A stretch of DNA of 42,860 nt from Bacillota bacterium. Its GTDB lineage: Bacteria > Sysuimicrobiota > Sysuimicrobiia > Sysuimicrobiales > Segetimicrobiaceae. Where the stretch lies: positions 1 through 42,860 of the forward strand of contig JAJPJL010000074.1 of NCBI GenBank assembly GCA_021324255.1, written 5' to 3'. Of the stretch, positions 1 to 42,860 are shown one piece after another. Position 1 is the first letter of the stretch. Each line of letters opens with the position of its first letter. The notes under the pieces are model-generated. The model did no database searches, was not told the DNA's origin, and was given only the letters and a program-made list of their open reading frames with translations. The position numbers and the translations under genes are program-made.

Positions 1-486
1 CCGGCCGGAGAAGGTCGCCTTCCGGTCGCTCCACAGCACCCGCAGCGCGGCGACGAACTCGTCCATCATCTGGCCCCGGTTGTAGGTGCCGAGATCGCCC
101 CGCACTCTGCGGAAGTCGTCCAACGAGCCGCCGAGCCCGATGCCGAGGGTGATCCGTCCCCCGGACAGCACGTCCAGGGTCGCCACTTGGCGGTTCAGGA
201 GTATCGGATGGTGATGCGGCAACACGATGGTGCTGGTCACAAACCGGATCCGGCGCGTCAGCGCGGCCAGATAGCCGATCGTCACCAGCGGGTCGTAGTA
301 GTTCGGCGGGTCGTCGAACCGCTCGGCGACGCGGGGCTCCGTTTCCAGAAATTCGTTGAGCCACAGCGAGTGATAACCCAGCGCGTCCGCGGCGGCGGCG
401 ACCTCGCGCATCCAGGCGCCGTCGACCGAGCGGATCGGATTGAGCCGGCCTTCCCGGCAGTTGGGCACGCCCGTGCTGAATTTCAT
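1..486 (-). CDS. LLM-class flavin-dependent oxidoreductase, C-terminus cut by window edge
   Basis: This is the first ~162 residues of a luciferase-like (bacterial luciferase/F420 superfamily) TIM-barrel oxidoreductase; the rest lies beyond base 1. The visible part starts MKFSTGVPNCREG and contains the family's strand segments, including RIRFVTSTIVLP near residue 77 and the conserved QVATLDVLSGGRITLGIGLG near residue 97. Such enzymes use FMN or F420 to oxidise or reduce small organic substrates in the cytoplasm. Its ATG (486-484) overlaps the stop of the preceding DUF3830 gene as ATGA, so it is the twelfth and last visible gene of the minus-strand operon. The N-terminal G-x-P-x-CREG signature recurs in the related gene at 14967-15980, marking both as one subfamily. 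Whether the cofactor is FMN or F420, and the substrate, cannot be told. Confidence 0.9.
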   Translation of the reverse strand, partial: MKFSTGVPNCREGRLNPIRSVDGAWMREVAAAADALGYHSLWLNEFLETEPRVAERFDDPPNYYDPLVTIGYLAALTRRIRFVTSTIVLPHHHPILLNRQVATLDVLSGGRITLGIGLGGSLDDFRRVRGDLGTYNRGQMMDEFVAALRVLWSDRKATFSGR

Positions 487-890
487 CCGATCCGCCGGAT
501 CGTGATCGTCTTGTCGCCCTCGTCGTGCATCCGGTCGAGCACCGCCAGCATCGCCGCCTGGTTCCGGACGAGGCGCGCGATGCGCGTGCCGTACTCCACC
601 CCGAGCACGGAGCGGTATTCCGCAGCGCCGTAGGCGACCAGCACTTCGCCCTTATCCGGACGCGCGATGAGGGTGCCCGGGTAGATCGAGCAGACGCGGT
701 GTTCCAGCCCGGTGACCGACCGGAGGCGCTCGACCGTGAACTCCGCCGCCCGTCCCGACCATTTCGTGTGCGTCAGCCGCGCCGTGAGCGGCAGCGCGTC
801 CCAAAACGAGGCCGTGGTCCGCGGCGCCCGGTCCTCCACCAGTTCCGCCTCGGCGACGACGCCGCCCACCTCGATCTCGATCTTCTTCAT
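483..890 (-). CDS. DUF3830 cyclophilin-like protein, copy 1
   Basis: This 135-residue protein belongs to the DUF3830 family, which has a cyclophilin-like beta-barrel fold and no established function. It starts MKKIEIEVGGVVAEAEL and shows the shared family pattern AP-x-T near residue 22, LP near 33 and H-x-KWSG near 40-46, then SIYPG, a GEVLVAYG strand and AEYR. The open frame continues upstream, but that part is a shadow of the neighbouring gene; the ATG at 890-888 overlaps the previous stop as ATGA. Its own TGA overlaps the next ATG in the same way. It is the third of three consecutive DUF3830 genes in transcription order and most resembles the first (1309-1746), sharing SIYPG, RP and YG-x-AEYR. 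No signal peptide is visible, so it is probably cytoplasmic. Confidence 0.85.
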   Translation of the reverse strand: MKKIEIEVGGVVAEAELVEDRAPRTTASFWDALPLTARLTHTKWSGRAAEFTVERLRSVTGLEHRVCSIYPGTLIARPDKGEVLVAYGAAEYRSVLGVEYGTRIARLVRNQAAMLAVLDRMHDEGDKTITIRRIG

Positions 891-1309
891 CGCTCCTCCT
901 CGCGCGCCAGCCGGATCGGCTTCCCGCCTTCGGCGCAGGTGGCTTTGACCTTGGCCAGAAACGCGCCCGCATCGCCCTCCAGCGTGCCGAGGTGGCAGGC
1001 CCAGGCGGCCGGGTGCGCGTGGTCGCGCGCCTGCGCCTGCCCGTAGCAGAACGCCATTTCGCCGTGTTCCGGCCGGAACGCCACGCCGGCGGGCGGGTAG
1101 AAGCTCACCATGTTCTCGATCGGCTGCGTCTTGTCCGCGAGCTTCGAAATGAGGATGTAGCCGGCCTCGCCGCTCCACCGTACGTGCCGCAGCGTCGCCT
1201 CGACCGGGAGCGCCGCCCAGAAGCGCCGGACCGTCTCCGGGGCGCTCTCCTCGTGCAACCGCGCCACCGCCACCACGCCGTCCAGCGTGATTCGCACCAG
1301 CTTCGCCAT
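887..1309 (-). CDS. DUF3830 cyclophilin-like protein, copy 2
   Basis: This is a 140-residue DUF3830 cyclophilin-like protein starting MAKLVRITLDGVVAVARL. It keeps the family core (AP-x-T, ALP, H-x-RWSG) but differs from its two neighbours: it has FYPPAGVAFRP followed by GEMAFCYGQAQARDHAHPAAWACHLG, giving a Cys- and His-rich middle instead of the YG-x-AEYR segment. The TGA at 889-887 overlaps the following ATG as ATGA, and the ATG at 1309-1307 shares one base with the preceding stop (TGATG), so the three paralogues are probably translationally coupled. The divergent middle suggests that the copies are specialised rather than redundant. No enzymatic residue can be assigned with confidence because the family has no known reaction. 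Confidence 0.82.
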   Translation of the reverse strand: MAKLVRITLDGVVAVARLHEESAPETVRRFWAALPVEATLRHVRWSGEAGYILISKLADKTQPIENMVSFYPPAGVAFRPEHGEMAFCYGQAQARDHAHPAAWACHLGTLEGDAGAFLAKVKATCAEGGKPIRLAREEER

Positions 1310-1746
1310 CACCGGCCCTCCGCCGCGCGGAGGCGAATCGTCGTCCGCCCCTTCACCGCGGTGGCCGCGAGCGCATCCAGCAGCGCGCGGGCTCCCGGCT
1401 CCAGTTCGCCCACCGGCGTGACCTGCCGCCGGCCGTCCGGCCAGCGGTACTCGGCGTCCCCGTAGGCAATCAGCAGCTCGGCGCCGGGCGCTCCCGGCGT
1501 CGGCGGCCGCACCGCCAGCACGCCCGGATAGATCGACACGACCGGCGACTCGAGAGCGCCGAGCGCGGCCATCGCGCCGCCCGAGACGTCCGCGAAGCAG
1601 GCGCTGCCCGACCACTTGCAGTGCTGGAGCGGGAGTTCCAGCGGCAGCGACTCGAGGAGCGCGGCCACCGTCTTGGGCGCGAGATCATCCCACAGCGTCA
1701 CCCGCGCCGATGCCCCTGCCACGGTCACTTCGATCGACTTGGCCAT
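1309..1746 (-). CDS. DUF3830 cyclophilin-like protein, copy 3
   Basis: This 145-residue DUF3830 protein is the first of the three tandem paralogues in transcription order. It starts MAKSIEVTVAGASARVTLWDD and carries APKTVAALLESLP and H-x-KWSG near residue 43, then SIYPGVLAVRP and ELLIAYGDAEYRWPDGR. Family knowledge is limited to a cyclophilin-like fold. It begins 34 bases after the stop of the binding protein at 1781-2617, the loosest spacing in this part of the operon, so the three copies and the luciferase-like gene that follows form a sub-block. The length fits the family (about 130-150 residues). The AYG-x-AEYR stretch is shared with copy 1 but not with copy 2 or the gene at 8674. Confidence 0.85.
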   Translation of the reverse strand: MAKSIEVTVAGASARVTLWDDLAPKTVAALLESLPLELPLQHCKWSGSACFADVSGGAMAALGALESPVVSIYPGVLAVRPPTPGAPGAELLIAYGDAEYRWPDGRRQVTPVGELEPGARALLDALAATAVKGRTTIRLRAAEGR

Positions 1747-1780
1747 CCTCTCCGTGCCCTCCCGTCCGTGTGTGCGCGGG

Positions 1781-2617
1781 CTACCCGCCGGTGCAGATCT
1801 GCCCGGGGCTCTTGAGCTCCGCGTCGTCCTCCGGCCCCAGGCCGTTGGCCTTGAGCGCCCGGAGCCACTCGCCGTTCTGATGCAGCTTCGTCAATTCGTC
1901 GTTCAGGGCCGCGGCCATCGCGCGGTTGTTGCAGTTGACGATGTTGTAGGCGATGTTCGACAGCACCGACTCGGGGAACCCGAAATCGCCCGGGTGCAGG
2001 TCGTGCGCGACGAGGCCGGGCGGCTGCTTGCCGCCGCGCCCGTTCACGTATCCCTGGACCTGGCCGTTGAGCAACGCTTGGATCGCCGATACCTCGTCCG
2101 GGAACAGCGCGGCGCCGGTGGCCGACCACTGTTGGAGATAGGGCGCCCACACGTATCCGATCACGGTCGCGATGCGCTTGCCCTCCATGCTCGCGGGCCC
2201 CGCGTACGGGAAGGACCGCAGCGTGAAGATGACCGCGCGGCTGAGGTAGAACGGGTATGTGTAGTATACGTGCTTCGCCCGCTCCTCCGTGTAGAAGACG
2301 CCCTCGCCGGCGTCCACCTTGCCTTGTTCGACCGCCAGGATCATCGACGGGAACGTCGTCTCGAACAGTTTGAGCCGCAGCCCGTGATCCCTGACGAACG
2401 CGTTGTAGAGCGCGCCGTCCATGCCCCCCAACGTGTCACCGGGGCCGACGATGATCTCGGGCGGCAGGGTTCCGTGCGTGGCCACGGTGAGATAGCCTGG
2501 GTTCACCAGATGCAGGCCCGCCGGCTGGGCCGCCGCACGCGGGCCGACGCCGCCGATCGCGCCCCACACGAGGAACAGGCACGCCAGCGCCCCGCTCGCG
2601 GTCCGCACCGGCGTCAT
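1781..2617 (-). CDS. ABC transporter substrate-binding protein, amino-acid type (family 3)
   Basis: This 278-residue periplasmic or lipid-free extracellular binding protein has an N-terminal signal peptide (MTPVRTASGALACLFLVWGAIGGVG, probable cleavage near AAA-QPAG). The mature part is a type II binding fold of family 3: GGMDGALYNAFVRDHGLRLKL, then VEQGKVDAGEGVFYTEERAK and YYTYPFYLSRAV, features seen in polar-amino-acid receptors. It would deliver a small solute to the permease pair at 5301-6663. The ATG at 2617 overlaps the stop of the FGD-like gene as ATGA; the longer open frame upstream is a shadow. It is a clear paralogue of the binding protein at 4427-5266 (shared VEQGKVD, HVYYTYPFY, VIGYVWA-YLQQ), so the importer has two receptors. 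The ligand is unknown. Confidence 0.9.
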   Translation of the reverse strand: MTPVRTASGALACLFLVWGAIGGVGPRAAAQPAGLHLVNPGYLTVATHGTLPPEIIVGPGDTLGGMDGALYNAFVRDHGLRLKLFETTFPSMILAVEQGKVDAGEGVFYTEERAKHVYYTYPFYLSRAVIFTLRSFPYAGPASMEGKRIATVIGYVWAPYLQQWSATGAALFPDEVSAIQALLNGQVQGYVNGRGGKQPPGLVAHDLHPGDFGFPESVLSNIAYNIVNCNNRAMAAALNDELTKLHQNGEWLRALKANGLGPEDDAELKSPGQICTGG

Positions 2618-3636
2618 CGCGCGGCCGCCTGTTCGCGCGCGGCCGCCGTTCGGAGGCGGGGGAGCACGTCTTCGCTGTACAGCTTGAGGAACCGCTTCTG
2701 GTCCGGGCCGGGCGCGTGGAAGATCAGGTGGGTGAACCCGAGCCGCAGGTACGGGCGGATGTGTTCGACCTGCTCGTCGGGATCGCTGGAGACGATCCAC
2801 CGGCTCGCCGCCCGCTCGAGCGGGAGCGCGTCGGCGCGCCGTTCCATCTCCACCGGGTCCTCGACGCCGACCTTCTCTTCCTGCGACAGGGCGAGTTGGG
2901 CCCAGTGGCGCGTGTCTTCGAACGCGCGCTTGCGGTCGTGATCGTACGAGACCTTCATCTCGATCGTCAGCTCGATGTCGGACAGGCTTCGTCCGGCCTT
3001 TTGCGCGCTTTCCTTCACCGCGGGCAGCAGCGTGTCGGCGTACAGCGCCATGCCCTTGCCGCTGGTGCAGATGAACCCCTCGGCGATCCGGCCCGCCAGC
3101 TTCGCCGCGGCCGGCCCCGAGGCGGCGACGTAGAGGGGCACCGGCTTGTCGGGCCGATCGTAGACCGTGGCGTTGGCCGTCCGGTAATAGGTGCCGTCGA
3201 ACGTGACCCGCTCCTGGGTCCAGAGGCGGCGGATCACCTCGATCGCCTCCCGGAACCGGGCGAACCGCTCCTTCTGCTCCGGCCACGTGATGCCGAGCGG
3301 CACCTCGTTCATGGACTCGCCCGTGCCGATCCCCAGCCAGACGCGACCGGGAAATAGGCAGGCGAGCGTTGCGGCGGCCTGCGCGACGATCGCAGGATGA
3401 TAGCGAAAGGTTGGGGTCACCACGCTCGTGCCCAGTGTGATGCGGCTCGTCCTCGCGCCGACCGCGCCGAGCCAGCTGAAGGAAAATGGCGCGTGTCCGC
3501 CAGTGTGACGCCACGGCTGGTAGTGATCGCTGATCGCGACGCTGTCAAAGCCGTACTCCTCCGCCGTGACGGCAAACTCCAGCAGATCTTGCGGGCCGAA
3601 CTGTTCCGCCGACGCCTTGTATCCGAACTTGATCAT
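2614..3636 (-). CDS. F420-dependent oxidoreductase of the glucose-6-phosphate dehydrogenase (FGD) family
   Basis: This 340-residue luciferase-fold enzyme aligns along its whole length with actinobacterial F420-dependent glucose-6-phosphate dehydrogenase (about 336 residues). Recalling FGD1, its catalytic His40, Trp44 and Glu109 correspond here to H38, W42 and E107 (SDHYQPWRH; GTGES), and its phosphate-binding Lys198, Lys259 and Arg283 to K194, K255 and R279 (CTSGKG; EEKVG; SRWIVSSDP). All six are present, so hydride transfer to F420 from a phosphorylated sugar or a similar substrate is plausible. It sits inside an amino-acid importer operon, 20 bases after the ATPase gene, and its stop overlaps the next ATG. 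A different substrate from glucose-6-phosphate cannot be excluded. Its presence implies that the host makes coenzyme F420. Confidence 0.9.
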   Translation of the reverse strand: MIKFGYKASAEQFGPQDLLEFAVTAEEYGFDSVAISDHYQPWRHTGGHAPFSFSWLGAVGARTSRITLGTSVVTPTFRYHPAIVAQAAATLACLFPGRVWLGIGTGESMNEVPLGITWPEQKERFARFREAIEVIRRLWTQERVTFDGTYYRTANATVYDRPDKPVPLYVAASGPAAAKLAGRIAEGFICTSGKGMALYADTLLPAVKESAQKAGRSLSDIELTIEMKVSYDHDRKRAFEDTRHWAQLALSQEEKVGVEDPVEMERRADALPLERAASRWIVSSDPDEQVEHIRPYLRLGFTHLIFHAPGPDQKRFLKLYSEDVLPRLRTAAAREQAAAR

Positions 3637-3656
3637 CGCGCGTCACCCCCTACAGG

Positions 3657-4427
3657 TTACCGCTTGACTCCGACCCGCAAGATGTCCCGTGTTCGCTGCG
3701 AGCGGGCCGCGGAGAACATCGTTTCCGCGGGGCCCTCTTCCACCACGGCTCCGCGCTCCATGACGACGATGCGATCGGCGACGTCCCGCGCGAAGCCGAG
3801 TTCGTGGGTCACGATGACCATGGTCATTCCTTCGTTGGCCAGCCGGCGCATCAATTCCAGGACTTCGTCCACCATCTCGGAGTCGAGCGCGGACGTCGGC
3901 TCGTCGAACAGGATCAGGTCGGGCTGCATGGCGAGCGCGCGGGCGATGGCGACGCGCTGCTTCTGGCCGCCGGAGAGCGTGCGCGGGTGCGCGTTGGCGA
4001 ACGCCTCGAGGCCGACGTGCCGCAGCAGCTGCAGCGCGCGGGCCTCGGCGGCGCTCCGGCCCTCATGCCGCACGTGCCGCGGCCCCAGCGTCAGGTTTTG
4101 CAGCGCCGTGAGATGCGGAAACAGTTCGAAGTGCTGGAACACCATGCCGATCCGGCTGCGGTATCCGCTTAACCCGACGCGCGCCCCGCCCGGCCAGCTG
4201 CCGATCTGTTCGCCCTTGTAGTACAGCTGCCCGCGCGTAGGCTCCACGAGCAGATTCAAGCACCGGAGCAGCGTGGTCTTGCCCGAACCGCTCGGCCCGA
4301 CGATGCATACTTTCTCGCCGCGCGCGACGCGGAAGTCGACGCCGTGCAACACTTCGCTGCGGCCGAAGCTCTTGTGGAGGTCGCGAAACTCCAGCAGCGA
4401 GCCGGCCGTCGCGGAGCCCTCCCGCAT
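3657..4427 (-). CDS. ABC transporter ATP-binding protein, polar amino-acid type
   Basis: This 256-residue cytoplasmic ATPase powers the importer formed with the permeases at 5301-6663. It has Walker A GPSGSGKTT (about residues 44-52), a Q-loop at MVFQHFELFP (~98), signature LSGGQKQR (151-158), Walker B LILFDEPTSALD (171-182) and the H-loop THE (~207). The FQHFELFPHLTALQN segment is typical of GlnQ/HisP-type amino-acid ATPases. The ATG at 4427-4425 shares one base with the stop of the upstream binding-protein gene (TGATG); the much longer open frame upstream is a shadow. It is the only ABC ATPase gene in the window, although two other importer gene sets (9205-12646 and 25973-29412) lack one. 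Confidence 0.93.
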   Translation of the reverse strand: MREGSATAGSLLEFRDLHKSFGRSEVLHGVDFRVARGEKVCIVGPSGSGKTTLLRCLNLLVEPTRGQLYYKGEQIGSWPGGARVGLSGYRSRIGMVFQHFELFPHLTALQNLTLGPRHVRHEGRSAAEARALQLLRHVGLEAFANAHPRTLSGGQKQRVAIARALAMQPDLILFDEPTSALDSEMVDEVLELMRRLANEGMTMVIVTHELGFARDVADRIVVMERGAVVEEGPAETMFSAARSQRTRDILRVGVKR

Positions 4428-5266
4428 CAGTGGCAGAGCTGCGGCGGCGCCTGCAGCGGCACGTCGCTGGCGGAGGTGAGTTTGTTCGCCGCGAGCACTT
4501 TGGCCCACTGGCCGGTCGTGTGCAGCTTCGTCATCTCGTCGTTGAGCGCCGCGGCCAACGGTTTGTTGTCGCATTTTACGAAATTGTACGCGGGCGTCGC
4601 GATCACCGACTCCGGGAAGCCGTAGTCCCCGGCCTTCAACAGGTGGGCCGCGACCCGCCCGTCGGCCTTGCTGAACACGGGGCCGTTGATGCTGTCGTCG
4701 CTGTTCACGTAGCCCTCGAGCTGTCCGTTGAGGAGCGCGGTCTCCGCGGCCGCGCTGTCGGGAAACAGCACAGCGGAGGAGCCGAAGGCCTGCTGCAGGT
4801 ACGTCGCCCACACATAGCCGATCACCGTGCCCACGCGCCTGCCCTTCAGGCTGTCGGGACCGGTGTAGGGAAACGTGCGCAGCGTGAACAGCGTAGCGCG
4901 TTCTTGGTAGAAGGGATAAGTGTAGTACACGTGCTGCGCGCGCTCGGGCTTGTAGTAGTAGTACGTGCCGACGTCGACCTTGCCTTGCTCCACGGCCAGG
5001 ATCACGGAGGCGAAGGTCGTCTGATACAGTTTCAGCTTCAGCCCCTGATCCCTGGCGAACGCGGTCAGGAGCGCGCCGTCGAGCGCGCCCAGCTGGTCGT
5101 TCGGGAGCACGACGAGTGCCGGCGGCGCCGACCCGTAGGTGGCCACGAGCAGAACGCCGGGTTGGACCAGCAGGTACGCGGGGGCGGGGCTTGCCGGGCC
5201 GCCCGCGGCCAGGATCAGGGGCGCACACAGCAGGAAGCACGCGAGCATCCTCGGAGCGCGTGTCAT
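4427..5266 (-). CDS. ABC transporter substrate-binding protein, amino-acid type, second receptor
   Basis: This 279-residue family 3 binding protein has a signal peptide (MTRAPRMLACFLLCAPLILAAGG). The mature part shows GALDGALLTAFARDQGLKLKL, VEQGKVDVGTYYYYKPERAQ, YYTYPFYQERATLFTLR and VIGYVWATYLQQ, matching its paralogue at 1781-2617. An in-frame ATG lies eight codons earlier, but a strong Shine-Dalgarno (AGGAGGGG) sits five to ten bases before the ATG at 5266, so that start is preferred. It ends TGATG into the ATPase gene. It is the receptor closest to the permeases, 34 bases after the permease stop. In the ligand region it has TYYYYKPERAQ where the paralogue has EGVFYTEERAK, suggesting different ligand preferences. 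Confidence 0.9.
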   Translation of the reverse strand: MTRAPRMLACFLLCAPLILAAGGPASPAPAYLLVQPGVLLVATYGSAPPALVVLPNDQLGALDGALLTAFARDQGLKLKLYQTTFASVILAVEQGKVDVGTYYYYKPERAQHVYYTYPFYQERATLFTLRTFPYTGPDSLKGRRVGTVIGYVWATYLQQAFGSSAVLFPDSAAAETALLNGQLEGYVNSDDSINGPVFSKADGRVAAHLLKAGDYGFPESVIATPAYNFVKCDNKPLAAALNDEMTKLHTTGQWAKVLAANKLTSASDVPLQAPPQLCH

Positions 5267-5300
5267 CGTCCCCTCCTGTCGTGATGGCATGCGATCGCCC

Positions 5301-5942
5301 TCACGAGTGCGCGTAGCTGCGCAGGCGGCGCTCCATCACCGCCACCGCCCGCGTCAGCGGCATCGTCACGACGACGTACAGGCCCATGATGATCGTCACG
5401 ACGAGCACGATCTCGCCGGTCCGGCTCATGGCGTTCTGACCGCGATACAGGATCTCCGGCGCCCCCACCGCCGCGGCGAGGGTCGCCGTCTTCAGCAGTC
5501 CCACGAACGAGTTCAGCAGCGGCGGCACCACGAAGGGAATCGTCTGCGGGACGACGACGCGCATCAACACCCCCATGCGGGACAGGCCGAGGCTGAATCC
5601 CGCCTCGCGCTGCGTCCACGGCACGGTCATGAAGCCTGCGCGGTAGTACTCTGCGGTAAACGCCGCGTCGGCGACGCCGAGCGCGAGGATCGCGGCCAGG
5701 ATCGAATTGATCTGGATGCCCACGGCGCCGAGGCCGAAGTACAACAGGTAGAGGATGACGAGCTGCGGCACCGACCGCAGCGTGATCGTGAGCGACGCCT
5801 GGAAAATTTTCACGGGCGCCAGGCCGAGATCCTGGAGGACGGCCAGGGCGAGTCCGAGCACGGCGCTCACCACCCACGCGCCGGATGCGATCTTGAGCGT
5901 CACGACGCCGCCCCGAAGCAGATCGGCAACCGTCGCGCTCAT
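5301..5942 (-). CDS. ABC transporter permease, polar amino-acid type (HisM/GlnP family)
   Basis: This 213-residue inner-membrane permease has about five hydrophobic helices. It carries the EAA loop contacting the ATPase: REAGFSLGLSRMGVLMRVVVPQTIPFVVPPL, with the conserved G spaced before the helix. FQASLTITLRSVPQLVILYLLYFGLG and the AAEYYRAGF-like segment (FTAEYYRAGF) are characteristic of amino-acid importers. A GTG three codons upstream is possible, but the ATG at 5942 has GAGGTG seven bases before it and starts ten bases after the previous stop, so it is preferred. With the product of 5953-6663 it would form the heterodimeric channel fed by the two binding proteins. Confidence 0.9.
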   Translation of the reverse strand: MSATVADLLRGGVVTLKIASGAWVVSAVLGLALAVLQDLGLAPVKIFQASLTITLRSVPQLVILYLLYFGLGAVGIQINSILAAILALGVADAAFTAEYYRAGFMTVPWTQREAGFSLGLSRMGVLMRVVVPQTIPFVVPPLLNSFVGLLKTATLAAAVGAPEILYRGQNAMSRTGEIVLVVTIIMGLYVVVTMPLTRAVAVMERRLRSYAHS

Positions 5943-5952
5943 CGGCGACACC

Positions 5953-6663
5953 TCAGGCGCCCGCCTGGGGGGCCAGGCGGGGTTCGGCCGCCCCCTGGGT
6001 TTCCTCGCCCATCCCCGCGCCGATCCCGAAGCGTCGCTCGAGCCAGCGAGCCAGCAGGCTGATCGGAAGGATCAGGATCAGGTAGAGCGCCGCCAGCACG
6101 AGGTACACCTGCATCGGCTCAAACGTCTGGGACACCAGGATCGTCGCCGTCAGCGTCACCTCGTTGACCGCGATCAGCGACGCGAGGGAGCTGTTCTTGA
6201 TGACGCCGATCAGCATGTTGAGGGTGCTCGGCACGCCCGGCGCGAGGACCTGGGGCAGGATCACGAGTCGAACGGTCGACGCCCAGCCGAGCCCGAGACT
6301 CGCCGCCGCCTCCCACTGCGTCTGCGGGATCGCCAGCAACGTGCCCCGGTACACCTCGGCCAGGTAGGCGGATTCGTTGATCGTCAGCGCGGCCACCGCC
6401 AGCCAGAACGCCGAGACGCCGAGCCCGGCCATGATGCGGCCCAGGCCGTAGTAGAAGAAGATGAGCAGGGCCAAGAGCGGGATGCTGCGCAGCAGGTCGT
6501 TGTAGAGGGCGGCCGCGACGCGCAGCGGCCGCCATTGGCTGATCGCGCAGAGCGAGAGCAGCGTGGACCACACGATCGTAAACAGCGTGGTGAACGCGGA
6601 GAGCTTGATCGTCACGATGAGGCCGCCTGCGAGGATGGCCAGCCAGGAGGCCAGTTGGCTCAT
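5953..6663 (-). CDS. ABC transporter permease, polar amino-acid type
   Basis: This 236-residue inner-membrane permease pairs with the one at 5301-5942. It starts MSQLASWLAILAGGLIVTIKLSAF, shows LLRSIPLLALLIFFYYGLG, and has the amino-acid-type segment NESAYLAEVYRGTLLAIPQTQWEAAASLGLGWASTVRLVILPQVL, which includes the EAA motif. The frame stays open 20 codons upstream, but the ATG at 6663 overlaps the stop of the amidohydrolase gene as ATGA, fixing the start. The C-terminus is a polar tail (ERRFGIGAGMGEETQGAAEPRL). Pairs like this import small polar amino acids or their derivatives. Confidence 0.9.
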   Translation of the reverse strand: MSQLASWLAILAGGLIVTIKLSAFTTLFTIVWSTLLSLCAISQWRPLRVAAALYNDLLRSIPLLALLIFFYYGLGRIMAGLGVSAFWLAVAALTINESAYLAEVYRGTLLAIPQTQWEAAASLGLGWASTVRLVILPQVLAPGVPSTLNMLIGVIKNSSLASLIAVNEVTLTATILVSQTFEPMQVYLVLAALYLILILPISLLARWLERRFGIGAGMGEETQGAAEPRLAPQAGA

Positions 6664-7487
6664 GTCACGCGACCGCCCCAGTCGTGCCCTGGACCCGGGA
6701 TGCCCGACACATGCGGGCTGCACCTCCGTGGCCGTCGTCGGCGCGGCGGCCCCGCGCCCGGTGGGGTCGACCGGCGCATCCCGCGCGGTCTGGGCCCCTG
6801 AGCGGGTCCTGGGCGCGGCGCGCGCCCGTCAGCCGCGGGCACACGGATACTCCGCAGCCACGTTTCGACGCCGGCGAGCGGGCGCACCCGCGCGTATTTT
6901 TGCGCCATGTCGAACAAGTTCAGGCGGTGGGGGGTGACGGCGCGGTCGAACACGCACTCCTCGACGACGATCACGCGGAACCGGTAGTCGTGCGCGTCCA
7001 CCACGGACGCCCGGACGCAGCCGCTCGTGGTGCAGCCGGCCACGAGCAGCGTGTCGGCGCCGAGGCCGATGAGATAGCCGGACAGGGGCGTGCCGAAGAA
7101 CGCGCTCGCGCCGGACTTCCGGTAGACCTGGTCGCCGCGATGCGGCGCGATCTCCCGCACGATGTCGGTCCCCATGCGCGCCTCGTGCCGCGTCGCCCCG
7201 GTCCGCCGCGGGAACCCGTGCGTGTACACGACCGGCACACCGCGCGAGCGCGCGACCCGCAGCAGCCTCGCGATCTTCGGGATGCTGCGCCACGCCGCCT
7301 CGCCACAGCTGTTCCGGAACTTGGCGATCGAGGCGAGAATCGGTTCGGGCTTGTCGCCCGTGAAATTGTACTCCATGTCGACGACGAGGACCGCGGGCCG
7401 CCGTCCCTCCGCCGGCAGCCGGCCGTAGCCCGCGCGCCGGTACACCTGCAATTCGTCGGCGCCCAGGAGTCCGTCCCACGCGTTCAT
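6660..7487 (-). CDS. Isochorismatase-family cysteine hydrolase (N-carbamoylsarcosine amidase-like)
   Basis: This 275-residue enzyme has the isochorismatase/cysteine-hydrolase fold with its Asp-Lys-Cys triad: D37 (VLVVDMEYNF), K124 (YRKSGASAFFGT) and C157 (GCTTSGCVRASVVDA). The Lys-to-Cys spacing of 33 equals that of N-carbamoylsarcosine amidase, and YTHGFPRR fits that branch, so hydrolysis of a carbamoyl or amide C-N bond is the best guess. It is the first structural gene after the GntR regulator, whose stop overlaps its ATG (7487-7485) as ATGA. It therefore probably opens or deaminates the imported compound. A basic, proline-rich tail of about 60 residues after position 215 is unusual for the family and may be disordered. 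The longer open frame upstream is a shadow. Confidence 0.88.
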   Translation of the reverse strand: MNAWDGLLGADELQVYRRAGYGRLPAEGRRPAVLVVDMEYNFTGDKPEPILASIAKFRNSCGEAAWRSIPKIARLLRVARSRGVPVVYTHGFPRRTGATRHEARMGTDIVREIAPHRGDQVYRKSGASAFFGTPLSGYLIGLGADTLLVAGCTTSGCVRASVVDAHDYRFRVIVVEECVFDRAVTPHRLNLFDMAQKYARVRPLAGVETWLRSIRVPAADGRAPRPGPAQGPRPRGMRRSTPPGAGPPRRRRPRRCSPHVSGIPGPGHDWGGRVT

Positions 7488-8200
7488 CGATGCACGAGAT
7501 CGAGACGCTGCGTCTGGTGGAGTTGCATGCGGACGAGCATCGCCTGGGTCATGTGCTCGCGCGCCAGCCGCTCGGCCTCGTCGGGATCGCGGCGCCGGAT
7601 GGCGGCGACAAGCGCCTCGTGTTCCTGGAGCGACCTGCGCGCTCGCGCCGGCTCCGCGAGCGAGTCGCGGCAGATCGGCCGCACGGCATCGTACAATCGC
7701 AGCACCTGCTCCGTCAGCCGCTTGTTGCGCGCCGTGCCGCACAGGAACTCGTGGAATCGCCCGTTCAGGGCCAGGAACCGTTCGATGTCGTTCTGCTCCG
7801 TGGCTTCGGCCATCTGGGCGCAGACGTTCTCTAAGATCACGAGTTCGCTCGGGGAGATCATCTGCGCGGACACGCGCGCGGCCGCGCCTTCCAGCGCGGC
7901 GCGCATCATGTAGATTTCCTCGATGTCTTTGAGGCTCAAGTCGGTGACGACGAGCCCCTGCCGGGGGACGTTCGTGAGGAATCCTTCGACCGTGAGCTGC
8001 CGGAGGGCCTCCCGCACCGGCGTCCGGCTCACCTGGAGGGTCTCCGCCAGCGCCCGCTCGTTCGTCACTGTCCCCGGGGGCAGCAGATTTCGGATGATCG
8101 CTTCGCGCAAGGTGTGATACACGGCTTCGCCGAGCGCCTTCGGTTTGGCGTGCTTGAGCCGCTCGGACGCCAGTTCTTGCAGCGCGTGCATGTCGAGCAT
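7484..8200 (-). CDS. GntR-family regulator, FCD (FadR-like) subfamily
   Basis: This 238-residue DNA-binding regulator heads the minus-strand operon. An N-terminal winged helix-turn-helix spans about residues 20-90, with recognition helix VSRTPVREALRQL. A C-terminal all-helical FCD ligand domain follows: DIEEIYMMRAALEGAAA, LNGRFHEFLCGTARNKRL and EHEALVAAIRRRDPDEAERLAREHM, carrying the histidines that usually hold a metal in this family. The aspartate normally before FH-x-x-L is Asn here (LNGRFH). Such proteins usually repress catabolic operons until a small acid binds. Its ATG follows a region holding a GGTAT-N8-ATACC repeat and a plausible promoter, consistent with autoregulation. It is similar to the second GntR gene at 12736-13500, especially across the HTH and PRQG wing. 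Confidence 0.92.
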   Translation of the reverse strand: MLDMHALQELASERLKHAKPKALGEAVYHTLREAIIRNLLPPGTVTNERALAETLQVSRTPVREALRQLTVEGFLTNVPRQGLVVTDLSLKDIEEIYMMRAALEGAAARVSAQMISPSELVILENVCAQMAEATEQNDIERFLALNGRFHEFLCGTARNKRLTEQVLRLYDAVRPICRDSLAEPARARRSLQEHEALVAAIRRRDPDEAERLAREHMTQAMLVRMQLHQTQRLDLVHR

Positions 8201-8288
8201 CGTCGCTCCCGTTGAGCCGCGCGGCCCGGCCGGTGTCGCTCAGCCCGGCTCGCCTGCGTCATGAGCTTGGTACACCGGCGCTTTTTCT

Positions 8289-8317
8289 TGCATACCATGC
8301 TCGTCCGCCCAAGTCAA
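8289..8317 (-). promoter_or_regulatory. Candidate sigma70-type promoter of the gntR operon
   Basis: On the minus strand TTGACT (8317-8312) is followed after exactly 17 bases by TATGCA (8294-8289). The -35 box matches the consensus at five of six positions and the -10 at three. A TGGTAT half-site (8297-8292) overlaps the -10, as expected for a GntR-repressed promoter. The start of transcription would fall near 8282, giving a leader of about 80 bases before the GntR ATG. Confidence 0.45.
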
Positions 8318-8436
8318 ATGGGCGCCGTTGCGGATGGAGGCGCACCGTTTCGGACCGCGCACGGACGGCGCCGCCGGAGCGGACCGCGAGCGACCGGGGG
8401 GAGGATGAACACGGCGGCGTCCAGAACCGTAGCATC

Positions 8437-8454
8437 GGTATACAAACAAATACC
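8437..8454. promoter_or_regulatory. Candidate GntR operator GGTAT-N8-ATACC
   Basis: GGTAT (8437-8441) and ATACC (8450-8454) form a perfect five-base inverted repeat with an eight-base A-rich spacer. Arm sequence and spacer length are the same as in the longer repeat at 16021-16042. It lies between the two divergent operons, so one bound regulator could control both. Which GntR protein binds is inference. Confidence 0.5.
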
Positions 8455-8481
8455 ACGGTGTTGCGATAGCCGAGGGGATCG

Positions 8482-8559
8482 ATGGCGGGCGCTGAGCACA
8501 TCGAGCGGTACGGCATGGCGATCGGCGGCGAGTTCGTCGCGGGCCATGCCGAGCGGTAG
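8482..8559 (+). other. 25-codon ORF resembling an aldehyde dehydrogenase N-terminus (relic or leader peptide)
   Basis: This short open frame has a good Shine-Dalgarno (GAGGGG) before its ATG and encodes MAGAEHIERYGMAIGGEFVAGHAER, in two halves MAGAEHIERYGMA and IGGEFVAGHAER. The IGGEFVAG part looks like the start of aldehyde dehydrogenases (IGGEWV-type). Nothing further of that family is seen after the stop in any frame. It may be the remnant of a deleted dehydrogenase gene or a leader peptide before the DUF3830 gene. The resemblance is short and could be chance. Confidence 0.25.
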
Positions 8560-8673
8560 ATGGACTGGGAAAGAGCGTCTGGATCGAGCTGTCCACGGCG
8601 ACGCGGGATCCGTTTGTGATGCGGTAGCCCGCGCGGGCGCGGCCGGGCGACGCCGGCCGGCGGAGACGAGGGC

Positions 8674-9093
8674 GTGCGCGAGATCACGATCGAGCTCGGC
8701 GGGATCAAGGCGGGTGGGGAGCTGTGGGACGAGCGCGCGCCGAAGACGGTGGCCGCGTTACTGGCGCACCTCCCCCTGGCCGATCGGACGATCCACGTGC
8801 GTTGGTCCGGCGCGGCGTGGCGCACGGAACAAAACTATCCCCTGCGGGTCGGGGACGTCGAGAACCGGGCCACGTGGTTGAATGTCGGCGACATCATCTA
8901 CTACGACGATCCTCGCTACGACCTGTACAAGGTGGCGTTCGTCTACGGCAAGAGCCAGTGGCGGGACGACCAAGGCGAGCTGTACGTCGCGCGCATCGGC
9001 AGGGTCACCGAGAATCTCGACGCGTTCGTCAAGGCAAGCGACGCGGTGTTGTTTCACGGCCCGCGGCCCGTCGTGATTCGCCTCGCTCCCTGA
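8674..9093 (+). CDS. DUF3830 cyclophilin-like protein, copy 4 (divergent operon)
   Basis: This 139-residue DUF3830 protein begins with GTG (MREITIELGGIKAGGELWDE) eight bases after GGAGACG. It retains APKTVAALLAHLP and IHVRWSG near residue 41-47 but then diverges from the three linked copies: it has WLNVGDIIYYDDPRYDLYKVAFVYGKSQWRDDQGELYVARIGRV. The GDI-x-YYDDP segment is closer to what I recall of typical stand-alone DUF3830 proteins. The function of the family is unknown beyond its cyclophilin-like fold. It is the first gene of the plus-strand unit and precedes a peptide-type ABC importer by 111 bases, so a DUF3830 gene accompanies both the importer operons that meet at this divergent promoter. 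Confidence 0.85.
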   Translation: MREITIELGGIKAGGELWDERAPKTVAALLAHLPLADRTIHVRWSGAAWRTEQNYPLRVGDVENRATWLNVGDIIYYDDPRYDLYKVAFVYGKSQWRDDQGELYVARIGRVTENLDAFVKASDAVLFHGPRPVVIRLAP

Positions 9094-9204
9094 ACCGGCG
9101 GGAGCGGGGCGGCCGCCATGGGGCCGGGAGAGGATTCGGCACCGCGGGCGTCGCGCCCCCGGCTCGACACCCGCGGAGATGCGAGTGGACGAGGAGGGAG
9201 AGCG

Positions 9205-10818
9205 ATGCAGCGAAGGCGTCCTCGAGCCGATTCCTTGCACCCGCCGGCGTCCGGTGCCCGCCGGCGACGCCTGACGCGCCGGGACCTGCTGCGGACGAGC
9301 GCCGCGGTGGGGCTTGGGGTCGCGCTGGGCCGGTACGCCGCCGGGGCGCCGGCCGCGTGCGGCGCGGCGGCGCCGCAGCCGGGCGGAACGCTCCGCGTGG
9401 GAGCCGTCGCGGACGTCCACACGCTCGATCCACACTACTCCGTCGATTGGTCCGAGCGCCCCGTGATGTACGCGCTCTACAACACGCTGGTGTCCGCGAC
9501 GCCGACGTTTGAGATCGCCCCGGAGCTGGCCCGGTCCTGGAAAGTCTCGCCGGACGGCCGGTCCATCACGGTCTCGCTCGCGCCCAACGTCAGATTTCAT
9601 GACGGGACCGCGTGCGACGCGGCGGCGGTCAAATGGAACATCGACTTTATCTTGAATCCGGCGAACAACTCGCCCCAGTTCAAACAGCTGGATCCGTTCC
9701 TCGCCGGCGTGGACGCGAGCGGGCCCACGACGGCGACGTTCCGGCTCAAGAAGCCGTACGCCGGGTTCCTCGCGGCCTTCACCGAGCGCCCGGGATTCAT
9801 CGTCTCCCCGGCCGCCTACCAAAAGTACGGGAAGGACTTTGGGCGGACCCCGGTGGGCAGCGGGATGTACCAGTTCGTGGAGTGGCTGCCGGACGACCAC
9901 GTGGCAGTCAAGCGGTTCGACGGGTACTGGGGCACGAAGAGCTACCTCGACGGCATCACCTACAAGGTCGTCCCCGATCCCGCGGTCCGCGACACCATGG
10001 TGCGCACCGCCGAGATCGACATCACGAGCGAGCCGGACCCCAAAGACGTGCCCGTGCTGCAGCGGGCCCCCGGCGTGAAGGTGGTGAGCGAGAACCCCTC
10101 CGGCCACTGGTGGGGCATCCAGTGGCGCGTCGACCGGCCGCCCTTCAACAACAAGGCGCTCCGCCAGGCCATCGCGTACGGCGTGGACCGCGACGAGTTC
10201 GTGAAGATCATGCTCGGCGGGCGCGGGAGCGTGGCCAACGGGCCCACGCCGTCGATCGTGTGGTGGTACAACCCAACCGTGCGGGGGTACACGTACGACC
10301 CCGAGCGCGCCAAGCGGTTGCTGGCCGAGGCCGGATACCAAAAGGGATTCTCGGCGGAGTTTTCAACCGACAACACGCCCGTGGGGTTGCAGTTCGCCCA
10401 GTTGCTGCAGGCCCAGCTCAAGCGTCTGAACGTCACGCTCACGATCAACCCGGTGGACCCCTCGAACCTGTACCAGCAGGTCCTGCAGCAAAAGGTGAAC
10501 TGGACGCGGACGGATTGGACGCTGCGCGCCGACCCCGACGGCCTGCTGCGCATCCTCTTCTACACCGGCAACTACGCGAACTCCACCGGCTACTCGAACC
10601 CGACCGTGGACAAGCTCCTCGATCAGGCCAACTCCACGTACGACCGCAACGCCCGCAAGAAGCTGTACGCGGAGATCGAGCAGCAGGTGATCGACGACGC
10701 GCCGTACGTGTGGGTCTTCTACCCGTCGGAGGACGCGCCGATGCGCACGGCGGTCCAGAACTACGCCTGGATTCCCGATTCGGTGCCCCGGTATCGGAGC
10801 GTGTGGCTGGCGAAGTAA
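9205..10818 (+). CDS. ABC transporter substrate-binding protein, peptide/nickel type (family 5), Tat signal
   Basis: This 537-residue family 5 (DppA/OppA-like) extracellular receptor has a twin-arginine signal: RRRLTRRDLLRTSAAVGLGVALG. Mature segments include GGTLRVGAVADVHTLDPHYSV, the family signature VRFHDGTACDAAAVKWNIDFIL, and GSGMYQFVEWLPDDHVAVKRFDGYWG. Earlier in-frame codons exist from 9118, but the ATG at 9205 follows GGAGGGAG by five bases. It binds peptides, opines or other organic cations and passes them to the permeases that follow; the two genes are separated by only six bases. Export through Tat implies folding before secretion. The ligand is unknown. Confidence 0.92.
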   Translation: MQRRRPRADSLHPPASGARRRRLTRRDLLRTSAAVGLGVALGRYAAGAPAACGAAAPQPGGTLRVGAVADVHTLDPHYSVDWSERPVMYALYNTLVSATPTFEIAPELARSWKVSPDGRSITVSLAPNVRFHDGTACDAAAVKWNIDFILNPANNSPQFKQLDPFLAGVDASGPTTATFRLKKPYAGFLAAFTERPGFIVSPAAYQKYGKDFGRTPVGSGMYQFVEWLPDDHVAVKRFDGYWGTKSYLDGITYKVVPDPAVRDTMVRTAEIDITSEPDPKDVPVLQRAPGVKVVSENPSGHWWGIQWRVDRPPFNNKALRQAIAYGVDRDEFVKIMLGGRGSVANGPTPSIVWWYNPTVRGYTYDPERAKRLLAEAGYQKGFSAEFSTDNTPVGLQFAQLLQAQLKRLNVTLTINPVDPSNLYQQVLQQKVNWTRTDWTLRADPDGLLRILFYTGNYANSTGYSNPTVDKLLDQANSTYDRNARKKLYAEIEQQVIDDAPYVWVFYPSEDAPMRTAVQNYAWIPDSVPRYRSVWLAK

Positions 10819-10824
10819 CCGCGC

Positions 10825-11769
10825 GTGTGGCGGTACATCGTCGCCCGGATCGCCGCCGTCATCCCGATGACGGTGCTGGTCACGATGGCGGTGTTTTGGC
10901 TCTTGCACGGGCTCCTTGGGGATCCGACGCTCCTCATCCTCGGCCGGGATGCGGACCCGCAGACGGCGGCGAGGCTGCGGCATGAACTCGGCCTGGACCG
11001 CCCGCTGGACGCGCAGTACCTCGCCTGGCTCAGCGGCGCGGCGCGCGGCGATCTCGGCCGCTCGCTGCGGACGCGGCAGCCGGTGGCGCAGGCCATCCGC
11101 GAGCGGCTCGGGCCCACCGCGGAACTGACCCTCGCGTCGATGGCGCTGGCCGCCGCGGCGGCCCTGGTGCTGGGGACCGTCGCCGGCACGTGGTACGGAT
11201 CGGCGGCGGACTTCGGGGTGTCGAGCCTGTGCGTGATCGGCGTGACGCTGCCGAACTTCCTGCTCGGCATCAGCCTGATCCTCGTATTCGCCCTCACGCT
11301 CCGATGGGTCCCCAGCGGGGGCTTCGTCCCGCTCTTCCCGAACCCGGGCGCCAACCTCCGGCACATGGCGCTGCCGATCCTGACCCTGAGCGTCGCCTAC
11401 GTCGGCATCCTGAGCTTGGTGCTCAAATCCAGCCTCCGCGCCACGCTCGGCGCGCTCTACGTGCAGACGGCCAGAGCCAAGGGTCTCGTCGAACGCCGCG
11501 TGCTGGTCCGGCACGCGCTGCGGAACTCCCTGATCCCGGTGCTCAGCGTGCTCGGCATCGAGTTCGGCCGGCTCTTCGGCGGCGCCGTCGTGACCGAAAC
11601 CGTCTTTGCCCTCCCCGGGGTTGGCCGGCTGCTCGTGGACGCGATCTTGGGCCGCGACTTTCCCGTCGTGCAGGCCGTGGTCGTGCTGATGACGTTCGGG
11701 GTCCTGTGTGTCAATCTCGCCGTGGATCTCTCCTACGCCTGGCTCGATCCCCGCGTCTCGTATGGGTAA
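10825..11769 (+). CDS. ABC transporter permease, DppB/OppB type
   Basis: This 314-residue permease starts with GTG six bases after the receptor gene. Six membrane helices are apparent: helix 1 at MWRYIVARIAAVIPMTVLVTMAVFWLLHGLLGDP, then after the periplasmic loop GLDRPLDAQYLAWLSGAARGDLGRSL further helices. The EAA loop is RATLGALYVQTARAKGLVERRVLVRHALRNSLIPVL, as in DppB, and the end DLSYAWLDPRVSYG is also typical. It forms the transmembrane heterodimer with the product of 11762-12646, which it overlaps by eight bases. Import of a peptide-like solute is expected. Confidence 0.93.
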   Translation: MWRYIVARIAAVIPMTVLVTMAVFWLLHGLLGDPTLLILGRDADPQTAARLRHELGLDRPLDAQYLAWLSGAARGDLGRSLRTRQPVAQAIRERLGPTAELTLASMALAAAAALVLGTVAGTWYGSAADFGVSSLCVIGVTLPNFLLGISLILVFALTLRWVPSGGFVPLFPNPGANLRHMALPILTLSVAYVGILSLVLKSSLRATLGALYVQTARAKGLVERRVLVRHALRNSLIPVLSVLGIEFGRLFGGAVVTETVFALPGVGRLLVDAILGRDFPVVQAVVVLMTFGVLCVNLAVDLSYAWLDPRVSYG

Positions 11770-12646
11770 CCTCGAGGCGGCCCGCGGTGTGCTCGCGGGC
11801 CGGCCGGCGGCCCGCCCGCGATCCGCCCGGTGGCGCGTGCTCGGGCGGAATCGCGCGCTCGCGGCGGGCGCGGTGCTGAGCATCGCGATGACGATCGTGG
11901 CGGCCGGCGCGCCGGTGCTGGCCCCCTATGACCCGCTGGCGATCCATCCGAACCACACGCTGGAGGGCCCGACGCGGGCGTTTCCGCTCGGGACGGACGA
12001 CCTCGGCCGGGACAACCTCAGCCAGGATCTCTACGGGGCGCGGCTGTCGCTCGTGGTGGGCCTGGGCGCCGTCGCCCTCGGCATCCTGGGCGGCCTCCCA
12101 TGGGGTCTGGCGAGCGGCTTCTCCGGCGGACCGTCGGGGTATCTGCTCATGCGGCTGGCGGACCTCGTGCTCGTGTTCCCGTCGCTGGTGCTGGCGCTCG
12201 TGATTCGGGCCCTGCTGGGGGCGGGCGTCGGCAACGTCATCGTCGCGCTGGGCGCCACGATCATGCCCGCGCTGGCCCGCGTCGTTCGCGGCGAAGTGCT
12301 GGCGCTCCGGGAGCGCGACTTCATGATCGCCGCCGTCGCGGTGGGAGCGCGCGGCTCGCGGATTCTCGCCCGCCACGTCATTCCCAACGTGCTCGACCTC
12401 GTCGCCGTCCTCGGCGCGATCTACATGGGCGGGGCGATCCTGACGGAGGCGAGCCTGTCCTTTCTCGGCTTCGGGACGCCGCCGCCGGCGCCCAGCTGGG
12501 GCCGCATCCTGCAGGAAGGGTATTCGTACCTCGCGATCACGCCCTGGCCCTCGCTCGCGGCCGGGGTGGCGATTTTTCTGACGGTGCTCGGCTTCTACCT
12601 CGCGGGGGAAGGCGCCCGCCGGATCGTCCAGCGCGACCGCATGTAG
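11762..12646 (+). CDS. ABC transporter permease, DppC/OppC type
   Basis: This 294-residue permease pairs with the DppB-type gene upstream. It shows the family's N-terminal pattern (one helix, then APYDPLAIHPNHTLEGPTRAFPLGTDDLGRDNLSQDLYGARLSL), and an EAA loop VLALRERDFMIAAVAVGARGSRILARHVIPNVL, ending with ASLSFLGFGTPPPAPSWGRILQEG. The ATG at 11762 lies inside the last codons of the preceding gene (eight-base overlap), and the open frame further upstream is a shadow. No DppD/DppF ATPase genes follow; the next gene is a regulator. The importer must therefore borrow ATPases encoded elsewhere. Confidence 0.93.
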   Translation: MGNLEAARGVLAGRPAARPRSARWRVLGRNRALAAGAVLSIAMTIVAAGAPVLAPYDPLAIHPNHTLEGPTRAFPLGTDDLGRDNLSQDLYGARLSLVVGLGAVALGILGGLPWGLASGFSGGPSGYLLMRLADLVLVFPSLVLALVIRALLGAGVGNVIVALGATIMPALARVVRGEVLALRERDFMIAAVAVGARGSRILARHVIPNVLDLVAVLGAIYMGGAILTEASLSFLGFGTPPPAPSWGRILQEGYSYLAITPWPSLAAGVAIFLTVLGFYLAGEGARRIVQRDRM

Positions 12647-12735
12647 CGAGCCGGCTCCCCGGCCCCGAAGCGTAGGAGTTGACCGTCCAGCGACGAAGGA
12701 ACGAGTCGACGCAATGCAGCCTAACACGTGCCATC

Positions 12736-13500
12736 GTGCCTAGACCCAAACGGCCCCCGGCGCCGCGAGAAGCGCCCGCGCGCCGGGCCCAGTTTGCCGA
12801 TGTCTACCGCCGCCACGCGCGGGTGCGTGACCTCGCGGAGCGCGTGTACCGCACGGTGCGCGAGGTGATCTTTCGCGGGCTGCTCCACGACGGGGAGCGG
12901 CTGCAGGAGCGTCAGCTCGCGGACGCGCTCGGCGTCAGCCGCACCCCGGTGCGCGCGGCGTTGCAACGGCTCAGCTCGGAGGGCTTCATCACGAGCGACC
13001 CGCGGCAGGGCTTCGTCGTCGCTCCGCTGACCCTCCAGGACATCGAGGACATCTACGTCCTGCGCGTCGCGCTCGAGGGTGTCGCCGCGCGGCTCGCCGC
13101 GAAGGTCGCGACGGAGAGCGATCTGACCGTCATGCAGCACATCGAGGAGCAGATCGAGGCGGCCCTCGAACGCGGCGACGTCGACGCGATGACGATCCTC
13201 AACGCGCGGTTTCACGATGAGTTGTGCCGCGCCGCCAAGAATACGCGGCTGACCGCGCTGGCGACGCGGCTGCATGACTTCGTGCAACGCCTGGGCCGCA
13301 CCACGCTGTCCGATCCGGCGCGCGCGGCGCAAAGCGTCGCGGAGCACCGGGCGCTGATCGACGCGATTCGGCGCCGGGATCCCGAGGCCGCCGAGCGCAT
13401 TGGACAGGAGCACATGGCCCACGCGAAGGAAGTGCGGGTCGCCATGTACGCGGCCGCGCATCACCTGGAGCATCCCCGCACGGCCGCGAGCGGCGCGTAG
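12736..13500 (+). CDS. GntR-family regulator, FCD subfamily, second copy
   Basis: This DNA-binding regulator has an N-terminal winged helix-turn-helix (VYRTVREVIFRGLLHDGERLQERQLADALGVSRTPVRAALQRL) and an FCD ligand domain (DIEDIYVLRVALEGVAARLAA, LNARFHDELCRAAKNTRL, EHRALIDAIRRRDPEAAERIGQEHM). It resembles the GntR protein at 7484-8200 in both domains, including the PRQG wing. The start is uncertain: the frame is open from a TTG at 12679, and I chose the GTG at 12736 (MPRPKRPP), giving 254 residues, because the earlier codons look non-coding; no clear Shine-Dalgarno supports either. It ends the plus-strand importer unit and probably represses it. A GAATACG palindrome lies 207 bases downstream, before tcuB. 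Confidence 0.88.
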   Translation: MPRPKRPPAPREAPARRAQFADVYRRHARVRDLAERVYRTVREVIFRGLLHDGERLQERQLADALGVSRTPVRAALQRLSSEGFITSDPRQGFVVAPLTLQDIEDIYVLRVALEGVAARLAAKVATESDLTVMQHIEEQIEAALERGDVDAMTILNARFHDELCRAAKNTRLTALATRLHDFVQRLGRTTLSDPARAAQSVAEHRALIDAIRRRDPEAAERIGQEHMAHAKEVRVAMYAAAHHLEHPRTAASGA

Positions 13501-13706
13501 CGTCGAGTCGTCCCCGCGCCCCACGGTATCCTCGCGCGCCGGCCCCTGGATGGGCCGCCGACGCGTGAGGGCATTTCGCTCCGCTTGATCGGACGTAACG
13601 CCTCGTGTGCGCGGACTTCGCCGGCCGATGCAGTGAGCGTGTCCGGATCGCGAGCTCGCCCACCGTGACGTGAGGCGCGCTCGATCCGTGCCGCTTGCGA
13701 CAGGAA

Positions 13707-13722
13707 GAATACGTCCGTATTC
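13707..13722. promoter_or_regulatory. Palindrome GAATACG-TC-CGTATTC before the TcuB-like gene
   Basis: A perfect seven-base inverted repeat with a two-base centre ends 15 bases before the TcuB ATG at 13738. It has the ATAC/GTAT character of FCD-type GntR operators but a different spacing from the GGTAT-N8-ATACC sites. It could be the target of the GntR protein encoded just upstream. A TANNNT hexamer (TATCCT, 13728-13733) lies between it and the ATG, so transcription might start very close to the gene. Confidence 0.45.
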
Positions 13723-13737
13723 CAAAGTATCCTGAAC

Positions 13738-14916
13738 ATGTCCACGACCGAGAGGGCGGCGATCGGCGGCGCCGTGGCGCCGCTCGACACACGCGGGCCG
13801 GCGGCCGGTTCGGGCGCCGGGGCATTCGCGGAAGCGGCGCGCCAGCTCACGGTGTGCAATGCGTGCCGGTACTGCGAGGGGTACTGCGCCGTGTATCCGG
13901 CGCTCGAGCTCCGCCGGGCGCTGAGCCGCGGCGACGTCACCTACCTGGCCAACCTCTGCCACGATTGCCGCGCGTGCTACTACGCGTGCATGTACGCGCC
14001 GCCCCACGAGTTTGGGATCAACATTCCGCAGGCGCTCGCCGAAGTGCGGCACGCCGGTTACCAGAGGCACGCCCGGCCGCGGGCCGGTGCGGGATTGTTC
14101 GCCGCGATGCCGGAGGCGCTCGCGGCCGGCGCCGTGGCCGCCGTCGTGGTGGGACTCGCCCTGTGGCTGGTCGGCCCCGCGCGGATGCTCACGGCCCAAC
14201 GCGGCGCCGGCGCCTTCTACCGGATCGTGCCATACTGGGCGATCGTGATCCCCGGGCTGGCCCTGTGCTGCTACTGGCTCGGCGTCTGGGCGGCCGGAGC
14301 GCGCGTGTTCTGGCGCGACATCGAGATGCGGGGCCGGGCGCCGTCTGCGGGCGCCGCGATGGGAGCGGCCTGGGATGTCCTGGTGCTGCGGTGGCTTCGC
14401 GGGGGCGGGCCCGGATGCCCGTACCCGGACGAGCACCCGTCGCGTACGCGCGCGCTTCTCCACAGCCTCGTGTTCTACGGCTTTCTGGCCGCCACGGCTT
14501 CCACCACGATCGCCGCGATCGATCAGGACCTATTGGGGCGGCTTCCCCCGTATGCGCTGACGAGCGCCCCGGTCATCCTGGGCACGGCCGGCGGGGTGGC
14601 GATGATCCTCGGGACGGTGGGCATGCTCATCGCCAAGGGACGGAGTGACCGGCAACCGGCCTCGGGCGCGATGACCGGCATGGAGTTCGTGTTCGTGCTC
14701 ACGCTCGGGCTGGCGTCTCTGACCGGCTTGCTCACGTTGGCGCTGCGGAGCACGGGCGTCTTGGGCCCGGCCCTCGTCATTCACCTCGCGATCGTCGCCG
14801 CGCTGTTCGTGACGGCGCCGTACGGCAAGTTCGTTCACGCGATCTACCGGTACCTCGCTCTGGTGCGCCGCCGGATGGAACAGGACGGAGACGGTCGCCC
14901 CGCCGCCGAGCTGTGA
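13738..14916 (+). CDS. tcuB: TcuB-like iron-sulfur/membrane electron-transfer protein
   Basis: This 392-residue protein resembles TcuB/CobZ-C, which re-oxidises the flavoprotein TcuA during tricarballylate breakdown and passes electrons to the membrane. Two cysteine clusters, C40-x2-C43-x2-C46-x3-C50 and C74-x2-C77-x2-C80-x3-C84, should hold two 4Fe-4S centres. They are followed by about six hydrophobic helices (from residue ~125 onward) and HAGYQRHARPR. The ATG at 13738 has no clear Shine-Dalgarno. TcuA is not adjacent here: the preceding gene is a GntR regulator and the next is a convergent luciferase-like oxidoreductase. The protein may therefore serve another flavoprotein partner, such as the dehydrogenases of this island, or a distant tcuA. 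Confidence 0.82.
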   Translation: MSTTERAAIGGAVAPLDTRGPAAGSGAGAFAEAARQLTVCNACRYCEGYCAVYPALELRRALSRGDVTYLANLCHDCRACYYACMYAPPHEFGINIPQALAEVRHAGYQRHARPRAGAGLFAAMPEALAAGAVAAVVVGLALWLVGPARMLTAQRGAGAFYRIVPYWAIVIPGLALCCYWLGVWAAGARVFWRDIEMRGRAPSAGAAMGAAWDVLVLRWLRGGGPGCPYPDEHPSRTRALLHSLVFYGFLAATASTTIAAIDQDLLGRLPPYALTSAPVILGTAGGVAMILGTVGMLIAKGRSDRQPASGAMTGMEFVFVLTLGLASLTGLLTLALRSTGVLGPALVIHLAIVAALFVTAPYGKFVHAIYRYLALVRRRMEQDGDGRPAAEL

Positions 14917-14924
14917 CGTGGCCC

Positions 14925-14939
14925 GGCCGGCTGCCGGCC
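14925..14939. terminator. Hairpin between convergent genes
   Basis: GGCCGG-CTG-CCGGCC forms a six-base stem with a three-base loop in the 50-base gap between the TcuB-like gene and the convergent oxidoreductase gene. There is no T tract, so a bidirectional terminator role is only suggested by position. Confidence 0.3.
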
Positions 14940-14966
14940 CGTCGATGAGCGGGCGCCCGGCGCGTA

Positions 14967-15980
14967 TCAGGCCGCCGCGAACGCCGGCATGACGCTCCGG
15001 GCGAAGACGTCCATGTCGTGCAGCAGCTCGTCCATCGTGTCCACGACGAATACAATGCCGAGGTGCGTCGCGCCGGCAGCCTCAAACGCTCGAATCTGAT
15101 CCACGATCTGGGCCGGGGTGCCGAGCAGGTTGCCGGCGCGATAGCGCGCCAGGATCTCGTCGTCGGGCTTGCGGGTCTCGGCCGCCGTTCGCCGGAGGTG
15201 CTGAGAGCGCAAGGCGCGGATCTCCGCGTCCCGCCGGCTGTCGCCGAAGGTCAGCCACGTTTGCACGTGAAGGCGGATCTGTTCCGGATCCCGGCCGTGC
15301 GCCGCCGCCGCGGCCTTTGCCTCCCGCCAGGCTCGACCGGCTCGCTCCGGCGGCAGGCCCGCCAGGATCAGCCCGTCGGCGAGGCGGCCAGCCCGTTGCA
15401 GGCCGACCGGCTTGTGCGCCGCGAGGTAGATAGGAAGGGGCGACTGGCTCGGCTTCGGCGCGAGCTCGACGCCGGCAAACTGCACGTACTCTCCGTGGAG
15501 GCTGGCCGGCCCGTTCCCGAAGAGCAGGCGGAGACCCCGGATCCCTTCTTCGAGCCACCGCCCGCGGTGGACGTCTTTGTGGGCCGGGTGCAGCGCTTCA
15601 AATTCCTCACGGTTGGAGCCGAGGCCCACGCCGAGCAGGACGCGGCCGCCGCTCAGCCGGTCGAGCGTGGCCACCTGCTTGGCGAGCAGCACGATGTCGC
15701 GCTGCGGCACGACGATCGTGCTCAGCATGAAGCGGAGCCGCTCCGTGACGTTGACGAGGCTGGCGTAGGTGACCAGCGGTTCGTAGAAGTTCGGGGTGCC
15801 GGGCTGGGTCTCGCGGATACCCTGGCGAGACGTCAGGTGATCATTGGACCAGATCGAGTAGTAGCCGAGCTCCTCGGCCCGGCGCGCGAAGGTCGTCAGC
15901 GCCTCGGGGCGCACAAACCCAACCGGGTACGCGGTGCCCTCGCGGCACCCGGGAAAGCCGGCGCCGAAGCGGATCGCCAT
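14967..15980 (-). CDS. LLM-class flavin/F420-dependent oxidoreductase
   Basis: This complete 337-residue luciferase-like TIM-barrel oxidoreductase starts MAIRFGAGFPGCREG. It contains YSIWSNDHL, RLRFMLSTIVVPQRDIVLLAKQVATLDRLSGGRVLLGVGLG, the mid-barrel segment PLPIYLAAHKPVGLQRAGRLADG, and a C-terminal TPAQIVDQIRAFEAAGATHLGIVF. The CREG start links it to the truncated gene at 1-486. It would carry out a flavin- or F420-dependent redox step on a small organic substrate. The gene stands alone, convergent to tcuB, and has a GntR-type palindrome 41 bases upstream of its ATG (16021-16042), so it probably belongs to the same regulon as the operons around 8200-8674. FMN versus F420 cannot be decided. 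Confidence 0.92.
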   Translation of the reverse strand: MAIRFGAGFPGCREGTAYPVGFVRPEALTTFARRAEELGYYSIWSNDHLTSRQGIRETQPGTPNFYEPLVTYASLVNVTERLRFMLSTIVVPQRDIVLLAKQVATLDRLSGGRVLLGVGLGSNREEFEALHPAHKDVHRGRWLEEGIRGLRLLFGNGPASLHGEYVQFAGVELAPKPSQSPLPIYLAAHKPVGLQRAGRLADGLILAGLPPERAGRAWREAKAAAAAHGRDPEQIRLHVQTWLTFGDSRRDAEIRALRSQHLRRTAAETRKPDDEILARYRAGNLLGTPAQIVDQIRAFEAAGATHLGIVFVVDTMDELLHDMDVFARSVMPAFAAA

Positions 15981-16020
15981 GCCTCACGGTCCCTCCGTTG
16001 TGAATGGCCTTCGCCGGAAA

Positions 16021-16042
16021 TTGGTATTCTTGAGTATACCAA
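16021..16042. promoter_or_regulatory. GntR-type operator TTGGTAT-N8-ATACCAA over a -10 box
   Basis: A perfect seven-base inverted repeat with an eight-base spacer stands upstream of the oxidoreductase gene at 14967-15980. On the minus strand it contains TATACT (16038-16033), a near-consensus -10 box, so a bound repressor would cover the promoter. The inner five bases and spacer length match the repeat at 8437-8454. Confidence 0.6.
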
Positions 16043-16282
16043 CCCGATCGGGGTGTCACCTGGTCCATCCCACGGCGTCGTTCGGCGCCGGCCAACGAGC
16101 GGGGGACGCACGGGGCGGCAAACGCGCGTCAACTCGAGAGAGGTTTGGCGCAACTCCGGCGCCAAAGCCGGGCGCGAGACATCGCCATGGCGCGCATGTC
16201 CCTTCTGTGTAAATCCGATACGCTGGCGATCGACCTGGGGAAAATAGGCGCGAGCACGAAAATCTGAAGCGGGGGGTGTGCG

Positions 16283-16351
16283 ATGCTACTCGCCTTGCTG
16301 CTCCTGGGAGCGGGGCTCCTGATTCTCACGGGGCACATGATCGTCCGCTAA
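16283..16351 (+). CDS. Possible 22-residue hydrophobic membrane peptide
   Basis: The frame reads MLLALLLLGAGLLILTGHMIVR and ends in TAA. A G-rich stretch (AGCGGGGGGTG) precedes the ATG and could act as a ribosome site. The peptide is one hydrophobic helix with a short basic end, like many small bacterial membrane proteins. It is followed after 33 bases by a strong hairpin, so it could be an independent small transcript. Short hydrophobic frames arise by chance, and I know no matching family. Confidence 0.3.
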   Translation: MLLALLLLGAGLLILTGHMIVR

Positions 16352-16384
16352 GCCGCTACGCGATCATAGGAAGCGGTTGGGATT

Positions 16385-16409
16385 GGCGCGGGGCAGGTTG
16401 CCCCGCGCC
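16385..16409 (+). terminator. Strong hairpin, terminator-like
   Basis: GGCGCGGGGCA (16385-16395) and TGCCCCGCGCC (16399-16409) form a perfect 11-base-pair stem with a GGT loop, followed by TGTTGCTT. It would end a transcript running through the possible small gene at 16283-16351. The T tract is poor. Confidence 0.5.
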
Positions 16410-16606
16410 TGTTGCTTCGCCTGTTTGGCGATCGCGTCCACGGTTTCCCATCAGCCGGAGTCTCCCCCGGGCGTTACGTTTCGCAACAGCTCGCCCGCAT
16501 CCGACGGCGACAAGCCTCGAAGCCGCGCGCAGGGTCGTCGATGCATGTCAAGGAAATTCCACAACGCGAGATTGCTACAACGATGCAGGTCGCGGCAGGT
16601 TCAGTG

Positions 16607-17854
16607 ATGACCGATTCCGCACAAGACGCGCCCGCGCGCTACGCGGACGATTCCCTCGTGGCGCCGGTCGGCCCCGAGGATGCGCGCCTCCGGTTTTTGC
16701 TCCCACTCAACAATCTGCTGCAGCTGCTCACGAACTGCGCCTGGTACATCGGCACGCCGTTCATCCCGCTGTACCTGGTGTCGCATGGCGCGTCCGTCGG
16801 CGCCGTCGGAATGGTCGCCGGGCTCTCCGGCATTGTGCCATTTGCCGTGGCGCTTCACGTGGGCGGTCTCGTCGACGAGCGCGGCCCCACCGGCGTGTTA
16901 GTGGGGTCCGTGGTGCTCTTTGGACTCGGCGCGGCAATCCTCTCGGTATTTCACGGGATCGCCGAGGTCACCACGGCGTATACGCTGCTCACCATGGCGA
17001 ACATCGGGTTCGCCGTGGCGTCACAGGCCGTTGTCGCCGGTGCGAGCACCCCCGTAACCCGCATCAGGAATTACGGTTACTACGCGGTGTCGTACTCCGC
17101 CGGCGCGGTCGTTGGCCCCGTCATCGGCGGGTTTTTGGCCACCCGGTTGGGCTATACGGCGGCCTTTTTCGCGATGGCGCTGTTGATGGTACCGTCACTG
17201 CTTGTCGCATCGATGGTGCGAAGCGCTCGAAATTCGGAGCATCGGAGCGTCGCCCTTAACGCCGTCCATACCGTCGTGGGCACCATTCTCCGCGAACGCG
17301 GGGTCGGGACCATCATGTTCGTATCGGGCATCATGAATTGCGCCCAGGCGCTGCAGAGTACGTTCTACCCGCTCTACCTTTTGAAAGTGGGCTTGCCGGC
17401 GACCTCCATCGGGTTGGCGATTGCCGCCATAAGCCTGGCTTCGATGGCCGCTCGCATCCTGCTGGGGAGCGCGGTGTCGCGGCTTGGGCAGATCGGTGCC
17501 CTCGTCGGTGCGATGATCCTCAGCGCGGCGGCGTTCGCCCTGACGCCGTTTGCGCGGCAGTTCTGGTTGCTGCTGGGCGTGTCCGTGCTCATGGGGGCGA
17601 GCCTGGGCTTTACGCAGCCGTTGTCGATGAGCTTGCTCGCGGAGTCGGTGGCGCAACAGTTTTGGGGAGCGGCGTTCGGGATTCGGCAGAGCGTCCAGCG
17701 GATGGGGAGCATCGTCAGTCCCTTCGTATTCGGGGTGGTGAGCACGGCGCGCGGTGTTGAATCGGCGTTCTATCTCGGCGCGCTGGTACTCTTGGGCGCG
17801 GCCGGGATCGTGACAAAGGTATCCGACGGGTTCGGCCCCCGCGCCGACCGGTAG
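16607..17854 (+). CDS. Major facilitator superfamily transporter
   Basis: This approximately 415-residue inner-membrane protein has about 12 hydrophobic helices in two sets of six. LLQLLTNCAWYIGTPFIPLYLVSHGASVGAVGMVAGLSG opens the first half, with GGLVDERGPTGVLVG as the cytoplasmic loop-2 motif; the second half includes FYPLYLLKVGLPATSIGLAIAAISLASMAARILLGSAVSRLG, which repeats the loop motif. It resembles drug or metabolite exporters, but the substrate is open. The start is uncertain: the frame is open from 16412, and I chose the ATG at 16607 (MTDSAQDAP) because it fits the family length. Codons such as TTG, GTA and ATA are more common here than in the neighbours, hinting at a different origin. 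Confidence 0.85.
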   Translation: MTDSAQDAPARYADDSLVAPVGPEDARLRFLLPLNNLLQLLTNCAWYIGTPFIPLYLVSHGASVGAVGMVAGLSGIVPFAVALHVGGLVDERGPTGVLVGSVVLFGLGAAILSVFHGIAEVTTAYTLLTMANIGFAVASQAVVAGASTPVTRIRNYGYYAVSYSAGAVVGPVIGGFLATRLGYTAAFFAMALLMVPSLLVASMVRSARNSEHRSVALNAVHTVVGTILRERGVGTIMFVSGIMNCAQALQSTFYPLYLLKVGLPATSIGLAIAAISLASMAARILLGSAVSRLGQIGALVGAMILSAAAFALTPFARQFWLLLGVSVLMGASLGFTQPLSMSLLAESVAQQFWGAAFGIRQSVQRMGSIVSPFVFGVVSTARGVESAFYLGALVLLGAAGIVTKVSDGFGPRADR

Positions 17855-17953
17855 CATACCGCTACGAATCCGGAACCTTCGTTTCGAATCCGGCGTTGAG
17901 TAGAAGATGAGCAGTCCGAGGCGATGGACAGTCGCCGCGACTGAGGACGGGTG

Positions 17954-18280
17954 ATGGCCGGCGGCGCCGCGAAGCGCCGGCTGCGTAATTTCACGATCCT
18001 GGGACTGGTTCTCGCCGGTCTGCTGGGCTTCGGCGCGCTGCGCGTCGGGGTCGCCGCGCACCGGGGGGCTGCGCTGCCGCCCCCGCGCGCGCTTGCGGTC
18101 GCCCATGCCGCGGACATAGAAGGAAGCGTCAGCGCGCGGCCGGCCCCCGACCGGCCCGGACTCCCCCCTGAAGCGAGGGCGCGCCCATGCGTTTGCGCCC
18201 CCGCGGTGCTCGACGCGCTCCAATCGGTGCGCCGCTCGAGCGTCACGCATATATCCCTCCCGCCGCCGTCCCCCGCCTGA
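17954..18280 (+). CDS. Small hypothetical protein with one N-terminal membrane helix
   Basis: This 108-residue frame starts MAGGAAKRRLRNFTILGLVLAGLLGFGALRVGV, a basic start followed by one hydrophobic helix that could be a signal anchor. The remainder is rich in proline, alanine and arginine without recognisable motifs. It starts 99 bases after the MFS gene and ends 57 bases before the next small gene. I recognise no family. The first 50 residues look protein-like; the last half could be non-coding GC-rich sequence. Confidence 0.35.
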   Translation: MAGGAAKRRLRNFTILGLVLAGLLGFGALRVGVAAHRGAALPPPRALAVAHAADIEGSVSARPAPDRPGLPPEARARPCVCAPAVLDALQSVRRSSVTHISLPPPSPA

Positions 18281-18337
18281 TCACGGAGCACCCCACGGCC
18301 TCCTGCGGGCCGCATGCTTGCATTGGGAGGGATCGGT

Positions 18338-18673
18338 ATGGGACTGTTCGACGCGTTTCGCCGGGGCGGGCGGCGCTCCCGCCGCGTGATCGGCCGCATT
18401 TCAGACGAACCAAAGATCGCGGGGGACAACGGCGAACGATACTTGGTGTTTCACCTCGAGGAGACGCCGGACACCGAGTTCCGGCTCCGGATGCTCCCCA
18501 CCACGCCCAAGCGCCGCAAGGGCGATCGCGTGGAAATCACCTGGACGCAGGACGAGAACGGGATCGCGACGGTCGAAATGCTGTCGGCGGCGCCGGACCA
18601 GGAGTTTGCGCGCCGGCGGAACGAGGCGTACCTGCAAGAGATCCAAGCCAGAGGGATGAAGGGCCAGCAGTAA
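18338..18673 (+). CDS. Small conserved-looking protein of unknown function
   Basis: This 111-residue protein starts MGLFDAFRRGGRRSRRV seven bases after GGGAGGG, which fixes the start. The middle (RVIGRISDEPKIAGDNGERYLVFHL, then TEFRLRMLP and KGDRVEITW) alternates hydrophobic and polar residues in short strands, suggesting a small beta barrel such as an OB-like fold. The C-terminal 25 residues form a charged helix (DQEFARRRNEAYLQEIQARG). The basic N-terminus may be an amphipathic helix. No function can be assigned. It is followed by a 12-base-pair hairpin, so it is probably its own transcription unit. Confidence 0.65.
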   Translation: MGLFDAFRRGGRRSRRVIGRISDEPKIAGDNGERYLVFHLEETPDTEFRLRMLPTTPKRRKGDRVEITWTQDENGIATVEMLSAAPDQEFARRRNEAYLQEIQARGMKGQQ

Positions 18674-18681
18674 GCAACTCG

Positions 18682-18710
18682 GGGCGGGCCGGCCGTGTGC
18701 CGGTCCGCCC
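18682..18710 (+). terminator. Hairpin after the 111-residue gene
   Basis: GGGCGGGCCGGC (18682-18693) pairs with GCCGGTCCGCCC (18699-18710), a 12-base-pair stem with one G-U pair and a five-base loop. It begins eight bases after the TAA. A T tract is missing, as often in GC-rich genomes, so termination is inferred. Confidence 0.5.
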
Positions 18711-18955
18711 ACCCGCGCCGGTCGTATCCGTCGGCACGTCCGCCTTGTTACGCGTCCGCTGCGCCGCCACCGTCAGGGTCACCGTGCGGGTGGTGCCCCG
18801 GAGGTCGCGTCTGTGCGCCCCGTTGGACGGGCATGTATGGTATCAGGGTACTACGGGCCGAGAAACCCGTGGCACGGGGCCGAACGCGCCGCACCGAGCA
18901 CTTAGCCGAGGCTACGCGCGCGAATACCAGTTGCGTTCGGGGGAGCGGAGCGGGT

Positions 18956-21900
18956 ATGGGGACAGCACGAGACCCGGGCGAACGCGCATCGCTCCGGCCT
19001 CCGCCGCCTGGGAGGCTGCTCCGGGTCGTCGTCGTCGACGACGAAGCGTCGCACGCCGAGCTGATGATCGATCAGCTCCGCCGTGCAGGGTTTGCGCCGG
19101 AGTGGCGCCTCGCCGACACCGAGGCGGCGTATCTGGCGCAGCTCGCTCAGCCCCCCGATCTCATCCTCAGTGATCGCGATTTACCCGAATTCAGTGCGGC
19201 CCGCGCGCTGGAGCTCCTCCGGGCGACCGGCCTCGACATCCCGTTCATCGTCATAGCGGCGACGGTGGACGAGGAGGCGGCGGTGGCGCTGATGCGCCGC
19301 GGGGCCGCGGACTATCTGCCGGCAGACGGCCTGCCGCGGCTCGGTCGGGCGGCGGGACGCGCGCTGGCGGCGCGACGTCGCCGCGAACGGCACCGGCGGG
19401 TGGTGGAGCACCTGCGCGCCAGCCTGGCGCAGTACCGCGGACTGTTTGAGCGCGTGCCCGTCGGGCTCTACCGGACGACCCTCACGGGCGAGTACGTGGA
19501 CGTCAATCCCGCCTTTCTCGCGATGCTCGGCTACGGCGACCGCGAGGCGCTGATCTCGGGAAATGCCGCGAGTCTCTACGTGGATCCCGACGTGCGGCGC
19601 GAATTCGTGGTCCGGCTCGAGCGCGATCGCGTGGTGCGGGACTTCGACAGTCAGCTCCGCCGGGCGGACGGGACGTTGATATGGGTGCGCGCCAATGCGC
19701 GGATCGTGCCCGACGAGACCCGGGGGACGCTCTGCGTTGAAGGGGCGATCGTCGATATCACGGAGCAGAAGCGCGCGGAATGGGAGATCCGCCGGCGTGC
19801 CGCTCATCTGGAGACGCTGAACGCCATCATCTCGTCTGCGGCGTCGGCCACGGAGGTGTCCGCGCTGCTCGAGACCACGGTCTCCCTGACGCTCGGGGCC
19901 CTTGCGTGTGAGATGGGCGGCATCTGGACGGCAACGGCCCGGCACTTCCGCGGGCTGGCGCCGGAGTTCGGCGCCGAGATCCAGAAGACCGCGGAGCTGG
20001 CGGGGCGCGAGCTGCACGGTCCGGAGGCCGTTCAGGACTGGCGGGCGCCGGCCGGGGCTGCCGCCGACGCATTGGCATCGGTGATGCGGCGGTTCGGCGT
20101 CCGGGCGTCCGTCGCCGCCCCCATTCGCGCGGGCGGGATGGTCATCGGGGGTATCTCCGCCGCGTCGGCCAGCCCGCGGGTATGGCTGCCGGACGAGATG
20201 CTGCTCGTCGAGGCGATCGGCGCGCAGATCGGCGGCGCCGTGCAACGGCTCCAACTGCTTCAAGTCACGCAGCGCCGGTCCGCGGAATTGGAAGCGCTGT
20301 ACGAGATCGGGCGCCAGCTTCGAGGGGTCCACCGGGTCGACGACATGTACCGGATTCTCGTCGAGCACGCCATGCGCGTGCTGCGCGCCGAGCACGGCGC
20401 GCTCACGGTGCTCAGGCCGGAAGATGGAACCTTCACGCGCGCGTACACGAGCGGCCTGCCGGAGGAGGTGGCGGGAACGACCTTCCCCGCGGCGGGCGCG
20501 CCGTCCGGACAGGTGGTGGAAACCGGAACCGCCTACGTCACGGCGGACCTCTCCCGGGAGCCCCGCCCGTACTGGTCGGCGGGCACTCCCAGCTATGGGA
20601 GCCTTGGCCCGCTGGTCGTCGCACCGGTGCGTGGCGAGCGCGATGTCGTCGGCACGATCGCGCTCGGACGTGTGAAGCGGGCGACGGTGCAGCCGTTCAC
20701 CGACGACGAGGTGCGGCTGTTGGAGGGGATGGCGGAGGTCGGCGGGAGCGCGATCCGGCGGGCCATGCTGCACGAGAACCTCAATGAAGCGTACATCCAG
20801 ATGGTCCTGTCCCTGGCACGCACCGTCGATGCGCGGGACTCCTACACAAACTCGCACAGCGAGCAACTGGCGCAGTCGGCGGAGGCGGTCGCCAGGGAGC
20901 TGGGGTGCGCGGAGGACGAGATCCAGGACCTCCGGTGGAGCGCATTGCTGCACGATATCGGAAAGATCGGGGTCCCGGACAGCATCCTGCGGAAGCCCGG
21001 GCCGCTCACGGACGAGGAGTGGGCCGTCATGCGGAAGCACCCGGAGATCGGGGAAGCGATTCTGCGTCCGGTCGATCGCATGCGCGCGGTTGCGAAGTTG
21101 GTGCGGCATCATCAAGAGCGCTGGGACGGCACGGGGTACCCGGACCGGCTGCGGGGGGAGGAGATCCCCCTGGGCGCGCGGATCCTCGCCGTGGCCGATG
21201 CCTATAGCGCGATCACCGACGATCGCGCGTACGCGAAGGGCCGGAGCCCGGCGCACGCCGTCGCCGAGCTCCGCCGGTGCGCCGGCACCCAGTTCGACGC
21301 GCGCATCGTCGATGTGTTTTGCCGCCTCTTGGCGGCGGGGAAAATCGCCGCGGAGGCCGGCCAGCGAGTCTCGCCGCGTGCGTTCGACCGCGCGGTGCCG
21401 GCCTCCGGACGCGCCATTGCGCGGTCGCTGTGGGAGGCGCGGCGCGCGAGCCGTGTCGTGCCGGCGATGGTCGACGTCGTCCAACACCTGCTCCGGCCGC
21501 TGGATCTGGCCACGGTGCTGGACGAGGTGCTCAGCCACATCCAGCGCGTCTTCGACTATCCCATCTGCGCGGTGTTCTGCGGCGGTCCCGGCACCCAGGG
21601 CTTTCAACTCAACGCCCAACGCGGCTGCGACTCGTCCCACGCGGAGACGGCGGTCCGAATCGGCGGCGTCGCGGCGTGGGTGGCGGCGCACCGGCGCCCG
21701 TACTATGCGCCGGACCTGGAACGGGATCCGTTATTTCCGCGCGGCGCGACCCGAGCCCGATCCGCGATCGCCTATCCCCTCATCGCCGGCGACCAGGTCA
21801 TCGGCGTGCTGGACGTCGAGAGCCCGGAGGTCGACGCGTTCCCGCCGGAGACGCGCGAGCTGCTCGAAGCGTTCGCGCCGCTCGCCGCGCTAGCCATCCT

Positions 21901-21988
21901 GCGGGCGGTCCGGGTGGAGGCCCTGCACCAGCCCGCGCGCGCGCCCTTGCCGATTGCACCTCGGCCCCGACGCGGCCGCGCCGGTTAG
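18956..21988 (+). CDS. Receiver-PAS-GAF-GAF-HD-GYP-GAF sensor, probable cyclic-di-GMP phosphodiesterase
   Basis: This cytoplasmic signalling protein of about 1010 residues has, in order: a receiver domain (~22-135; acid pair DD at 28-29, phospho-acceptor D72 in LSDRDLP), a PAS/PAC unit (~158-275; RGLFERVPVGLYRTTLTGEY), two GAF domains (~295-430 and ~445-605), an HD-GYP domain (~612-795; LLHDIGKIG, then HHQERWDGTGYP) and a C-terminal GAF (~835-985). HD-GYP domains cleave cyclic di-GMP. Two deviations stand out: the conserved receiver lysine is Ala (DYLPADGL), and the usual HHE before DG-x-GYP is HHQ. The start at 18956 follows GGGGGAGCGGAG; the frame is open from 18695 but looks non-coding there. 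No partner kinase is adjacent. Confidence 0.92.
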   Translation: MGTARDPGERASLRPPPPGRLLRVVVVDDEASHAELMIDQLRRAGFAPEWRLADTEAAYLAQLAQPPDLILSDRDLPEFSAARALELLRATGLDIPFIVIAATVDEEAAVALMRRGAADYLPADGLPRLGRAAGRALAARRRRERHRRVVEHLRASLAQYRGLFERVPVGLYRTTLTGEYVDVNPAFLAMLGYGDREALISGNAASLYVDPDVRREFVVRLERDRVVRDFDSQLRRADGTLIWVRANARIVPDETRGTLCVEGAIVDITEQKRAEWEIRRRAAHLETLNAIISSAASATEVSALLETTVSLTLGALACEMGGIWTATARHFRGLAPEFGAEIQKTAELAGRELHGPEAVQDWRAPAGAAADALASVMRRFGVRASVAAPIRAGGMVIGGISAASASPRVWLPDEMLLVEAIGAQIGGAVQRLQLLQVTQRRSAELEALYEIGRQLRGVHRVDDMYRILVEHAMRVLRAEHGALTVLRPEDGTFTRAYTSGLPEEVAGTTFPAAGAPSGQVVETGTAYVTADLSREPRPYWSAGTPSYGSLGPLVVAPVRGERDVVGTIALGRVKRATVQPFTDDEVRLLEGMAEVGGSAIRRAMLHENLNEAYIQMVLSLARTVDARDSYTNSHSEQLAQSAEAVARELGCAEDEIQDLRWSALLHDIGKIGVPDSILRKPGPLTDEEWAVMRKHPEIGEAILRPVDRMRAVAKLVRHHQERWDGTGYPDRLRGEEIPLGARILAVADAYSAITDDRAYAKGRSPAHAVAELRRCAGTQFDARIVDVFCRLLAAGKIAAEAGQRVSPRAFDRAVPASGRAIARSLWEARRASRVVPAMVDVVQHLLRPLDLATVLDEVLSHIQRVFDYPICAVFCGGPGTQGFQLNAQRGCDSSHAETAVRIGGVAAWVAAHRRPYYAPDLERDPLFPRGATRARSAIAYPLIAGDQVIGVLDVESPEVDAFPPETRELLEAFAPLAALAILRAVRVEALHQPARAPLPIAPRPRRGRAG

Positions 21989-22053
21989 GGTGCGGAGGAA
22001 GACCCGGCGCGCCGCGCCGAAGGGCGGCGTGTTGAGTTCCGCGGAGGTGACCG

Positions 22054-22995
22054 ATGCGGCTCGTGACGTACGCCGCGCGCGGCCAGATTCGTGCCGGCGC
22101 GCTCGAGGGCGACTGGGTCGTTGATCTCGGCCGTGCGTCGCGCCTGCGGGAGGCGCGTGCGTCCGTGGGCTGGCGTGGCGCGGCGTTGCCGTCATCGATG
22201 TCGCGGCTGCTGGCGAACGGCGACGGCGCCATCGCTCTCGCGCGCGAAACCGTGGCGGCGATCGGACCGGCGCTGGCCGATCCGGCGCGCGCGGAGACCT
22301 TGCGGCAGGACGGCATCGCGTGGGCGCGCGGCGAGGTGCGCCTGCTGCCGCCGGTGCCCACACCGCCCAAGATCATCTGCGTCGGCCGGAACTACGCCGA
22401 GCACGCGCGGGAAGGCGGCGCCGCGCCGCCCGAGATCCCCATCTACTTCGGCCGGTTTCCGCACAGCCTGCTCGCGCCGGGCGCGCCGTACGTGTTGCCG
22501 CGCGCCAGCACGCAGGTCGACTTCGAGGGCGAGCTCGCGGTCGTCATCGGCCGGACCGGCCATCAGGTCGACGAAGCGAGGGCATTGGAGCACGTGGCCG
22601 GGTACACGATCTTCAACGACATCTCGATCCGCGACTTCCAGCGGCGGACGTCGCAGTGGATGATCGGCAAGAACTTCGACCGCAGCGGACCGCTTGGTCC
22701 GGCCCTCGTCACGTGCGACGAGATCCCCGATCCGCAGCGGCTGACCGTCACGGTGGACGTGAGCGGTGAGCGCATGCAGGAGGCGGACACCCGGACCATG
22801 ATCTTTTCCGTGGCCTATCTGATCGCGGACGTGTCGCGCGCTCTCACGCTCGAACCCGGCGACATCATCGCGACCGGCACGCCGAGCGGCGTCGGATTTG
22901 CCAGGACGCCGCCGCGGTGGCTCCGCGCCGGCGATGTGGTGCGCGTGTCGATCACCGGGTTGGACGTATTAGAGACGCCGGTTGTCGCGGCGTAG
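22054..22995 (+). CDS. Fumarylacetoacetate hydrolase (FAH) family protein
   Basis: This 313-residue protein belongs to the FAH superfamily, whose metal-dependent members hydrolyse or decarboxylate fumarylacetoacetate, acylpyruvates or catechol meta-cleavage products. The catalytic C-terminal domain starts near residue 105 (KIICVGRNYAEHARE). It carries the metal ligands E158 and E160 (VDFEGELAVVIG) and D189 (FNDISIRD), then GKNFD near 206 and TGTPSGVGFARTPP near the end. The ATG follows GCGGAGGTGACC. It lies 65 bases after the sensor gene and converges on an FAD amine-oxidase gene. In this setting it may process a keto-acid product of the degradation pathways, but the exact substrate is not readable. 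Confidence 0.9.
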   Translation: MRLVTYAARGQIRAGALEGDWVVDLGRASRLREARASVGWRGAALPSSMSRLLANGDGAIALARETVAAIGPALADPARAETLRQDGIAWARGEVRLLPPVPTPPKIICVGRNYAEHAREGGAAPPEIPIYFGRFPHSLLAPGAPYVLPRASTQVDFEGELAVVIGRTGHQVDEARALEHVAGYTIFNDISIRDFQRRTSQWMIGKNFDRSGPLGPALVTCDEIPDPQRLTVTVDVSGERMQEADTRTMIFSVAYLIADVSRALTLEPGDIIATGTPSGVGFARTPPRWLRAGDVVRVSITGLDVLETPVVAA

Positions 22996-23027
22996 CGAAC
23001 CGGCGCCGCGCGCCGCGCCCGTTACGG

Positions 23028-24149
23028 CTATTCCTGACGCGCGGCCTGAAAGAACCGGCGCGGGCGAAACGGCGCCAGCTGGGGGAGGTCGCGCCCGCCG
23101 ATCAGCTCCTCGGCAACCGCGCGGCCGAGGAACGGGGCGAGCGTGACGCCGCTGTGTGTGACGGCGACATAGTAGCCGGAGACGCCGGGAATCGGCCCCA
23201 CCGCCGAGTAGCCGTCGGCCGGATACGCGCGAAATCCGATCCGCACCGCTTCCGGGCGCGCGCCGGCGATGCCCGGGAGGATCAGCGCCGCACGGCGCAC
23301 GAGGTCGAGCGCCTCTGGCGAGCGGGGGTCCGGCCTCATGTCCAGCGGCAGCCCCGCGTCCGTTTCGTCTCGATGCAACATGAGCCGGCCCGCTCCATCC
23401 GGGCGGAGATGGCACTGCGGCGCTCGGACGACGCGGCCGAGCCGCGCCGGCACCGGCGGCGTAAAGACGAGAAACCCGATCGTCGGCGCGAGCGGGATGT
23501 GCAGGTCGGCGGCGCGGACCGCCTCGTTTGCCCACCGGCCGGCGCAGTTCACGACGATGTCGGCGGAGACCCGGCCGTGACCCGCGGTGTCCACGCCGGT
23601 GATCCGGCCCGCGTCGATCACGAGATCGGTGACGCGCACGCCTGGTTGGACACGCGCGCCGTGCAGAACGGCCGCCGCCAGCATGGCGTGCGCGAAGACG
23701 ACCGGATCCAGCCACCCTTCGTCCGGAAAGTACGCGACCGGCGCGTCGCGGACCGCGTCGAGGCTCACGTCGGGCTCCAGCTCCCGTAGCTGCGCCGGCG
23801 TGATCCACTCGGCGGCGTAGCCCCACGCCCGCAGCCGTTCCACGCGCTCGCGTTGCGCGCGGCGCTCCGCCTCGTCAAACTCCCATTCGAGGCTCCCGCC
23901 GCCGTGCCACCAGGGGATGTCCCCAAACTCCTCGCGAAGCGCCGCGTGGGCCCGCATGCCCGCCACGTTCAGATCGTGGTACGCGCGCGGGGGTTTGTTG
24001 TTCGAGTTGGTCCAGGAGAAGCTCGTCGCCGAGGTCCCCCCGCCCGGCAAATCCCGTTCCAGGACGGTCACCGCGCCGCCGGCCTCCGCGAGCCGGTACG
24101 CGACCGACGCGCCCACGACCCCGGCTCCGATCACGACGCAACGTGTCAT
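23028..24149 (-). CDS. FAD-dependent amine/amino-acid oxidoreductase (DAO family)
   Basis: This 373-residue enzyme belongs to the D-amino-acid/glycine oxidase superfamily. It starts MTRCVVIGAGVVGASVAYRLAEAGGAVTVLERD, the FAD-binding Rossmann motif, followed by GGGTSATSFSWTN. Near the C-terminus lies GYSAVGPIPGVSGYYVAVTHSGVTLAPFLGRAVAEEL, the second FAD-contact region. Such enzymes oxidise secondary or primary amines (sarcosine, D-amino acids, glycine) to imines. The long open frame upstream of the ATG at 24149 is a shadow. No Shine-Dalgarno is obvious. It converges on the FAH-family gene 32 bases away. It is not closely similar to the second enzyme of the family at 33431-34564. Confidence 0.9.
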   Translation of the reverse strand: MTRCVVIGAGVVGASVAYRLAEAGGAVTVLERDLPGGGTSATSFSWTNSNNKPPRAYHDLNVAGMRAHAALREEFGDIPWWHGGGSLEWEFDEAERRAQRERVERLRAWGYAAEWITPAQLRELEPDVSLDAVRDAPVAYFPDEGWLDPVVFAHAMLAAAVLHGARVQPGVRVTDLVIDAGRITGVDTAGHGRVSADIVVNCAGRWANEAVRAADLHIPLAPTIGFLVFTPPVPARLGRVVRAPQCHLRPDGAGRLMLHRDETDAGLPLDMRPDPRSPEALDLVRRAALILPGIAGARPEAVRIGFRAYPADGYSAVGPIPGVSGYYVAVTHSGVTLAPFLGRAVAEELIGGRDLPQLAPFRPRRFFQAARQE

Positions 24150-24317
24150 GCGGAGAACTTCGGCGTGACTATGGGCGCCACATTCCGGCGCCGCCGCCGG
24201 GAGATCGCCCGGGCCGGCGCGAAACAAGGGGGGCATTCGAGATCCGCAAGCGCCGCGCCCTCCCGGATGGCACGGCGCCGCAGGGGACTCGACCGCCTGG
24301 CACAGGGAGGACCGTAG

Positions 24318-24665
24318 ATGGCGTATCGGCGCGGTCTCTGGTGGCCGCTGGCCCTGATCGTCCTCGGCGTGGTGCTCCTGCTCCGTAATCTCGGGTATGT
24401 TCCGGCCTCGCTGGACCAGTGGTGGCCGGTGATCCTGATCGCGCTCGGCCTCTGGGTGCTCACGGCCCGGCGGGAGCCGCGGGGGTTGCCGGAGTCCCTG
24501 GGGCGTATGGCGCCCGTCCGCGAGCGGCGGGCGTCGGCGGGCGGCTTCGTGTTGATCGGCCTCGGGCTGGCGCTTCTCGCAACCAACTACGTGGGGAGCC
24601 GGAGCACGGGCGCGCTGATCATGATCAGCCTCGGGCTGGCGTTTCTCGTCAGCCGCGTTTGGTGA
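24318..24665 (+). CDS. Small membrane protein with LiaI/LiaF-like transmembrane region
   Basis: This 115-residue protein has four predicted hydrophobic helices arranged as two similar hairpins: WWPLALIVLGVVLLLRNLG, WWPVILIALGLWVLTA, then GGFVLIGLGLALLATNYVG and GALIMISLGLAFLVSRVW. The repeated WWP-x-x-LI-x-LG pattern is that of the LiaF/DUF5668 transmembrane region, found in cell-envelope stress proteins. It starts after CAGGGAGGACC. No LiaF C-terminal domain follows, so it is the short membrane-only form. It probably sits in the inner membrane; its role is unknown. Confidence 0.75.
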   Translation: MAYRRGLWWPLALIVLGVVLLLRNLGYVPASLDQWWPVILIALGLWVLTARREPRGLPESLGRMAPVRERRASAGGFVLIGLGLALLATNYVGSRSTGALIMISLGLAFLVSRVW

Positions 24666-24723
24666 CCGGGGGTCCGCCGCTTGGGGCGCATGGAACCACC
24701 GGTAGACGCGCCCCCGGTATTTG

Positions 24724-24752
24724 TTGACGCGACGGCGGGGATTGCGTAGCAT
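24724..24752 (+). promoter_or_regulatory. Candidate sigma70-type promoter before the STAS gene
   Basis: TTGACG (24724-24729) and TAGCAT (24747-24752) are separated by exactly 17 bases. The -35 box matches the consensus at five of six positions and the -10 at four. Transcription would start near 24760, leaving a leader of about 130 bases before the STAS gene at 24891. Confidence 0.45.
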
Positions 24753-24890
24753 GTGCGTGGCTCGGCGTCGCAGGCCCGACGCGCGCCGGCGTGCGTCCGG
24801 CGCGGTAATCGACGGATTTCGATCGCGAGAGTGCGCGGTGATGATCGAGCAGGCGGTATCGTACGGCGGGGCGGGCCGCGGGTGGATTCG

Positions 24891-25319
24891 ATGACCCCGG
24901 TGTCCCGCGAGCCTCCTCTGTTCCGTGCGCGCGGCGGCGAGTCCTTTCCCGACGGCCTCCACTACAAAGTCTTCCGGCTGCCGGACGTGAGCCTCATCAC
25001 GGTCCAGGGCGAGATCGACCTGGCCAACGCGCACGTATTCGGCAGCGCGCTCAGCCAGCTATCGAGCCGGGGCCTGCCGGTCCTCGTCGATCTCACGAAG
25101 ATCCAGTACATCGACAGCACCGGCATCCACGCGCTGCTGCGGGCCCACGAGCAGTGTCGCACCAACGGCGTGCCGTTTGCGGTGGCGACGAACCGGCTGG
25201 TCCAACGGATCTGCGCCGCGGTGTCCCTCGACCACAAGTTCCGGATCTTCGCCAATATCCCGCTGGCGCGCGGCCACTTCGCGGCCAGGCGACGGCCGAG
25301 AGACGCGGAAGTGAGTTAG
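24891..25319 (+). CDS. STAS-domain protein, anti-sigma-factor antagonist type
   Basis: This 142-residue protein carries a STAS domain (~residues 25-130) like SpoIIAA and RsbV. It has the key motif YIDSTGIHALL, in which S76 after D75 is the residue phosphorylated by an RsbW-type kinase in the family. VDLTKIQ precedes it. The unphosphorylated form binds an anti-sigma factor and frees a sigma factor. The ATG at 24891 is chosen because the upstream part of the open frame is low-quality arginine-rich sequence. A good promoter lies 140 bases upstream. No RsbW kinase or sigma gene is near. Its last four bases overlap the convergent STAS gene at 25316-25792. Confidence 0.85.
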   Translation: MTPVSREPPLFRARGGESFPDGLHYKVFRLPDVSLITVQGEIDLANAHVFGSALSQLSSRGLPVLVDLTKIQYIDSTGIHALLRAHEQCRTNGVPFAVATNRLVQRICAAVSLDHKFRIFANIPLARGHFAARRRPRDAEVS

Positions 25320-25792
25320 CGGCCTCGGTAACGGCGCATCGCGGGCTGCCACCGTCCAACCCGGCGGCGATCGCAGCCGGCGTGCCGCGGCGGGAGCGCG
25401 CCGGGCGCGAGCGCCGCGGCCGCCGCGTCCAGGGAGTCGTAGGCGGGGAAGAAGGCGCCGAGGAACTGCCTGTCGACCGCGGTTCGGATGCACGCCGCGG
25501 GTCCCGCGAGGAGCATGCGCGGCACCCGCTGCCGGTATTCCACCAGCACGTCCAGCCCCGTGCCATCCATCCGGTCGACGTTGGCGCAGTCCAGGATGAC
25601 CGGGCGGCCGCGGGAGGTGGCGTCGTCGAGCGCGCGCGCGAACACGGAGGCGGTCTCCACGTCCGCCGCCCCCGAGACCGACAGGACCACGGCGTCGCCG
25701 GCCGCCTCGATGCTCCAGGAGAGCCACGGAAACTCCCCGGCCGACATCGAGTGGGGGCGCCACGGTCCGCGCGGCCCGCGACGTGCGCTCAT
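25316..25792 (-). CDS. STAS-domain protein lacking the phosphorylatable serine
   Basis: This 158-residue protein carries a STAS domain (~residues 22-125): WLSWSIEAAGDAVVLSVSGAADVETASVFARAL, then PVILDCANVDRMDGTGLDVLVEYRQ. The conserved DSxG motif is D76-G77-T78-G79, so the usual phosphorylation serine is glycine, and regulation by an RsbW-type kinase is doubtful unless T78 takes over. The ATG at 25792 is a choice among in-frame starts (another at 25747); neither has a strong ribosome site. The last ~35 residues are basic and of unclear value. It meets the serine-containing STAS gene tail to tail with a four-base overlap. Confidence 0.78.
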   Translation of the reverse strand: MSARRGPRGPWRPHSMSAGEFPWLSWSIEAAGDAVVLSVSGAADVETASVFARALDDATSRGRPVILDCANVDRMDGTGLDVLVEYRQRVPRMLLAGPAACIRTAVDRQFLGAFFPAYDSLDAAAAALAPGALPPRHAGCDRRRVGRWQPAMRRYRGR

Positions 25793-25972
25793 CGGATCAC
25801 CGTTCCACAAGACATCTACACTACGTCTGCCCACGGAGACACGATCTTAGCCCCGGTACAGGAACTCCGCTGCGTCCCATCGTAAACACCGGCAGTTTCC
25901 AAGCCCGTGACGCGAGGCACCCCGCACGCGGCGCCACCGCAGGCCCCGCACACGACGACGGGAGGAGAATCT

Positions 25973-27583
25973 ATGCCGGGGAACCGGATGACGCGACGTC
26001 AGTTCGTTCGCCGATCGATGGGCTCGCTGGCGGGCGCGGCGCTGGCGTCCGCGGCGGCGCAGGAGGCGTCCGCGGCCCCCGTTCGCGGCGGCACGCTCAC
26101 GATCGCACGGCCCGTGGATGCGACATCGCTGGACCTGTTCACGGACAGCAGCGCGCCCGCGTCGTGGGTGTACGGGCTCATCTACGAGCCCCTGGTCACG
26201 CTGGATCCATCCATGCGCGTGGGACCGGGCCTGGCGTCCAGCTGGCGGGTGCTGTCCCCGACGACGATCCGGTTCACGCTGCGCAAGGGCGTCAAGTTCC
26301 ACGACGGCACGCCGTGCGACGCGGCCGCGATCAAGTTCAACTTCGACCGCACCTTCGATCCGAAGAAGCCGGGGATCTGGGCGAGCTTCGCCGGGCCGGT
26401 AAAGGGCCTGCAGGTCGTGGACGACTCCACGGTGGACGTCGTGGCGACCGAGCCGTTTGCGCCGCTGCTGCTGAACATGAGCATGGTGCACGGCGGCATG
26501 GTGAGCCCGGCGGCGGTGCGCAAGTACGGCGCGGACTTCGGCCGGCATCCGGTCGGCACCGGCCCGTTCAAGTTCGAGGAGTGGCAGCCCCGGGATCACA
26601 TCACCCTCTCGCGCAACGACGACTACTGGGGCGAGAAGCCGCCGCTCGATCGCATCGTCTTCAAGGTCATCCCGGACGACTCCGCGCGGATGATCGCGCT
26701 GCGCACCGGCGAGGCCGACATGGTGCTCGTCCCGCTGGTCGACCAGCTGCCGGCGCTGCGGCGCGACCCGAACTACACGGTCGCCGGCACCGTCGGCACG
26801 CGGGTCGTGTTCCTGTCGCTCACGCTGACCCAGCCGCCGATGGATGACGTGCGGGTTCGGCGCGCGATCATCATGGCGACCGACCGGAAGTCCATTCAGG
26901 CGAACCTGGTGCAGTCGGCGGGGACGCTCGCCGACAGCGTGATCACGCCCACGACGTTCGGCTACGCGCCGATGCACCTCGAGAGCCGCTACCCCTACGA
27001 TCCGAAGGCGGCGCGTGCGCTCCTCGCCGCCGCCGGCTACCGGCCGGGCGCGGGCGGGGCCCTGGAACGCGGCGGGTCCCCGCTCGTGCTGTCGATGATC
27101 GGATCGCGCGGGCGGTATCCCAAGGACGCGGAGATCGCGCAGGCGTTCCAGGCGCAGATGCACGATCTCGGCGTCCGCGTGGACCTCCAGCTCCCCGAGT
27201 ACCCGGTGGTGATCAACGCCTTGCGGACGCCGACGCTCAACGTCCACGTGCTGTTCTCCGCGTACGGCAACCTGACGGGCGACGCCGATTTTACGCTCGT
27301 GAACTGCTTCGAGTCGGACCAGGTCCCCCCGGCCGGGTGGAACACGTTCCGGTACATCAACCCCGCGTACGACAAGCTCGTCAAGGCGGCGCGGGTCAGC
27401 CTCAACGCCGCGGAGCGCAAGCAGCTGTACGCCCAGGCGCAGGACGTGCTGGCCCGCGACGTTCCCGCGGTTCCCTTCTACAACATGGACAACATCGCGG
27501 TCATGCGGTCCTACGTCAAGGGGTTCGTGCCCCATCCGGTGGAGTACGATCTCCGGGTGGCGCAGGTCTGGCTCCAGAAGTAG
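25973..27583 (+). CDS. ABC transporter substrate-binding protein, peptide type (family 5), Tat signal
   Basis: This 536-residue extracellular receptor has a twin-arginine signal (MTRRQFVRRSMGSLAGAALASAAA). Mature motifs are GGTLTIARPVDATSLDLF, the family signature VKFHDGTPCDAAAIKFNFDRTF, and GTGPFKFEEWQPRDHITLSRNDDYWG. The ATG at 25973 follows GGAGGAG by six bases; earlier in-frame codons look non-coding. It feeds the permease pair at 27644-29412, which leads directly into hyuB-hyuA, so its ligand is probably a hydantoin, oxoproline or related cyclic amide, or a peptide giving rise to one. That link is inference from gene order. Confidence 0.92.
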   Translation: MPGNRMTRRQFVRRSMGSLAGAALASAAAQEASAAPVRGGTLTIARPVDATSLDLFTDSSAPASWVYGLIYEPLVTLDPSMRVGPGLASSWRVLSPTTIRFTLRKGVKFHDGTPCDAAAIKFNFDRTFDPKKPGIWASFAGPVKGLQVVDDSTVDVVATEPFAPLLLNMSMVHGGMVSPAAVRKYGADFGRHPVGTGPFKFEEWQPRDHITLSRNDDYWGEKPPLDRIVFKVIPDDSARMIALRTGEADMVLVPLVDQLPALRRDPNYTVAGTVGTRVVFLSLTLTQPPMDDVRVRRAIIMATDRKSIQANLVQSAGTLADSVITPTTFGYAPMHLESRYPYDPKAARALLAAAGYRPGAGGALERGGSPLVLSMIGSRGRYPKDAEIAQAFQAQMHDLGVRVDLQLPEYPVVINALRTPTLNVHVLFSAYGNLTGDADFTLVNCFESDQVPPAGWNTFRYINPAYDKLVKAARVSLNAAERKQLYAQAQDVLARDVPAVPFYNMDNIAVMRSYVKGFVPHPVEYDLRVAQVWLQK

Positions 27584-27600
27584 GCGAGGCGGTCTGGTGA

Positions 27601-27641
27601 CCGGGCCGCGGAGCCCGGCCGCCCGCGCCGGAGGGCCGGGC
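27601..27641 (+). promoter_or_regulatory. Two mutually exclusive hairpins between receptor and permease genes
   Basis: CCGGGC (27601-27606) can pair with GCCCGG (27613-27618). The same segment extended, GCCCGGCC (27613-27620), can instead pair with GGCCGGGC (27634-27641). The second stem ends two bases before the GTG start of the permease and would block its ribosome site. The pair could set the ratio of receptor to permease or act as an RNA-stability element. Confidence 0.35.
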
Positions 27642-27643
27642 AG

Positions 27644-28564
27644 GTGACGCGGTTTCTCGTCCGGCGAGCCGCCGCGGCGATCCCCATCATGCTCGGGGTC
27701 GTCTTCATCGTGATGGGCACGATGGACGTGATCCCGGGCGATCCGGCGGCGATGATGCTCGGGCAGGGCGCGACCCAGGACATGGTCACGCGGCTGCGGG
27801 CCGAGCTGGGCCTGGACCGGCCGCTCGCCGTGCGGTACGTGGAGTATCTCGGCCGGCTGTTGCGGGGCGACCTCGGCCACTCCATCGTGGATGGCCGGCC
27901 CGTGTCCGAGGAGATCAGGCAGGCGTGGACGGCGACGTTGGAGCTCGGCGCGGCCGCCCTGGTGCTTACCGTGGTCGTCGGGGTGACGGCCGGCGCGTTC
28001 GCGGCGCACTGGCGGGACTCGGTGTTCGACGGGGCCAGCCGGGTGCTGGCACTCGTGGGGCTGTCGATGCCCGTGTTTTGGACGGGGATCGTGTTCATTC
28101 TCGTCTTCAGCCTCGAGCTGCGCTGGCTCCCGAGCGGCGGCCGCGGCGCCTGGCCGCACCTCGTGCTCCCCGCGGTCACGCTGGCGATTCCCAGCGCGGC
28201 GACGATCGCCCGCGTCACCCGGTCCGCCATGCTCGGCGTGCTGCACGAGGACTACGTTCGGACGGCGTATGCCAAGGGCGCGCACGACGCCGCGGTGCTG
28301 TTTCGCCATGCGCTCCGCAACGCGATCATCCCGGTCGTCACGGTCCTGGGGCTGCAGCTCGGGCAGCTGCTCGGCGGCGCGATCCTGACGGAGACCGTAT
28401 TTTCCTGGCCCGGGGTGGGCCGGCTCCTCGTCCAAGCGATCTCGTCGAGGGATTACATCCTGGTGGAGGGCGGGGTGCTGCTCCTCGCGGCCACGTTTGT
28501 CGTGACCAACCTGGCGGTCGACGTCGCCTACGCCTACCTGGACCCGCGCGTCGTCTACCGGTGA
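27644..28564 (+). CDS. ABC transporter permease, DppB/OppB type
   Basis: This 306-residue permease starts with GTG (MTRFLVRRAAAAIPIMLGVVFIVMGTMDVIPGDPAAMMLG). It shows the family's periplasmic loop GLDRPLAVRYVEYLGRLLRGDLGHSI, and the EAA loop RSAMLGVLHEDYVRTAYAKGAHDAAVLFRHALRNAIIPVV, ending with DVAYAYLDPRVVYR. About six helices are visible. Its TGA overlaps the GTG of the next permease (GTGA). Sixty bases with strong potential hairpins separate it from the receptor gene. It forms the membrane channel with the product of 28561-29412. Confidence 0.93.
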   Translation: MTRFLVRRAAAAIPIMLGVVFIVMGTMDVIPGDPAAMMLGQGATQDMVTRLRAELGLDRPLAVRYVEYLGRLLRGDLGHSIVDGRPVSEEIRQAWTATLELGAAALVLTVVVGVTAGAFAAHWRDSVFDGASRVLALVGLSMPVFWTGIVFILVFSLELRWLPSGGRGAWPHLVLPAVTLAIPSAATIARVTRSAMLGVLHEDYVRTAYAKGAHDAAVLFRHALRNAIIPVVTVLGLQLGQLLGGAILTETVFSWPGVGRLLVQAISSRDYILVEGGVLLLAATFVVTNLAVDVAYAYLDPRVVYR

Positions 28565-29412
28565 GCGTTCATCGGTCCTCCGCGTCCGCCCTGTGGCGGC
28601 GGCTCCGTCGCAACCGGCTCGCGCTCGGCGGCGGCCTCATGATCGGCGTGCTGCTGATCGTGGCGGCGCTGGCCCCGTACCTCGCGCCGTACGACCCGGC
28701 GCACCAATCGCTCGCGGACAAGCTCGCGGGGCCGACCGCCCGCCACCTCCTCGGCACCGACGAGTTCGGCCGGGACGTCCTGAGCCGGCTCATCTTCGGC
28801 AGCCGCGTGGAGCTCGCGGTCGGCGTGGCGTCCGTGCTGGTCGGGCTCGCGCTGGGGACGGCGCTCGGCACGGTCGCGGCGTACTGGGGCGGGATCGCGG
28901 ACGAGGTGACGATGCGCGCGCTGGACGTGCTGCTCGCGTTCCCCTACCTGCTCCTCGCCATCCTGGTGGTGAGCGTGCTCGGCGCGAACGTGCGGAGCAC
29001 GATCCTGGCGGTCGGCCTGTGGGCGACGCCGGGCTTCGCGCGGGTGATCCGCGGCCTCGTGCTCCTCGTCGCCGGGCAGGAGTACGTGGAGGCCTCGCGC
29101 GCGATCGGCGCGCGCACGGCCCGCATCATCCTGCGGCACGTGCTCCCAAACTGCGTGTCGGTGCTGATCGTCTACGCCGCGCTCTACATGGCCAACGCGA
29201 TCCTGCTCGAGGCGGCGCTGTCGTTCCTCGGCCTCGGCGTGCAGCCGCCGGCGGCGTCGTGGGGCGTGATGATCAGCACGGGCCGCGACTACCTGCTCGA
29301 GGCGCCGCACATCGCGACGTTCGCCGGGCTGGCAATCGCGTTCACGGTGTTGGGTTTCAACTTGTTCGCGGACGGCCTGCGGGACGCGCTCGACACGAAG
29401 GCGACGCCGTGA
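28561..29412 (+). CDS. ABC transporter permease, DppC/OppC type
   Basis: This 283-residue permease begins at the GTG that overlaps the previous stop (MSVHRSSASALWRRLRRNRLALGGGLMIG). It shows APYDPAHQSLADKLAGPTARHLLGTDEFGRDVLSRLIFGSRVEL, an EAA loop LVAGQEYVEASRAIGARTARIILRHVLPNCV, and AALSFLGLGVQPPAASWGVMI, all typical of DppC. The next gene, 43 bases on, is hyuB rather than dppD/dppF, so this importer also lacks its own ATPases. Longer open frames in the same register starting at 27925 are shadows of the preceding permease. Confidence 0.92.
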   Translation: MSVHRSSASALWRRLRRNRLALGGGLMIGVLLIVAALAPYLAPYDPAHQSLADKLAGPTARHLLGTDEFGRDVLSRLIFGSRVELAVGVASVLVGLALGTALGTVAAYWGGIADEVTMRALDVLLAFPYLLLAILVVSVLGANVRSTILAVGLWATPGFARVIRGLVLLVAGQEYVEASRAIGARTARIILRHVLPNCVSVLIVYAALYMANAILLEAALSFLGLGVQPPAASWGVMISTGRDYLLEAPHIATFAGLAIAFTVLGFNLFADGLRDALDTKATP

Positions 29413-29455
29413 TCGGCCCCGCGAGGAGCGTGTGTTTCGAGGGAGGAGGCATGGC

Positions 29456-31246
29456 ATGGAGCTGACACGCGGGAGCGCGGTCCCGCCCGGGGCGCGGACG
29501 GTGGACCCCGTCACCCTGGAGGTCGTCAATCAACGGCTCCAATCCATCGCGGACGAGATGGAGACGAGCCTGTGCCGCAGCGCGTTCTCGAGCATCGTCA
29601 AGGAAGCGATGGACGCGTCCTCGGCGCTGTTCGACCGGCGAGGCAACACCCTGGCGCAGGCCGCGGCGCTCCCGGGGCATCTCGGCATGATGATCCCGGC
29701 CGTGCGGCGCATCCTGGAGGCGTTCCCCTCGGCCACGATGCGCCCCGGCGACGTGTACGCCTTCAACGAGGTGTACGAGGGCGGCACGCACCTGCCGGAC
29801 ATCACGGTCGTCGTTCCGGTCTTTTGGGACCGGGAGGTCGTCGCGCTCAGCGTCACGATGGCGCACCATCAGGACGTGGGCGGCGCCGCGCCCGGAAGCA
29901 CGCCGCCGAACGCCACGGAGATCTTTGCCGAGGGCCTCCGCCTGCCGCCGGTGCGCCTGCTCGTCGACGGCCGGCCGAACCGCGATGTCTGGGAGATCCT
30001 CCGGCTCAACACGCGGGTGCCCGAGACGCTGCTCGGCGATCTGCGCGCGCAACTGGCCGCCGGCAACATCGGCCGGCGGCGGCTGGAGGAGCTGCGTGGC
30101 GAGTACCCGGCCGCGACGCTGCTCGCCGCGTTCGACGAGCTGCAGGACTACGCGGAGCGGCTGACGCGGCTCGCCGTCGAGCAGATCCCGGACGGGGACT
30201 ACGCGTTCGAGGACTTCCTCGATCACGACGGGGTGGAGCGCGATCGTCCGCTTCGCATCCGCGCTACGGTGTCCGTGCGCGGGTCCCGGCTTTGCGTCGA
30301 CTTCGCCGGTACGGACGCGCAGGCCAAGGGACCGGTCAACTCCGTGCCCGCGTCGACGATGTCGGCGGTCTACTACGTCGTGCGCGCGCTGGCGGGCTCG
30401 CGCGTGCCGAACAACCAGGGATGCTACCGGTGCGTGGAGATCGAAGCACCGGAGGGGACGCTCGTCAATCCGCTGCCGCCCGCGCCGGTCGGCCTGCGCT
30501 CGTACACCATCAAGCGCATCGTCGACGTGCTCCAGGGAGCGCTGGCGCAGGCGCTGCCGGATCGCATCCCCGCGGCGTCGCACGGCCAGATCTCGCTCAT
30601 GCTGGTCGGCGGCCGCCGCAAGGAGACCAACAAGCTGTGGGTCGGGTTTCTCGGCGTGCCGTTTTCGGGCGGCGGGGGCGCGCGGCCGGCCAAGGACGGC
30701 ATCGACGTCGTGGAGACGGACATCAACAACTGCACCAGTTACCCGATCGAGGCCTGCGAGATGGAGTCGCCGGTGCAGTTCGACCGCCTGCAGCTCTGGA
30801 CGGACTCCGGCGGCGCCGGGACATATCGCGGCGGTCTGGGATACGTCGCGGTGTGCCGCTGGACCGGCGGACCGGTCGTGTTTTCACACCGGCGGGACCG
30901 GCACAACTTCCGGCCGTGGGGCCTCTACGGCGGCCGCCCCGCCCCGTTGTGCCGGACCGTCGTCGTGCGGCGCGACGGCCGGGCGGAGGAGTTGCCGTCG
31001 AAGATCCTCACCCACCTCGACGAGGGCGATACGCTGCAGTTCTTCACGACGGGCGGCGGCGGGTACGGGGACCCGCTGGCGCGCGATCCCGACCGGGTCC
31101 TCGCGGACGTGCTGGACGGCCGCGTCTCCGTCGAGGCGGCGCGCCGGGACTACGGCGTCGTCTTGGATCCGAGCGGCACGCGCGTCGACCGGGCGGCGAC
31201 CCTGGCGCTGCGGGCGCAGCCCCGGCACGGCGCGGGCCCGGCGTGA
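29456..31246 (+). CDS. hyuB: Hydantoinase B/oxoprolinase family subunit
   Basis: This 596-residue cytoplasmic subunit corresponds to HyuB or the C-terminal half of 5-oxoprolinase. With HyuA it performs ATP-dependent opening of a hydantoin or oxoproline ring; relatives in acetone and acetophenone carboxylases use the same scaffold. The start MELTRGSAVPPGARTVDPVTLEVVNQRLQSIADEMETSL and RSAFSSIVKEAMDASSALFDRRGNTLAQAAALPGHLGMM are family hallmarks. The end contains FTTGGGGYGDP, also typical. The ATG at 29456 follows GGGAGGAGG by six bases. Its TGA shares a base with the hyuA start (TGATG). The order B before A is less common than A before B. It follows an importer whose ligand it probably processes. 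Confidence 0.92.
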   Translation: MELTRGSAVPPGARTVDPVTLEVVNQRLQSIADEMETSLCRSAFSSIVKEAMDASSALFDRRGNTLAQAAALPGHLGMMIPAVRRILEAFPSATMRPGDVYAFNEVYEGGTHLPDITVVVPVFWDREVVALSVTMAHHQDVGGAAPGSTPPNATEIFAEGLRLPPVRLLVDGRPNRDVWEILRLNTRVPETLLGDLRAQLAAGNIGRRRLEELRGEYPAATLLAAFDELQDYAERLTRLAVEQIPDGDYAFEDFLDHDGVERDRPLRIRATVSVRGSRLCVDFAGTDAQAKGPVNSVPASTMSAVYYVVRALAGSRVPNNQGCYRCVEIEAPEGTLVNPLPPAPVGLRSYTIKRIVDVLQGALAQALPDRIPAASHGQISLMLVGGRRKETNKLWVGFLGVPFSGGGGARPAKDGIDVVETDINNCTSYPIEACEMESPVQFDRLQLWTDSGGAGTYRGGLGYVAVCRWTGGPVVFSHRRDRHNFRPWGLYGGRPAPLCRTVVVRRDGRAEELPSKILTHLDEGDTLQFFTTGGGGYGDPLARDPDRVLADVLDGRVSVEAARRDYGVVLDPSGTRVDRAATLALRAQPRHGAGPA

Positions 31247-33369
31247 TGCCGCCCGCGGATGCGCGCGCCACGGAGAGCGGGGGACACGCGGTGGATGAGC
31301 GCGGAGGCCGCCTGATCGTCGGCATCGACGTCGGGGGCACGTTTACCGATGTCGTGGCGGTCGACCGCGAGCGGCAGGCGCTCGTGGCCCTCAAGGTGCC
31401 GTCGCAGCCGCAGGACCCGGCCGGCGCGTTCCTGGAGGGCCTGCGGCGGGCCGTCGCCGCGGCGGGCCGCCGTCCGGACGACGTCGAGCGCATCGTACAC
31501 GGGACGACGATCGGCACCAACGCCGTGCTCGAGCACAAGGGGGCGACGCTCGGGATCCTCACGACCGCGGGGTTCGAGGACATCCTGCCGATGGGCCGGA
31601 TGAAGCGGGCGGAGATGTACGATCTCAACGCGGACCCGGAAGAACCGTTGTTCCTCGCGCCGCGCCGCCGGATCATCGGCATTCCCGAGCGGGTGGACGC
31701 GCGCGGCGCGGTGCTCCGCGAGCTCGACGAGGACGCGGTGCTCGCGGCCGTCCGCCGCCTCACGGAGGAGCACGGCGTCGAGGCGATCGCCGTGTGCTAC
31801 CTGTTTTCGTTTCTCCGCCCGGAGCACGAGCAGCGCACGGCGGCGCTGATCCACGGGCGCTGGCCCGATCTGCCGGTGTCGCTGTCGTCGGCCGTGGATC
31901 CCAGATTCCGCGAGTACGAGCGACTCGTGGTCACCGCCTTCGACGCGTATCTGCGCCCGGCGGTCTCGTCCTACCTGCGCAACCTCGAAGAGCGGCTCGC
32001 CGGGCACGGATTTCGCTGCCCGTTCCAGATCATGCAGTCGCACGGCGGGATCTCCGCCGCGCGGCTTGCCGTCGAGCGCCCGGTGGGGACGATGCTGTCC
32101 GGTCCGGCCGCCGGGGTCGTCGCCGGCGCCGCGGCGGGGCGCGACGCCGGCTTTCGCGATCTCGTCACGCTGGATATGGGCGGGACCAGCTTCGACGTGG
32201 CGATGGTTCGCGACGGCCGCATCGAAACGAGCACCGAAGGCCGGATCGACAAGTATCCGCTCCGCGTCCCCATGGTGGACGTGCACACGATCGGCGCCGG
32301 CGGCGGGAGCATCGCGTTCCTGGACGCCGCGGGCGGCCTGAAGGTAGGGCCGGAGAGCGCGGGCGCGCAGCCGGGACCGGCGTGCTACGGCAAGGGCGGG
32401 GCCGAGCCGACCGTGACCGACGCCAGCCTGGTGCTCGGGTACCTCAATCCCGCGCGGTACGCGGGCGGCGGCTTCGAACTGTACCCCGAGCTCGCGCGCG
32501 AGGCCATCCTGAGGCGCATCGCCGGGCGGCTCGGCATGGACGTGCCGCAGGCGGCCGCGGGCATCCACGACATCGTGAACACGCAGATGGCGGAGGCGGT
32601 GCGCCTGGTATCGGTCCGGCGCGGGTACGACCTGCGCGGGATCGCGCTCGTGGCGATGGGCGGCGCGGGGCCGGTGCATGCGGGCCGGCTCGCGGCGCTC
32701 CTGGGCGCCCGGGCCGTGGTCGTGCCGCCGCGGCCGGGGGTCGGCTCCGCGTACGGGCTGCTCATGGCGGACATCCGGCACGAGCAGGTGCGCCCGTACC
32801 CGCGGCCGATGGCGCACGCGTCGGCGGCCGAGGTGGCCGCGGTGTTTGCGGCCATCGACGCCCAGTGCACCGAGGCGATGCGGATCGAGCGGGTTCCCCT
32901 GGAGCGCGTCACGGTGCAGCGGTACGCGGAGATGCGGTACGTCGGTCAGTCGTACGAGCTCAGCGTGCCGGTCCCGGACGGACCGATCGACGCAGCGGCG
33001 CTCACGGCGCTGCGCCGGCGCTTCGACGAGGTGCACGACCGCTACTACGGCCACCACAGCGACGAGAGCGAGGTCGAGTTGGTGAGCCTGCGGGGCGTCC
33101 ACGCCTACACGCTGCCGGCGCCCGCGGCCGGCCCGGCCGACCTACCGGCGACGAGCCCGGCCGCCGCCGGGACGCGCCGCGCGTACTTCGCCGGGCACGG
33201 GCATCAGGCCGTCCCAGTGTACGACCGCTTCGCCCTGCCGCCCGGCGCGACGGTGTCCGGGCCGGCGATCCTGGACCAGGACGACACGACGACGGTCGTG
33301 TACCCGGGTCAGGTCGCCCGCGTCCACGCAAGCGGGAGCGTCATCATCGCGCCGGCGCCTGTGCGGTAA
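31246..33369 (+). CDS. hyuA: Hydantoinase A/oxoprolinase family ATP-binding subunit
   Basis: This 707-residue partner of HyuB has the actin/acetokinase-like fold. The phosphate-1 loop is LIVGIDVGGTFTDVVAVD (~residue 25). HGTTIGTNAVLEHKGATLGILTTAGFEDIL follows. The second phosphate region is DLVTLDMGGTSFDVAMVRDG, and VGPESAGAQPGPACYGKGGAEPTVTDA is a family hallmark. It ends with GPAILDQDDTTTVVYPGQ. ATP would phosphorylate the ring amide to allow opening. The start at 31246 overlaps the hyuB stop; another in-frame start lies at 31291-31294 and cannot be excluded. Oxoprolinase, N-methylhydantoinase and carboxylase activities cannot be separated by eye. Confidence 0.92.
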   Translation: MPPADARATESGGHAVDERGGRLIVGIDVGGTFTDVVAVDRERQALVALKVPSQPQDPAGAFLEGLRRAVAAAGRRPDDVERIVHGTTIGTNAVLEHKGATLGILTTAGFEDILPMGRMKRAEMYDLNADPEEPLFLAPRRRIIGIPERVDARGAVLRELDEDAVLAAVRRLTEEHGVEAIAVCYLFSFLRPEHEQRTAALIHGRWPDLPVSLSSAVDPRFREYERLVVTAFDAYLRPAVSSYLRNLEERLAGHGFRCPFQIMQSHGGISAARLAVERPVGTMLSGPAAGVVAGAAAGRDAGFRDLVTLDMGGTSFDVAMVRDGRIETSTEGRIDKYPLRVPMVDVHTIGAGGGSIAFLDAAGGLKVGPESAGAQPGPACYGKGGAEPTVTDASLVLGYLNPARYAGGGFELYPELAREAILRRIAGRLGMDVPQAAAGIHDIVNTQMAEAVRLVSVRRGYDLRGIALVAMGGAGPVHAGRLAALLGARAVVVPPRPGVGSAYGLLMADIRHEQVRPYPRPMAHASAAEVAAVFAAIDAQCTEAMRIERVPLERVTVQRYAEMRYVGQSYELSVPVPDGPIDAAALTALRRRFDEVHDRYYGHHSDESEVELVSLRGVHAYTLPAPAAGPADLPATSPAAAGTRRAYFAGHGHQAVPVYDRFALPPGATVSGPAILDQDDTTTVVYPGQVARVHASGSVIIAPAPVR

Positions 33370-33430
33370 CGATCGAGTGCGCGGCGACGGGTCCCGAGCC
33401 CACCCGCTCGCGGGCGCGGGTGAGCCGGAC

Positions 33431-34564
33431 CTAGACGCGAAAGCGTGCGGGCGAGAACGGCGCGAGGTCCACGTCCGGAGTCCGGCCGAGCACGGCATCA
33501 CCGACGATCTTGCCGCTGAACGGTCCGAGTTGCAGGCCGCTCGGGCCGTGGCCGGTCGCCACGTACGCTCCCTCGACGGACGGCAGCGGTCCAAGCACCG
33601 GCAGCCCGTCGGCCGACAGCGGCCGCAGGCCGACGCGCATCTCCACGACCTCCGCGGGCGCCAGTCCCGGCGCCACCCGCATCGCCTGCGAGAGCACCTC
33701 GCGGACCCCGCCGGCCGTGAGCACCGGCTCGAATCCCGATCCGGTCTCGCGCGTCGCGCCCGCAACGATCCGACCGCCGGGCCACGCCACGATATAGTGT
33801 TCGCGGAACCCGCTGATGATGGGCCACTCGCCGGTGGGGCGGCCGGCGAGGCGCAGGTGGATGATCTGCCCTCGCTGCGGCGCGACCCGGACCGGCATGT
33901 CGAGCGCGTCGGTGAGCGCCGGGGACCACGCCCCGCCGGCGATCACGACGCTCGAGGCCCGAAGCTCCTCCCGGTCGACGGCGACACCGGCGGCGCGCCC
34001 GTGCTCGACGAGGACCCGGGCGACGCTGCCCTGCCGGATGCGGACACCGCGGCGCTCGCCGGCGCGGCGCAGCGCGCGGGCGAGCAGCCGTCCGTCGACG
34101 CGCCCGGCGGCACGGGACAGTAACGCGCCGTGCACGTCCCCGAGCGGCGGGAACAGCCGCCGCGCCTCGTCCGGCGCGATCTCGCGGAGGTCCTCCGGAG
34201 CGGGCCGCCCCGTGGCGGCCTGCCGCGCAAAGATCGCAGCGCGGGCCGCCTCGAACTCGCGACGGTCGCGCTCGTCGCTTGCGATCAGCATCAGCGGACA
34301 ACGCGCGTACCCCGTGTCGCCCGCATCGTCCGCCTCGAGGCGCGCGATCAACGCCGGATAGTAGTCGAACGCCTTGACGGCGAGCTCGTGCAGGGGATCG
34401 GTGCCGCGGCTCAGGGCCCCGCCGGAGAGGATGCCCGCGCCGGCCGCCGTGGCCTGCCCCGCGTCGCTGCGGTCGACCAGGGTCACGCGCGCGCCTTCGC
34501 AGACGAGATGGTAGGCGGCGGACAGCCCGACCACGCCGCCTCCGACCACGACGACGTCGCTCAT
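33431..34564 (-). CDS. Glycine-oxidase-like FAD-dependent oxidoreductase
   Basis: This 377-residue DAO-superfamily enzyme starts MSDVVVVGGGVVGLSAAYHLVCEGARVTLVDR. Features of glycine oxidase ThiO and DadA follow: AGILSGGALSRGTDPLHELAVKAFDYYPALI, VAPQRGQIIHLRL, and the C-terminal FAD region VGLRPLSADGLPVLGPLPSVEGAYVATGHGPSGLQLGPFSGK. It would oxidise glycine, sarcosine, N-methyl or D-amino acids to imines. It converges on hyuA with a 61-base gap. In a hydantoin pathway it could act on the N-substituted amino acid released by ring opening. No thiamine genes are near, which argues against a dedicated ThiO role. Confidence 0.9.
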   Translation of the reverse strand: MSDVVVVGGGVVGLSAAYHLVCEGARVTLVDRSDAGQATAAGAGILSGGALSRGTDPLHELAVKAFDYYPALIARLEADDAGDTGYARCPLMLIASDERDRREFEAARAAIFARQAATGRPAPEDLREIAPDEARRLFPPLGDVHGALLSRAAGRVDGRLLARALRRAGERRGVRIRQGSVARVLVEHGRAAGVAVDREELRASSVVIAGGAWSPALTDALDMPVRVAPQRGQIIHLRLAGRPTGEWPIISGFREHYIVAWPGGRIVAGATRETGSGFEPVLTAGGVREVLSQAMRVAPGLAPAEVVEMRVGLRPLSADGLPVLGPLPSVEGAYVATGHGPSGLQLGPFSGKIVGDAVLGRTPDVDLAPFSPARFRV

Positions 34565-34589
34565 CGCCCGCTCGCCCGCGGCGCGCCGG

Positions 34590-34781
34590 TCATGCGGGCC
34601 CCTTGCCTTTGCTGCCGATCTCCACGATGTTGACGCTCACCTGGTACCGGCGCCCGTCGGCGGCCTGCACCTTGCCTTGGCCGTAGAAGCCGCGCGATCC
34701 GGTCTTGAACTGCTTCGGCTCGGCCACGATGGTCTCCGCGCCGCCGGCAACCTCGATCGTGATCTTGGCCACCTCGGTCAT
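34590..34781 (-). CDS. 63-residue protein of unknown function
   Basis: This small protein (MTEVAKITIEVAGGAETIVAEPKQF, then KTGSRGFYGQGKVQAADGRRYQVSVNIVEIGSK) alternates short beta strands with turns and looks like a compact beta protein. The ATG follows GAGGAGCC. It lies 25 bases upstream of the glycine-oxidase-like gene on the same strand, so the two may be co-transcribed. I recognise no named family, but its strand-like pattern and good ribosome site support a real gene. It is probably cytoplasmic. Confidence 0.65.
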   Translation of the reverse strand: MTEVAKITIEVAGGAETIVAEPKQFKTGSRGFYGQGKVQAADGRRYQVSVNIVEIGSKGKGPA

Positions 34782-34878
34782 CAGCGGCTCCTCGACACGA
34801 AGGCATGCGTGGTCCCACTGGACTGTACGGGTCCGGCGGGGACAAGTCCTCGCACCGGTCGAGGTGACCGCGGCCGCC

Positions 34879-35787
34879 CTACTCTGGCGCGGGCGCGGCC
34901 ATGATCGCGGACCGCTGGATGTCCTCGTACCGGACGTTGTCGACGTCGAACGCTTCGATGTTGCTGCGGAGCCGCGTGAACGTCTGATCGAAGCCGGGCA
35001 GCGTCTTGCGCTGCCGCGTCAGGGGCGTCGTGCGGGCGAGCACGTAGTTCTTGACGTACGGATGGCGGATGCCGCGCCGCTTGATCCGCTCGACCGCGCG
35101 GCCGAGCACCTCGTCGGCGGCGCGTACGAGCGCGGCGCGCTCCTCGCGCTCCGGCAGCGTCCTGCGGAACGTGCCGTTGAGAAACTTGTCCACGCGGCGA
35201 AGGATGGGCGCAAACGCGCCGCCGGCGAACCGCTTGTTGGTCTCGTAGAGCAGGCCCAGCGTGATGAAGTGTGGCGCCTCGAACTGGAACACGTAATCGT
35301 TCTCGCCGCGCGCGGGCTCGGCGCCGGCGAGCCCGCGATACATCCGGATCACCTCGAGCGATTTCTCCTTGAGGTTGTGCGCCTTTTCCGTGTTCAATGC
35401 GAGGATCTCGTAGGCCACCTCGGGCTCGGGGACGACGATGGCGGCGATCATGTCGGCCTTGAGCTTCCGCATGATCTCCCGCCGGTGGTTCCCGTTCGGC
35501 GTCCAATAGCGGCCCGGCTGGGGCGACATAACGACGATGGGATCGACGAAGCGATCGAGCTTCTTCACGACGGCCGTCAGGCGTTTGACGTGGGTCGGGG
35601 AGAGATCACGCTGGTAGGGCGTGGCCTCGACCTTGGCCGTCGGCAGGAGGCCGAAGATCTGCCAGTGCTCGCCGAGCGGCTCCCGGTACAGGGCCAGGAC
35701 GCGGCCGCCGTCGCGCTCGATCTGTTCGGCGAGCGCGGCCGTCCTCGCGGGCGGCACGCCGTTTGGATAGACCGTCCACTGCGCCAT
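34879..35787 (-). CDS. ParB/sulfiredoxin-like domain protein
   Basis: This 302-residue protein has a ParB-like N-terminal domain. YQRDLSPTHVKRLTAVVKKLDRFVDPIVV resembles the ParB start, and TPNGNHRREIMRKLKADMIAAIVV (near residue 95) the ParB GHRR box, here GNHRR. The rest is helical and charged: NTEKAHNLKEKSLEVIRMYRG, then NKRFAGGAFAPILRRVDKFLNG. There is no ParA gene, no visible helix-turn-helix of the partition type, and no parS-like site nearby, so chromosome segregation is unlikely; such orphan ParB-fold proteins may bind CTP or nucleic acid. A good ribosome site (GGTGAGGCG) precedes the ATG. It is divergent from the serine-hydrolase gene. Confidence 0.78.
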   Translation of the reverse strand: MAQWTVYPNGVPPARTAALAEQIERDGGRVLALYREPLGEHWQIFGLLPTAKVEATPYQRDLSPTHVKRLTAVVKKLDRFVDPIVVMSPQPGRYWTPNGNHRREIMRKLKADMIAAIVVPEPEVAYEILALNTEKAHNLKEKSLEVIRMYRGLAGAEPARGENDYVFQFEAPHFITLGLLYETNKRFAGGAFAPILRRVDKFLNGTFRRTLPEREERAALVRAADEVLGRAVERIKRRGIRHPYVKNYVLARTTPLTRQRKTLPGFDQTFTRLRSNIEAFDVDNVRYEDIQRSAIMAAPAPE

Positions 35788-35947
35788 CGCGCCTCACCGC
35801 CCCTTCGACACGGCCGCGCCCTACGCGGCGAGTATATATCATTGGGTAGGGTCCGGTGGCGCACCTCCCGAACCAACCACGGGTGCGTTCCGGCGGCGCC
35901 CACCGGCGCGCCGCGCCGCACGATACCCGCACGAGGAGGGCAAGGGC

Positions 35948-36850
35948 ATGGCCGATGTGCTCCGCCGGCGGATCCGCAGGATCGCCTCGCGGCTCGACGG
36001 CACGATGGGCGTGTACGTGCACGCGGTCGCGACGGGCGAGACGGTCGCGGTCAACGCCGACGAGCCGTTTCAGATGGCGAGCGTGTTCAAGATTCCGGTC
36101 CTGGCCGAGCTGCTGACGCAGGTCGACGCCGGCCAGCGATCGCTCGACGATCGGGTGACGCTCACGGAGGCGATGAAGACGCCGGGATCGGGCGTGCTCA
36201 AGGAGCTGTCGGCCGGTCTCTCGTTCACGCTGCGCGATCTCGCGACGCTCATGATCATCATCAGCGACAACACGGCGACGGACATCCTGCTGGGGTTGGT
36301 GACGAAGGAGGCCGTCAACGAACGCGTCCGCGCGTGCGGCTTGGAGCGGACGGTGGTGACGATGAGCTGCCGCGAGCTCCTGTACAATCTGGTGCGCCTG
36401 GATGCGGCCGAGGACACGCCGGAGATGCGTCAAACCGCGGTGGAGCGGCTCCGGCGGCGCGAACTCGATCCCGACGCCCGGGTCTACCGGGATCCCTCGG
36501 CCAACATGACGACGCCCCGGGAGATGGGGCGGTTGCTCGAGGCGGTGCTCCGCCCCACGTTGGACGGCGCCGCCGGCGGCGGGCCGCTGCCGCATACCGT
36601 GTGCCGCGGTATGCTCGAGATCATGCGCCGCCAGCAGGTCCGGGACCGGCTGCCGTTGTTGCTGCCGCCGTCGGTCGAGATCGCGCACAAGACCGGCTCC
36701 CTCTCGCGTGTCAGCAACGACGCCGCGATCCTGTACGCGCCCCGGAGCGCGTGCGTGGTGACCGTGTTCACGCGGGATCTGGCCGACGATCTCAAGGGGC
36801 GCCTGGCCATCGGCCAGGTGGGACGCGCGGTGTATGAGGCGTACGCTTAG
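35948..36850 (+). CDS. Serine hydrolase of the beta-lactamase fold, without signal peptide
   Basis: This 300-residue protein has the penicillin-binding/class A beta-lactamase active-site motifs: S45-x-x-K48 (ASVFKIPV), S106-D107-N108 (IISDNTATDILLG) and K248-T249-G250 (IAHKTGSL). The omega-loop region (ELDPDARVYRDPSANMTTP, ~172-190) has no Glu-x-x-Leu-Asn, so the general base Glu166 of class A enzymes is not recognisable. The protein begins MADVLRRRIRRIASRLDGTMG directly after a strong ribosome site (GAGGAGGGCAAGG) and has no export signal. It may be a cytoplasmic amidase or esterase rather than an antibiotic-resistance enzyme. Its neighbours give no hint of its role. Confidence 0.85.
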   Translation: MADVLRRRIRRIASRLDGTMGVYVHAVATGETVAVNADEPFQMASVFKIPVLAELLTQVDAGQRSLDDRVTLTEAMKTPGSGVLKELSAGLSFTLRDLATLMIIISDNTATDILLGLVTKEAVNERVRACGLERTVVTMSCRELLYNLVRLDAAEDTPEMRQTAVERLRRRELDPDARVYRDPSANMTTPREMGRLLEAVLRPTLDGAAGGGPLPHTVCRGMLEIMRRQQVRDRLPLLLPPSVEIAHKTGSLSRVSNDAAILYAPRSACVVTVFTRDLADDLKGRLAIGQVGRAVYEAYA

Positions 36851-37010
36851 TGCGGCGCTTCAGCGTGGCGACACGGGGAGCGCCAGGCCGAACGCCTCGA
36901 CGACGACGCACGGGCCCCGCTCCGGGAGATTGCGGTGAGACGAGCCGCAGCACGTCATGGGAGGACGAGATGAGACCGGATCACACAGCGCGCCGCGGGA
37001 GGGGTCTTTT

Positions 37011-38132
37011 GTGACGGCGAGTATCGCGACGGGCGCGCTCGCCGCGCCGCGCGCACGCCCGCGCGGGTTGCGCGCCGCGCCCGGACCATTGGCCGTGCCC
37101 GCGCAGACCCGCGAGAACGGAGCCGGGGATCCCCGGGACGCGTTGCTCGAGCTGTACAACCTGCACGACGAGCCGCCCCCTAGCGCGCGGGCGGCGTTCC
37201 CGGGCGTCGACCCGTGGCGGTGGCAGTACTTCGAGGGCGTGGCCTGCCCGGCGCGCGTTGCCGTGCCGGTCGACGACGCCGCGGCCTGGCAACTCTATCC
37301 CGGCTTCCGCGAAGTGTACAACAAGCTCTTTATCTGCGCCACGCAAGGCATCGCGCACGCCCCGCACGGCGTCATGCCCCCGCGCTTCCCCGTATTCAGC
37401 AAGCCGATCGTCAACCTGCACGGCATGGGCGCCGGCGGGTTCGTCCTTCGGTCCGCCGCGGACCTCGATGCGCACTTCACGCCGGGACACTTTTGGATGA
37501 CGCTGTTCGAAGGGCGCCACATCAGCACCGACGTCGCGCTCGTCGGGGGCGCGCCGCGGTGGTGGAGCCATACCGAGGGCAAGCGGCTGCCGGGCGGCAG
37601 ATTCGACTACTGGATCGTGCTCGGGCGGCCGCTGCCGCGGCTGGAGGCGTACTGCCGCCGCTGGATCCGCCGTCACCTTCGCGGCTTCACCGGCATCGTC
37701 AACTTCGAGTCCATCGGCGGCAAGATCATCGAGTGCCACCTGCGCATGTCGGAACAATGGATCGACCTCCACGGGCCGGGATGGCTGGAGTGCGTCGTGG
37801 ACCTCTACGCGCACGGCCGGTGGCGATTCGACGTCCTCCCGCGCCGCGGCTACAGCATCGCGCTGTTCGGCGCGCACGGGCGGCACCATTGGATCGACCC
37901 CGCGGCCGTGCGCCGGCTGCGCCGGACCCCGGGAGTGTCGAGCATCCAGATCACGTTCGATCCGCGGCGGCCGCTCGCGCGGCACGCGATGCCGCCGGGC
38001 GGGTTCCGGCTGGCCATCGTCAACTGCTGGGACCTGAGGATTGGGCGGGCGATCCGCGATCGGTTGGCGCGCGCGTTTGTCACGGTGGCCGCGAACGGCG
38101 GCGGGCCGCACCCGGCGCCGGCGCCGCCGTGA
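37011..38132 (+). CDS. ATP-grasp-like protein of unknown function
   Basis: This 373-residue protein shows a pattern like ATP-grasp ligases. [21 protein letters not shown] has the ATP-binding lysine followed by a glycine-rich loop, and [31 protein letters not shown] has acidic residues placed as in the metal-binding strand. [32 protein letters not shown] lies between. ATP-grasp enzymes join a carboxylate to an amine or thiol through an acyl phosphate. The start is chosen at GTG 37011 because GGGAGGGG lies five bases before it; an ATG at 36957 is in frame. The N-terminal ~45 residues are low in complexity. It precedes ilvD by 107 bases. The ATP-grasp call is by eye and tentative. Confidence 0.65.
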
Positions 38133-38239
38133 CGGCGCCGGCCGCGCCGGAGCGGGCGGGGGAGGGCTCTCAGCGCATACCGGAGAAAGGGCGGGCACGT
38201 TTGCGCGCCGCACGCGCGCGCGAGGAGGCCGATCGACCC

Positions 38240-39922
38240 ATGGCAAGGATCACCGCGGATATGAAGCGCCGCTCGTCGGCGGTCACGGAGGGTGCCGCCC
38301 GCGCGCCGCACCGGGCCATGTTGCGGGCCACCGGGCTCGGCGACGACGATCTCGCCAAGCCGTTGCTGGGCGTGGCGTCGTCGTGGAACGAGGTCACGCC
38401 GTGCAACCTGCACCTGGACACGCTGGCGCGGTCGGTCAAGGACGGCGTCCGGGCGGCGGGCGGCACGCCGATCGAGTTTACGACGATCGCCGTGAGCGAC
38501 GCGATCGCCATGGGGCACGAGGGGATGAAGGCGTCGCTCGTGAGCCGCGAGGTCATCGCCGACTCCGTGGAGCTGATGGTCATCGCGGAGGCGTTCGACG
38601 GGCTCGTCGCCATCGCGGGTTGCGACAAGAGCCTGCCGGGCATGATGCTCGCGCTCGCGCGCTTGAACGTGCCGGGCGTGTTCCTCTACGGCGGCACGAT
38701 CCTGCCGGGCCGCTTCGATGGGCGCGACGTGACGATCGTGGACGTCTTCGAGGCGGTTGGGGCCCACGCCGAGGGCAAGATGAGCGACGATGAGCTCTAC
38801 CGGCTGGAGTGTACGGCCTGTCCCGGCGCCGGTTCCTGCGGCGGGCTGTATACGGCCAATACCATGGCGTCCTGCGTCGAGGCCCTCGGCATGTCCCTGC
38901 CGGGAAGCGCCTCGATCCCGGCGCTCGACCCGCGGCGCGCCGATGTCTGCCGGCGCACCGGCGAGGCGGCGATGCGCCTGCTGCGCGACGGGATCCGGCC
39001 CCGCGACATCCTGACGCGCCCGGCGTTCGAGAACGCGATCACGACGCTGGTGGCCATGGGCGGATCGACCAACGGCGTGCTGCACCTCCTGGCCATCGCC
39101 CGTGAGGCCGGCGTGGACCTGGCGCTGCAGGACTTCGATCGCATCAGCCGCGCGACGCCGCGGATCGCCGACATGCACCCCGGCGGCCGGTACCTGATGG
39201 TGGATCTGGATCGCATCGGCGGCGTGCCGGTGGTGCTGCACGAGCTCCTCGAGGGCGGCTACCTCCACGGCGACGCGCTCACGGTGACGGGCCGCACGAT
39301 GGCCGAGAACCTGCGCGGGGTGCGGCGGCCGGCGGACCAGCCGATCGTGTACCCGGTGCGCCAGCCCATGGAGCCGAGCGGCACGCTCGCCGTGCTCACC
39401 GGCACCCTCGCGCCCGAGGGCGCCGTGCTGAAGACGGCCGGGGTCCGGCGCCAGACGTTTCGCGGTCCCGCGCGCGTGTTCGAGCGGGAGGAAGACGCCT
39501 TCGACGCGATCGTCCGCCGCCGCATCGCCGCCGGCGACGTCATCGTGATCCGCAACGAAGGGCCGCGGGGCGGCCCCGGGATGCGCGAGATGCTCGCGGT
39601 CACGGGCGCGCTGGCCGGCGCCGGGTTCGGCGAGGAGGTCGCGCTGCTCACCGACGGCCGGTTCTCCGGCGGCTCGCACGGCCTCGTGATCGGGCACATC
39701 GCGCCCGAGGCGGCGCACGGCGGGCCCATCGCGGTCGTGCGGGACGGCGACACCGTGAGCATCGACGTCCCGGCGCGTCGCCTCGATCTCGAGGTCGATC
39801 CCGAGGAGGTGCGGGCGCGCCTGCGCGCGTGGACGGCGCCCGAGCCCCGGTACCGCACGGGCGCGCTGGCAAAATACGCGAAGCTCGTGTCGTCCGCGGC
39901 GCAGGGCGCGGTGTGCGGGTAG
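38240..39922 (+). CDS. ilvD: Dihydroxy-acid dehydratase
   Basis: This 560-residue enzyme makes 2-oxo acids from 2,3-dihydroxy acids in valine and isoleucine synthesis. It contains [32 protein letters not shown] and [20 protein letters not shown], with C55, C128 and C200 as the likely iron-sulfur ligands. At the end are [21 protein letters not shown] and a C-terminal barrel. The length is normal for IlvD. Related sugar-acid dehydratases (Edd type) are longer and differ at these motifs. The ATG at 38240 follows GAGGAGG by 11 bases; the long open frame upstream is a shadow of the ATP-grasp-like gene. No other ilv gene is in the window. Confidence 0.95.
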
Positions 39923-39956
39923 CGGCGGGGGGCGGCCGGCGCCGCCCGGCGGACCG

Positions 39957-40349
39957 CTAGCGCGCGAGGCGGCGCTTGCGGTACGAGTCCTTGCGGTAGA
40001 TCTTGCCCTCCCGGAACTCGAACAGGTCGCAGCCCCGCGCCTCGATGCGGCTGCCGTCGGGCCGGGTCGCGATCATCGTCCACTCCGACACGCCCCGGTC
40101 GCCGCAGACGGTGTGGCGCGCGTTGGTGTACCGGATGTCCGACAGCATCTCGAAGATCTCCTCGATCGCTTCCCGCACCATGGCGGCCCCTTCGTACCGG
40201 CGGCCCCAGGGATCGGGGCCGCCCGAGGTCTCGAAGATGCAGTCCTGGGTCATCGTGCTCATGATCGTTTCGATATCGTGCCGGCTCCAGGCCGCCAGGT
40301 GGGCGACCAGCAGATCGTGATGGTGGGAGGTCCCTGCCGGCGGGACCAT
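39957..40349 (-). CDS. SnoaL/NTF2-like small protein
   Basis: This 130-residue protein has the NTF2-like cone fold pattern of SnoaL proteins: LLVAHLAAWSRHDIETIMSTMTQDCIFET, then YEGAAMVREAIEEIFEMLSDIRYTNARHTVCGDRGVSEWTM and GCDLFEFREGKIYRKDSY. Members are small cyclases, isomerases, dehydratases or ligand-binding proteins in the cytoplasm. AAGGGGG nine bases before the ATG supports the start. It converges on ilvD and is divergent from pyrB. No specific role can be given. Confidence 0.82.
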   Translation of the reverse strand: MVPPAGTSHHHDLLVAHLAAWSRHDIETIMSTMTQDCIFETSGGPDPWGRRYEGAAMVREAIEEIFEMLSDIRYTNARHTVCGDRGVSEWTMIATRPDGSRIEARGCDLFEFREGKIYRKDSYRKRRLAR

Positions 40350-40461
40350 ACGTCAAGCCCCCTTCGACCGTGATGTGCCACACCAATTCTCCCTCGCCCG
40401 CGCGGGTCCCTGGGCGGCGCGGGAGGGCCGGCCGGGGCCCGGCACGAAGCCTCGAGACGAC

Positions 40462-41463
40462 ATGGTCGCGCCCGCCACGCTCCTCTGGGCCGGTTGGCCG
40501 CACGTCCTGCGCGCGCAGCAGTTCGATCCCCAGTCCCTGGACCGGGTGTTCCAGGAGGCACGGCTCGCCGAGGAGATCATCAACGCCGGCGGCAGCAACC
40601 TGCTCAAGGGCAAGATCGTGCTGACGCTGTTCTATGAGCCCAGCACGCGCACGCGGCTGTCGTTCGAGTTCGCCACGTACCACCTCGGCGGGCGCGTGCT
40701 CTCGTCCGAGGCGGCCCGCGAGTTTTCGTCCGCGGCCAAGGGCGAGTCGATCGAGGACACGATCCGCGTCGTCTGCCGGTACCGTCCCGCCGCGATCGTC
40801 ATCCGCCACTACCAGGAGGGCGCCGCGGAGCGCGCCGCGTCCGTGGCCGCCGACCCTCGCACGCGCGGGCCGATCCCCGTGTTCAACGCGGGGGACGGGC
40901 CTGGGCAGCATCCGACGCAGGCGCTGCTCGACGCCTACACGGTGTGGCGGCATCGCGGGACCCTGGAGGGCGCCACCGTCGCCGTGGCGGGGGACCTCTT
41001 GTACGGCCGAACGGCGCGGTCGCTCTGCTACCTGCTCGCGAAGTACCCGGGCGTCTCGGTGCGGATGGTGGCGCCGCACGAGGTGCAGATGAAGGAGGAC
41101 CTGCTCGCGTACCTGCGCCGGCACCGGGTGCCGGTGACCCAGACCGGCGATCTCGCGGCGGCGGTCCGCGGCGCGGACGTGCTCTACGTCACCCGTATCC
41201 AAAAGGAACGCTTCGGCGCCGATCAGGAGACGTACGAGCGGGTGCGCGACGCGTTCAGCGTGACGCCGCAGATCCTGGCCGGCCTGCCGTCGCACGCCAT
41301 CGTCATGCACCCGCTGCCCCGGGTCGAGGGTCCGCGGTCGGAGCTTCCCACCGCCGTCGACGCGGATCCGCGCGTCGTGATCTTCGATCAAACCGAAGCG
41401 GGCATGTACATCCGCATGGCGCTCCTCCGGTTGACCTGCGCGACCGACCGGCACCGGCACTGA
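40462..41463 (+). CDS. pyrB: Aspartate carbamoyltransferase catalytic subunit
   Basis: This 333-residue enzyme joins carbamoyl phosphate and aspartate in pyrimidine synthesis. The carbamoyl-phosphate loop is FYEPSTRTRLSFEFATYHLGGRVL (STRTR at residues 61-65); FNAGDGPGQHPTQALLDAYTV and DLLYGRTARSL follow; MHPLPRVEGP near the end marks ATCase rather than ornithine carbamoyltransferase, which has HCLP. The start is uncertain: a GTG at 40375 is in frame, but the ATG at 40462 gives a more usual N-terminus; no Shine-Dalgarno is clear. No pyrI or pyrC is adjacent, and I see no pyrimidine attenuator. Confidence 0.92.
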   Translation: MVAPATLLWAGWPHVLRAQQFDPQSLDRVFQEARLAEEIINAGGSNLLKGKIVLTLFYEPSTRTRLSFEFATYHLGGRVLSSEAAREFSSAAKGESIEDTIRVVCRYRPAAIVIRHYQEGAAERAASVAADPRTRGPIPVFNAGDGPGQHPTQALLDAYTVWRHRGTLEGATVAVAGDLLYGRTARSLCYLLAKYPGVSVRMVAPHEVQMKEDLLAYLRRHRVPVTQTGDLAAAVRGADVLYVTRIQKERFGADQETYERVRDAFSVTPQILAGLPSHAIVMHPLPRVEGPRSELPTAVDADPRVVIFDQTEAGMYIRMALLRLTCATDRHRH

Positions 41464-41574
41464 ACCGGCCGGTCGGCGGGTCTCCGCACGATGCGTCTGC
41501 GCTGCCGCCGTAGGGCGCGCTGAGGTGCACCGCTCATCGCTACCCTGCGCTGGACCGACTGGAGCGGCGACCCC

Positions 41575-42333
41575 ATGGTGCTCGGCGCGCTCGCCGCCGG
41601 CGCGCTGTGCTACGTGTGGATCGCCGCGCGGTTCCCGCCGCGCGGCCGGCAGGCGTGGTACTTTGCCGGCGGCTACGCCGTGCTCGTGCTGGCGTTGCTC
41701 TCCCCGCTCGACCGGGGCGCGGCGTACCTGTTTACGCTCCACATGCTGCAGCACATGCTCCTGCTGCTCGCCGCGCCGCCGCTGCTCGCCCTGTCGGTGC
41801 CGCCGACGCTGCTCGGCTGGGTCTTCCAGCGGCCGGCGCTCCGGCGGATCCTGCGGGCCCTCTGGCGGCCGGTGCCGGCGCTCGTCCTCTACAACGGGAC
41901 GCTGCTGGCCTGGCACCTGCCGGCCGCGTACGACGCCACGCTGCGGTCGCCGTGGGTGCACGCCATCGAGCACGCTTCGTTTGTCGTCGCCGGCCTCATC
42001 TTCTGGGGCGTCATCGTGGCGCCCGCGCCCGCGCTCGTCCGCGCCTCCTACGGCGTGCGCCTGGCGCTGCTGCTCGCGTCCGACGTCGTGAACTTCATCT
42101 TGGGGTTCGCGCTGGCGTTCGCCGGGCACCCCTTCTACGCGGGCTACGTGACCGCCGGGCGTCTGTGGGGGCTCACGCCCCTCGAGGACCTCAAGCTCGG
42201 CGGCGCCTTGATGTGGGTCATGGGGCAGATGATGTATGCCGTGCCGACGCTGATCCTCATCAACGTCATCCTGTGGCGGGACAAGGGGCCGGCCGACCCC
42301 CGCCGGGGAGGCGCCGTGCCCCGCGGCGAATAG
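41575..42333 (+). CDS. ctaG: CtaG-like cytochrome c oxidase assembly protein (caa3 type)
   Basis: This roughly 252-residue inner-membrane protein has about seven helices and matches the caa3-CtaG family, which helps assemble the copper centre of caa3-type oxidase. Hallmarks are LFTLHMLQHMLLLLAAPPLLALSVPPTLLG, LLAWHLPAAYDATLRSPWVHAIEHASFV, and LEDLKLGGALMWVMGQMMY. Conserved histidines lie in these segments. The ATG at 41575 may be too late: the in-frame codons just upstream read LRWTDWSGDP, like the W-x-x-DP start of the family, but offer no ATG, GTG or TTG before a stop at 41521. No oxidase genes are in the window. Confidence 0.85.
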   Translation: MVLGALAAGALCYVWIAARFPPRGRQAWYFAGGYAVLVLALLSPLDRGAAYLFTLHMLQHMLLLLAAPPLLALSVPPTLLGWVFQRPALRRILRALWRPVPALVLYNGTLLAWHLPAAYDATLRSPWVHAIEHASFVVAGLIFWGVIVAPAPALVRASYGVRLALLLASDVVNFILGFALAFAGHPFYAGYVTAGRLWGLTPLEDLKLGGALMWVMGQMMYAVPTLILINVILWRDKGPADPRRGGAVPRGE

Positions 42334-42402
42334 CACCCGCGTGGGCGCGCCCAGCCGCACACCGCGGACCGCCCAATGCCACGGACTCGGAGGGACCGCT
42401 CG

Positions 42403-42860
42403 ATGCATCTGTCTATGGCCGCCCGCGCGATCACGCCCTCGATGACGATCGGGATGGACGACCGCGCGCGGCGGCTGCGCCGGCAGGGGGTGGACGTGCT
42501 CAGCTTCGCGGCGGGGGAGCCGGACTTCGACACGCCGGACGCGATCAAGGACGCCGCCATCGCGGCGATCCGCGAGGGATTCACGAAGTACACCGGCCCG
42601 GCGGGCATCCCGGAGTTGCGCGCGGCGGTCGCGGCGCGCCTGCGCGAGACGTACGGCGCCGTGTACGACCCCGAGGAGGTCGTGATCACGGCCGGGGGCA
42701 AGCCGGCGCTCTACTTCACGCTGCGCGCGATCTGCGATCCGGGCGACGAGGTGCTGGTGCCGATCCCCGCGTGGGTCTCCTACACCGAGCAGGTGCGGCT
42801 CGCGGGGGCCACGCCGGTGCCGGTGCCCACCAACGCCGGGGACGATTGGCAGCCGCGGCC
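42403..42860 (+). CDS. Aspartate-type aminotransferase (class I/II), C-terminus cut by window edge
   Basis: The first 152 residues of a PLP-dependent aminotransferase are visible. They start MHLSMAARAITPSMTIGMDDRARRLRRQG, followed by VLSFAAGEPDFDTPDAIKDAA, FTKYTGPAGIPELRAAVAARL, and EEVVITAGGKPALYFTLRAICDPGDEVLVPIPAWVSYTEQVRLAGA. This fits the type Ib aspartate aminotransferases, which convert aspartate and oxoglutarate to oxaloacetate and glutamate. The lysine that binds PLP lies beyond the window. AGGGACC before the ATG supports the start. Some relatives act on prephenate or other amino donors. Confidence 0.9.
   Translation, partial: MHLSMAARAITPSMTIGMDDRARRLRRQGVDVLSFAAGEPDFDTPDAIKDAAIAAIREGFTKYTGPAGIPELRAAVAARLRETYGAVYDPEEVVITAGGKPALYFTLRAICDPGDEVLVPIPAWVSYTEQVRLAGATPVPVPTNAGDDWQPR

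Follow-up and report, generated by a model that had tools for sequence, protein, structure and literature searches.

The run of genes at the left end of the window (the whole stretch of DNA analysed, 42,860 nucleotides) appears to be composite: there is good support from sequence comparison for the insertion of a block of about 8 kb into an older cluster, between an isochorismatase gene and dppA, and the first LLM-type enzyme of the run is, judging by its sequence, almost certainly an F420-recharging member of the F420-dependent glucose-6-phosphate dehydrogenase (FGD) family. Taken alone, the insertion and the FGD assignment are very likely correct. The full scheme, in which a catabolic block entered an older cluster for the catabolism of nitrogen compounds and acts on a cyclic ureide or amide, has in our estimate a probability of about 0.45.

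Extent and content of the gene run

According to the ORF calls, 12 consecutive genes on the minus strand extend from position 8200 to the window edge, with intergenic gaps of -4, -4, 1, 10, -1, 20, -4, 34, -1, -4 and -4 b. The same-strand arrangement with gaps of at most 34 b given in the preliminary description of this DNA was thus confirmed (range -4 to +34 b). Pfam searches of the run identified three DUF3830, two SBP_bac_3, two BPD_transp_1, one ABC_tran and two Bac_luciferase domains and one isochorismatase-fold hydrolase. The window is an entire contig (C94) and ends within gene 12; the earlier reading of the run as a complete uptake and degradation pathway is fair as regards import, C–N hydrolysis and a redox step, but not as regards completeness. 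Another contig, C65, continues the run via a unique, exact 107-b overlap, after which it carries the remainder of the LLM oxidoreductase gene, an SBP_bac_3 gene and the genes for DppA, DppB and DppC. Scans of promoters and terminators gave no more matches than shuffled sequence, the Rfam search returned no match, and the tRNA search found none.

Probable insertion of the block into an older cluster

The first two genes of the run have close orthologues in a sister species. Gene 1 (7484..8200, minus strand) encodes a GntR-type (FCD-like) transcriptional regulator with NCBIfam GntR-family matches, none of them over cut-off, and is 92.6% identical at the nucleotide level to the sister orthologue L076_7. 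The following gene (6660..7487, minus strand) encodes an isochorismatase-fold cysteine hydrolase (PF00857, 105.7 bits), in which the conserved Asp, Lys and Cys are visible in alignments, as for a member of this family. Its sister orthologue L076_8 has 219 aa and is 92.7% identical to it; the last ~56 codons of the gene in the window are a non-homologous extension that follows the loss of the native stop. The closest solved chains are 4l07 and 3ot4/3uao, followed by N-carbamoylsarcosine amidohydrolase (26st/1nba). The protein can still be read as a C–N cysteine hydrolase with Asp-Lys-Cys, but the name 'amidohydrolase' that it had been given does not fit, since PF00857 and the solved relatives place it in the isochorismatase fold and not in the amidohydrolase superfamily. 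Also belonging to the older cluster are a divergent gene for a fourth DUF3830 protein (8674..9093, plus strand; PF12903, 52 bits), which has a 91% identical relative in L102, and ORFs for a DppA-, DppB- and DppC-like importer (9118..12646, plus strand), co-linear with the sister species at 92–93% nucleotide identity; no ATPase gene was seen adjoining the latter. This older cluster probably serves the import and breakdown of nitrogen compounds.

In the sister species dppA lies directly after the isochorismatase gene, and in a different genus the isochorismatase gene is likewise directly followed by DppABC. In the source genome, 8.07 kb intervene (positions 36157–44229 of the joined C94 and C65), and the flanks are co-linear with the sister locus on both sides. 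Relative to the sister species, the block consists of run genes 3–12 and the binding-protein gene (SBP_bac_3) on C65, which makes two permeases, three binding proteins, an ATPase, FGD, three DUF3830 proteins and the LLM oxidoreductase. The flanking orthologues share 86.5–95.5% of nucleotides with the sister species (mostly 87–95%), whereas the block genes share 79.0–83.6% (binding proteins 68.5–79.0%) with relatives on another sister contig, the sister species keeping its copy of the block at another genomic place. At the left block junction (6680..6760, minus strand, about window position 6704), co-linearity with the sister locus ends; the junction alignment shows a stub there that looks like the ribosome-binding site and start of dppA and recurs at the right junction. 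There is a small chance that the arrangement comes from a chimeric contig instead of a real insertion; each of the two junctions lies within a single contig. The genes had been described as one operon, and the run is indeed contiguous and on one strand; however, the comparison with the sister species argues that the GntR and isochorismatase genes belong to the older DUF3830/DppABC cluster and that the block with FGD, LLM and DUF3830 genes came to lie behind them by insertion.

Importer, FGD and LLM oxidoreductase of the block

All block genes in the window are on the minus strand. The importer is encoded by two amino-acid-type ABC permease genes (5953..6663 and 5301..5951, both PF00528; 79.0 and 81.3% nucleotide identity to L075_4 and L075_5 of the sister species, respectively), a gene for an ABC ATPase of the polar amino acid type (3657..4427, PF00005; best NCBIfam matches GlnQ and TcyN, both below cut-off) and genes for two family-3 solute-binding proteins (PF00497), A (4427..5290), absent at that position in the sister copy of the block, and B (1781..2617).

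The FGD gene (2614..3636) lies between those of the ATPase and binding protein B. Its product scores 497.4 bits against TIGR03554 (cut-off 420), is 59% identical to Mycobacterium tuberculosis FGD1 (3b4y) and, in a pairwise alignment with FGD1, keeps E13, D39, H40, W44, E109, T195, K198, K259 and R283. For the active-site residues outside the phosphate pocket we presume the roles generally assigned to them in FGD. The roles of the phosphate-pocket residues of FGD1 have been described (PMC5352752). The LLM oxidoreductase of the F420 type (1..486, PF00296, cut by the contig end) has 326 aa when completed from C65 and scores 206.8 bits against TIGR03619 (cut-off 166.9). No close characterised relative of it was found, so its cofactor and reaction direction are predictions from the family. 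Two flavin/F420 redox steps had been counted in the preliminary description; instead, the probable role of FGD is to supply the LLM enzyme next to it with recharged F420, which would leave one substrate redox step.

The genome encodes components of F420 supply: cofD was found over cut-off (303 bits), and cofG lies in pieces on two contigs, one of the pieces scoring over cut-off. Among the 41 genomes searched in the lineage, only the sister species, besides the source genome, has FGD over cut-off. A search of 400 Chloroflexota-type genomes found no FGD gene within 20 kb of a DUF3830 gene, and the link between the two is therefore that of one block in two sister MAGs.

DUF3830 proteins and their gene neighbourhoods

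The three DUF3830 proteins of the block (1309..1746, 887..1309 and 483..890; PF12903 at 35.8, 51.2 and 47.3 bits, cut-off 26) are non-identical and have 135–145 aa each; DUF3830 occurs in sets of distinct paralogues, and its strongly conserved residues include a Glu and a W-S-G motif. The AlphaFold2 model of the second protein (pLDDT 93.8) is cyclophilin-like, and the enzymes closest in fold are Pictet-Spenglerases (Z about 18). One of these, KslB, was also matched by a DUF3830 profile (E 7e-5). McbB, whose catalytic Glu is Glu97, was not among the matches of a second DUF3830 profile (A4); the additional matches of that profile, DARPins, were weak repeat matches and judged spurious. A scan of the named genomes with a narrow DUF3830 alignment (A2) yielded three loci. 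The literature search returned no mention of DUF3830 and no text treating Pictet-Spenglerase together with cyclophilin; nor did it find a described pathway with the content of the run, in agreement with the preliminary description, which knew of none.

Elsewhere in bacteria and archaea, DUF3830 genes adjoin those for allantoinase, allantoate amidohydrolase, uricase, xanthine dehydrogenase, hydantoinase or acetamidase. A DUF3830 match was also obtained in Haloferax volcanii. Chloroflexota-type DUF3830 loci contain allantoinase and allantoate amidohydrolase over cut-off, and also OHCU decarboxylase, HIU hydrolase, uricase and xanthine-dehydrogenase-type genes. In a plasmid survey, cyclic-ureide-type genes made up 20 of the 66 genes near DUF3830 and 23 of the 301 farther away (11 records, classed by hand from annotation text and not blind). 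By analogy, these neighbourhoods suggest catabolism of a cyclic ureide or amide, with an allantoin-, hydantoin- or pyrimidine-like substrate. No allantoinase, uricase or hydantoinase is encoded within the run, and the DUF3830 copies of the window score 36–52 bits against Pfam, below the purine-linked Chloroflexota copies (mostly 85–125), so the function may not carry over. Co-occurrence of these genes in other genomes had been named as a check on the original proposal. It was found in part: one sister species also has the block, at another place, an LLM gene adjoins DUF3830 in 12 clusters distributed over 7 genomes, and DUF3830 lies beside cyclic-ureide genes in other phyla; however, the isochorismatase–importer–FGD order is unique to the source genome among those examined, and the Chloroflexota-type genomes gave no nearby FGD.

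Proposed scheme and alternatives

In the scheme we propose, a small nitrogen compound would enter through the importer of the amino-acid type, which may use as many as three binding proteins. FGD would oxidise glucose-6-phosphate to yield F420H2, with which the TIGR03619-family LLM enzyme could reduce either the compound itself or an intermediate. The ring may be the target of the three DUF3830 proteins, which might open it, close it or tautomerise it, and a resulting amide or carbamoyl bond would be cleaved by the isochorismatase-fold hydrolase that the recipient cluster contributes. It is possible, if rather doubtful, that DUF3830 is an unrecognised enzyme family with a Pictet-Spenglerase-like cyclophilin fold that carries out a missing or alternative cyclic-ureide step (urate, allantoin, hydantoin), expanded into paralogue sets in this lineage and coupled in the inserted block to F420H2 supply by FGD and to an F420-type LLM reductase.

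The importer is of the amino-acid type, which would suit a block unrelated to cyclic ureides whose import substrate is an opine or an ordinary amino acid. The DUF3830 proteins would then be binding or assembly proteins and not enzymes; their sets of distinct paralogues would suit a heteromeric structural complex, and their fold is common to cyclophilins and uncharacterised proteins. The repeated cyclic-amide and ureide hydrolase neighbourhoods in bacteria and archaea and the strongly conserved residues, including the Glu and the W-S-G motif, make this reading unlikely, though not negligibly so. It is less probable still that FGD came into the run by chance, for stress or general F420 recycling, with LLM and DUF3830 as the actual catabolic unit: related genomes do keep LLM and DUF3830 together without FGD over cut-off, and Chloroflexota-type genomes have FGD far from DUF3830, but in the two sister copies alike FGD is flanked by the ATPase gene on one side and a binding-protein gene on the other, here with an overlap of 4 b.

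The combination of an LLM enzyme with an isochorismatase-fold hydrolase recalls RutA and RutB, and an Agrobacterium vitis plasmid has a DUF3830 gene in the vicinity of genes for RutA, an isochorismatase and a dihydropyrimidinase. In such an oxidative pathway the LLM enzyme would be an FMN monooxygenase opening a pyrimidine-like ring, as RutA does, and the hydrolase a RutB-like ureidoacrylate hydrolase. We regard this as improbable: the LLM enzyme is over the cut-off of the F420 family TIGR03619, the NCBIfam matches listed for it do not include RutA, the top-scoring solved relatives of the hydrolase are not RutB (RutB has about 26 bits, against 109), and FGD is co-encoded. Degradation of creatinine or N-methylhydantoin was also considered because HyuB and DAO genes occur elsewhere in the window; the hydrolase, however, has better scores with 4l07 and 3ot4 than with N-carbamoylsarcosine amidohydrolase.

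Our cyclic-ureide scheme would give DUF3830, a bacterial and archaeal domain of unknown function, a closest fold among enzymes and a catabolic place that can be tested. It would also provide an example, from an uncultured lineage, of a catabolic block with its own F420-recharging enzyme; F420 enzymes of non-actinobacterial bacteria were without experimental study at the time of a 2021 review (PMC8498797).

Comparison with known systems

Like the Rut pathway, the run combines an LLM enzyme with an isochorismatase-fold hydrolase, but the subfamilies are not those of RutA and RutB, and F420 supply is present here. The urate and allantoin clusters of Chloroflexota-type genomes and haloarchaea share a DUF3830 gene beside cyclic-ureide enzymes; they have mostly one DUF3830 copy, of the type closer to Pfam, and no FGD within 20 kb, whereas the run lacks allantoinase and uricase. 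KslB (9ns6) and McbB (3x27) align with the DUF3830 model over 129–132 residues (rmsd 1.8–2.2), although their chains have 273–340 aa with a further domain, in contrast to the single domain of the block proteins. FGD1 and Rh-FGD1 of Rhodococcus jostii (5lxe) share TIGR03554 and the active-site and phosphate-pocket residues with the putative FGD described here, which differs in being encoded within an importer/DUF3830 gene run. An analogy to the putative FGD/LLM pair is offered by the picrate and dinitrophenol operons of Rhodococcus opacus and Nocardioides simplex, which encode Fno and F420H2-dependent hydride transferases (PMC5352752). In both cases a catabolic gene run pairs an F420-reducing enzyme with a neighbouring hydride-transferring enzyme of the F420 type, but FGD stands here in place of Fno, together with an amino-acid importer and DUF3830 proteins.

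The gene run and its continuation

The preliminary description had placed twelve genes in a single same-strand run, and this was borne out: the genes lie on the minus (-) strand from position 8200, where the GntR regulator (7484..8200) begins, to the window edge, with intergenic gaps of -4 to 34 b. The gene families that it had named were upheld by profile searches, with refinements. The assembly consists of 3.74 Mb in 142 contigs and the window spans one contig (C94) entirely, so the run is truncated at the window edge. The end of C94 and the start of another contig, C65, share 107 exact bases, of which a genome-wide search detected no other genomic copy. After this overlap, C65 completes the gene of a luciferase-like oxidoreductase (LLM) and continues with genes for a third family-3 solute-binding protein (SBP_bac_3), DppA, DppB and DppC, beyond which DUF3830 (PF12903) genes are located on the opposite strand. 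C65 also overlaps contig C24, by 57 b. Two DppABC sets, at window positions 9118-12646 and at 1491-4930 of locus L014, have no DppD/DppF ATPase gene adjoining.

Comparison with the sister genome

We merged C94 and C65 at the overlap and compared the joined sequence with the genome of the sister species (G001). The corresponding G001 locus is co-linear with positions 34296-36156 and 44230-49112 of this sequence but lacks 36157-44229; a block of the same kind is present in G001 on a different contig. Nucleotide identity between the host and G001 is 86.5-95.5% for the flanking orthologues and 79.0-83.6% for the genes of the block, with 68.5-79.0% for its three binding-protein genes. The G001 contig C71 is identical to part of Centralia_MAG_233. 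At the left junction the native stop of the isochorismatase gene is lost and ~56 extra codons follow, ending in an ATGA overlap with a permease gene, and a stub resembling the ribosome-binding site and start of dppA is kept. In G006, which belongs to another genus, DppABC directly follows the isochorismatase gene; therefore, the block-free arrangement is probably ancestral. Insertion of the block, comprising an importer, F420H2 supply, an F420-type LLM and the DUF3830 trio, behind the GntR-isochorismatase pair is well supported, as are the family assignments of its genes.

The two LLM-type genes

Two redox steps had been proposed for the run. Two LLM-type genes are indeed present, but one of them (2614-3636) is best read from its sequence as encoding an F420 cofactor-recharging enzyme rather than one acting in a substrate redox step. 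It scores 497.4 bits against TIGR03554, the family of F420-dependent glucose-6-phosphate dehydrogenase (FGD), with a cut-off of 420, and its product shares 59% identity with Mycobacterium tuberculosis FGD1. Alignment with FGD1 revealed that Lys198, Lys259 and Arg283, whose phosphate-pocket roles in FGD have been described (PMC5352752), are retained, as are His40, Trp44 and Glu109. The host genome also carries cofD (over cut-off in the profile search) and a cofG that is split between two contigs. Among the 41 genomes searched, FGD scored over cut-off only in the host and G001.

The other LLM of the run, at full length, belongs to the F420 family TIGR03619 (206.8 bits, cut-off 166.9); a search of solved structures found no close relative of it. 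A further LLM above the TIGR03619 cut-off is encoded at window positions 14967-15980 and resembles the LLM adjoining a fused DUF3830 in the related genomes G007 and G009.

Genomic neighbourhoods of DUF3830

LLM genes adjoin DUF3830 genes in 12 clusters from seven genomes of the host family; the clusters on G009 C61 and G006 C6 were judged from coordinates only. The DUF3830 copies, among them a fused double form, fall into distinct clades, each recurring across genomes, and reach up to 13 matches per genome. On contig C14 of the host, a second DUF3830 triplet (L013:3367-5897) precedes an LLM that in NCBIfam is best matched by methylene-H4MPT reductase, at scores below cut-off; the same order occurs in G001, G003, G005, G007 and G009.

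DUF3830 was found in 99 of 400 Chloroflexota-type genomes, mostly as a single copy. In none of the 400 was FGD found within 20 kb of DUF3830, the closest distance being 23 kb. The two are both present in 45 of these genomes, above the expectation under independence, an overlap at the genome level that shared ancestry may explain (relatedness confounding).

Ureide- or amide-type genes lie close to DUF3830 in 17 of 18 annotated plasmid neighbourhoods, for instance genes for hydantoinase/dihydropyrimidinase, allantoinase, dihydroorotase-family proteins, acetamidase, M20 hydrolase, and uricase-pathway or related enzymes. Thalassospira is the sole exception among the 18, with no such genes close by, and Natronorubrum is a weak case, in which asparaginase is nearest and hydantoinase is farther off. 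In 11 of the 18 records, viewed over 33-40 kb, these kinds account for 20/66 of the nearest genes versus 23/301 of those farther away (Fisher p = 3e-6, on a hand classification that was not blind). In Haladaptatus, genes for DUF3830, isochorismatase, LLM, Zn-hydrolase and hydantoinase are grouped. Urate/allantoin genes are present in 13 of 30 Chloroflexota-type DUF3830 loci (each ~3.4 kb or less) and xanthine-dehydrogenase-type genes in others; L128, L136, L144, L145, L148 and similar loci place DUF3830 beside allantoinase, allantoate amidohydrolase, OHCU decarboxylase, HIU hydrolase or uricase. In representatives from such loci, matches to allantoinase AllB, allantoate amidohydrolase and adenine deaminase scored above their NCBIfam cut-offs.

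Elsewhere in the window, 29456-33369 encodes HyuB, which scores above its Pfam cut-off, and behind it a long gene that, judged by its start, looks HyuA-like; next, a DAO-family FAD oxidoreductase gene (33431-34564) lies on the opposite strand.

A working scheme and the fold of DUF3830

We infer a working scheme, with a putative substrate, order of steps and DUF3830 reaction, in which the substrate would be imported by the importer of the block, reduced in an F420H2-dependent step, subjected to ring chemistry mediated by DUF3830, and finally cleaved by C-N hydrolysis. The predicted structure of the DUF3830 protein encoded at 887-1309 (pLDDT 93.8) matches 3kop with a Z-score of 19.9, TM1367 with 16.2 and cyclophilin A with 12.8. 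A common fold is no proof of a common reaction, and we take the likeness of this model to KslB and McbB (Z about 18) as one of predicted fold; KslB was also found by the DUF3830 profile search (E 7e-5).

Follow-up and report, generated by a model that had tools for sequence, protein, structure and literature searches.

DUF3830 (PF12903) is a known protein family with a solved structure (3kop, from Arthrobacter sp. FB24) and no assigned function; in the open literature, we found no paper naming the family and nothing direct on a link between cyclophilin-like proteins of this kind and hydantoins or ureides. Its nearest functionally known relatives are the Pictet-Spenglerases KslB and McbB (Pictet-Spenglerase/cucumopine synthase family), single chains of about 300 amino acids that catalyse the condensation of an amine and an oxo compound. 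The active site of McbB, which we take to include Arg72, His87, and Glu97, would lie in the DUF3830-like half. A further parallel is offered by 5-oxoprolinase (PxpB/PxpC) and urea amidolyase (AHS1/AHS2), which open a cyclic amide or process urea with two cyclophilin-like partners whose genes are adjacent and in many cases overlap or are fused. This parallel is an analogy only. PxpB/AHS1 were absent from the structure and sequence matches found, although their absence among the structures does not rule them out. Solitary DUF3830 members keep the motifs HVRWSGE, ENHTS, SETEIL, and GNHF, whereas the proteins described here keep only part of them and are encoded as a coupled triplet. It is such multi-gene sets, together with gene fusions, that are new for the family.

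The window, i.e. the whole stretch of 42,860 nucleotides that was analysed, begins at a contig end and contains the following genes around the triplet:

1-486, minus strand: start of a gene for an F420-type LLM oxidoreductase, which extends past the end of this contig and continues in contig C65; its orthologue fits TIGR03619 above the cut-off
483-890, minus strand: D3, third DUF3830 gene (135 aa; HTKWSG, SIYPG, YGAAEYR; PF12903, 47.3 bits)
887-1309, minus strand: D2, second DUF3830 gene (140 aa; HVRWSG, Cys/His-rich stretch found only in the window; PF12903, 51.2 bits)
1309-1746, minus strand: D1, first DUF3830 gene (145 aa; HCKWSG, SIYPG, YGDAEYR; PF12903, 35.8 bits)
1781-2623, minus strand: SBP_bac_3 substrate-binding protein, 34 bp upstream of D1 (PF00497, 59.3 bits)
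2614-3636, minus strand: F420-dependent LLM oxidoreductase of the F420 glucose-6-phosphate dehydrogenase family (TIGR03554, 497 bits, cut-off 420)
3657-4370, minus strand: ABC transporter ATPase of the polar amino-acid type (PF00005, 128.5 bits)
4427-5290, minus strand: second SBP_bac_3 substrate-binding protein (PF00497, 52.9 bits)
5301-5951 and 5953-6723, minus strand: two ABC permeases (PF00528)
6660-7487, minus strand: isochorismatase-family hydrolase (PF00857, 103.9 bits), resembling biuret hydrolase/RutB but scoring far below those NCBIfam cut-offs
7484-8200, minus strand: GntR/FCD regulator (PF07729, PF00392)
8674-9093, plus strand: fourth, separate and divergent DUF3830 gene (PF12903, 52.8 bits), assigned to the S clade by the tree
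9118-12646, plus strand: SBP_bac_5 binding protein and OppB/OppC permeases (Pfam) of a peptide-type ABC importer, downstream of the fourth DUF3830 gene

Thus, the triplet is preceded in the same direction by genes for a regulator, a hydrolase, permeases, an ATPase, binding proteins, and an LLM oxidoreductase and is followed by another LLM gene. CofE is encoded in the genome, so the source organism plausibly makes F420. Further along, an ORF of 392 codons (13738-14916, plus strand) has a coding-like base composition and is without a Pfam match.

The preliminary description of three consecutive DUF3830 genes overlapping by one to four bases was borne out: all three, and the fourth copy, which that description had left out, exceed the curated PF12903 cut-off of 26 bits. 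D1 and D2 share 1 bp (TGATG), and D2 and D3 share 4 bp (ATGA). Each of the three starts is preceded by its own GGAGG-like ribosome-binding site. The motifs AP-x-T, LP, and H-x-(K/R)-W-S-G were found in all three proteins, and SIYPG and YG-x-AEYR in D1 and D3, as had been reported from the sequence; in the tree, D1 and D3 are sister branches (support 99/89). Of the core motifs of solitary members (HxRWSG, ENxxS, SETEIL, and GNHF, a set derived here from ten plasmid-borne members and not by Pfam), D1 to D3 keep HxxWSG and part of ENxxS and have lost SETEIL and GNHF. Their membership in the family rests on the profile match, and the loss of SETEIL and GNHF argues for a changed activity and not against membership. 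D2 additionally matches PF04126 (Cyclophil_like/DUF369) just above the cut-off; the DUF3830 match is the stronger one for each of the three. The window does contain the Cys/His-rich segment noted in D2. In the single orthologue, however, it is only partially retained (FCYG to FSYG, HAH to HVR, ATC to ATR), and a metal site was rejected for this reason.

The phylum comprised 43 genomes, of which ten contained DUF3830 and two the window triplet. The second of these (Centralia_MAG_233, of the same genus, G001 below) encodes three orthologues with identical order and identical lengths of both overlaps; a set retained in this way at the orthologous locus is not due to chance. D1 and D2 are 88% and 76% identical to their counterparts in G001, with dN/dS values of 0.13 and 0.30, respectively, and for D3 the value is 0.23; all three genes are under purifying selection. 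The triplet's restriction to 2 of the 43 genomes would fit a functionally meaningless by-product of duplication at an unstable locus, but purifying selection on each copy with dN/dS well below 1, the conserved overlaps, and long internal branches that place the D1/D2/D3 divergence well before the two species largely refute this explanation, which we consider highly improbable. In agreement, a clade consisting of only the three copies of the source genome (G000), with G001 left out, was rejected by the AU test (p-AU 0.0002). A recent local triplication without conservation in relatives, the case against which the phylogeny had been proposed as a check, is rejected by this test and by the dN/dS values of the comparison with G001. 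The earlier view of diverged, coupled paralogues can thus be extended: their set is old, has been maintained, and is passed on as a unit. As D1 to D3 form a clade of their own with moderate support (98/93 and 94/92 in two trees), the triplication is lineage-specific, yet far older than the split of the two species. Two other groupings were not firmly excluded by AU tests, namely D2 with S (p 0.18) and all fused domains together (p 0.06). Beyond the phylum, a contig scan with D1/D3 peptide patterns retrieved only Centralia_MAG_233, on G001's own contig; the patterns were exact short motifs, which distant triplets may escape.

The statement that DUF3830 usually occurs as single genes holds outside the phylum, where copies are solitary or distant in 36 of 38 plasmid records, but not within the lineage: when the source genome is counted together with its relatives, another DUF3830 copy lies on the same strand no more than 150 bp away for 60 of 73 domains, and sets are the rule. 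The coupling of DUF3830 copies is real and wider than first described. A second triplet, alpha-beta-gamma, is present in six genomes of the family with one orthologue per position, conserved order, and ATGA overlaps in several; alpha and gamma orthologues are also present in another family. In the source genome, this independent triplet lies on contig C14 (L062, 3352-4812, plus strand); an F420-type LLM gene follows immediately downstream, and an allantoinase-like gene is located at a distance of 8 kb. In addition, two-domain DUF3830 ORFs of 289 to 301 codons were found at eight loci. They are of two fusion types, always in the order P1 then P2; in other cases, P1 and P2 are encoded by two adjacent genes. 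One fused P1-P2 protein, of 290 amino acids, is encoded on contig C65 of the source genome (L010, 5365-6237, minus strand) and is conserved in six genomes; the second fusion type is found in two (L056, L057). The P2 clade is well supported, P1 less securely so (97/84 in one tree, 76/37 in another), and a gene of the S type often directly follows the fused gene. Fixed positions and gene fusion are the usual genomic signs of a physical partnership.

Members of these sets have lost different parts of the HxxWSG core. Fused P1 keeps the histidine but has lost the tryptophan, P2 keeps KWSG but has lost the histidine (in the second fusion type, WSG is altered as well), and gamma has lost WSG. The losses are complementary to each other. 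On this basis, we propose that D1, D2, and D3 are coupled subunits of one hetero-oligomer of cyclophilin-like DUF3830 domains, which would bind or convert a cyclic nitrogen compound delivered by the adjacent importer; we give this proposal about an even chance of being correct. It draws on the age and maintenance of the triplet described above, on the prevalence of sets in the lineage, including alpha-beta-gamma in six genomes, on the P1-P2 fusions at eight loci with P1 and P2 elsewhere as separate neighbours, and on the complementary decay of the core. Against it stand the occurrence of the window triplet in two species of one genus only, fusions known only from the sister set P1-P2 and none of D1, D2, or D3, and the NMR structure of TM1367, which hints at a monomer. 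The main rival, somewhat improbable in our judgement but to be taken seriously, is that each of the three genes encodes a homo-oligomeric enzyme or binding protein of its own, serving one of three related substrates or one of several successive steps, and that the genes are united in one operon for co-expression. The full HxxWSG core in D1, D2, and D3 and their individual evolutionary rates are in line with it, unrelated genes overlap here too (D3 and the following LLM gene by 4 bp, ATGA), and DUF3830 genes that occur alone elsewhere clearly function in the absence of paralogues. The sister systems of the same genomes are, however, inherited as fixed pairs or triplets, with one pair fused, and the tendency to lose core residues in one member per set fits a partnership better.

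Nearly every set in the lineage adjoins ABC importer genes, and three importer-type binding-protein families (f3, f10, and f13) recur beside them. This recurrence would also be expected if DUF3830 proteins were non-catalytic small-molecule carriers or chaperones of imported compounds, with a copy number following that of the importers, and the loss of GNHF and SETEIL from D1 to D3 is compatible with such a role. Solitary members are nevertheless located with intracellular ring hydrolases, and the Pictet-Spenglerases are enzymes; a carrier role is therefore regarded as distinctly unlikely.

Among the 20 annotated plasmid loci, 18 contained a dihydropyrimidinase, hydantoinase, allantoinase, other cyclic-amide hydrolase, or Zn-dependent carbamoylase within 6 to 9 kb of DUF3830, a count that is based on annotation and co-location and overstates the independent evidence because many of the plasmids come from related organisms. 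The two loci without such a gene nearby were from Thalassospira and Natronorubrum. On three haloarchaeal plasmids (L069, L077, L084), DUF3830 lies inside a urate-degradation cluster with uraD in all three and pucL and uraH in two; the ureidoglycolate lyase AllA was not found on any of them. In a review of Haloferax volcanii, such a purine pathway was termed 'highly speculative' (PMC8305020). The DUF3830 gene of Haladaptatus keeps the same company as the window triplet (LLM oxidoreductase, isochorismatase, and ABC importer). In a search of the plasmids alone, AllA was also absent from 18 of the 20 records. None of the 43 genomes of the phylum encodes it, whether DUF3830 is present or not, and its absence there does not discriminate; conversely, allantoinase is encoded in every genome of the phylum, which makes its co-occurrence with DUF3830 uninformative. 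Taken together, the neighbourhoods point to a putative role in the breakdown of cyclic ureides, hydantoins, or allantoin. No function is assigned to DUF3830, as the preliminary description had it, but the range is narrowed. For the window triplet, the ring-hydrolase and urate-degradation loci and the gene company in Haladaptatus suggest a cyclic nitrogen compound as substrate class; against this, no hydantoinase lies beside the triplet, and that association comes from other DUF3830 branches retaining GNHF, which is lost in D1 to D3. With the survey, a role of DUF3830 in the catabolism of cyclic ureides, hydantoins, and urate can be put to the test.

The two remaining plasmid records of the 38 are Paracoccus plasmids with a tandem DUF3830 pair (L075, 5504-6423; L086, 5502-6411); sets thus arose outside the phylum of the window, too. 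On the annotated P. pantotrophus plasmid, the pair is located beside allE and a gene for a Zn-dependent hydrolase. A solitary, gamma-like DUF3830 gene outside the phylum was observed in the unannotated record of a Rhizobium sp. SSA_523 plasmid (L085, 5893-6357).

A cyclophilin-like fold was confidently predicted for D3 (AF2 model, pLDDT 84, pTM 0.81). The best PDB match of the model was 3kop (Z 19.2, 1.9 Å over 135 residues), followed by the Pictet-Spenglerases KslB/McbB (Z 17.6-17.9), TM1367 (Z 14.4), and true cyclophilins (Z about 12, 8-13% identity). TM1367, a distant relative solved by NMR and crystallography, and AF2241 represent the Cyclophil_like/DUF369 family (PF04126), which has the same fold as D3. 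The D2 model showed the same order of elements at low confidence (pLDDT 68.5). A search with the DUF3830 profile likewise retrieved KslB (E 1.2e-4) and McbB (E 1.3e-3). D3 resembles the cyclophilin-like half of these enzymes; D1 to D3 are single domains of 135 to 145 amino acids without the other half, a helical bundle according to the PDB molecule name. Pro23, Pro34, Glu63, Gly88, and Gly125 were invariant across 30 DUF3830 members, and Glu63 is not conserved in KslB. The match to 3kop and then to the amine/oxo-condensing Pictet-Spenglerases counts in favour of the proposed reading and provides a chemistry to test.

The proposed hetero-oligomer could have originated from a single-gene DUF3830 protein that was probably a homo-oligomer and whose duplicated copies specialised as subunits within one pseudo-symmetric particle. 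D1, D2, and D3 would be made by coupled translation and assembled into this particle, which may bind or convert a small cyclic nitrogen compound of the cyclic ureide, hydantoin, or cyclic-imine type. Uptake of the compound would fall to the ABC importer of the amino-acid type next to the triplet, and the isochorismatase-family hydrolase and the F420-dependent LLM oxidoreductases may act on it before or after the DUF3830 particle. Physical association of the subunits and its stoichiometry are inferred here, as are the substrate class and the reaction. The recurring DUF3830 pairs, triplets, and fusions would then represent a compact natural series leading from a single-gene protein to a hetero-oligomer with specialised subunits. 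A bolder and rather doubtful extension is that DUF3830 proteins are C-N bond-handling enzymes related to Pictet-Spenglerases, whose ancestor acted alone in ureide/hydantoin catabolism, e.g. as an unrecognised ureidoglycolate-type lyase, and which in the phylum repeatedly became obligate hetero-oligomers (D1-D2-D3, alpha-beta-gamma, and P1-P2 with S) with active sites shared by degenerate subunits.

At its start, the window overlaps contig C65 by 107 bases, and the LLM gene reads through as an ORF of 328 codons; C65 in turn overlaps C24 by 57 bases, with a DUF3830 gene reading through. From these overlaps, contigs C94, C65, and C24 appear contiguous. An assembly from the same genus is likewise interrupted at the DUF3830 gene of the C65/C24 join, probably as a result of repeated sequence among the paralogues. 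If the joins hold, 9 of the 12 DUF3830 domains of the genome would belong to one locus that also encodes several importers and an enzyme resembling ornithine cyclodeaminase.
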